From positions 1 to 34,178 of the forward strand of contig DASXUF010000019.1 of the NCBI GenBank assembly GCA_036504975.1: a stretch of 34,178 bases of DNA, given 5' to 3'. Positions 1-34,178 of this stretch are shown here, in pieces. The stretch's first letter is position 1; every line of letters starts with the position of its first letter. The stretch comes from Candidatus Binatia bacterium (GTDB lineage Bacteria > Desulfobacterota > Binatia > UBA9968). A program made the position numbers and the translations under genes. The notes under the pieces were generated by a model that saw only the letters and a program-made list of their open reading frames with translations, ran no database searches and was not told the DNA's origin.

Positions 1-142
1 CCGCAGCGCAAGACTCGCTTCCGGGAGCGGGTTAGGCCTTCCCGGACAGGCTTGCTTACCTGCAAGGTTTCACTGAAAGGTTTCCGAGTTGTTTTCTACA
101 TCTCTTCCCCCTTTCCCAAGTTTCCTTGGCGCGATCCCCTAA

Positions 143-1090
143 TTCTCACCGGATGTCAATCCCACCTACTTGGATTTTGCCAATCACATGGGCTTTGCGG
201 TCCTGCCGGCGCGGCCGGTAAAGCCCCGGGACAAAGCGGCCGGAGAATCCAACATCGGAGTGGTCCAGAGAGGGTTTTTCCAGGAAGTCCGTCACCGGAC
301 TTTTTATTCTCTCTCGGAACTCAACGCCGCCTTTCGCAGCTATTTGGAGCGGCTCAACCACGCCGTGATGAAAGATTACGGAGTCAGCCGCGCCGAGCGC
401 TTCGGTGGGGAGCAAAAGGCTTTAAAGCCCCTGGCTTCTTCTCGCTTCGAGCTGAGCGAGTGGCGGCAGGCCAAGGTCCATCCCGACTGTCACATCCAAG
501 TGGAGAAGAACTTCTACTCCGTCCCGTTCCTCTACGTCGGCCAGACGGTCAGGGTGAGACTGACCGAGAAGATGATCGAGGTGTTTAACGAAGACAGCCA
601 GCCGATCGCGGCTCATGCGCGACTCTTAGGCATCGGGAAGTTTTCCACCTTCGACTCCCATTATCCCGAGCACAAGCTAAGCGTCGCCCGCTTCGAACTC
701 CGCCACGCCAAAGAGCAGGCGAAAAGATTAGGTCTCCACGTCGAGAAGTTGGTCGAGAAGCTCCTTGCGGGCGAGCACCCGCTGCGCCACTTAAGGCGAG
801 TCCAGGGGATCTTGCGCCTCGCCAAGCGATACCCCATCACGCCCGAGGCCATCGACCATGCCTGCCAGAGAGCTTTGACCTTTAACAAAACCCGGCTCGC
901 TTACATCAAAGACTGCGCCCTTTACTTCTCGGCCCATGGTCAAAGACCCAAACTTCTTACCCCGAAAAGACAGCTCGATACGGTGCACCTCTATCAACCG
1001 GCTTTGAGCGGCGCTGCCGACAGCGCGACTTCCCTTTCTGCGTGCCCCCCACCGGCTTCTCAGAGCGGAAAGGACGGAGAGCTTCCATGA
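143..1090 (+). pseudogene. istA: IS21 transposase IstA, C-terminal part only
   Basis: This is the C-terminal part of the IS21 DDE transposase. The frame opens at 143 after a stop at 140-142 and reads a typical IstA stretch (NPTYLDFANHMGFAVLPARP, then KPRDKAAGE). The Glu of KPRDKAAGE is the last residue of the DDE triad. The N-terminal HTH and the two catalytic Asp residues are absent. A TTG at 170 could start a product of about 306 aa but has no clear ribosome site. The second half carries the usual IstA beta-barrel (YSVP...GQTVRVRLTEKMIEVF) and ends with TGA at 1088-1090, about 140 bases before istB. The gene is clearly a relic: loss of two of three catalytic acids rules out strand transfer. 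Confidence 0.85.
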
Positions 1091-1232
1091 CAAAAACGTC
1101 TCAATTGCCGCGGTGTGTACTTCGAGGCGACGGCGGAGAAAAAAAAGGCCGCCTAAATTCCCTTATAAGCCACGCGGCGGCTTTGACCCATATCCAGACT
1201 ACCCCCAAAAATCTCTCCCCGGAGGCAAAACG

Positions 1233-2001
1233 ATGATGCTCGATCAAGTGAGAAACCTCTCCCATCAACTTAGACTCTTCGGCATTCATGAAGCCTGCGA
1301 CCGAAGAGCTTCCGAGGCGCTCTCCCAACAACTCCATCCCCTGGAATTCCTCCGCCTCCTGCTCGAAGACGAGGCGCTCTCCAGAAAAGACCGCACCGCC
1401 AAGGCGCTCATCACCAAAGCGCGCTTTCGCTTCCGCGCCGACCTGGAGGACTGGGACTTTAGTTTCCACAAAGATATCCCCAAAGCCAAAATCAAAGAGC
1501 TCTCGGAGCTTAGCTTCTTCCATAACCTCGAAAATCTCCTCCTCCTCGGCAAAACCGGCTCGGGCAAAACTTATCTCGCCATCGCGCTCGGCAAACGCCT
1601 CTGCCAGGAGGGCCACTTCACGGTCTTTTTGCCCGTCAACTTCCTCTTCGAGGAAATCCAGGCCGCCAAAGCCGCCGGCCGCTACCTCAACTACGTCAGA
1701 AGCCTCATCAAGGCCAAGGTGTTGATCCTCGATGACCTGGGACTGAGAAACTATACCCACGAGGAGGCCACCTCCCTCATGGACATCCTGGAAGAGCGCT
1801 ACCAGAAAGCTCCCGTGATCGTCACCTCCCAAGTCGAACCGCAGGGATTGGATGAAACTGTTTGAGGATCCGGTGATCGCCGAGGCGATCGTCGATCGCC
1901 TGATCCACCCATCGCAGAAAATTACCTTGAAAGGAGAACGCTCGTATCGGGAGAAAATCAAAGAGAAGAGGGGATTGAAAAACAACGGAGGATTAAGGTA
2001 G
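1233..2001 (+). pseudogene. istB: IS21 helper ATPase IstB, frameshifted near the C-terminus
   Basis: IstB is the AAA+ ATPase that helps IstA choose its target. ATG 1233 is preceded by GGAGG at 1221-1225 and gives the usual start MMLDQVRNLSHQLRL. Walker A is GKTGSGKT, and Walker B is VLILDDLG. The open frame stops at 1863-1865, but removing one T at 1848-1849 restores a normal tail (WMKLFEDPVIAEAIVDRLIH, then a LKGERSYR stretch) to TAG at 1999-2001, about 255 aa, the normal IstB length. So there is a one-base insertion removing the last 50 residues. It could be a sequencing error; with the broken istA, decay is more likely. A GTG at 1113 also opens this frame, but it lies ahead of the recognisable protein and has no ribosome site. 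Confidence 0.85.
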
Positions 2002-2171
2002 AAAGACCCTCGTCGCTTCGCTCCGATCCGGGTGGTCCCCTAAACTGAAAACCCCTGGGTCCTTTCGTTGAAATCGGACAGATAGTATCGTTTTTCCAAT
2101 TCTCCTACCCCAAGTCATAACTACGCCCCTTTCCCTATTGAGGACAGTCTAGGCCATGCATCCGATTCAGG

Positions 2172-2455
2172 TCAAATTATGCCGGGCTTCCGATAGGTAT
2201 CAAGCATGACAAGAAGCTCGGCGGACAGCACGCCCTTCGACGATCTCAGGTCGGCAAAATTGTTAGCGGCAGGATCTCGCACCAAGTGCGGCGGTTCTTT
2301 TCCTGAATTCCTCTGACGGCTTTGAGAAAAGTCTGCGCAGGGCGATGATTGTTTTGTCGCTCGCTCCCAGATGCTCCTTCGTCCGGTCATAGACGGCCCC
2401 CATGCCTTTCGGTCGCGCACGCGTCCTGCTCGGCGACGTTGAACGCCTCGGCACT
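2172..2455 (-). pseudogene. Rieske oxygenase C-terminal remnant A
   Basis: On the minus strand two frames together spell the tail of a phthalate-dioxygenase-type Rieske alpha subunit. They read FNVAEQDACATER, then AVYDRTKEHLGASDKTII, then, in another frame, LVRDPAANNFADLRSSKGVL, ending at TGA 2174-2172. The intact oxygenase at 22648-23829 has the matching FDRTKENLGASD and FVRDPEKN blocks. At least two frameshifts are needed and no Rieske or iron-binding part is left. It sits directly beside the IS21 right end, so the element or a linked rearrangement may have removed the rest. Two similar remnants occur at 5660-6165 and 11980-12042. Confidence 0.75.
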
Positions 2456-2562
2456 CACCGGGCTCAGGCTTTCTATTCTAGACAATCTACGCTTTCTGCC
2501 CTTCACGCCTCGCCCTTTAAAATTGTCACTTAGACCGGAAAGATGTTACGATCGCCCCGTCG

Positions 2563-2721
2563 ATGGCCGTAGAGAATAAATTCCTACGATTCAATCTACT
2601 GTTTGCTTTAGCACTCATTTTATTTTACGTCGCCTTAGCTCTCTTTTGGGCTTTCGTCGTCGAGCCTTATTGCGACTCGATCGACTGGAATCCTCCTTGT
2701 GTTCCGAAAAGTTTTCGGTGA
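2563..2721 (+). CDS. Possible small single-pass membrane protein, 52 aa
   Basis: ATG 2563 to TGA 2719-2721 encodes 52 aa. Residues about 9-33 form one strong hydrophobic helix (FNLLFALALILFYVALALFW) after a charged start (MAVENKFLRF). A short Cys/Pro-rich tail follows (EPYCDSIDWNPPC). I recognise no family. The pattern of a charged end, one helix and two cysteines looks like a real small membrane protein, but there is no good ribosome site and the region around it is rearranged. The last two bases overlap a 15-bp direct repeat (2720-2734). It may be a chance ORF or the end of a gene lost upstream. Confidence 0.35.
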   Translation: MAVENKFLRFNLLFALALILFYVALALFWAFVVEPYCDSIDWNPPCVPKSFR

Positions 2722-2994
2722 AGAAAAGGCGAGAGCGTTCGGAGTGACGGCCCAGATCGGGAGGAATTATGCGCATCGCCATAGGGTTGCCGAGTCGGGT
2801 AGCGTCCGCTTCGGGCGCGGTGATGCTCGAATGGATCACCCGCGCGGAGCGCGGTCCGTTTTTCAGCGTCGTCGTCACCGATCGGGTCGTTGCCCCGGCG
2901 CTCGAACCTCTTGCGGTCCTGGCGCTGGCGGCGGGAGCGACGCGGCGCATCCGTTTGATGACGAGACCGTGCTCGGAAGGAAGAAAAGGCGAGA
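2720..2994. repeat. 15-bp direct repeats bracketing the flavin-oxidoreductase fragment
   Basis: GAAGAAAAGGCGAGA occurs exactly at 2720-2734 and again at 2980-2994, one copy on each side of the duplicated gene start at 2758-2965. Exact 15-bp repeats bracketing a foreign fragment suggest a target duplication or short-homology repair when the fragment was inserted. Confidence 0.7.
2758..2965 (+). pseudogene. Duplicated 5' fragment of the LLM flavin oxidoreductase gene
   Basis: These 208 bases match 4603-4810 with eight mismatches by my count (about 96% identity). The copy includes the ribosome site (GGGAGGA), ATG 2769 and the first 66 codons. It then runs into unrelated sequence and stops at 3011, giving at most an 80-aa product. 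The matching full gene is at 4614-5486. The fragment lacks most of the TIM barrel and cannot be an enzyme. Together with the intact copy it brackets the Fic gene as a pair of direct repeats. Confidence 0.9.
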
Positions 2995-3055
2995 TTGTGA
3001 ATTTCCCCTAACTGCGGCAAAAACCCGGTGCCCTTCTATTATAACTAACGCATAG

Positions 3056-4288
3056 CTACTCCGTTCTATCCGGGAACAGCCCCGGCATCCATCGCGACGC
3101 AAGTGCGGCCGGAAACGCAAGCCGTAGCGGCGCACGCACGCTTTCAGATGTAAGCACCTCCCGGTCGACTAAGGCCGAAACAATACGACGCGCTTGGCGG
3201 TCGCTGGTTACGATAGCATTGGCTACGTCGCCCCGCGGTAACTCACCGCGATAGAGAACGGCTTCGAGAACATTTCCCGACTTCGTTGGAAGATGACCCA
3301 TTCGGATCTCTTCCTCTGTCCATAAAAGAATGCGGGTGCGCAAACGATCGGGTTGAACCAGTGCTTCCATGAACTTCACTTGGTCAATGCAAAGCTCCAA
3401 AAAAAATCGCGTGAAATCCGCAAGCGCTTCTTCACTCAAATTGCCACGACCATCGAGATCGTTCCGGCGGGGGCGATCGCAATTGCTGAGATGGCTTTTG
3501 TATGCTGCTACATTTCGGGCGAGACCGCGTGCAATCGACCAGATGCTGCCCGTATCCAACGTCTCAAGGAGAGTCGCGTGTGATATCAGTCTTGCGACAC
3601 GTCCATTGCCGTCAAGGAACGGATGTATCCACAGCAGGCGATGATGCGCCGCCGGAGTTGCGAGGATTGCATCCGTTTTTCCCAAACGGCCATAGGTGTC
3701 CTCGCAACACGCGATAAATCGCGGAACCGCACCGGGACTGATCGGAACATGCTCACCGACTCGGATATCGCGATGCCTCAGTCGGCCGGGCATGACTTTC
3801 AGTCGTTCGCCGCTATCGGGATTTTCAACCCCAAGAAGGTCGTCTGGTAATAGCTCGCAGAAACGACGGTGTATTTCCGTTATACCCCCAAGCGATAGGG
3901 AGCGGGTTGCCAATCCGCCGGTATCAATCCACCGCTGAACGGTTATATGCGCTTTCGCTTCGAGTTGAAGGTTCCGCTTGCGTGGATCATTGCTATAGTC
4001 ATTCTTGAGTGCCCGTTCGATGTCGATTGGGTGTGTATTGTGCCCCTCAATCAAATTGCTGTAGTAGCAGTTCATGGCCCGCACCAGATCGGCTAGGGCA
4101 CTGCGTACACCCTCAGGCAGGCTACGCCGGAATCCAGCCGAACGCGCGGCTACGTCAATCGCGAGATCGGTAAGTTCACGCCGGTAACGTGAACCTTCGG
4201 CGATAAGCATTGGCTCCATTAGCGCCACGAGTTCTTTACGGTCTATGACCGCTTCAATGTCCGGTTTTTTGTCCGCTTTCTCATACAT
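3056..4288 (-). CDS. Fic family protein (class II, AMP-transferase type)
   Basis: Fic enzymes attach AMP, or another phosphate-containing group, to hydroxyl groups of target proteins. This 410-aa protein has the complete Fic motif HPFLDGNGRVAR at residues 222-233, with catalytic His222 and the Mg-binding and phosphate-binding residues. It also has an N-terminal inhibitory helix, SNLIEG, at residues 77-82, which makes it a class II, self-inhibited Fic. The C-terminal 90 residues look like a winged-helix domain. No separate antitoxin is beside it, as expected for an internally inhibited form. The gene lies alone between two copies of the flavin-oxidoreductase gene start, so it probably arrived with that rearrangement. 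An AT-rich stretch (4289-4310) ahead of ATG 4288 may hold its promoter. The target is unknown. Confidence 0.9.
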   Translation of the reverse strand: MYEKADKKPDIEAVIDRKELVALMEPMLIAEGSRYRRELTDLAIDVAARSAGFRRSLPEGVRSALADLVRAMNCYYSNLIEGHNTHPIDIERALKNDYSNDPRKRNLQLEAKAHITVQRWIDTGGLATRSLSLGGITEIHRRFCELLPDDLLGVENPDSGERLKVMPGRLRHRDIRVGEHVPISPGAVPRFIACCEDTYGRLGKTDAILATPAAHHRLLWIHPFLDGNGRVARLISHATLLETLDTGSIWSIARGLARNVAAYKSHLSNCDRPRRNDLDGRGNLSEEALADFTRFFLELCIDQVKFMEALVQPDRLRTRILLWTEEEIRMGHLPTKSGNVLEAVLYRGELPRGDVANAIVTSDRQARRIVSALVDREVLTSESVRAPLRLAFPAALASRWMPGLFPDRTE

Positions 4289-4602
4289 TGTAAAGATATA
4301 TATATCATGAACTTAAGGCATATAACAGGAGAGATTGCGCCAGGCTCTAGGCCGCTTTTCTGGCCATATAGCCGGGGAGGGTTTTGGGCTGAGAAATCGA
4401 CCTCATCCCCTATCGTGAGACGCATCGTCAGAACCGAGAAAGGAAGTTATAATCGACCGTCTATGCCGTTCCACAATGACTGCTAGCAAGGTCCTATATT
4501 ATCTCGATCAGACCGGCCTTCCCCTACCGGCTCCACCGATCAACTTTTATCTTTCGGCTTGCAGTCTTATCATTAGTTGCCTGGAAACTACCGCTCAGAC
4601 CG
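4289..4602. other. Intergenic region upstream of Fic and of the LLM gene
   Basis: This is 314 bases between the divergent Fic gene and the LLM gene. An AT-rich block at 4289-4312 abuts the Fic start. I see no convincing gene, RNA or terminator. Short open frames on both strands lack ribosome sites and family features. Confidence 0.5.
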
Positions 4603-4613
4603 CGGGAGGAATT

Positions 4614-5486
4614 ATGCGCATCGCCATAGGCTTGCCGAGTAGGGTAGCGTCCGCTTCGGGCGCGGTGATGCTCGAATGGATCACCCGCGCGGAGCGCGGC
4701 CCGTTTTCGAGCGTCGTCGTCACCGATCGTGTCGTTGCCCCGGCGCTCGAACCTATTACGGTCCTGGCGCTGGCGGCGGGAGCGACGCGGCGCATCCGTT
4801 TGATGACGAGCGTCGTGATCGGACCGACGCGCGAAACCACGCTCCTCGCCCGCCAAGCCGCGACCATCGATGTGCTTTCAGGCGGCCGCCTCACTCTCGG
4901 CATCGGCATCGGCGTGCGCGAGAACGATTATCTTGCCACCGGCTTCGACTTTCATCGCCGCGGCCGCCGCGTGGAAGATCAGTTGCCGATCCTCCGTCGA
5001 TTGTGGTCCGGAGCGGACCTGTCGGACGAAGTCGGAGCGATTGGGCCGCGGCCCTATGGCGCCAACGGCCCCGAACTGTTGATCGGCGGTTATGTGCCCG
5101 CGATCGCGCGGCGCATCGCAAAGTGGGGCGACGGTTACATGGCTCCGGGTGGCGGCGAGCCGGCAAGCCTCCTCGAGATGTGGCGCCGGATCGAGAGCGC
5201 GTGGCAAGAAGTGGGCCGTGGGGGAAAGCCGCGTTGGGTAGGCGCGAGCTATTATGCGCTCGGTCCGAACGCTCGCGATCACGCGAGCCGCTACATCAAC
5301 GCCAACTACGGCCACAATCCTGATCTTGCGGCGCGGCGCCTGGCCACCCTGCCCGCCTCGCGCACGGCGGTGGAGGAGGCGATCAAGCGTCAGGCCGACA
5401 TGGGAGTCGATGAATTCATCCTGCGGCCGTGCGCCGACGATTTGGATCAACTCGACCAGCTCGCTGAAATTGCAGCAGGCTGCTGA
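4614..5486 (+). CDS. LLM-class flavin-dependent oxidoreductase (F420/FMN luciferase-like)
   Basis: This 290-aa protein is a luciferase-like TIM-barrel oxidoreductase, a family that uses FMN or coenzyme F420 for hydride transfer or monooxygenation. Family blocks are a start with a short beta strand (MRIAIGLPS), the VLALAAGATRRIRLMTSV core strand, the RQAATIDVLSGGRLTLGIGIG block and the later PELLIGGYVPAIARRIAKWGDGY block. ATG 4614 has GGGAGGA just ahead; an earlier start at 4476 would add 46 unrelated residues. The last codons (GC, stop) fall inside the left arm of a MITE at 5475, so the natural C-terminus may have been replaced. The first 66 codons are duplicated at 2769. The substrate cannot be told. 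Confidence 0.88.
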   Translation: MRIAIGLPSRVASASGAVMLEWITRAERGPFSSVVVTDRVVAPALEPITVLALAAGATRRIRLMTSVVIGPTRETTLLARQAATIDVLSGGRLTLGIGIGVRENDYLATGFDFHRRGRRVEDQLPILRRLWSGADLSDEVGAIGPRPYGANGPELLIGGYVPAIARRIAKWGDGYMAPGGGEPASLLEMWRRIESAWQEVGRGGKPRWVGASYYALGPNARDHASRYINANYGHNPDLAARRLATLPASRTAVEEAIKRQADMGVDEFILRPCADDLDQLDQLAEIAAGC

Positions 5487-5657
5487 AAAAGACTCATATG
5501 CCATAGCCTGCCGATGGCAGGCGTTACGATGGTTGCGCTCCAATTGTGGTTAATTTTAACGCTCGCCAGTGGCGAGCTATGCGGCGTACTGAAATAGTAC
5601 GCCTGCGCTCGCCAATTATCGCGCGCCTCGCCTCTGAGATCTTTTTGAGCAGTCTGC
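5475..5657. mobile_element. MITE-like palindromic element, 183 bp
   Basis: The ends are imperfect inverted repeats: GCAGGCTGCTGAAAAAGA on the left, and TCTTTTTGAGCAGTCTGC on the right. Inside are three perfect small hairpins: 5507-5521 (CCTGCC/GGCAGG), 5561-5577 (GCTCGCC/GGCGAGC) and 5583-5603 (GGCGTACT/AGTACGCC). There is no coding capacity. The left-end sequence recurs at 10968-10985, after the MFS gene. This looks like a non-autonomous transposable element that settled at a gene end. Confidence 0.75.
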
Positions 5658-5659
5658 AA

Positions 5660-6165
5660 TCCGGGGGATCGGGGTAACACTTCTGCGACTCGACTTTCTT
5701 CCTTTCGACCGCTTTGAGAGAAAGCCGGGGCAGGGCGATGATCGTTTTGATCTTAGGCAGCCTTGAGACGGCGACGGGACGGCTTTAGAACGAGCCGAAC
5801 ACGGACACCCAGGCGGGCGAGCATGTCGATAAGCGCATCAGTGCTGAAGAGGTCGATCCGACCCCGAAGCAGATCGCTTACCCGAGGCTGCGTGATGCGG
5901 AGAATTTTGGCCGCTTCGGCCTGCTTGATGCCTCGCGACGCGATCAGCTCTTGAACCTTAATCATCAGGTCCGACCGAACCAGCAGGTGCTCGGCCTCGT
6001 GAGGGGAAAAGCCCAGATCCCGGAATACATTGCCGCTCGATCGAGTTACTTTGACTTTCATTTTTGAATTTACCTCTCAGTAGAATTCTCAGTCCGTCGC
6101 TTCAGGATCAGAGCGCGAAACCGGTCCCGGCACTCGTCCTGCTCGGCGACGAATGCGGAAGCACA
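5660..6165 (-). pseudogene. Rieske oxygenase C-terminal remnant B, split by an antitoxin gene
   Basis: Two short minus-strand stretches match remnant A in order. Bases 6131-6156 encode AFVAEQDEC, like FNVAEQDAC in A. Bases 5661-5755 encode KTIIALPRLSLKAVE, like KTIIALRRLFSKAV in A. The middle part, which would encode the YDRTKEHLGASD block, is absent, and the antitoxin gene 5753-6061 lies in its place. The similarity also holds at the nucleotide level. The stretches are short, so the call rests on order and spacing relative to remnant A. Confidence 0.55.
5753..6061 (-). CDS. XRE-family HigA-like antitoxin, orphan
   Basis: This 102-aa helix-turn-helix protein is of the type that partners HigB/RelE or phage Gp49-like toxins. 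It has the short N-terminal extension GNVFRDLGFSPHEAEHLLVR, then LMIKVQELIASRGIKQAEAA, where the helix-turn-helix continues through KILRITQPRVSDLLRG, and a basic tail (KPSRRRLKAA). Such antitoxins bind their own promoter and neutralise the toxin. The toxin gene normally lies directly upstream, but bases 6062-6209 encode no toxin and instead carry a piece of a decayed Rieske gene. It is therefore an orphan, either a relic or a stand-alone regulator that could protect against a related toxin. Confidence 0.85.
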   Translation of the reverse strand: MKVKVTRSSGNVFRDLGFSPHEAEHLLVRSDLMIKVQELIASRGIKQAEAAKILRITQPRVSDLLRGRIDLFSTDALIDMLARLGVRVRLVLKPSRRRLKAA

Positions 6166-6209
6166 GCGGTTTCTCTTGCCGAATGAGCTTGGGGGCGAAG
6201 GGTTACGCT

Positions 6210-6596
6210 TTAGGATCGTGCCGCGATGTGATCGCGGAGCCAAACTGCAAATGCTTTGCGGTCCTTTTCGCCGGATGCCACCTGCAATACGATTCTTTCC
6301 TGCTCATCCACTGAGGCTTGAATCTCAAAACCATTGAGAAACAGAAAAACCTCCATGGCCGCATGTCCGGTGCGTTTGTTGCCGTCTAGGAATGGATGGT
6401 TCTGGATGAGCGAATAGCCGAGCGCCGCCGCCTTGTCAGCCAGAGATGGATAGAGGTCTTTGCCTCCAAACGTCATGCGGGGTTGAGCCAGCGCTGATTC
6501 CAGGGCGTCCAGGTTGAGGACGCCCAAGGCTCCTCCAGACTGACCGATGACTCGGCGATGCAATTCCAGCGCTTCGTTCAGCGTTAAATTGCGCAC
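6210..6596 (-). CDS. doc: Doc-family toxin (death on curing)
   Basis: Doc toxins are Fido-fold kinases that phosphorylate elongation factor Tu and stop translation. The 128-aa protein carries the Doc motif HPFLDGNKR at residues 67-75 (His67 catalytic). Lys replaces the Gly of the AMP-transferring Fic motif, which is the mark of Doc-type kinases. The conserved N-terminal region (EALELHRRVIGQSGG) and the block ALEDALAQP-like (ALESALAQP) are also typical. The start is GTG at 6596, overlapping by one base the TAG stop of the upstream antitoxin (TAGTG), so the two are translationally coupled. The downstream side is an unrelated intergenic stretch. Confidence 0.93.
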   Translation of the reverse strand: MRNLTLNEALELHRRVIGQSGGALGVLNLDALESALAQPRMTFGGKDLYPSLADKAAALGYSLIQNHPFLDGNKRTGHAAMEVFLFLNGFEIQASVDEQERIVLQVASGEKDRKAFAVWLRDHIAARS

Positions 6597-6793
6597 TAGG
6601 CGAGACGCCGATAAAGTTCGGCGTTTTTACCGAGGATGTAGTCGGCAGCCTGTTGGAACGACTCCTCGGGCCGTGTCAATAGCTCCTCGATGCTGACGCG
6701 GGCCAGGTCTTCCGGCTTTATGTTGAAGCGATCGGCAATCTCGCGCAACTTGGCGAGACGTTCGTCAGAGAGAGTGATCGTAAGCGTGCTCAT
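6596..6793 (-). CDS. Antitoxin of the Doc system, ribbon-helix-helix type
   Basis: This 65-aa protein lies directly ahead of doc and overlaps it by one base. Residues 4-42 (TITLSDERLAKLREIADRF, then NIKPEDLARVSIEELL) fit a ribbon-helix-helix DNA-binding domain: a short beta strand followed by two helices. The last 20 residues (EESFQQAADYILGKNAELYR) form a tail likely to fold on Doc and block it. It should repress the shared promoter, which lies upstream of 6793. The bases ahead of ATG 6793 include TGAGGTGATTC, an acceptable ribosome site. Confidence 0.85.
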   Translation of the reverse strand: MSTLTITLSDERLAKLREIADRFNIKPEDLARVSIEELLTRPEESFQQAADYILGKNAELYRRLA

Positions 6794-6908
6794 AGAATCA
6801 CCTCAGATCGTAAGATTATCAGCAAGACGCGGAAAATGCTAATAAACAATGGGGGCAGGAAAAGGCCTCGGTAGTCTTTTCACATCTTTTGAGAGTAAAG
6901 AGTGAGGT

Positions 6909-7991
6909 ATGCGTCTTCCCGTGAACCCGCCGGTTTTGCCGATGCTCGCCAAGCGGGTCGGTGAATTGCCGTCAGGCGGAAACTGGATCTTCGAACCGAA
7001 ATGGGATGGGTTTCGTGCCCTGGTGTTTCGCGATGGGGACGAGGTCCTGATTCAGAGCCGCGACGAAAAATCATTGAATCGCTACTTTCCGGAGCTGCTC
7101 GAGCCGCTGCGGTCCCAGTTGCCCGCCCGCTGCGTGCTCGACGGCGAAGTCGTCGTCGCGAAATCAGATGACGCGCTCGACTTCGATTCGCTCCAGCTCC
7201 GCATTCATCCCGCCGCGTCGCGGGTGAAGCTTCTTTCTAAAGAGATTCCCGCATCGATCGTGTTTTTCGATCTGCTCGCCGAGGGCGACCGGGATCTGCG
7301 CGGCACGGCTTTCCAAGATCGCCGACGCATGCTGGAATCGCTGCTTTCATCCGCGTCGCCGCCGCTGCATCTCACGCCCGCAACGCGCGAATCGAGCATA
7401 GCGCAGGATTGGTTTCGCCGCTTCGAGGGCGCCGGTCTCGACGGCGTCATCGCCAAGCCGGCATCCGGAGCATACGAGCCCAACAAGCGCGTGATGCTCA
7501 AGGTCAAGCACGAGCGCGAGTGCGATTGTGTCGTCGCCGGGTTTCGCTGGCACAAGAAAGGCGAGCGCACGATGGTCGGCTCGCTCCTGCTCGGCCTTTA
7601 CGACGACTCCGGCGCGCTGCAGCATGTCGGCGTGTGCGCGAGCTTCACGGAAGCGAAGCGGCGCGAGCTGGTAGAATTCCTCGCTCCATACCGCAAGAAC
7701 GCGCTCGCCGCTCACCCTTGGAAAGATTGGGCCGAGCAGGGATCAGAAGCCGAGCAGCGCATGCCCGGCGGCCAGAGCCGCTGGAGCGGGGGCAAGGACT
7801 TGTCCTGGGAGCCGCTCCGTCCCGAGCTGGTGGTCGAAGTCGCGTACGACCACATGCAGGGCAATCGCTTTCGTCACACGGCGCAGTTTCGCAGGTGGCG
7901 CACGGACAAGAATCCGGGCGACTGCACGTATGACCAGCTCGAAGTCGTTCCACCGGAAGAGCTGGCGGTGATTTTCGCGGACGGTCGCTAG
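6909..7991 (+). CDS. ATP-dependent DNA ligase, LigC/LigD ligase-domain type
   Basis: This 360-aa stand-alone ligase seals nicks and, in this family, joins ends in bacterial non-homologous end joining. Motif I is EPKWDGFRA, with the AMP-accepting Lys31. The DGEVVV block (VLDGEVVVAK), FFDLLA, LDGVIAKP and the motif V segment (MLKVKHERECDCVV) follow in order. The C-terminal OB-fold carries the late motif RFRHTAQFRRWRTDK. The length matches mycobacterial LigC or the ligase part of LigD. The start ATG 6909 has GTGAGG just ahead. It faces the polymerase gene 8067-9392 tail to tail across a repeat. No Ku or LigD-type nuclease lies in the window. Confidence 0.93.
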   Translation: MRLPVNPPVLPMLAKRVGELPSGGNWIFEPKWDGFRALVFRDGDEVLIQSRDEKSLNRYFPELLEPLRSQLPARCVLDGEVVVAKSDDALDFDSLQLRIHPAASRVKLLSKEIPASIVFFDLLAEGDRDLRGTAFQDRRRMLESLLSSASPPLHLTPATRESSIAQDWFRRFEGAGLDGVIAKPASGAYEPNKRVMLKVKHERECDCVVAGFRWHKKGERTMVGSLLLGLYDDSGALQHVGVCASFTEAKRRELVEFLAPYRKNALAAHPWKDWAEQGSEAEQRMPGGQSRWSGGKDLSWEPLRPELVVEVAYDHMQGNRFRHTAQFRRWRTDKNPGDCTYDQLEVVPPEELAVIFADGR

Positions 7992-8010
7992 TCCACTACC
8001 TCCTCTCTTT

Positions 8011-8080
8011 CTCCCCCTTAGCAAGGGGGAGATTAAGAGGGGGTAGCGCCTTACCAAGGGGGAGATTTAGTGGGGGTTTT
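8011..8080. repeat. Inverted C/G-rich repeat between convergent genes
   Basis: CTCCCCCTT-AGC-AAGGGGGAG at 8011-8031 is a perfect hairpin. A second, related arm (AAGGGGGAGATTTAGTGGGGG) follows at 8056-8076. Similar modules occur at 14791-14870. The position between two converging genes fits use as a bidirectional terminator. The last codons of the polymerase gene (KNPH, stop) lie inside the repeat. Confidence 0.7.
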
Positions 8081-9392
8081 TCGCAGCGCGCCGGCTGCGC
8101 CATTCGCGTGTCGGATCGTCGTCCGGGTCGGGAGTCTCCTGCGGCGGGCGCAATTCTTCCGGAACATTTCTGAGGTTCACTCGAATGCGCGTCCAGGTGG
8201 ACGACCTGCCGCGCATCGAGTCGATCAGCACGTCGTCCACGGCGAGAAGCGCGGCGATTTCCGGGTGTTTACTCTTCCACCTCTCCAGACCGGCGCGGGC
8301 CGCTTCTCGGTCCGGAGAGTTCGCAACCACCAGAAGCGGCGCCTTCGTCCGCGGCTTCTTGACTGCGGACTTCTTCTTCATCGCGGCGCGGGCGCGCGAA
8401 GGCTGCACGCGCGGCGCTTCGCCCTCCATCTTACGAAAATGCGGCGGCCACGGCGCGTCGCCGAGACCCGCCGCCTCGTCTTCCGCCGCGAGCTCCAGCA
8501 GCTTTTCGAGCGAGCCAGGCGCGGCGTCCATATCAACGTGCGGATCGCCAAGCTCCGCGAAGCGCTTGGAAACTGTCAGCACAGTGAAGTCGGCCGGGTC
8601 GCAGTCGGGGACCTCATGCCAGTGAAGCGGCGTGGACACGCGGGCGTCGGGAAGCGGGCGCACGGAATAGGCGGAGCAGGTCGTGCGGTCCTTCGCGTTC
8701 TGGTTGTAGTCGAGGAACACGCCGTGACGCTCCTCCTTCCACCACTTCGAGCTGGCCAGGGCCGGCGCGCGCCGCTCGACTGCGCGCGATAACGCGAGCG
8801 CGGCGCGGCGGACTTCGACAAACGTCCAGCGCCGTTCGAGCCGCACGTTCACGTGCATTCCCCGCGAGCCGCTTGTGTTAGGCCAGCCGCGAAGCCCCAT
8901 CTCCTCGAGAAACGATTTAACTTCGAGAGCAACGCGGCGTACGTCGTCCCAGTCGACGCCGGGACCGGGATCGAGATCGACGCGCAGCTCGTCCGGGTGC
9001 TCGAGATCGCCGGAGCGCACGGGGTGTGGATGGAGCTCGATGCAGCCCAGGTTCACCACCCACGCGAGCCCGGCCGCGTCGTCGACCACGACCTCCTCCG
9101 CTTTGCGGCCCGATGGGAATGACAAGGTAACGGTTCGTAGCCACGAAGGCCGCCGGGCGGGCGCGCGTTTCTGATAGAATGCCTGGCCTTCGGCGCCGTC
9201 GACGAAGCGCTTGAGAACCAGCGGACGATCGCGGATGCCGGCGAGAGCGCCCGGCGCGACCGACAGGTAGTAGCGCACGAGATCGAGTTTCGAGAGCTTC
9301 GTCTGCTGAGAAAAATACAGCTTGTCGGGGTGGGTCACCCGGACCTCGCGCCCCTCGATCGTCAGAACCACGGGTGTGTCTTCCTTCATCAC
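8067..9392 (-). CDS. LigD-type NHEJ polymerase/primase (PolDom)
   Basis: This is an archaeo-eukaryotic-primase-type polymerase that fills ends with ribo- or deoxynucleotides during end joining. Of 441 aa, residues 10-300 form the PolDom. They include the LYFSQQTKLSKLDLVRYY entry block, the catalytic DLDP motif (Asp139 and Asp141 in ELRVDLDPGPG), WPNTSGSRGMHV at 170-181 and the third Asp in VFLDYNQN (Asp228). A basic, low-complexity linker (about 335-350) and a C-terminal domain of roughly 90 residues follow; I do not recognise that domain. The end of the gene lies in a repeat, so the last residues may be recent. The start has two ATGs in a row (9387-9392) and no clear ribosome site. Confidence 0.93.
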   Translation of the reverse strand: MMKEDTPVVLTIEGREVRVTHPDKLYFSQQTKLSKLDLVRYYLSVAPGALAGIRDRPLVLKRFVDGAEGQAFYQKRAPARRPSWLRTVTLSFPSGRKAEEVVVDDAAGLAWVVNLGCIELHPHPVRSGDLEHPDELRVDLDPGPGVDWDDVRRVALEVKSFLEEMGLRGWPNTSGSRGMHVNVRLERRWTFVEVRRAALALSRAVERRAPALASSKWWKEERHGVFLDYNQNAKDRTTCSAYSVRPLPDARVSTPLHWHEVPDCDPADFTVLTVSKRFAELGDPHVDMDAAPGSLEKLLELAAEDEAAGLGDAPWPPHFRKMEGEAPRVQPSRARAAMKKKSAVKKPRTKAPLLVVANSPDREAARAGLERWKSKHPEIAALLAVDDVLIDSMRGRSSTWTRIRVNLRNVPEELRPPQETPDPDDDPTREWRSRRAAKNPH

Positions 9393-9660
9393 TGAACCAG
9401 GCTAACGCTCAGCATTGGGGCCGAGCCGTTTACAGCTTAACAATTCTGGCTAATTGATCTAGTTCTCTTTTATTTGCTAAGATCGGAAAACCGCCACATT
9501 TTAGCGAAATTCCGAGTTAACGGTCGGAAGGAAACCGTTCCAGGCGTTCAAGCGCTTCGCTTCGTTCAAAACCTTCTGCCGTAAGCCCGTCCCCTATGGC
9601 CAGCGCAGCCGCGATGACTAGCATTAATATGCCCCGCCGTACCCGCACCGGGAGCCCGGA

Positions 9661-10968
9661 ATGATCGCTACCCAAACTGAGAAATCAGGGAGGCGTCGGA
9701 TTTTTTTCGGCTGGTATATGGTCGCCGCGAGTGTCGTGGCCAACACGATCTTTTCCGCCGCCTATTTCCAGGGCTTCGGCGTTCTCATTCTCCCGATAGA
9801 ACGCACCTTCGGCTGGGACCGCTGGGTTATTTCAGCCGCCATGTCGCTGCGCCAGTTGGAGTCCGGCATTGTCAGTCCCGCTGTCGGCTTCCTGCTGGAC
9901 CGCTTCAGCGCGCGTAAATTGATTTTCTGGAGCGCCGTCATCTCGGGCGCCGGCTTCGTCGGCCTCGGCTTCACCACCGGCATCGTCACGTTTTTTCTCT
10001 GCTTCGTGGTCATTTCACTGGGAGCATCCGGCGTCAGCCACGCGGTCACCTGGCCCGTGATCATCTCGCGGTGGTTTCGTCGCAACCGCGGCCTGGCCAC
10101 GGGGCTTGCGGTAACCGGTCCCATCTTCGGCTCGCCCCTCGTCATACTGAACACGCAGATCGAGGAGGCATACGGCTGGAGGATCGTCCTGTTCGGCTAC
10201 GGCGCCTTGGTCTTGGTCGGTGTCACCTTGCTCAGCATGCTGGTGCGCGACCGACCGGAGCCCTATGGTTTGCGGCCGGATGGCGACCCGCCGGAGGAGG
10301 GCGCCTCCATTGAACATTCTACCGGCTCATCGCGCCGGCGAACGGATGCCGGGTTGACGCTCCGCGCGGTGCTCCACACCAAAGAGTTCTGGCTGTTCAC
10401 GGGCTACTTGTCGGGTAACTTCGCCGTGAACTCCGCGGTCCAAGGCCACATGATTCCCTATTTCCAGCAAGACATTGGATTTACCGCGGCCTGGGCGGCC
10501 GTGGTCATGTCCATTGTCTTTACCATCAGCGGCATCGGGCGCATCGGCGGCGGCTATCTGCTGGACAGGATGGACTATCGCCTCGTCCTGGCAGTCGTCG
10601 CCGCAATGATGGGCCTTTCGCTGTTGTACCTCCAGGTCGTGGACGTAAAAACGGTCCCGGCCACATTGCCGTTCGCGCTGCTGTTCGGCGTCAGCTTCGG
10701 CTGCCTCGTTCCCATGCGCGGCGCCGTCGGCAGCATTATGTTCGGCACCCGGACCATCGGAGGAGTCTTGGGCCTTCTGCAGGGGGGCTCCATTGTGGCG
10801 GGGGTCATCGGCCCGTTGGTCATGGGCATCACCTTCGACCTGCACGGAAACTATTCCGCCGCCATCTGGGGACTCATCGTCATCAGCGCTTTCATGGTGC
10901 CGGTGTCCCTGGCCATGGCTTCGCCCGCCGAGTTGGCCAAGCGAATTGGGCGGCAGCGGATCGACTAG
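9661..10968 (+). CDS. MFS transporter, monocarboxylate/oxalate-formate type
   Basis: This 435-aa inner-membrane carrier has about 12 hydrophobic helices in two halves, split by a charged loop at about residues 205-235. The start FFGWYMVAASVVANTIF and the segment FQGFGVLILPIERTFGWDR are characteristic of the OFA/monocarboxylate branch of the MFS. DRPEPYGLRPDGD marks the end of the first half. The second half begins with an amphipathic stretch (LRAVLHTKEFWLFTGYL). It probably moves a small carboxylate, in line with the carboxylate-handling genes to the right. ATG 9661 has only a weak purine-rich site (CGGGAG). The gene converges on the RNase H gene, with a palindromic terminator between them. 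Confidence 0.9.
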   Translation: MIATQTEKSGRRRIFFGWYMVAASVVANTIFSAAYFQGFGVLILPIERTFGWDRWVISAAMSLRQLESGIVSPAVGFLLDRFSARKLIFWSAVISGAGFVGLGFTTGIVTFFLCFVVISLGASGVSHAVTWPVIISRWFRRNRGLATGLAVTGPIFGSPLVILNTQIEEAYGWRIVLFGYGALVLVGVTLLSMLVRDRPEPYGLRPDGDPPEEGASIEHSTGSSRRRTDAGLTLRAVLHTKEFWLFTGYLSGNFAVNSAVQGHMIPYFQQDIGFTAAWAAVVMSIVFTISGIGRIGGGYLLDRMDYRLVLAVVAAMMGLSLLYLQVVDVKTVPATLPFALLFGVSFGCLVPMRGAVGSIMFGTRTIGGVLGLLQGGSIVAGVIGPLVMGITFDLHGNYSAAIWGLIVISAFMVPVSLAMASPAELAKRIGRQRID

Positions 10969-10985
10969 CAGGCTGCTGAAAAAGT
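10968..10985 (+). repeat. Solo copy of the MITE terminal sequence
   Basis: GCAGGCTGCTGAAAAAGT begins at the last base of the MFS stop codon and repeats the left end of the MITE at 5475. No matching right arm is seen within 200 bases. In both places the sequence sits exactly at a gene's stop codon. Confidence 0.7.
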
Positions 10986-10998
10986 CCCCATAAATTAC

Positions 10999-11060
10999 AA
11001 GGATGAATTATGAAAGCTGAAAACGGAAATTTCCGCTTTCATCCTTCCGCCTTCATCCTT
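10999..11060. terminator. Palindromic element, likely bidirectional terminator
   Basis: AAGGATGAA at 10999 pairs with TTCATCCTT ending at 11060. An inner pair (ATGAAAGC with GCTTTCAT) and a central CGGAAATTTCCG complete a nested hairpin. It lies between the convergent MFS and RNase H genes. Confidence 0.65.
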
Positions 11061-11074
11061 ATTCTTTCGCGCGA

Positions 11075-11830
11075 TCACCCCGCCCGCATCTTGAGCAGCG
11101 TTGGAATATCCATCGTCTCCTCATACAGCCGCAGTTCCGTTTCTTTGCTCTGCGCCGCGAGCATGGCCATGCGGTCGGCGAGCTCGTTGCCTTCGGTGCC
11201 GGCGTGGCCGGCGACGTGGGTGAGGTTCACTTTGTCTGCAATGCGCCGGTAGATCGCGTAACAGTCCTGGATAATTTCCAGGTTCTTGATATCACCGCCG
11301 GATTTTTTCCAGCCTTTTTTTTTCCACCCCGCCGCCCAGCTGCGAACGCAGTTGAGGGAGTACGCCGAGTCGCTGCACACCTCGACGGTGTTGCCGGTCC
11401 TGATTTCCGCTTCGGCCATGCGGAGCGCGTGATAGAGCGCGTTCAGCTCGGCGGTATTGTTGGTGCCCATGGGGTTGTGCAGGCCATACCACAACTCAGC
11501 GAGTTTGCCGGCTTGGTACACGACGATGCCGGAGCCGGCATTGCCGGGGTTCGGCTCACAAGCACCATCGCAGTAGATGCTGACATCGAATTGATGGGCG
11601 GTATGCGTGGCGCGGCGTGCGCCGGCCGATGTGCTGGCTTTTTGCCTGCCGGCTGTTTTGGGCGGAGCGCTTGCGGTGCCGCCGCGAAAGGCCTGCTCGG
11701 CTTGCGCGCGGGTCGGGAACGACTTGAAGCGCGCCCCGGCATATTTCTCCACGGCCCGCTGAGTGGTCGCCCAATCCGTGAATACGCCGGTCTGCCGTCC
11801 TGCCCATACCACGTAAAATTTTTGCGCCAT
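11075..11830 (-). CDS. rnhA: Ribonuclease HI with N-terminal viroplasmin domain
   Basis: This enzyme cuts the RNA strand of RNA-DNA hybrids. Residues 4-50 form a viroplasmin-like hybrid-binding domain (KFYVVWAGRQTGVFTDW, then FPTRAQAEQAF), the fold also found at the front of eukaryotic RNase H1. A Lys/Ala/Thr-rich linker (about 51-78) leads to the catalytic domain. The active-site acids are Asp88 (YCDGACEPNPG), Glu128 (TNNTAELNAL), Asp154 (CSDSAYS) and Asp219 (GNELADRMA), with the flexible His209 in HVAGHAG. All are present, so it should be active. The length of 251 aa fits two-domain RNases HI. It stands alone and ends toward the MFS gene. Confidence 0.93.
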   Translation of the reverse strand: MAQKFYVVWAGRQTGVFTDWATTQRAVEKYAGARFKSFPTRAQAEQAFRGGTASAPPKTAGRQKASTSAGARRATHTAHQFDVSIYCDGACEPNPGNAGSGIVVYQAGKLAELWYGLHNPMGTNNTAELNALYHALRMAEAEIRTGNTVEVCSDSAYSLNCVRSWAAGWKKKGWKKSGGDIKNLEIIQDCYAIYRRIADKVNLTHVAGHAGTEGNELADRMAMLAAQSKETELRLYEETMDIPTLLKMRAG

Positions 11831-11979
11831 GCCGAGTCTATGTGCCTCCTGTGAAATTAGTCGTTGAAGAGTTGACGTCAGACTTCGACGAGTTCGACTG
11901 GTGGACTCTTTTCACTTTCCGAGTATATCGATCACCAACCATTCTTTCCATTCTTAATTTTCGCGAGTTCCCGCCACGA

Positions 11980-12042
11980 AGCTCCGGCGATTGTTCTGTC
12001 CCTCGTTCCCAGATGCTCCTCAGTGCGGTCATAGACATCGCC
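11980..12042 (-). pseudogene. Rieske oxygenase C-terminal remnant C
   Basis: The minus strand encodes DVYDRTEEHLGTRDRTIAG, matching the conserved tail block of Rieske alpha subunits (FDRTKENLGASD in the gene at 22648 and YDRTKEHLGASD in remnant A). Nothing recognisable lies on either side. The 300-base gap between the RNase H gene and the bicupin contains no other feature I can support. Confidence 0.65.
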
Positions 12043-12134
12043 ACAAGTAGATTCAACACCTCGGATAAATTGCGCTATTATTTGGCGTCTGATAGGCAGA
12101 GCATTGTTCCACATCTTTTTGTCGGGGAGGAACC

Positions 12135-13274
12135 ATGGTCAAGGAGCGTTTTGCGGGCGTGATGCTCACGCCGTTTGAACAGTGGGTGCAGTCCGAGGGA
12201 CTGAAGGTTATCACGACCCACACGATCGCCGACGTCCTGACGGAAGAACTCGAGCCCTGGGAGCGGACCGGCTGCCGGGGGGCGCTGCTGGATATGACGC
12301 ACGATCCCTCGGACAAGGTCATGATCAACAACCAGGGAACGACCCGCTATCTCATCGAGATCCCGCCGCAGGGCGTGTTCAAGGCCGAGAAGCACATGTA
12401 CGAGGAGATCTTCTACGTCGTGAAGGGACGCGGCGCCACCGTCGTCTGGAACGAGGGAAGCCCCAAGCTGACTTTCGAATGGCAGGAGGACAGCGCCTTC
12501 GCCATACCCTTGAACGCGTGGCATGAGATCTACAACGGGAGCGGAACTGAGACTGTCCGGCTCTACGCCGCGACCAACATGCCGGCCCCTTTCAATCTCT
12601 ACGGCAGTCCCGAGTTCGTCTTCAATTGCTCCACGAGCTTCAGCGACCGTTTTGATCCCACCGACAAGCGGTACTTCAGCGGCGAGTCGATCAAGCTGGA
12701 GGACCGGGTCACGCAGTCGAATTTCATCCCCAGCGTGACGCAGATGGCCCTCGACAACTGGGCGTACCGCGGGCCGGGTACCAACATGAATGTTCTGATG
12801 GCCGGCGGCCGCTTCATCTGCCACGTGTCGGAGTTCCCTGCCGCGTCGTACAAAAAGGCGCACGGCTTCGCGAGCGGGGTGACCACGGGCGGCCGCAACC
12901 GAACCGGCCTCGTGTCGGAGAACAGCTACCTCTTTCTCAGCGGTGAAGGCTACGACCTCCAGTGGGCGCCGGGAGTGAAGCCGGGCCCAGGTGTAGAGTG
13001 GAAGCGGTTTGGCTTCAAAAAAGGCTCGCTGATGACGAATGGGCGTGGCGGCCATCAGCACTTCAATCCCAGCGGTGAGCGCGCGCGTTACCTGGTCCTC
13101 CGCTACGGCAATGACCGGTTCGGCATGCGGGGCGAGCAAAATCCGGGGCGTGAGAGATTCGGAGCGCGCCGGCCCCAAATCGAGTACGAGGACGAGGAGC
13201 CGCGCATCCGGGCGCTCTTTGAGGAAGAATGCGCAAAGCGCGGCGTGAGGTCCAAAATGCCGCCCGTATGTTGA
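12135..13274 (+). CDS. Bicupin protein, type 1 (379 aa)
   Basis: Two cupin barrels lie in one chain. The first spans about residues 65-145: IEIPPQGVFKAEKHMYEEIFYVVKG, with His87 and Glu90 or Glu91, and the second His in NAWHEIYNG (His130). The second barrel spans about 220-330 and has GGHQHFNPSGE. The C-terminal IEYEDEEP motif and KMPPV end match the 379-aa protein at 30402-31541. Bicupins include ring-cleaving dioxygenases such as gentisate dioxygenase, but these motifs do not fix the reaction. ATG 12135 follows GGGGAGG at 12124-12130. The gene faces a Rieske oxygenase gene 44 bases away. Product: cytoplasmic, probably metal-binding; function unknown. Confidence 0.82.
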   Translation: MVKERFAGVMLTPFEQWVQSEGLKVITTHTIADVLTEELEPWERTGCRGALLDMTHDPSDKVMINNQGTTRYLIEIPPQGVFKAEKHMYEEIFYVVKGRGATVVWNEGSPKLTFEWQEDSAFAIPLNAWHEIYNGSGTETVRLYAATNMPAPFNLYGSPEFVFNCSTSFSDRFDPTDKRYFSGESIKLEDRVTQSNFIPSVTQMALDNWAYRGPGTNMNVLMAGGRFICHVSEFPAASYKKAHGFASGVTTGGRNRTGLVSENSYLFLSGEGYDLQWAPGVKPGPGVEWKRFGFKKGSLMTNGRGGHQHFNPSGERARYLVLRYGNDRFGMRGEQNPGRERFGARRPQIEYEDEEPRIRALFEEECAKRGVRSKMPPVC

Positions 13275-13318
13275 CAACGAACTCCAGCAACACCCGCGCG
13301 ATGTTTGGCTGCGAGAAA

Positions 13319-14692
13319 TTATTTCGCGGTGGAGACAGGTTGCCCCGAAATCGCGGCGGCCGCGACTTTCCGGCCTGTGTTCCGGAGCAGCTCTCTGTCG
13401 GCCTCGGGGGTTTCCGCCGGCGGAACGCGAAGCACCGTGTTTCTGCAATAAGTCGCGATAGGATTCCCGACGGACGAGACGGCCCGCCTTGGATCTTTAC
13501 CGCTCTGCAACGCGCGAATTCCCTCCCGCAACAGCTTCCGAACGAGGGTCACCCCGCGATCCGTGGCGCCCAGGTGTTCCAATGCGTGGACGGCGATCGG
13601 GCGCTGGCTCTCTTGCGCCTCGTAGTCCCCCGGCTGGCGTTGACGCTCTTCATGGGTTCGACTGATGGACTGCGAGCTTCTCAGCGGGCGCGCGACAGAG
13701 CGCTGCTCTGCATTCTCCGGCGCATAGCGGAACTGGTACGCGAGCGTATGGGTGTCATCGACCGGAACCGTCCAGGCGGTCATGTACAGCGGACCGAAAT
13801 CCAGCTCTTCCGTGGGCCGAAAGCGGCTCGGCGCAAACTGGTCGACGTTGGGCATGATGTAGTCGCCCAGACGTACCCAAACTAAATCACCTACTCGCCG
13901 AGTGTGGATACCGATCACGCCGACCGGGCTTTCCTGCCACTCGAGCACCCTTGAACGAAAGCCCTCCCGAATCGCCGCGACATCAACCTCGAATTCTTTG
14001 AGCCCGACGTTGAAGTAATCCTCCGAAGGCCCCCCGTTCACGCTCGGACGGTAGCGATCCAGCTTTGCGCGCGCCTCCTCCGGGTCGTGAAGAAAGACAA
14101 AGTGCGCCTGGTCCGCGTTATTCTCCGCCAACTGCAACCAGTTGCAGTCATAGATGAATTTCTGTTCCGTTTCTCCGCCCGGCACCATGCGGTAGCCCGG
14201 CAGTTCGAATGAATCATAGATCGGAAACTCGGGACGATGCTCCGGGGGCCCCATGTAGGCAAAGATCAGCCCCTTGTACTCGATGGTCGGGTAGGCGCCA
14301 TGGAAAAATCGGTCTTTAAAGGTGCTCTCGGGCGGCTCCCCCGGCGTCTCCAGCACTCGGCCGTCCACGTCGTAGAGCCAGCCGTGATAGCAGCAGCGAA
14401 TTCCGCAGCGCTCGACCATGCCAAATTCCAGCGACGTGCCGCGGTGGCTACAGTGCAGCTCGAGAAGTCCGATTTTTCCGCGGCCGTCGCGAAAAAGTAC
14501 GAGGTCCTCGCCCATGATCCGAATGCGCTTCGGCAGGTCTTTTAGTTCCGCGGTCATCCCCACCGGATGCCAGAAGCGGCGCAGATATTCACCGCACGGT
14601 GTTCCGGGCCCAACTTCGGTCAGCTCCCTGTCATGCTCCGGGACCTCTCTATGGTAGTAGCCGCTGAACGGCTCCTTGATCAGCTGCGCCAT
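13319..14692 (-). CDS. Rieske non-heme iron oxygenase, alpha subunit (phthalate-dioxygenase type) 1
   Basis: This 457-aa oxygenase subunit inserts oxygen into aromatic or related compounds and needs electrons from a separate reductase. The Rieske cluster ligands are Cys81/His83 (CSHRG) and Cys100/His103 (CCYHGW). The mononuclear iron site is ENNADQAHFVFLH, with Asp194, His197 and His202. The start LTEVGPGTPCGEYLRRFWHP is the signature of the phthalate 4,5-dioxygenase group. The tail has EHLGATDRGV and a long 60-residue extension after it. Two remnants elsewhere match this tail block. A TAXI-type binding protein gene lies upstream on the same strand, separated by hairpins. No ferredoxin or reductase gene is nearby. 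The substrate is unknown. Confidence 0.92.
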   Translation of the reverse strand: MAQLIKEPFSGYYHREVPEHDRELTEVGPGTPCGEYLRRFWHPVGMTAELKDLPKRIRIMGEDLVLFRDGRGKIGLLELHCSHRGTSLEFGMVERCGIRCCYHGWLYDVDGRVLETPGEPPESTFKDRFFHGAYPTIEYKGLIFAYMGPPEHRPEFPIYDSFELPGYRMVPGGETEQKFIYDCNWLQLAENNADQAHFVFLHDPEEARAKLDRYRPSVNGGPSEDYFNVGLKEFEVDVAAIREGFRSRVLEWQESPVGVIGIHTRRVGDLVWVRLGDYIMPNVDQFAPSRFRPTEELDFGPLYMTAWTVPVDDTHTLAYQFRYAPENAEQRSVARPLRSSQSISRTHEERQRQPGDYEAQESQRPIAVHALEHLGATDRGVTLVRKLLREGIRALQSGKDPRRAVSSVGNPIATYCRNTVLRVPPAETPEADRELLRNTGRKVAAAAISGQPVSTAK

Positions 14693-14790
14693 CGCCTCGT
14701 CCTTCCGTCCGGTTTCAAAATGGTTCTAGTGTCCTGGAATTAAAGTTCACTTAAGAATTGCAATATATGACGACGGCTGACTCACCCTAA

Positions 14791-14870
14791 ATCCCCCTTG
14801 ATCCCCCTTTTTCAAAGGGGGAATTTTTCTCCGCTACTCCGTTAACCCCTCTTTGATAAAGAGGGGAAGG
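14791..14870. repeat. C/G-rich hairpins between the TAXI and Rieske genes
   Basis: Two hairpins occur: CCCCCTTTTTCAAAGGGGG at 14803-14821, and CCCCTCTTT-GAT-AAAGAGGGG at 14846-14866. They resemble the repeat at 8011-8080. They lie downstream of the TAXI gene (minus strand), so they may end its transcript before the next gene. The rest of the 272-base gap shows nothing else. Confidence 0.65.
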
Positions 14871-14964
14871 GGAGATTTTTCGCCCGAACGATGCAGCAAT
14901 GATTCCACGAACTTTAGATACACCACACTAGCCCTCTGTCTATTGAAACGCCACATCGCCCAAT

Positions 14965-15930
14965 TCAGGTCAGGTGGCCAGCCTCTCGATAATAGCGCGC
15001 GGCGCCGGGATGGAGTGGAATCTTCGTCTCCCATTGCCTGGTGATTGGCTCTGTCAGTGTCGACGAGTAGGTGAGAAAAGGTATGGGCAGGAGTTGGTTG
15101 TAGGTATAGCTCACGGTGACCGAGGCTTCCTCGATGCGTTTTCTGTTCCGGTCAATGCTCTCGGCAATCGGATAGATAATGCCGTCGTCTACTTCTGTGC
15201 GGGTGATCAGGAGGTTATCGGATAGATCAACGGTCAGCAGCGGCTCTTGGATAGACGGCAGGAATCCTACCGGAACGATATTGCGCGCATAACCCTCGCG
15301 CTCCAAGCCGGCCATCACCTGCTCCTCGAGGCCGATGAAGCGAAACCCGTTGGCGGCCACGGTTTGCCAGACGCCTTCCGTCGAGGCATGCCCGATGACG
15401 ACATCCACCTCTCGGTTTCTGATCTCTTCATCGAGTGCCGTCAAGCCCACGCCCACGTGCCACCACCGGCCGCCCCAGGCTTCGATGTCCGCCAGCGAGT
15501 AGCCGTACTGCCGCAAGATCTGATTCTCATGCTCGTACAATTCATCCGCGCGGACGCCCAATCGGATCGCGCGCTTTTCCCGGCCTATCTGTCCGAGGTC
15601 CTTGACGGGGCACCAGGGAGCCAGAGCGAACAACTGCCGATCGATTCTGGGAAACCGCGCGACCGAGCGGAGATTAGTCAACGGCTTTCCCGCCCACGAA
15701 CGCTTTCCTTCGTGCGCCCAACTCGCCCGCACCGCCGGGAACACCCACCCTAAGTCCAGTTCTCCACCCGACACCCAATCCAGGCGGTTGAGGGCGGGAG
15801 CGATGATCGCAACCGGAGCAGCGTCTTGAACGCTGCGCGCGAACACCTGGGTCATCCTGTACGAACCGGCCCATCCCACTCCGATCTTGACGCCCTGGAA
15901 GACGATATTGGATGGTAACTGGGTATCCAA
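14965..15930 (-). CDS. TAXI-family (TRAP-associated) binding-protein homolog without signal peptide
   Basis: This 321-aa protein is shaped like a TAXI substrate-binding subunit. It has the N-terminal IVFQGVKIGVGWAGSYRM, the mid block RLDWVSGGELDLGWVFPAVR and a C-terminal two-lobed periplasmic-binding fold. TAXI proteins normally carry a signal peptide and feed a TRAP membrane protein. Neither is present: the frame starts at a TTG (15930) with AGGAG about 13 bases ahead, and the first residues (DTQLPSN) are not hydrophobic. No membrane component lies in the window. It may work in the cytoplasm, possibly with an enzymatic or sensing role. A longer secreted form is not possible here, because I see no in-frame signal sequence upstream. 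Confidence 0.75.
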   Translation of the reverse strand: MDTQLPSNIVFQGVKIGVGWAGSYRMTQVFARSVQDAAPVAIIAPALNRLDWVSGGELDLGWVFPAVRASWAHEGKRSWAGKPLTNLRSVARFPRIDRQLFALAPWCPVKDLGQIGREKRAIRLGVRADELYEHENQILRQYGYSLADIEAWGGRWWHVGVGLTALDEEIRNREVDVVIGHASTEGVWQTVAANGFRFIGLEEQVMAGLEREGYARNIVPVGFLPSIQEPLLTVDLSDNLLITRTEVDDGIIYPIAESIDRNRKRIEEASVTVSYTYNQLLPIPFLTYSSTLTEPITRQWETKIPLHPGAARYYREAGHLT

Positions 15931-16151
15931 AAAAGTGGCTCTCTCCTGCTTATGAAAACTCAGAACTTTCTATTGGAGAATCTCCCTAAAAACTTGTTGC
16001 GCATTCTCATCATGCCAAAGCTCATAGCAGGGCCTCCTTGGGCCTGTCAAATACCGTTCAGCGGACACTGGTCCGACACTAAAATCCGTGCCCGCTACCG
16101 AAGTTAAAAACGAATTTGACCGTAAGGCAGAAAGCTGGTAGACGCCGGACT

Positions 16152-17288
16152 ATGAGGAAACTATTTAACCCCAGTAGCTCGATGTTCTTCACCGCACTTT
16201 TAAGTTCATTACTCGCCATCAGCTCGCCTGCCCAAACCCAAGAGCAAAGCAAGGATTGGGAAAAAAAATGGCAGGCGACGATCCAGGCAGCCAAAAATGA
16301 GGGGAAGCTTGTTTACCACTCCGGGAATTCCTCCGAACCTTATTTCCAGGAATTTCAGAAAAAGTTTCCCGAGATAAAGCTCACTCAAATCTTGACGCGC
16401 GGGGGAGCAGCGGCCGAGCAACGTTTAATGGCCGAACGACGGGCCGGGGTTTACGTCGCGGACATTGTGCATCTGGGAGCGGGGTCGGGTTCCGCGTTGG
16501 CCGGCGCAGGGGCACTCGATCCTCTCGAACCCTATATGATTCTCCCCGAAGTTTTGGATCAGTCGAAATGGTTTGAAGGGAGACACTATTTCGCCGACAA
16601 GGACGGAAAGTACGTTTTCAAGTATGCCTCGAACCCCGGCGCCGACATTTCATACAATACCAAACTCGTAAATCCAGATAACATAAAATCTTATTGGGAT
16701 ATTCTCGACGCAAGATGGAAAGGAAAGATTGTGACTTACGATCCGGGCGCCCGCGGCTCGCGCCTATTCAGCTACTTCTATTATAATCCGGAGCTGGGAC
16801 CTCGTTACTTGAGGCGGCTCTTTGGTGAAATGGAGCTTACTGCCAGCCGCGACCGTCGCCAGATGACCGATTGGTTGGCTCAGGGAAAATTCGCCATAGC
16901 GCTTCGGACCGCCCCGGATGCGTCGACTTTGGATGACGCAAGGGCCCAAGGACTACCTGTGAATTGGTTTACTCCCGGACACTTTAAAGAGGCAGTGGCT
17001 ATAAGCGGCGGGCCGGCTCACGTTGCAGTGGTCAACAGGGCCCCTCATCCCAATGCAGCGAGACTCTTTATTAACTGGTTTCTGTCCCGCGAGGGCCAGC
17101 TGATGGTACAAAACATCGCTGCTAAACATGGAGACGGCGTTGACTCGCTTAGAATGGATATCCCCAAGGACATGATTCATCGAGGTTATCGCCGAGAGGA
17201 GAAAACCAAGTTTTTCGACATGGATGCACCCGCACATGCCAACGATGATCCGGTTGCAAAGCTTATCAATGAGGCGTGGAGGAGATAG
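16152..17288 (+). CDS. Extracellular solute-binding protein, orphan copy 1
   Basis: This 378-aa secreted binding protein is of the iron(III)/polyamine-like family 1 type. A signal peptide is visible (MRKLFNPSSSMFFTALLSSL, cut near AISSPAQ). Shared subfamily blocks are EGKLVYHSG, LDPLEPYMILPEVLDQSKW, SYNTKLV, SYWDILDARWKGKI, DWLAQGKFAIA, NRAPHPNAARLFINWFLSRE and LRMDIPKDM. ATG 16152 gives the signal peptide; a TTG 36 bases upstream (16116) would spoil it. The gene is divergent from the TAXI gene and followed by a bicupin 79 bases on. There is no ABC permease or ATPase anywhere in the window, so the transporter partner is elsewhere or absent. Confidence 0.88.
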   Translation: MRKLFNPSSSMFFTALLSSLLAISSPAQTQEQSKDWEKKWQATIQAAKNEGKLVYHSGNSSEPYFQEFQKKFPEIKLTQILTRGGAAAEQRLMAERRAGVYVADIVHLGAGSGSALAGAGALDPLEPYMILPEVLDQSKWFEGRHYFADKDGKYVFKYASNPGADISYNTKLVNPDNIKSYWDILDARWKGKIVTYDPGARGSRLFSYFYYNPELGPRYLRRLFGEMELTASRDRRQMTDWLAQGKFAIALRTAPDASTLDDARAQGLPVNWFTPGHFKEAVAISGGPAHVAVVNRAPHPNAARLFINWFLSREGQLMVQNIAAKHGDGVDSLRMDIPKDMIHRGYRREEKTKFFDMDAPAHANDDPVAKLINEAWRR

Positions 17289-17367
17289 GCTGGCTTGCTC
17301 ATGAGACCCGCTCTCAAGTTATTTTGTAGAAGCGGTGAGTAAGTGTGAAAAACCAAGGAGGCGCGAA

Positions 17368-18426
17368 ATGAGCGAACGCCGGATAACTCGTACCGAAACC
17401 CCGATGGAAACAGATTACGACCAAGCGGTTCGTGCCAAAGAAATCCGCAACAAGCGGATGGCAGAAGGGAAAGTAATCGTCAAGGGTAACGACTTGCCGT
17501 GGGAGCTTAACCGTCAGGGACGGATCAAGTACTTTCTAACAGATCGATCAGAAGATGTCGCGGCTCCCGGCTGGCTTGTCTTCCAACAGGAGATTCATAA
17601 GCACTCGGGCATGCACCGGCATCAAGGCGGAACTTTTATCTTCATCTTGGGCGGCAAGGGATATAGCGTGGTAAACGGCGTGCGCCACGATTGGGAGGCC
17701 GGCGATCTAGCCATTTTGCCCATGGTGCCCGGAGGCGTTGCCCATCAACACTTCAATCTCGAGCCCGGTGTTCCCGCCCTTTGGATGAGGGTGGGTTATA
17801 CCCCGCACAAGAGACTCGTTCTTGCCAACTGGATCGAGCAGCTCGAGGTCAACCCGGACTGGGCGGAGAAAAACGGATTACAGGATCGCCAAGTGGCTCC
17901 GATGGTAAACCATGCGCGTACGACAAACAACGATGACTCTCCACGCGGGAACACTCTCTTCGACGCCCTGTTGCGGCTCCGCGACGAGCAACGAGAGCAG
18001 ATGAAGCACGCTCGGATGGTCGTTCAGGGGAAATCGTTACCTTTGGAGATCAATCCGATGGGTTTGTTCCGCTGGTACGTCCATCCGCACATGAAGGATG
18101 TCGGATGTCTCGCCCAGATGATTTACGTGCACGAGATTCCGGGTGGGAGTCGTTCCGGCAAACAGCTTCATCAAGGCGGGCGCTTTCATTATGTCCTCGA
18201 GGGAAAAGGCAGCACCGTCATAGACGGGGTGCGCCATGATTGGGAAGAGAACGAAATTATCCTGCTCCCTCTCAGTTCCCATGGCGTCGTCCATCAGCAT
18301 TATAATTCAGACCCAAGTAAACCCGCCAGGTTGCTCGTGTCCGAACCCAACTTGGTCCACGTTTGGGGAGTGGACCTGGGTTCGGGGTTAGAGATGCTAG
18401 AGCCGGCCCCGGAATACCAAGGGTAG
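17368..18426 (+). CDS. Bicupin protein, type 2 (352 aa, fused form)
   Basis: Two cupin domains in tandem make up this protein. The first (about 65-135) has GMHRHQGGTFIFILGGKG, with His83 and His85, and VAHQHFN (His126, His128). The second (about 240-320) has KQLHQGGRFHYVLEGKG and VVHQHYN. Each half has the signature VRHDWEAGD or VRHDWEENE. ATG 17368 follows AAGGAGG at 17355-17361; a GTG at 17335 lies upstream of it without a ribosome site. It is flanked by two solute-binding protein genes on the same strand (gaps 79 and 65 bases), probably one operon. The same protein appears as two separate genes at 32898-33970. Likely a cytoplasmic metal-dependent oxygenase or isomerase; substrate unknown. 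Confidence 0.82.
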   Translation: MSERRITRTETPMETDYDQAVRAKEIRNKRMAEGKVIVKGNDLPWELNRQGRIKYFLTDRSEDVAAPGWLVFQQEIHKHSGMHRHQGGTFIFILGGKGYSVVNGVRHDWEAGDLAILPMVPGGVAHQHFNLEPGVPALWMRVGYTPHKRLVLANWIEQLEVNPDWAEKNGLQDRQVAPMVNHARTTNNDDSPRGNTLFDALLRLRDEQREQMKHARMVVQGKSLPLEINPMGLFRWYVHPHMKDVGCLAQMIYVHEIPGGSRSGKQLHQGGRFHYVLEGKGSTVIDGVRHDWEENEIILLPLSSHGVVHQHYNSDPSKPARLLVSEPNLVHVWGVDLGSGLEMLEPAPEYQG

Positions 18427-18491
18427 AGGTTAGATTGTCGTCGCGATCATCACGCCGTTGAGCTCCGCGTTAGCAACAGGAGGATACCAAG

Positions 18492-19610
18492 GTGCGAACA
18501 TTCAATTGGGTTCGCTTGGCGGCTGTCCTCTGCTGTGCCGTCGTGTTTCTGGCCGCGGGTCTCGCAGGCCTCTCCCAGGCTCAGGAAAAAGACTGGGACA
18601 AAGCGCTTGCTGATCTCGTTGCCGCTGCGAGGAAAGAAGGCAAAGTCGTCGTCAAAGCGCCGCCAAACCCCGACGCGCGGGTCGAGATTCCGGCAAAATT
18701 TCGCGAGCGCTTCGGTATCACGGTGGAATATCTCGCGGGCCGCAGCAGCGAGCAGGCCGAGAAGCTCCGATTAGAGCGCGCCGCCGGCTTCTACACGACG
18801 GACGTCTTGCTGGGCGGAATCCAGACCCTTTCGACGGTGCTTTACCGGGAAGGCATGCTGGATCGTCTGAAACCGATGCTCATTTGGCCGGAAGCGATCG
18901 ATCCCTCGAAATGGAAGAACGGAACGTTGCCCTTTGCCGATCCGGATGGGAGTTATGTGCTCCGCTTGTTCAGTTACGTCGACCCGCTGATTTACATCAA
19001 TACTCAGCACGTAAAACGCGAAGAATTGACATCGACGCGAGATTTACTCCACCCCAAATGGAAAGGGAAAATCGCGGTCCTCGATCCGACGGTTGCGGGA
19101 AGCGGCGGAAACACCGCGGCGCAGTTTTATCTTCAGTTCGGCGAAGGATTCGTCAAGCAATTTTATCTTCAGCAACAGCCTGCGGTAAGCCGCGACAGCC
19201 GCCAGATCGCCGACTGGCTCGCGCGTGGAACTCATCCGATAACTCCAGACGCGAGCAGCGCGGTCGAACGAATGCTCAGCGACGGTTTCCCAATTGGAGC
19301 GATTTATAGTTTGAGCGATGCGGCGGGCTCCTTGTCGGCAGGCAACGGCCACTTGGCGGTTTTTAGCCGAGCCCCGCATCCCAACGCCGCGCGCCTTTTT
19401 GTCAATTGGATGGCCTCCAGAGAAGGAGTCGGTCTCTACGCTCGCGCCCTTATGGCTCCCTCGACCCGAACCGACGTCGATGAGTCTTTCCTGGACCCGC
19501 GGAAAATCCCCCGTCCCGGAGTGAGGTACTTCGACGGCGCCGTCTGGGATTACAACGTCCAACAAAGAGAACAGGCGCAGCTCCGCGTTAAGGAACTTTT
19601 ACGGAGATAG
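18492..19610 (+). CDS. Extracellular solute-binding protein, orphan copy 2
   Basis: This secreted binding protein of 372 aa has a clear signal peptide (RLAAVLCCAVVFLAAGLAGL, then SQAQ). The start is GTG 18492 with a strong AGGAGG at 18478-18483. It shares the subfamily blocks LKPMLIWPEAIDPSKWKNGT, LLHPKWKGKIAVLDP and SRAPHPNAARLFVNWMASRE, but it is the most divergent copy. The ligand-facing middle differs (AGSGGNTAAQFYLQFGEG), and the usual LRxDIPKD end is replaced by DESFLDPRKIPRPG. It may therefore bind a different compound. It follows the bicupin by 65 bases on the same strand. Confidence 0.87.
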   Translation: MRTFNWVRLAAVLCCAVVFLAAGLAGLSQAQEKDWDKALADLVAAARKEGKVVVKAPPNPDARVEIPAKFRERFGITVEYLAGRSSEQAEKLRLERAAGFYTTDVLLGGIQTLSTVLYREGMLDRLKPMLIWPEAIDPSKWKNGTLPFADPDGSYVLRLFSYVDPLIYINTQHVKREELTSTRDLLHPKWKGKIAVLDPTVAGSGGNTAAQFYLQFGEGFVKQFYLQQQPAVSRDSRQIADWLARGTHPITPDASSAVERMLSDGFPIGAIYSLSDAAGSLSAGNGHLAVFSRAPHPNAARLFVNWMASREGVGLYARALMAPSTRTDVDESFLDPRKIPRPGVRYFDGAVWDYNVQQREQAQLRVKELLRR

Positions 19611-19639
19611 TTCTTCGAAGCAACGACAGGATATCATCG

Positions 19640-19735
19640 CAATGATCGTATGGGTCCGGCTTTTTAGCGGCCCCTCGACATATTCGAAAGCGTCCGCAGA
19701 CATAAAATGGGTATCGCAATCGATGACATGACTTG
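19640..19735 (-). pseudogene. Amidohydrolase N-terminal remnant
   Basis: On the minus strand, VIDCDTHFMSADAFEYVEGP, continuing as LKSR, is the start of an amidohydrolase-2 family protein, whose N-terminus carries the metal-binding D-x-H (DTH). The reading then becomes unrelated (THTIIAMISC) and stops. No further amidohydrolase sequence follows in any frame, so it is a decayed fragment, perhaps of an enzyme once part of this cluster. Confidence 0.65.
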
Positions 19736-20036
19736 AGCCCGCCGAACTTTTTACCACGCGCGCGAGGAAAACAATCGCACGGCGCGCCGCATGTCGGCCT
19801 TCAATCGCCGCCCGTCGGCAAGCCCCAGACCAAGTTGACACGAAAGTATCGTTATCGGATACTCTCCGCGGGCAGACGAGGCAGCTTCTCTACTACCGTG
19901 GAGATCGGCCCGGAATTCATCAAGAAGGTTTCTTCCGCCGGATGGAAACACGGCGACTCACGCGTCATTGAGCGGCCTTACCGGGAAGGATCGCGGAATT
20001 CTTAAAGAGCAAATTTTTAAAAGGAAGAGCGATTCT
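19736..20036. other. Intergenic region before the UbiD operon
   Basis: These 300 bases contain short open frames but none with family features. Residues such as TTVEIGPEFIKKVSSAGWKH at 19890-19955 look protein-like and might be another relic. The promoter of the operon starting at 20037 should lie here; I see no clear -35/-10 pair. Confidence 0.4.
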
Positions 20037-21167
20037 ATGAGACGCATAGCGCCTCTGTTTTCCATGGCCATTATCGGCTTCGTTGTCCTCTTGGCTCCCT
20101 TGGCCCATGGGGCGGAGGCGAAGGCGCCCTGGCAGGAGGAATGGGAAAAGACCGTTCAGGCCGCCAAAAAGGACGGTCAGCTCGCGATCTACGGCGTCAA
20201 CGGTTATGACGAGGTCTTCAAGGCGTTTGCCAGGACGTTCCCCGAGATCAAAGTATCTTTCCTCGGCGGGCTGGGCTCGCAGCTCGGGCCGAGGATCATG
20301 AACGAGCGCAGGGCGGAAAAGTATCTCGTCGATATCTATCTCGCGGGCATCGTCACGCCGTACACGGTCTTTCACCGCGGCAAGGCGCTCGATCCGATCC
20401 GGCCGGTGCTCGCGCTGCCGGAGGTCTTGGACGAGTCGAAGTGGTGGAGCGGCCGGCACCACTACGCGGATCCCGAGGGACAATACATCTTTGTCTTCCA
20501 GGGAAACGTCCATGGCGGGGAGACCGCCTACAACACCCAGCTCTTCGATCCCAGGGAGATCAGATCTTATTGGGACTTCTTGAATCCCAAATGGCGCGGT
20601 AAGATCGTCGCGAGAGACCCCAAGGCGGTGAGCACCGTGGCCCATAGCCTGCGATTTTTCTATAATCATCCGGAAATCGGTCCGGATTTCATCCGGCGCT
20701 TCTTCGGCGATATGGACCTGGCTCTCTCCCGCGACGAACGCCAGATGACTGACTGGCTGGGCGCGGGAAAATTCCCTCTCGCCTTCTTCATCGCCGGCGT
20801 GGAAGAGGGGGAAAAGCAGGGGTTGCCGGTCAAGATGTTCGAACCCGGTCGTTTTAAAGAGGGCGCGAGCGTGGGACCGACCCAAGGTTCGGTCTCTCTC
20901 ATCAATCGGGCGCCGCACCCCAACGCGGCGAAGGTGGCGATCAATTGGCTGCTATCGCGCGATGGGCAGACCGCCTATCAGAACGGCTTCGCCCAGACCG
21001 ACGATGTCATCGAGTCGATGAGGGAAGATATTCCCAAGGACATCATTCCCGCGCCGCATCGGCGGGTCAAAGGCGCCAAATATGTTTATTCCGGCAGGCC
21101 GGAGTGGATCGATATGGCGCCGGTGCAGAAGCTCGTGAACGAAGCGCTGGGTCAGACGCAGAAGTAA
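20037..21167 (+). CDS. Extracellular solute-binding protein, orphan copy 3 (first gene of the UbiD operon)
   Basis: This secreted binding protein of 376 aa has the signal peptide RRIAPLFSMAIIGFVVLLAP, ending LAHGAEA. Subfamily blocks are DGQLAIYGVNGYDEVFKAF, LDPIRPVLALPEVLDESKWW, AYNTQLF, SYWDFLNPKWRGKIVARDPK, DWLGAGKFPLAF, NRAPHPNAAKVAINWLLSRD and MREDIPKDII. ATG 20037 follows AAGGAAG at 20021-20027; an upstream start at 19968 would destroy the signal sequence. The UbiD gene begins 13 bases after it stops, so the protein is co-produced with the catabolic enzymes and likely binds their substrate. No permease is present. Confidence 0.9.
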   Translation: MRRIAPLFSMAIIGFVVLLAPLAHGAEAKAPWQEEWEKTVQAAKKDGQLAIYGVNGYDEVFKAFARTFPEIKVSFLGGLGSQLGPRIMNERRAEKYLVDIYLAGIVTPYTVFHRGKALDPIRPVLALPEVLDESKWWSGRHHYADPEGQYIFVFQGNVHGGETAYNTQLFDPREIRSYWDFLNPKWRGKIVARDPKAVSTVAHSLRFFYNHPEIGPDFIRRFFGDMDLALSRDERQMTDWLGAGKFPLAFFIAGVEEGEKQGLPVKMFEPGRFKEGASVGPTQGSVSLINRAPHPNAAKVAINWLLSRDGQTAYQNGFAQTDDVIESMREDIPKDIIPAPHRRVKGAKYVYSGRPEWIDMAPVQKLVNEALGQTQK

Positions 21168-21180
21168 ACCGGAGGGCTTT

Positions 21181-22635
21181 ATGCTGAGCAAGCCGAAATC
21201 GGAGACGGCGGACGTGGGATATCGGGACCTGAGAGGTTACGTCGGGCTGCTGGAGGCGGCGGGACTTCTCAGGCGGATCAAAACTCCGGTCGAGCCCAAG
21301 CATGAGCTCGGAGGGATTGCGGCAAGATCGCTGGATCGCGGCGGGCCCGCGCTCATTTTCGAGAACATCCGCGGGCACGAGGGGATGCCCTTGATTACCA
21401 ATATCCTTTCCACCACGGCGCAGCTCGCGATCGCTTTCGGCGCCGAGCCGGACGAGGATCGGATCTACGAAAAAATCGTCCACGGCATGGAAAACCGAAC
21501 GCCTTCGGTCGCGATCAAGTCCGCCGCCCCGTGCAAGGAGGAAATCCATCGCGGCGACAAAGCCGATCTCTACAAGTTTCCCACGCCGTTTTGGCATGAG
21601 CTCGACGGCGGCCAATACATCGGCACGACGGCGGGATTCATCACCATGGATCCGGACACGGGCGCTCACAATATGGGATCCTACCGCGTCATGATCAAGG
21701 ATCGAAACACGCTCGCGGCCAACGTGCGCGGCGCTCATCCCATCGGCAAGGGGCCGCGCCCGAACGATCACGGCGGCACCGCGCACATCCTGCAGAACGA
21801 GGCGCGCGGCCGGCCGACGCCGATGGCGCTGGCGCTCAGCATGGATCCGCTCCTCACCTTGGCCTCAGGAACCAGCGTCCCGCTGGACAGCCACGGGTAC
21901 GCGGAGTACGAGGCTGCGGGCGGCTGGCGCGGCAGCCCCACCGAGCTGGTCCAATGCGAGACGAGCGAATTGCTGGTGCCGGCGCGCGCGGAGATCATCG
22001 TCGAGGGAGAGGTGGTCGCCAACGCGAGAACGCCCGAGGGCCCGCACGGGGAATCGACCGGTTTCTACGGCGAAAACAAAGAATCGTTTCTGATCCGAGT
22101 GAAATGCATCACCCAAAGAAAGCATCCGCTGAGCTACGGCTTGATCTGCAGGGTATTCGAGGACTATCCGCGGACCTTGCTGAGGTCGGGATCGTTCCAA
22201 ACCCTTCTGATCCAGAAAACCGGAATGACGAATATCACCAAGGCGTATCTCCCGGAGGTTGGAAGACTGGGCATGGTGATCATCGCCGCCAGGATACGTG
22301 ACGCCGAAGAGCCCAAGCGGATCATGAAAGCGGCCTGGGAGAACGGCGGGGCGCGATGGGTGATCGTGGTCGACGACGACTGCGATGTCAGAAACTGGAA
22401 CGACGTCATGTGGAGGGTGTGCGCGGCGGCCGTTCCGGAGAAGAATGTGATCGAAGGGCCGCGGGTTGCCGGCTCGCGCCGGCGCGACGAGATCGAATTC
22501 GAGCCGCCGCCGTCGGGCCTGGGCATCGACGCCACCATGCGTTTCAAGGACAGAGGCTTTCCGCCGGTCAACCAGGTCAGCCGCGAGCTCATGGCGCGGG
22601 TGGCGAAGCGCTGGAAGGAATACGGCCTCAGTTAG
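21181..22635 (+). CDS. UbiD-family prenylated-FMN-dependent decarboxylase
   Basis: This 484-aa enzyme reversibly decarboxylates aromatic or alpha,beta-unsaturated acids using prenylated FMN. The catalytic trio is visible: Arg169 in NMGSYRVMIKD, and Glu286 and Glu291 in RTPEGPHGESTGFYG. These correspond to the Arg-Glu-Glu of fungal Fdc1. The prFMN/metal site region (TAGFITMDPDTGAHNMGSYR) and the VDDDCDVRNWNDVMW motif of UbiD relatives are intact. ATG 21181 has GGAGG at 21171-21175. The neighbours are a binding protein (13 bases ahead) and a Rieske oxygenase (12 bases behind). No UbiX-type prenyltransferase is in the window, so the cofactor must be made elsewhere. The exact acid is unknown; it is not necessarily the ubiquinone enzyme. 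Confidence 0.94.
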   Translation: MLSKPKSETADVGYRDLRGYVGLLEAAGLLRRIKTPVEPKHELGGIAARSLDRGGPALIFENIRGHEGMPLITNILSTTAQLAIAFGAEPDEDRIYEKIVHGMENRTPSVAIKSAAPCKEEIHRGDKADLYKFPTPFWHELDGGQYIGTTAGFITMDPDTGAHNMGSYRVMIKDRNTLAANVRGAHPIGKGPRPNDHGGTAHILQNEARGRPTPMALALSMDPLLTLASGTSVPLDSHGYAEYEAAGGWRGSPTELVQCETSELLVPARAEIIVEGEVVANARTPEGPHGESTGFYGENKESFLIRVKCITQRKHPLSYGLICRVFEDYPRTLLRSGSFQTLLIQKTGMTNITKAYLPEVGRLGMVIIAARIRDAEEPKRIMKAAWENGGARWVIVVDDDCDVRNWNDVMWRVCAAAVPEKNVIEGPRVAGSRRRDEIEFEPPPSGLGIDATMRFKDRGFPPVNQVSRELMARVAKRWKEYGLS

Positions 22636-22647
22636 AGAGGAGCGATC

Positions 22648-23829
22648 ATGTTGACGCAGGAGGAAAACGAGCTTTTGACGAGAGTCGGACCGGGAACGCC
22701 TTGCGGCCAGCTTCTAAGGCGCTACTGGCATCCCGTCGGATTCGTCTCGGAGTTGACCGAGGCCAAGCCGAAAAAAAGGCTGCGTATTTTGGGCGAAGAT
22801 CTGGTCTTGTTCCGCCTCCCGAGAACTCAAGGCCAAATCCGATACGGTCTCCTGGCCGAGCACTGTTCCCACCGGGCCGCTTCCCTGTACTACGGGAACG
22901 TGGAGGAGAACGGGCTCCGCTGCGCCTATCATGGATGGAAGTACGACGCGAGCGGCCGGTGTTTGGAGCAGCCCTTCGAGTCCAAAGAAACCACCACGAA
23001 AGACGAGATCCGGCACCCCGCCTATCCGGTGGAGGAGCTTGCGGGCCTGTTGTTCGCCTACATGGGGCCGCCGGAGAAAAAAACTTTGCTGCCGCGCTGG
23101 GACGTGCTCGTGCGCGAGGACGGAACGAGGGAGATCCAGATCCATCCGGTGCTCAACTGCAACTGGCTCCAGGCGCAGGAAAATACGCCGGACCTGGTGC
23201 ACGGATTTTATCTTCACGCGTATCAGTTCAAAGCGCGCCGGATGAGCGAGGGGAGATATCGCGACCGGCAGATCGAGAGCATCGAATTCGACGAGTTCGA
23301 GTGGGGCATGAAGCAGAGGCGCATCTATGCCGACCGGGGTCCCGGCGCCGTGACCGCCTATCCGATGATCTTTCCGAACATCATGCGGCTCAACGAGGCG
23401 TCGCGCGAGGTCATGCACTGGCGCGTGCCCCTGGACGATTACAACAGCCGGATTTTCTGGGCCGGCTTTACGCCTTCGCGCGGCGGAAAAAAGGTCGCGC
23501 AGCCCGAGCACCCGCCGGTGACCTACATCACGTATAAAGAAGACGGCGAATTCCTCATGACCACGTTTCCGAGCCAGGACGCGATGGCGTGGGAGACTCA
23601 GGGGCCGATCTTCGACCGGACGAAGGAAAATCTGGGCGCGTCGGATATCGGCGTCGTGAAATACCGCAAGCTGCTCAAGGAGCAGATCAGGATCGTCCAG
23701 CAGGGCGGCGACCCGATCGCCTTTGTGCGCGATCCGGAAAAAAATCGCATCGTCGAATTCACGACCTTGCAGGGAACTCCCGACGAAGGGATGCGCTGGG
23801 TCGAGCTTTTGGAAAAAAGGGTGATCTGA
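22648..23829 (+). CDS. Rieske non-heme iron oxygenase, alpha subunit (phthalate-dioxygenase type) 2
   Basis: This 393-aa oxygenase subunit has Rieske ligands Cys73/His75 (HCSHRAASL) and Cys92/His95 (CAYHGWKYD). The iron site is ENTPDLVHGFYLH, with Asp182, His185 and His190. The start TRVGPGTPCGQLLRRYWHPV and the end block FDRTKENLGASD define the phthalate 4,5-dioxygenase group. ATG 22648 has GAGAGGAG just ahead. It lies between the UbiD gene and a Gfo/Idh/MocA dehydrogenase whose start comes one base after its stop. In the known phthalate pathway a Rieske oxygenase, a dehydrogenase of that family and a decarboxylase act in sequence, so this gene probably starts a similar chain on an unknown acid. 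Confidence 0.93.
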   Translation: MLTQEENELLTRVGPGTPCGQLLRRYWHPVGFVSELTEAKPKKRLRILGEDLVLFRLPRTQGQIRYGLLAEHCSHRAASLYYGNVEENGLRCAYHGWKYDASGRCLEQPFESKETTTKDEIRHPAYPVEELAGLLFAYMGPPEKKTLLPRWDVLVREDGTREIQIHPVLNCNWLQAQENTPDLVHGFYLHAYQFKARRMSEGRYRDRQIESIEFDEFEWGMKQRRIYADRGPGAVTAYPMIFPNIMRLNEASREVMHWRVPLDDYNSRIFWAGFTPSRGGKKVAQPEHPPVTYITYKEDGEFLMTTFPSQDAMAWETQGPIFDRTKENLGASDIGVVKYRKLLKEQIRIVQQGGDPIAFVRDPEKNRIVEFTTLQGTPDEGMRWVELLEKRVI

Positions 23830-23830
23830 G

Positions 23831-25003
23831 ATGCCGAATCTCAGGATGGGGATAGCCGGCCTGGGCATGGCCTCGCGCCAGATCCTGCCTTACTTCGAAA
23901 AAATTCCTTACATCCAGGCTGCCGCGGCGGCGGATATCCGAAAAGAGAGCTTGAAGGCTTTTCAGGAGAAGTATGCCGGCAAGGTATTCGAGAGCGTCAA
24001 AGAGATGTGCGAGAGCCCGGACATCGACGCCGTCTGGATCGCGACTCCTAATCTGCACCATGCGGACCATGCCATCATGGCTGCCGAGAACGGCAAGCAC
24101 ATCATCTGTGAAAAACCGCTGGCCGTGACTCTGGAAGAGTGCGACCGGATGATCGAGGCGGCGGAGCGGAACAAGGTCAAGCTCCTGCAAGGCCATTCGA
24201 AGATCTACGAGCCGGCGATAAAGAAAATGCGCGAGATCGTCGCCGGCGGCGAGCTGGGGCGGCTGCTGCAAATCAACACCTTCAATTATCGCAACTGGAT
24301 TCTCCGCCCGAGAGTCGACGTTGAAGTCGATACCGCTCGCGGCGGCGGCATCGTCTATAACCAGGGGCCGCACCAGACCGACGTGGTCCGCTGCATCGGG
24401 GGCGGCGTGGTCAAGAGCGTGCGCGCCAACGCGGGCAGATGGGATTCCCACTTCGATTGCGAGATCGGCTACACGGCGTTTCTGGAGCTTGCCGACGGAA
24501 CGCCGGCGACGATGACGATCAACGGCTACGGCTACTTCGATATCACCGAGCTGACCTGGGACATCGGCGAAGGCGGGACGAAAGTTACGCGGTCACCCTC
24601 AAAGCTCGCGCGCCACAAAGGCCCGGTCGATCCGGCAACGAAATATTCGGGTCCGGTGCATTGGGGCGCGAGCGATTCCTCCGACGGCGAGAGATACCAG
24701 CCCTTCTACGGCCTCACGATCGTGAGCTGCGAGAAGGGAGATATCCGCCAATCTCCGGATGGGCTCTATGTCTACACGATCGAGGGAGTGAGAGAGGTGC
24801 CCTGCCCTCCCAGTCGCGGGCGTGGGGCGGAGCTGATCGAACTACACGAAGCGATCACCCAGGACAGGCCTGTTTTCCCCGATGGAAAATGGGGCAAGGC
24901 GAGTCTCGAGGTGGTTCTCGCCATCCTCAAGTCTTCCAGAGAGAAGAAAGAAATCACGCTTTCGCACCAAGTCTCTTATCCTTCTCGACTCGAAGAGTCT
25001 TGA
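23831..25003 (+). CDS. Gfo/Idh/MocA-family NAD(P)-dependent dehydrogenase
   Basis: This 390-aa oxidoreductase has an N-terminal Rossmann fold (GIAGLGMASRQILP), the EKP motif at residues 94-96 with the catalytic Lys95 (CEKPLAVT), and the later substrate-site His181 and Asp184 (NQGPHQTDVVRCIGG). The family includes the cis-dihydrodiol dehydrogenase of the phthalate pathway (Pht4), which acts after a Rieske dioxygenase. That role fits here, since the gene starts one base after the Rieske stop codon. There is no distinct ribosome site ahead, so translational coupling is likely. A sugar or inositol dehydrogenase cannot be excluded from sequence alone. Confidence 0.9.
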   Translation: MPNLRMGIAGLGMASRQILPYFEKIPYIQAAAAADIRKESLKAFQEKYAGKVFESVKEMCESPDIDAVWIATPNLHHADHAIMAAENGKHIICEKPLAVTLEECDRMIEAAERNKVKLLQGHSKIYEPAIKKMREIVAGGELGRLLQINTFNYRNWILRPRVDVEVDTARGGGIVYNQGPHQTDVVRCIGGGVVKSVRANAGRWDSHFDCEIGYTAFLELADGTPATMTINGYGYFDITELTWDIGEGGTKVTRSPSKLARHKGPVDPATKYSGPVHWGASDSSDGERYQPFYGLTIVSCEKGDIRQSPDGLYVYTIEGVREVPCPPSRGRGAELIELHEAITQDRPVFPDGKWGKASLEVVLAILKSSREKKEITLSHQVSYPSRLEES

Positions 25004-25056
25004 CGTCGTATAGAGTTCTTTATACGATTCTCTAAAGTCAATTCAGGAGGTGAACC

Positions 25057-26157
25057 ATGTTGACCTGTCTTTCCCACGGCGGGAGAAGCGTTTACCGTTC
25101 CAACGTTCCATCCAACGATCTTCTGGTTGCGACCACCGACGGTGTCGCTTGCATAAGCCGCCCGGAGGCGAAGGCTGCCTGGCGGGTGAGCCGTCGGACG
25201 CTTGAGGGGAAACACATCAGTTGCCTCCTGATCGAGCCGCGCCGGGGAATTCTATTTGCCGGGAGTCACGGCGCCGGAATCTACGCCAGCGAAGACCAGG
25301 GCCAAACCTGGACGCGCAAAGATCGCGGCGTCGAGTTTCCCGATGTCTATTCAATGAACTTTGTCGAGAGCGGCGGGGAGCTTCGGCTCTACGCCGGAAC
25401 CGAGCCGGCGCATCTGTTTATCAGCAGGGATATGGGCGAAAACTGGCAGGAGATCCCTTCGGTCAGATCGGTGCCGAGCGTGGAGAAATGGACCTTCCCG
25501 GGGCCGCCGCACATTGCGCATGTGAAAAACATCACCTTCGACCCGCGGTCGGCGGAAACGATCTACTTGAGCATCGAAGTGGGCGGCGCGCTCAAGAGCC
25601 TCGACGGGGGCAAGACCTGGCGCGAGCTGAGCGGCTTCTACGAGGATGTCCATCGCATCGTCATCCCGTCCCAACGGCCGGAAAAACTTTACATCACGGG
25701 CGGCGACGGGATCTATCACAGCCGGGACGGCGGCGAGAGCTGGGAGCATCTCACCGACCGCTCTCATCGCATCGCCTATCCGGACGCGCTCATCCCGCAT
25801 CCCGACAATGAGCTGCTGATGTTCACCTCCGGGGCGATCAGCAGCCCGGGCACGTGGCGCAAAACCCAAACGGCCGACTCGCGCGTCGCCCGGAGCCGCG
25901 ACGGCGGCAGGAGCTGGCAGGTTCTCGAACGGGGACTGCCGGAACACATCCGCGGGAACATCGAGGCGATGAGCATGAACGTTTGGCCCGAGGGGTTTAG
26001 CCTCTTCGCCGGTACGACCGACGGCCGGATATTTTTCAGCGACGACGAGGGCGAGAGCTGGTCCACGATCGCGCAGGGACTGCCGCCCGTTTCGAAAGCC
26101 GGCCACTACAGAAATCTGCCGAAAGCCGACGCGGCCGAATCCGCCGCCGCGGGGTAA
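25057..26157 (+). CDS. Asp-box (BNR-type) beta-propeller protein, cytoplasmic
   Basis: This 366-aa protein is built of repeated beta-propeller blades. I count six Asp boxes (S-x-D-x-G-x-x-W): SEDQGQTW (78-85), SRDMGENW (123-130), SLDGGKTW (181-188), SRDGGESW (222-229), SRDGGRSW (280-287) and SDDEGESW (328-335). It begins MLTCLSHGGRSVYRSN without a signal peptide, so it should stay in the cytoplasm, unlike secreted sialidases, and it lacks a visible sialidase active site. ATG 25057 has a strong AGGAGGTGA at 25045-25053. It is the last gene of the UbiD-Rieske-dehydrogenase operon (gap 53 bases). It could be a scaffold, sensor or lactonase-like enzyme; the function is unknown. Confidence 0.85.
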   Translation: MLTCLSHGGRSVYRSNVPSNDLLVATTDGVACISRPEAKAAWRVSRRTLEGKHISCLLIEPRRGILFAGSHGAGIYASEDQGQTWTRKDRGVEFPDVYSMNFVESGGELRLYAGTEPAHLFISRDMGENWQEIPSVRSVPSVEKWTFPGPPHIAHVKNITFDPRSAETIYLSIEVGGALKSLDGGKTWRELSGFYEDVHRIVIPSQRPEKLYITGGDGIYHSRDGGESWEHLTDRSHRIAYPDALIPHPDNELLMFTSGAISSPGTWRKTQTADSRVARSRDGGRSWQVLERGLPEHIRGNIEAMSMNVWPEGFSLFAGTTDGRIFFSDDEGESWSTIAQGLPPVSKAGHYRNLPKADAAESAAAG

Positions 26158-26204
26158 GGTGCGTTAGACGATAACTCAACGAGTCGGGTCACCAGGGCAT
26201 TACC

Positions 26205-27353
26205 TCACGGCTTGGCGCCGAGCGCCTCGCGAAACACCTTGCGGACTGGTTCCATATCCATCATGTCGGGACTGTCCAGCTCCACGTAATTACCCCCGTC
26301 AATCCTCCGCTCTCCGGGAGGTATGTAGTCTTTAGGGATGTCGATGCGAAGAGAATCCCGAGCGCTGTCCGCTTTCGCTTGCTCTTGCTGAAAGGCTATC
26401 TGCCCCTCGCGCGAGAGGAACCAATTGATGAAAACTTTGGCTGCATGCGGGTGCGGTGCTTTGTTGACCAATCCTATATAACCTACTTGACCCGAAATCC
26501 CGGCGCCTTCTTTCAATAATTTGTTCCAGTCGTCCACCGGGAGCCCCTGGCGTTTCGCGGTTTCGACTCCCGGGCAAAAAAAGCAGATGGCAAACTTTCC
26601 GCTGCCGAGCCAATCGATCGCCTGACGCGAATCCCGGAACAGAGTGACGTCCATCTCGCCGAAAAGCCGCCGGATGAACGGCGAGCCGAGCTCCGGATTG
26701 TAATAAAAGAACCTCATGGGGCTGCTGCCGCCGCCGGCCTCGGCGATGTCCCTCGCGGCGATTTTTCCCTTCCACTTGGGCTGGAGAAAATCCCAGTAGG
26801 ATTTGAACTCCTTCGGGGCCATCTGCGTGGTGTTGTAGCCGATCGTACCGTAGTTGGGCGAGCCGGCGAACGCGATCACAGACTGTCGTTCAGCGTCGAG
26901 GTATTTCAACTTGCCGTGCCACCATTTGGACTCGTCGGTGACTTCCGGCAGGATCAAAGCGGCTTTGATCGGATCGAGCGCCTTGGCTTTAAACATATTG
27001 GGGTGAAAGTTGGAGGCGCCGTCGATGAAGACATCCGCGATGAACTTGTCGCCGCGCCGCTCCGATAAAATTCTCTGCTGGAGCTGGCCCCCCTGGCCGC
27101 TGACAACGACAAGCTTGATCTGGGGAAACTTTTTTTGAAACGCGCCTCCATCCAGCACGTAAGGCGGTCCCCAATAATAAACGTTCAGCTGTCCCTCTTT
27201 CAGAGCGGCGTCGACGGTCTTGGACCACTCCGCCTGCCACGCGGCTTCGGCGGACAAAACGATTTTCGCCGGCTGAATTAAGAGAAACAAAGAAGTGAAG
27301 AAAAGGACGCTCTTGCGAAACGCCCGACGCCCTTTTTTTCTTGCTGCCTTCAT
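26205..27353 (-). CDS. Extracellular solute-binding protein, orphan copy 4
   Basis: This secreted binding protein of 382 aa has a signal peptide (AFRKSVLFFTSLFLLIQPAK, ending VLSAEA). Shared blocks are EGQLNVYYWGPPYVLDGGAF, IKAALILPEVTDESKWWHGK, GYNTTQM, SYWDFLQPKWKGKIAARD, DWLGSGKFAICFFCPGVET, NKAPHPHAAKVFINWFLSRE and LRIDIPKDYI. ATG 27353 has AGGAG seven bases ahead. It is the last gene of the minus-strand operon, after a HIBADH-type dehydrogenase. Its front part closely resembles the broken copy at 29457-30214 (WG, LDEGVFQ/LDGGAFQ, VSGAGGQL/VSGQGGQL), so the two are recent paralogs at either end of one operon. Confidence 0.9.
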   Translation of the reverse strand: MKAARKKGRRAFRKSVLFFTSLFLLIQPAKIVLSAEAAWQAEWSKTVDAALKEGQLNVYYWGPPYVLDGGAFQKKFPQIKLVVVSGQGGQLQQRILSERRGDKFIADVFIDGASNFHPNMFKAKALDPIKAALILPEVTDESKWWHGKLKYLDAERQSVIAFAGSPNYGTIGYNTTQMAPKEFKSYWDFLQPKWKGKIAARDIAEAGGGSSPMRFFYYNPELGSPFIRRLFGEMDVTLFRDSRQAIDWLGSGKFAICFFCPGVETAKRQGLPVDDWNKLLKEGAGISGQVGYIGLVNKAPHPHAAKVFINWFLSREGQIAFQQEQAKADSARDSLRIDIPKDYIPPGERRIDGGNYVELDSPDMMDMEPVRKVFREALGAKP

Positions 27354-27372
27354 GTTTTTCTCCTGCGCTTTC

Positions 27373-27388
27373 GGCGCCCGCGGGCGCC
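27373..27388. promoter_or_regulatory. Perfect 16-bp palindrome between operon genes
   Basis: GGCGCCCGCGGGCGCC lies in the 52-base gap between the dehydrogenase and the following binding-protein gene. It is a strong G+C hairpin without a T-run. It may protect or shape the messenger; it could also be chance. Confidence 0.4.
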
Positions 27389-27405
27389 GGCGATCGATTG
27401 GATTG

Positions 27406-28233
27406 TCAGCCGTTGCTAATTTTTCCCTCGAAGATCCGAGCGAGGAGCTGTTGCGCCAGCGCGAGGCCGGGAACGGGAAGCCCCAGCTCGTGAGCCATCT
27501 CGACGGCGGGACATACGCCCTTGAAAAAAAGCTCTACCATGTGGGGATCCTTGCCGGTCTTATCGCTGAACTTGAGCCAGTTGTCGGCCATGCGGCTCTG
27601 TCCCGCGCTCACGCGCACGAGCTCTTGAAAAACCTCCGGATCGATCCCCGCTTTTTGCGCCAGCGACATGCCCTCGTAGGCCGAGAGGATATTGACGACG
27701 ACCATCGTCTGCTGGGCGAGCTTGGCCGTGGCCCCGGTTCCGACCGCGCCCATATGAAAGATGTGTTTTCCCGACGCCTCGAGCACGGGGCGGCATTTTT
27801 CGAAGAGGGGGCTTTCCCCTCCCACCATAAAACAGAGCGTCTTGTCTTTGGCGCCGGCGGAGCCGCCGCTCATCTGCGCATCGACGAGGCCGATGCCCTT
27901 CGCCTTGAGGATATCGGCCAGCTTGCGCACCGTTCGAGGATGAATCGTGCTGTGGACGGCGATGACCGTGCCGGGTTTGGCGCTGCTCATGAGCCCGCCG
28001 TCTCCCAACGTCACCTCCTCCACTTGTTCGTCGTCCACGACCGCCAATCCGATTACCTCCCCATGCTTCCCCACATCGGCCGCGGAGCCGGCCGTCTTCG
28101 CGCCGGTCGCCGCAAGCTCTTTCATCGGCTGCTCGCGCCGGTCGTACACCATGAGGTCGAAGCCCGCCTGAGCGATATTCGTCGCCAGCGGCTTTCCCAT
28201 GTTGCCAAGTCCGATAAAACCAACCTTAGTCAT
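27406..28233 (-). CDS. 3-hydroxyisobutyrate-dehydrogenase-type NAD(P) oxidoreductase
   Basis: This 275-aa beta-hydroxyacid dehydrogenase has the NAD(P)-binding start VGFIGLGNMGKPLATNI at residues 4-20. The substrate-site block DAQMSGGSAGAKDKTL is at 119-133 and the catalytic Lys171 lies in GATAKLAQQTMVV. ATG 28233 with AGGAG five bases ahead gives the normal family N-terminus; an upstream start at 28323 would add 30 unrelated residues running back over the Rieske gene. It probably oxidises a 3-hydroxy acid or reduces a semialdehyde. It sits between a Rieske oxygenase (47 bases upstream) and a binding protein (52 bases downstream) on the same strand. Confidence 0.92.
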   Translation of the reverse strand: MTKVGFIGLGNMGKPLATNIAQAGFDLMVYDRREQPMKELAATGAKTAGSAADVGKHGEVIGLAVVDDEQVEEVTLGDGGLMSSAKPGTVIAVHSTIHPRTVRKLADILKAKGIGLVDAQMSGGSAGAKDKTLCFMVGGESPLFEKCRPVLEASGKHIFHMGAVGTGATAKLAQQTMVVVNILSAYEGMSLAQKAGIDPEVFQELVRVSAGQSRMADNWLKFSDKTGKDPHMVELFFKGVCPAVEMAHELGLPVPGLALAQQLLARIFEGKISNG

Positions 28234-28280
28234 TAGCGGCTCCTTGAGGTGTTGCAAGCCGAACCCGACGGACGCGGTCT

Positions 28281-29444
28281 TCAGCGTTCGGTCTCTACCA
28301 ACGGCTTCTCCGGGCTCTTCCATTGCTTGAGGCCGCGCCCCTCGGCCAGCGCGCGGAGCTCTCTCTGCCAGATTTTTCTCAAGAGAATCGGCCCCACGTC
28401 GATACGGCCCAGCCGTTCATCGGATCTGTCGGCGATGGTCCCCTGGCCGACCTGGACGACGTAGTCTTCGATCCAGAAAAAATAGTACGGGCTCGCGTCC
28501 TTATCGACGTCCTTGAGCCGCATCTTTCCTTTTAAGATCGCCGCGGCGGTTTCGTTGGGCGAGGCCGCCATCGAAGACCTTAGATCGACGCGCCGCGCTT
28601 CGAAATCCCTGGCGGCGTCTCCCGTCAGGGGCAGCCAACTCACGACGTAGCTCACGCAATGCTCGTCATCGATGGGCACGCGCCAGAACAGCCGGTGGGC
28701 GCGGAGGTTCGCCGCGTTTTGCGCGCCGGTCTCGACGCGGCCGCTGGGCGGCGCCTGATTGATGTTGGGCATGTGGAAGTGAAAGTAATCCGTCGGCCCC
28801 TCCGTCCTCACGACGGCCGTCCTGATGCCGTACTCCGTCTCCTCGGCCGCAAGGGTCGGCACCGTGAAATACTTCGGGCTGCCGGCGCGGCGCTGGAGCG
28901 ATTCTCGATGGGTAAAAGTCACGTGGCCCACGTCGCAGGCGTTGTCGATGCGGTTAAAGTAATTGCACGGCCACACCTCGGGCGGGCCGACCGATATCAG
29001 ACCGGGCTTTTCGAACTCGGGGAATCGCCTGAGCGGCGGCGGCTCGCCCTCGCCCAAATAAACAAAGATGAGCCCCAGATGCTCCCGGGCGGGATAACTT
29101 TTTATCCCGACTTTGGCAGTGAAGGACTCCTCTTCCCCCGGCTGCTCGATGCACCGCCCGCAGCCGTCGTACTTCCAACCATGATAACGACAGCGGATGT
29201 CGTCGCCCTCCACCCAACCGGTGGAAAGCTGCGCGCCGCGATGGGCGCAGCGAAAAGCTACCACGTAGGGCGTTCCGCTCTCTCCCCGATAGAGCGTGAA
29301 GTTCTCGCTCATGAGCCTCACCGGCAGCGCCTGTCCGGGCTTGAGATCGCCGCCGACGCAAACCGGCTGCCAGAACTTTCTCAAGTAGCGGCCGGCGATG
29401 GTCCCCGGCCCCGTGTGAACGAAGTCCATCTCTTCCTGGCTCAT
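28281..29444 (-). CDS. Rieske non-heme iron oxygenase, alpha subunit 3
   Basis: This 387-aa oxygenase subunit has Rieske ligands Cys66/His68 (CAHRGAQL) and Cys85/His88 (CRYHGWKYD). The iron site is NACDVGHVTFTH, with Asp171, His174 and His179. It differs from copies 1 and 2 in the start (HTGPGTIAGRYLRKFWQPVC) and lacks their EHLGASD tail block, ending instead with SDERLGRIDVGPILLRKIWQ. It thus belongs to another branch of the phthalate-dioxygenase-like group. ATG 29444 follows ACGAGG. It is preceded by a broken binding-protein gene (12 bases) and followed by the dehydrogenase, so it is the first intact gene of the minus-strand operon. No reductase gene is present. Confidence 0.92.
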   Translation of the reverse strand: MSQEEMDFVHTGPGTIAGRYLRKFWQPVCVGGDLKPGQALPVRLMSENFTLYRGESGTPYVVAFRCAHRGAQLSTGWVEGDDIRCRYHGWKYDGCGRCIEQPGEEESFTAKVGIKSYPAREHLGLIFVYLGEGEPPPLRRFPEFEKPGLISVGPPEVWPCNYFNRIDNACDVGHVTFTHRESLQRRAGSPKYFTVPTLAAEETEYGIRTAVVRTEGPTDYFHFHMPNINQAPPSGRVETGAQNAANLRAHRLFWRVPIDDEHCVSYVVSWLPLTGDAARDFEARRVDLRSSMAASPNETAAAILKGKMRLKDVDKDASPYYFFWIEDYVVQVGQGTIADRSDERLGRIDVGPILLRKIWQRELRALAEGRGLKQWKSPEKPLVETER

Positions 29445-29456
29445 AAATTATCCTCG

Positions 29457-30214
29457 TTACTTTTTGCCGGCCCTGGTCAAAGCGTCCGAAAACAATTGGA
29501 CCACGGGCTTGATATCGATCCGCTCCGGGGTGTCCATATCCATATATGTGATTCCGTCCTGGCGACGATCTTCGAGTAAAACACGCTCTTTCGGAATATC
29601 CACGCGCAGGGAGTCCGGAGCGCTTCCCAAAACTTTGGCGGCGGCTTTCTGCAGCGTAAGCTGCCCTTCTCTCGAAAGGAACCAGTTGATGAAGACTTTG
29701 GCCGTGTTGGCCCGATTCACCAGCGTTATGCTCCCCGCCTGCTGATAGAGCCCGGCGCCTTCTTTCATGATCTCTTTGAAAGTGTCCACCGGGAGCCCCT
29801 GGCGTTGGGCGACGTCGATGTCGTTGCAGAAAAAACACAAGGCGAACTTGCCGCCGGCGAGCCAGTCAACCGCAAAGCGGTTATCGCGAACGCTCTCCGC
29901 TCGCTGAGAATGCGCTGGAGCAGTTGTCCGCCCGCGCCCGAAACGGCGGTTACTTTGATCCCGGGATAAGCCGCCTGGAACACTCCCTCATCCAGAACCG
30001 CCGTGCTCCCCCACAGGTAAACGTTCACTTGTCCTTCTTGTTTAGCCTGCTGAACGGTATGGTTCCACTCCGCCTGCGACGAGGACTGCGTTTCCGCCGC
30101 GTGAGCCGGAGCGGAGGACAACTGAAATAGTAAGATCAGCGCCGGCAAAAAAAATGTCGGCAGCCACCTTCTATGCGGACTTTGAGACAAGTTACGCGCA
30201 GAAACACGATTCAT
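29457..30214 (-). pseudogene. Extracellular solute-binding protein, copy 5, internally deleted
   Basis: The start (ATG 30214; signal peptide WLPTFFLPALILLFQLSSAP, ending AHAAE) and the first lobe (EGQVNVYLWGSTAVLDEGVF, then VSGAGGQLLQRILSERR) are intact. At about 29890-29900 the frame shifts straight into a later part of the family sequence (VRDNRFAVDWLAGGKFALCF, then GLPVDTF), running to a normal end (NRANTAKVFINWFLSREGQ, LRVDIPKER). By comparison with copy 4 about 130 middle residues are missing, including the LPEVxDESKWW and PKWKGKI blocks. It is a deletion pseudogene. It still lies 12 bases ahead of the Rieske gene, so its promoter and transcript may still serve that operon. Confidence 0.88.
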
Positions 30215-30401
30215 CCATTGTTCTCCACTATTCGAGACTTCCAGGCGCGGCCTAGAGACGCGTGGTTTGTGTCTACCTCTTGGGCTGTCCGGATTCAAGC
30301 AATGATCCGCGCGTGGATGCGAAGGCGGCTCATCGGCTTGACATTGGCAGCCCGCAACAATATTAACTCGGGTTAAAGCCAACGCAACGATGGAGGTCAC
30401 C

Positions 30402-31541
30402 ATGGACGAAATAGTTTATAAACCTGCGAAGACTGCATATCAGATGTGGATGGAGCAGGAAGGCATTCCAATCTACGAGGGACTCGCGGTCGAGGACGTA
30501 ACCGAGCTGCCGCGCAAACCGTGGGCGCGCTTGGGTGGCGCCGGTACTTACATCCAGCTAAAAGGCAGTGGCGGAGTAACCGGCATGTACGTCGTTGAGA
30601 TCCCTTCCGGCGGCACGCTCAGCCCTGAAAGACACGTCTATGACAAGCTCTTGTACGTCTTGAAGGGACGCGGCAGCACCGAGGTCTGGTATGAAGGGAT
30701 GCGCAAGCAGGCTTTCGAGTGGTCCGAAGGGAGTCTTTTCGCTCCGCCGCTCAACACCTGGCACCGCCTTTACAACGGCTCGCGCGAGCCGGCCTATCTG
30801 CTCGCCGTGACGACGGCGCCGATCATCATGGATTTCTTCCGCGACCCGGATTTTGTTTTTAACAACAATCATGCCTTTAAATCGCGCTACCAGGGCGAGG
30901 AATCCTACTTCAACATGAGCAACAAGCGTTACAAGGCAAACCGCACCAGCATGTGGGACACGAATTTTATCGCCGATTGCAGATCCGCCCCCCTGGATAC
31001 GGCGTCATACAAGGTTGCCGAAGGTGGGATCACCTGCTTCGAGATGGCGGATAATAGCCTGATCGGACATCTCTCTGAGTGGCCGGCGGGGATCTACCAC
31101 AAGGCCCACTATCACGCGGCAGGAGCTATTCTTCTGGTCGTCCGCTCCAAGGGTTACATCTATATGTGGCCAAAGGAATTGGGCGTGCGTCCTTTCCAGA
31201 ATGGAAAAGGGAACCAGGTCGTGAAATGCGACTGGAAGCCGGGCAGCATTTACAGCCCGCCGGACGGCTGGTTCCACACCCACCTCAACACCGGCGCCGA
31301 GCCGGCGCGCCACATTGCGCTCCGTCTTGGGAGCCGCAAGAACCCCACCACCCTTCATGATGCGAGCACACGGGACAAACGGGAAGGTCCGACGACGAGC
31401 CTGCGTGAGGGCGGGACTTTAATCGAATACGAGGATGAAGATCCGGAAATTCGCAGGGCTTTCGAAGACGCTTGCAAAAAGAACGGCGTCCAGAGCCGCA
31501 TGCCGCCGGTGACTTACCGCACCGATCCGATAATTATGTAA
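30402..31541 (+). CDS. Bicupin protein, type 1, second copy (379 aa)
   Basis: This is a paralog of the protein at 12135-13274, with the same length of 379 aa. The first cupin is at about 60-130 (VVEIPSGGTLSPERHVYDKL, then LYVLKGRG; His78, with His121 in NTWHRLYNGS). The second is at about 220-320 (HKAHYHAAGAILLVVRSKGY, then WFHTHLNTGAEPARH). The end is IEYEDEDPEIRRAFEDACKK, then GVQSRMPPV, as in the other copy. ATG 30402 follows TGGAGGT at 30391-30397; ATG 30390 four codons earlier is less likely because it overlaps that site. It is divergent from the broken binding-protein gene and ends at a strong terminator. Its reaction is unknown. Confidence 0.83.
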   Translation: MDEIVYKPAKTAYQMWMEQEGIPIYEGLAVEDVTELPRKPWARLGGAGTYIQLKGSGGVTGMYVVEIPSGGTLSPERHVYDKLLYVLKGRGSTEVWYEGMRKQAFEWSEGSLFAPPLNTWHRLYNGSREPAYLLAVTTAPIIMDFFRDPDFVFNNNHAFKSRYQGEESYFNMSNKRYKANRTSMWDTNFIADCRSAPLDTASYKVAEGGITCFEMADNSLIGHLSEWPAGIYHKAHYHAAGAILLVVRSKGYIYMWPKELGVRPFQNGKGNQVVKCDWKPGSIYSPPDGWFHTHLNTGAEPARHIALRLGSRKNPTTLHDASTRDKREGPTTSLREGGTLIEYEDEDPEIRRAFEDACKKNGVQSRMPPVTYRTDPIIM

Positions 31542-31556
31542 TCTTTGACCGAAAGT

Positions 31557-31594
31557 CCGGGAGGCGCGCCGTGAGGCGGCCTCCCGGCTTTTTT
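31557..31594 (+). terminator. Rho-independent terminator after the bicupin
   Basis: The stem CCGGGAGGC (31557-31565) pairs with GCCTCCCGG (31579-31587), and a run of T follows to 31594. It lies 15 bases after the bicupin stop and just before the end of the convergent binding-protein gene. Confidence 0.88.
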
Positions 31595-31630
31595 CCTGAT
31601 TCTACGTATCGTCGGCCCGACGGGGCAGAT

Positions 31631-32719
31631 TTAGTTGCCGAAGACCTCTTGCAGCAATGGCGCCAAGTTTTCTTTGACCCCCATTGCCTCCTTCGTGTAA
31701 GTCTTGATCGCGCCGGGGAGCGGTACCCTCCATGGCTCGGTATGATCGGTTGGCACGTCCAATCGAGCGCTTATGTAACCGTTGGCGCGAGCAAAGATCG
31801 TCTGGCCCTCTTTGGATAACAGCCAATTAATATAGACCTTGGCCGCATTGGGATTCGGCGCTTTGTTAAACAATGCGAGGTTGCCATTGGTTGGGCTCAG
31901 GTCGGTTCCCTCTTTTAGTTGCCTGGCGTCCACGATCCCAATCGGCACTCCCTGCCTCGCTCTGGCGATCGCGACAAAGTCCGCGGCACCGATAAGCACC
32001 GGATAGCGGCCTTGACCGACCGCATCCACCTCCTGCGCATAGTCCCTGGAGATGGTCAGCTGCTGTTTGCCCAGGGCGCGAATGAAATCCGAGCCCAGGT
32101 CCTGATGAAGATAAAAGAAGGTGAAAGTCGCGGCCCCGGGGCCTGCCCTCCGGGGGTCGTCCACCATCATCTTTCCTTTCCACTTCGGATCGAGCAGGTC
32201 CTTGTGGGACTTAAACTCTTTCGCATTGACGATCTTCGTGTTGTAGAAAATGGTGCCCCTGTGGAACGGAGTCATCACCATCACCGTTTTGTTTGGATCG
32301 AGAAACTCGATCGCCCCGCCGCGCCACGCTCTGGGATCTTTTACGTCCGGCAGCATCAGCGCCGGCTCCAGGGGGTCGAACGCTCCCATGGGGATCATCG
32401 CTTCAAGCGCCGTCGTCGAGCCGTGGATGTAAATATCCCAGAGAAACCGTCCCGCCTTCCGCTCAGCAGCGACCCGGGGCGGGACCTCACGCCCGGCGCT
32501 TCCGAAAAGCTCGACGGAGAGACCGTACTTTTTCTGAAACTCATGCGTGAGGGCATCGCGCATGGTAGCGGTTACGTCGCTAATGACCGTTACCTTGCCT
32601 TCTTTTTTCGCCGCTTCGAGGGTGCTGTCCCAGTCCGCGCCGGCGCCCATCGAGGCGAAGGCAAGCAGGGCCGTAGCCATTAGAAGAATCTCTATCTTTG
32701 CAACGATACGGCTTTTCAT
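31631..32719 (-). CDS. Extracellular solute-binding protein, orphan copy 6
   Basis: This secreted binding protein of 362 aa has a signal peptide (KIEILLMATALLAFASMGAG, ending AD). Subfamily blocks are EGKVTVISDVTATMRDALTH, FDPLEPALMLPDVKDPRAW, FYNTKIV, LLDPKWKGKMMVDDPRRAG, GRYPVLIGAADF, NKAPNPNAAKVYINWLLSKE and ISARLDVPTDH. ATG 32719 with GGGAGCG ahead gives the signal peptide; the longer frame from 32911 adds 64 unrelated residues and would cover the shared upstream region. It is divergent from the split bicupin genes at 32898, with 178 bases between them that must hold both promoters. Again no permease is present. Confidence 0.89.
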   Translation of the reverse strand: MKSRIVAKIEILLMATALLAFASMGAGADWDSTLEAAKKEGKVTVISDVTATMRDALTHEFQKKYGLSVELFGSAGREVPPRVAAERKAGRFLWDIYIHGSTTALEAMIPMGAFDPLEPALMLPDVKDPRAWRGGAIEFLDPNKTVMVMTPFHRGTIFYNTKIVNAKEFKSHKDLLDPKWKGKMMVDDPRRAGPGAATFTFFYLHQDLGSDFIRALGKQQLTISRDYAQEVDAVGQGRYPVLIGAADFVAIARARQGVPIGIVDARQLKEGTDLSPTNGNLALFNKAPNPNAAKVYINWLLSKEGQTIFARANGYISARLDVPTDHTEPWRVPLPGAIKTYTKEAMGVKENLAPLLQEVFGN

Positions 32720-32897
32720 AGCGAGCGCTCCCGTCCTTATCTTGTCCAGCGAAGATTTCAAGCGTGCCCATATATAAAAGCCTTCGATGGACTGTGTCAA
32801 TAAGCGCCGCCGTGCTTTACCAGCAACGGCTTGACGGTTTTCTCCTGCTTCGCTAGGTTGAGGAGAATGTTCAGTTACTACGGAAGGAAGGTCAGCT

Positions 32898-33431
32898 ATG
32901 GCAACGCGCAACCGGGAGCGTATTCGCGAGCGGAATAACTACGAGGAAATCATTGCTCACCAACTCGCTGAGCGCGAGCGCTCCTTCAGCGGCAAGGTCG
33001 TGATCCGCGGGGAAGAATGCCCTTGGGTCATGAGCCGCCAGGCTTTGGTAAAGCATTACATGTGGCCCTCCCGCTATAGCGGGATTGCGCCGGAAACCGT
33101 CTTGGACGACTGGAACATCTTCGTCCAGGATATCAAGGTGCACTCCGGGAAGCATCGCCACCAGGGCGGCCTGGTGATCTACATCATCGAGGGAGAGGGA
33201 TGGTCCGAAGTGGACGGCGAGCGTCATGACTGGGAGGCGGGCGATCTGCTACTGCTGCCTCTGAAGCCCGGGGGCGTCGAGCACAAGCACTACAATCGCT
33301 ACGACGACAGGCCCGCCAAATGGATTGCGTTCATCAGCGGAGCGCTCTTTGAATGGGGCGCCAGTGAAATGGTGCAGGTCGAGAACCATCCGGACTTTAA
33401 ATCCAAGACCGACGGACGGAGCGCCCGATGA
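32898..33431 (+). CDS. Cupin protein, N-terminal half of a split bicupin
   Basis: This 177-aa single-cupin protein corresponds to the first half of the fused 352-aa bicupin at 17368-18426. Matching blocks are HSGKHRHQGGLVIYIIEGEG (His86, His88), ERHDWEAGDLLLLPLKPGGV and EHKHYNRYDD (His129, His131). The metal-binding histidines are complete. ATG 32898 follows AAGGAAGG at 32884-32891. It ends in ATGA, overlapping the start of the second half (33428), so the two are translated together and probably assemble as a two-subunit form of the bicupin. Confidence 0.85.
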   Translation: MATRNRERIRERNNYEEIIAHQLAERERSFSGKVVIRGEECPWVMSRQALVKHYMWPSRYSGIAPETVLDDWNIFVQDIKVHSGKHRHQGGLVIYIIEGEGWSEVDGERHDWEAGDLLLLPLKPGGVEHKHYNRYDDRPAKWIAFISGALFEWGASEMVQVENHPDFKSKTDGRSAR

Positions 33432-33970
33432 ATAAGATTCGACCAACCAACGAGAATCTTGGCGTTCCCTACTCCGAAAGATCCGATAACCTGCTCGAAT
33501 GGCTGTACCAACTGCGCGATCGACAGCGCGAGCACCAAGGCAAAGGCGCCTGGCTCATCAAGGGCCGCGATCTTCCCTGGGAAAACAATCGCCAGGGAAA
33601 AATGAAGTGGTTCCTGCACCCCGCTCTCGAGGGCACGGCGATTCGATCGATGCTCGTGTTCGAGCAGGAAATTGCTCCGGGCGGCCGAAGCGGAGCACAA
33701 AAAACGCCGGGTGGCTCCGTTTTGTACATATTAGAAGGCAGGGGCTACACTCTGCTCGACGGCGTGCGCCACGACTGGCAAGCGGAAGATCTCGTCAACA
33801 TACCGATACGCAGCAACGGCGTCGTCGTCCAGCATGTGAACCTGGATCTGCGTCATCCGGTCCGGTTCATATCGGCGGACTTAAACCTGGTCGACATTTT
33901 GGGCGTCGACAGGGGCGCCGAGCTTGACCAGGTTGAGCCGGCTCCGGATTGGGACGAAAGCACAAAGTGA
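33428..33970 (+). CDS. Cupin protein, C-terminal half of a split bicupin, metal site degenerate
   Basis: This 180-aa protein is equivalent to the second half of the fused bicupin at 17368-18426: LFDALLRLRDEQREQ there, LLEWLYQLRDRQREH here, then VLYILEGRGYTLLDGVRHDW. The end ILGVDRGAELDQVEPAPDW mirrors VWGVDLGSGLEMLEPAPEY. In the fused protein the metal site reads KQLHQGGRFHY and VVHQHYN; here it reads AQKTPGGSVLY and VVVQHVN. Two histidines are thus replaced, by Thr93 and by Val, and only His136 remains. This subunit has probably lost metal binding and may act as a structural or regulatory partner. It starts within the stop codon of the first half. Confidence 0.83.
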   Translation: MNKIRPTNENLGVPYSERSDNLLEWLYQLRDRQREHQGKGAWLIKGRDLPWENNRQGKMKWFLHPALEGTAIRSMLVFEQEIAPGGRSGAQKTPGGSVLYILEGRGYTLLDGVRHDWQAEDLVNIPIRSNGVVVQHVNLDLRHPVRFISADLNLVDILGVDRGAELDQVEPAPDWDESTK

Positions 33971-34043
33971 CCGGCCGTTCGCTCAACCGCCACAGCGGAG
34001 CCGCAACCAAAAGAGAGGTAATAAGCGAAAGACTCAACTCACC

Positions 34044-34178
34044 GTCGAGTAGGGAGGAGGCGCACCACATGAACCCATACAGGAACAGGCGTGTTTCCTC
34101 CTCCCTCTCTAAAATTCCGTACGGCGGGTTTTCCCCAGTACGGCTTCAAACTGGAATTCAACCACGACCTTCATCCAC
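34044..34178 (-). mobile_element. 3' end of a group II intron (domains V and VI), cut by the window edge
   Basis: On the minus strand, 34146-34114 folds like domain V. The sequence AGCCGTAC-TGGG-GAAAA-CCCG-CC-GTACGG forms two stems separated by a two-base bulge on the 3' side, with the AGC catalytic triad at its start. Then 34109-34044 folds like domain VI: GAGAGGGAGGAGG (34109-34097) pairs with CCTCCTCCCT (34060-34051) and CTC (34049-34047), leaving a single bulged A (34050), the branch point. The intron would end in GAC at 34044, seven bases from that A, with the usual AY end. The reverse-transcriptase gene and the rest of the intron would lie beyond 34178. Confidence 0.72.

What the first reader, a model, noticed from the sequence alone, without database searches (positions are those of the whole stretch)
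20037..26157. Compact UbiD-Rieske-Gfo/Idh-propeller operon led by an orphan binding protein
Five genes lie on one strand with gaps of 13, 12, 1 and 53 bases. The known phthalate pathway uses a Rieske dioxygenase, a Gfo/Idh/MocA-type dihydrodiol dehydrogenase and a decarboxylase. Here the decarboxylase is a prFMN-dependent UbiD enzyme instead, joined by a cytoplasmic Asp-box propeller with no known role in such pathways and by a secreted binding protein. The gene set suggests an undescribed oxidation and decarboxylation route for an aromatic or unsaturated acid. The enzyme families are seen directly; the pathway is inferred.
Basis: partly seen in the sequence, partly recalled or inferred. Interest (0 to 1): 0.75.

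Follow-up and report, generated by a model that had tools for sequence, protein, structure and literature searches.

The report
UbiD swapped into phthalate-type operon
In a bacterium known from a metagenome-type genome, genes for a phthalate-type oxygenase and dehydrogenase sit directly beside a UbiD decarboxylase gene, a trio that recurs in related genomes and that would likely break down a still unknown aromatic acid by an oxygen-using route for which no description was found.

Summary
In detail: five genes on the + strand, gaps 13, 12, 1 and 53 bases, encode a secreted binding protein, UbiD, a Rieske oxygenase, a Gfo/Idh dehydrogenase and an Asp-box propeller. The phthalate analogy is right by descent: Rieske and Gfo are nearest, among solved structures, to phthalate dioxygenase and 4,5-dihydroxyphthalate dehydrogenase. 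The trio recurs: of 42 such Gfo loci in 16 genomes (own included), 25 have a Rieske and 14 a UbiD gene within 5 kb, and all 14 (from 7 genomes) have both. In the window's nearest Rieske relative and two nearest Gfo relatives the slot holds a PhtC-like decarboxylase. The UbiD tree implies repeated recruitment. Two parts fail: the propeller is not a partner (near a Gfo in 1 of 48 cases, the window), and the five-gene order was seen in none of the 120 other stretches. The Rieske lacks two of three phthalate anchors (the third is unclear), so phthalate is an unlikely substrate. The order is remarkable: 36 of 36 genomes carry 16 to at least 43 UbiD genes, 0 of 23 from the rest of the class. Substrate and activity are untested.

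The parts
19835..19863 (+). sigma-70-like promoter match, TTGACA-17-GATACT
   Evidence: 10 of 12 matches; 4 promoter-like sites found against 2.1 expected in the scanned stretch; consensus match only
20037..21167 (+). secreted periplasmic solute-binding protein (iron-type SBP group) without a neighbouring permease
   Evidence: PF13343 23.8 bits, cut-off 24.6; best solved relatives are Fe(3+) binding proteins, E 3e-5; signal-like N-terminus by eye
21181..22635 (+). UbiD-family (prFMN-type) decarboxylase, predicted decarboxylation step
   Evidence: PF01977 E 1.8e-51 with UbiD_N and UbiD_C; Glu-Arg-Glu residues present; AlphaFold model pLDDT 82.2 matches E. coli UbiD first
22648..23829 (+). Rieske non-haem iron oxygenase, phthalate-dioxygenase group
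   Evidence: PF00355 + PF19301; nearest solved 7fjl/7v25/7v28 and 7fhr; cluster and iron ligands intact
23831..25003 (+). Gfo/Idh/MocA dehydrogenase, 4,5-dihydroxyphthalate (cis-dihydrodiol) dehydrogenase group
   Evidence: profile search: 7wzd E 1e-121, 3moi 2e-121, next family 2e-32
25057..26157 (+). Asp-box (BNR) beta-propeller, probably not part of the pathway

Best explanation
This operon likely encodes the opening steps of an aerobic aromatic-acid breakdown route in which a phthalate-type Rieske oxygenase would make a cis-dihydrodiol, the adjoining Pht4-type dehydrogenase would rearomatise it to a catechol carboxylate, and the UbiD enzyme would remove a carboxyl group, the step done by Pht5 or PhtC in known phthalate operons. 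Shown: the gene order, the family of each enzyme, intact catalytic residues, one UbiX gene for the cofactor in the genome, and the recurrence of the Rieske-Gfo-UbiD trio, often with a cupin gene and a binding protein, in related genomes. Inferred: the order of reactions, the aromatic acid as substrate, uptake through the secreted binding protein with a permease encoded elsewhere, and electron supply from an unlinked reductase. The propeller is probably a bystander or a separately transcribed gene.
For: Descent: Rieske to phthalate dioxygenases, Gfo to 4,5-dihydroxyphthalate dehydrogenase far above other Gfo families; Gfo proteins 91 and 90% identical are named phthalate 4,5-cis-dihydrodiol dehydrogenase by JGI (P0241, P0242). 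Recurrence: 14 of 42 Gfo loci have UbiD within 5 kb, 13 on the same strand; all 14 have a Rieske gene too and 12 a cupin; Rieske near Gfo has UbiD in 20 of 33 cases, Rieske without Gfo in 1 of 40. With 43 UbiD genes spread evenly over 5.08 Mb about 10% of loci would have one by chance, so 14 of 42 has p 4e-5 (loci are not independent). Slot-filling: the nearest Rieske relative stands in a set of Gfo fragment (at a contig edge), binding protein, Rieske, cupin, PhtC-like, and the two nearest Gfo relatives stand with Rieske and PhtC-like genes; PhtC-like by NF053537, 87 bits, cut-off 200. Pht5 stands near 4 of 42 Gfo loci (one member matches 9jp7, E 3e-49). Aromatic context: LigB-type dioxygenase near 7 and a meta-cleavage-type hydrolase near 5 of 42 (families, hydrolase models below cut-off; counts). 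UbiX present.
Against: The exact operon is unique among the loci read; its UbiD clade (five rows, starred) has no other member near Rieske or Gfo, although the two nearest lie on short contigs (4.6 and 8.2 kb), so neighbours may be cut off. The 14 UbiD-linked Gfo loci come from 7 of 16 genomes. The window's Gfo branch is long and its sister relation has SH-aLRT 89, not 95. Of the four nearest Gfo rows one (L139) has no decarboxylase, and the second and third nearest Rieske rows have LigB but no PhtC-like gene within 5 kb. The Rieske lost the Ser182 and Arg244 equivalents (G186, T236) and the Arg207 region is an insert that cannot be aligned, so the substrate is not phthalate by this test. 17 of 42 Gfo loci have neither Rieske nor UbiD near. 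No reductase, ferredoxin or identified ring-cleavage gene is among the five genes. No activity data exist.
Confidence: 0.55

Rival explanations
1. UbiD likely acts first: it decarboxylates an aromatic or heteroaromatic acid, and the Rieske and Gfo then oxidise the decarboxylated ring.
For: Among the nearest solved UbiD relatives is phenazine-1-carboxylate decarboxylase of Mycobacterium (7pda, 29% identity), an enzyme that removes the carboxyl from an unoxidised ring; the Rieske has lost carboxylate anchors, as one would expect of a substrate with fewer carboxyl groups; UbiD stands before the Rieske gene.
Against: In the nearest Rieske and the two nearest Gfo relatives the third gene is PhtC-like, a catechol-carboxylate decarboxylase type; gene order varies among trios.
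Confidence: 0.2
2. The Rieske enzyme is an O-demethylase or monooxygenase of the LigXa kind acting on lignin-derived methoxylated acids, and the Gfo protein has another role.
For: LigXa_C domain; LigB dioxygenase and meta-cleavage-type hydrolase genes accompany some related trios, the set used for 5,5'-dehydrodivanillate (recalled).
Against: Phthalate dioxygenases are the nearest solved structures; the frequent partner is a Pht4-type dehydrogenase that acts on a cis-dihydrodiol in its known member (PMC13040137, passages).
Confidence: 0.15
3. The genes are a chance gathering inside a catabolic island of a genome full of UbiD, Rieske and binding-protein genes, with no shared pathway.
For: G000 has at least 43 UbiD genes and 47 Rieske domains; the window alone holds three Rieske genes and six binding proteins; each gene's nearest relatives lie in different neighbourhoods.
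Against: Spacing of 1 to 13 bases in the first four genes; UbiD is enriched near Rieske-Gfo pairs compared with Rieske genes without Gfo.
Confidence: 0.1

Closest known systems
pht operon for aerobic ortho-phthalate (Pht3 oxygenase, Pht4 dihydrodiol dehydrogenase, Pht5 decarboxylase), e.g. Marinibacterium pLA6_006
   Same: Rieske and Gfo components are of the same groups and play the likely same two steps
   Different: decarboxylase is UbiD instead of the binding-protein-like Pht5 (fold recalled); no reductase among the five genes; two phthalate anchors of the Rieske changed
3,4-dihydroxyphthalate route with PhtC (class II aldolase-type decarboxylase), and a Peribacillus plasmid set Rieske - class II aldolase - Gfo - oxidoreductase - ferredoxin - dioxygenase
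   Same: Rieske, Gfo and a decarboxylase-type gene side by side; the window's nearest Rieske and two nearest Gfo relatives have such a set
   Different: UbiD stands in place of the aldolase-type decarboxylase
Anaerobic phthaloyl-CoA / isophthaloyl-CoA decarboxylase (UbiD) pathways (review PMC13040137, passages)
   Same: UbiD with UbiX-made cofactor in breakdown of an aromatic diacid
   Different: those use CoA esters and no oxygenase; no CoA ligase or transferase among 28 window ORFs scanned by Pfam, and the window's UbiD is least like that enzyme among the solved UbiDs listed (E 3e-13 and 2e-12)
Phenazine-1-carboxylic acid decarboxylase, Mycobacterium fortuitum (7pda), E. coli UbiD, HmfF, vanillate decarboxylase ShVdcCD, AroY
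   Same: same fold and family, 20-29% identity
   Different: none is known to me in a Rieske-Gfo operon (recalled); substrates differ
3b7f, BNR-repeat 'putative glycosyl hydrolase' of Ralstonia eutropha
   Different: no function is given for either

Membership tests
Phthalate 4,5-dioxygenase (PDO) | Rieske cluster and 2-His-1-carboxylate iron site | tested here: met
   C73/H75/C92/H95 and D182/H185/H190/D311 present and invariant in all 14 aligned rows, window included
Phthalate 4,5-dioxygenase (PDO) | nearest solved structure is PDO | tested here: met
   7fhr 3e-99, 7fjl (with 7v25, the PDO entry named in PMC10511449) 5e-97, 9ina 5e-91, next 8e-30
Phthalate 4,5-dioxygenase (PDO) | phthalate anchors Ser182, Arg207, Arg244 (PMC10511449, PMC12445078, passages) | tested here: not met
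   Ser182 -> G186, Arg244 -> T236; Arg207 falls in an insert, inconclusive
Phthalate cis-dihydrodiol dehydrogenase (Pht4) | nearest solved relative by profile | tested here: met
   7wzd 1e-121 and 3moi 2e-121 against 2e-32 for the next; phmmer alone ranks 3moi first
Phthalate cis-dihydrodiol dehydrogenase (Pht4) | oxidises a carboxylated cis-dihydrodiol | not testable with these tools
   needs enzyme assay
UbiD prFMN decarboxylases | three UbiD domains and Glu-Arg-Glu/Asp network | tested here: met
   network described in PMC5818171 (passages); the residue mapping is by alignment
UbiD prFMN decarboxylases | UbiX flavin prenyltransferase available in the genome | tested here: met
   one TIGR00421 match over cut-off in G000:C198
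Pht5/PhtC-type aerobic phthalate operon | Pht5 or PhtC decarboxylase in the operon | tested here: not met
   UbiD is the only decarboxylase family found among the five genes
Anaerobic UbiD phthaloyl-CoA pathway | CoA ligase or CoA transferase nearby | tested here: not met
   none among 28 window ORFs scanned with Pfam, of 51 ORFs of 150 aa or more
Complete ABC importer | permease and ATPase beside the binding protein | tested here: not met
   none in the 28 scanned window ORFs; relatives such as L141, L146, L171 do have the permease

The most novel reading that the evidence does not exclude
A whole order of Candidatus Binatia runs oxygen-dependent aromatic-acid catabolism in which UbiD enzymes have repeatedly replaced Pht5 and PhtC as the decarboxylase of Rieske-Gfo modules, giving dozens of parallel routes for different aromatic acids built from a shared kit of UbiD, Rieske, Gfo, cupin and orphan binding protein.
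Probability: 0.4. Interest if true: 0.78.

Novelty: new variant of a known kind. Interest (0 to 1): 0.58.

Why it matters
If true, prFMN chemistry, which the passages I saw of the 2026 phthalate review name only for oxygen-free CoA-ester routes (PMC13040137), also serves an oxygenase-first route, and a lineage whose phylum is called yet-uncultured (title of PMC8262859) carries tens of unassigned UbiD enzymes, some tied by gene neighbours to a likely substrate class. UbiD enzymes act reversibly (PMC7976604, passages), so a large natural set with pathway context would be useful to those who look for carboxylases.

Tried and rejected

Limits of the counts: neighbourhoods cover 42 of 47 listed Gfo hits and 16 of 18 genomes, own included; the five others (one each in G029 and G011, two in G021, one in G017) were not fetched. 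The 120 stretches come from 25 genomes of the order and were chosen by UbiD, Gfo, Rieske or propeller hits, so rates are not those of random loci; 20 of the 120 were chosen for UbiD and enter the Rieske count. Related genomes are not independent. Many contigs end within 5 kb. UbiD tree: 59 rows from 61 profile hits, Rieske tree: 72 from 76, after dropping short or duplicate ones; the Rieske tree used a simpler model and gave long-branch warnings. UbiD counts per genome are capped at 43 scored.
Full report
What is there. Pfam names them solute-binding protein (just below the cut-off), UbiD, Rieske with a LigXa_C domain, Gfo/Idh/MocA and BNR propeller. No NCBIfam model reaches its cut-off for any of the five. 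A promoter-like site with 10 of 12 matches precedes the first gene at 19835-19863 and a weaker one lies just before the propeller at 25000-25028.

Which kinds of enzymes. By sequence the Rieske protein is nearest to phthalate dioxygenase structures; a 14-member profile puts 7fhr, 7fjl and 9ina at E 3e-99 to 5e-91 and the next family at 8e-30. The Gfo protein is nearest to 3moi and 4,5-dihydroxyphthalate dehydrogenase 7wzd; with a profile both reach E 1e-121 to 2e-121 and everything else is at 2e-32 or worse. UbiD resembles E. coli UbiD, a phenazine carboxylate decarboxylase (7pda), HmfF and vanillate decarboxylase at 20-29% identity. The residues that I align with the Glu-Arg-Glu network of Fdc1 (PMC5818171, passages) are R169, E286 and E291 and are invariant in all 30 aligned rows, window included. 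The genome has one UbiX match over the cut-off.

A test that fails. Phthalate dioxygenase holds phthalate with Ser182, Arg207 and Arg244 (PMC10511449 and PMC12445078, passages). In the profile alignment Arg244 falls on T236 of the window's protein and Ser182 on G186; Arg207 lies in an insert. Of five Rieske proteins from UbiD-linked Gfo loci in the alignment, four (L141, L149, L156, L159) keep an arginine at the 244 position and one (L161) does not. So the window's enzyme is in the phthalate dioxygenase group but is probably not a phthalate dioxygenase.

Does the set recur. I fetched 120 stretches from 25 genomes of the order, own included, around UbiD, Gfo, Rieske and propeller hits and labelled genes with profiles built from the window's genes and from clusters of neighbours. 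Around 42 Gfo genes in 16 genomes, within 5 kb, lie: a Rieske gene in 25, a binding protein in 29, a cupin in 16, UbiD in 14 (13 same strand), the ABC permease in 10, LigB dioxygenase in 7, a meta-cleavage-type hydrolase in 5, PhtC-like in 4, Pht5 in 4, the propeller in 1. The 14 loci with UbiD come from 7 genomes and all have a Rieske gene (Fisher p 1e-4). Rieske genes near a Gfo have UbiD in 20 of 33 cases, those without Gfo in 1 of 40 (p 2e-8). 17 of the 42 have neither. Typical orders are cupin-UbiD-binding protein-Rieske-Gfo-binding protein-cupin-permease (L145, L146) and cupin-UbiD-Rieske-Gfo (L149, L152). The window's own genome has four Gfo loci of nine with UbiD within 5 kb.

Which decarboxylase fills the slot. 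Among 25 Gfo loci with a Rieske gene, 14 have UbiD (two of these also Pht5, one also PhtC-like), two PhtC-like alone, one Pht5 alone and eight none of the three. The Pht5 label rests on 9jp7, E 3e-49 over the whole length of one member; the PhtC-like label on NF053537 at 87 bits, under its cut-off of 200. The window's Gfo groups with two Gfo genes that sit with Rieske and PhtC-like genes (SH-aLRT 89, long branch), and its nearest Rieske relative is in a set of Gfo fragment, binding protein, Rieske, cupin and PhtC-like; the next Rieske relatives have no PhtC-like gene within 5 kb. Its UbiD belongs to a starred clade of five with no other member near Gfo or Rieske, two of them on short contigs. 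The state 'in a trio' (16 of 59 UbiD rows) needs at least five changes on the UbiD tree. The simplest reading is that UbiD genes from different clades were recruited to Rieske-Gfo modules several times, and that the window is one such separate event.

The host. A 90% identical Gfo protein is from Candidatus Binatia. Every one of 36 genomes of the order has UbiD genes, from 16 to 43 or more (the tool scored at most 43; G009 has 125 candidates), against none at E 1e-15 in 23 genomes of the rest of the class. The published survey of the Binatota has no occurrence of words that begin with UbiD, Rieske, aromatic, phthalate or decarboxylase in its main text (PMC8262859, word counts and passages). 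Paper searches listed no paper that I recognised as dealing with UbiD in an oxygenase-first phthalate-type route or with this expansion; apart from the papers named here I saw listings only, and most subscription papers are not held. The 2026 review on phthalates names UbiD only for anaerobic CoA-ester pathways in the passages I saw (PMC13040137).

Verdict. Enzyme activity, substrate, uptake and electron supply are inferred.

Noticed in passing
whole genome G000 and order: UbiD expansion: 36 of 36 genomes of the order have 16 to at least 43 UbiD genes, 0 of 23 from the rest of the class, while UbiX reaches its cut-off in 34 of 36 genomes, once in each.
   Followed up: partly
whole genome G000: 47 Rieske domains, 38 of them in frames of 365 aa or more, but only one FAD_binding_6 match, a weak one: no clear phthalate-dioxygenase-reductase type partner, so a shared ferredoxin/reductase of another kind may serve them.
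   Followed up: partly
window 14965-21167, 26205-27353, 31631-32911: Six binding-protein genes with no ABC permease among the 28 scanned window ORFs; related loci place such binding proteins near a 577-aa permease protein.
   Followed up: partly
window 26205-29444, - strand: Binding protein, 3-hydroxyisobutyrate-type dehydrogenase and a second Rieske gene converge on the operon; a Rieske-dehydrogenase-binding protein set stands directly before Rieske-Gfo in L171 (G017:C10).
   Followed up: partly
propeller family, residues 116, 155, 199, 303, 350 of window 25057-26157: Invariant His and Glu residues in all 34 aligned rows suggest a ligand or metal site in a family that sources name only as glycosyl hydrolase, photosystem II factor-like or hypothetical.
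   Followed up: no
G059 (genome of L001, Defluviicoccus sp. isolate RHO1_bin_59): 16 UbiD matches at E 1e-40 in a genome reached through another tool, which also has the closest propeller of the 80 named loci (45% identity).
   Followed up: no
L186 (Peribacillus plasmid pA): Rieske, class II aldolase, Gfo (43% identity), oxidoreductase, ferredoxin and dioxygenase in a row, with a UbiD gene about 6.4 kb downstream of the Gfo.
   Followed up: no
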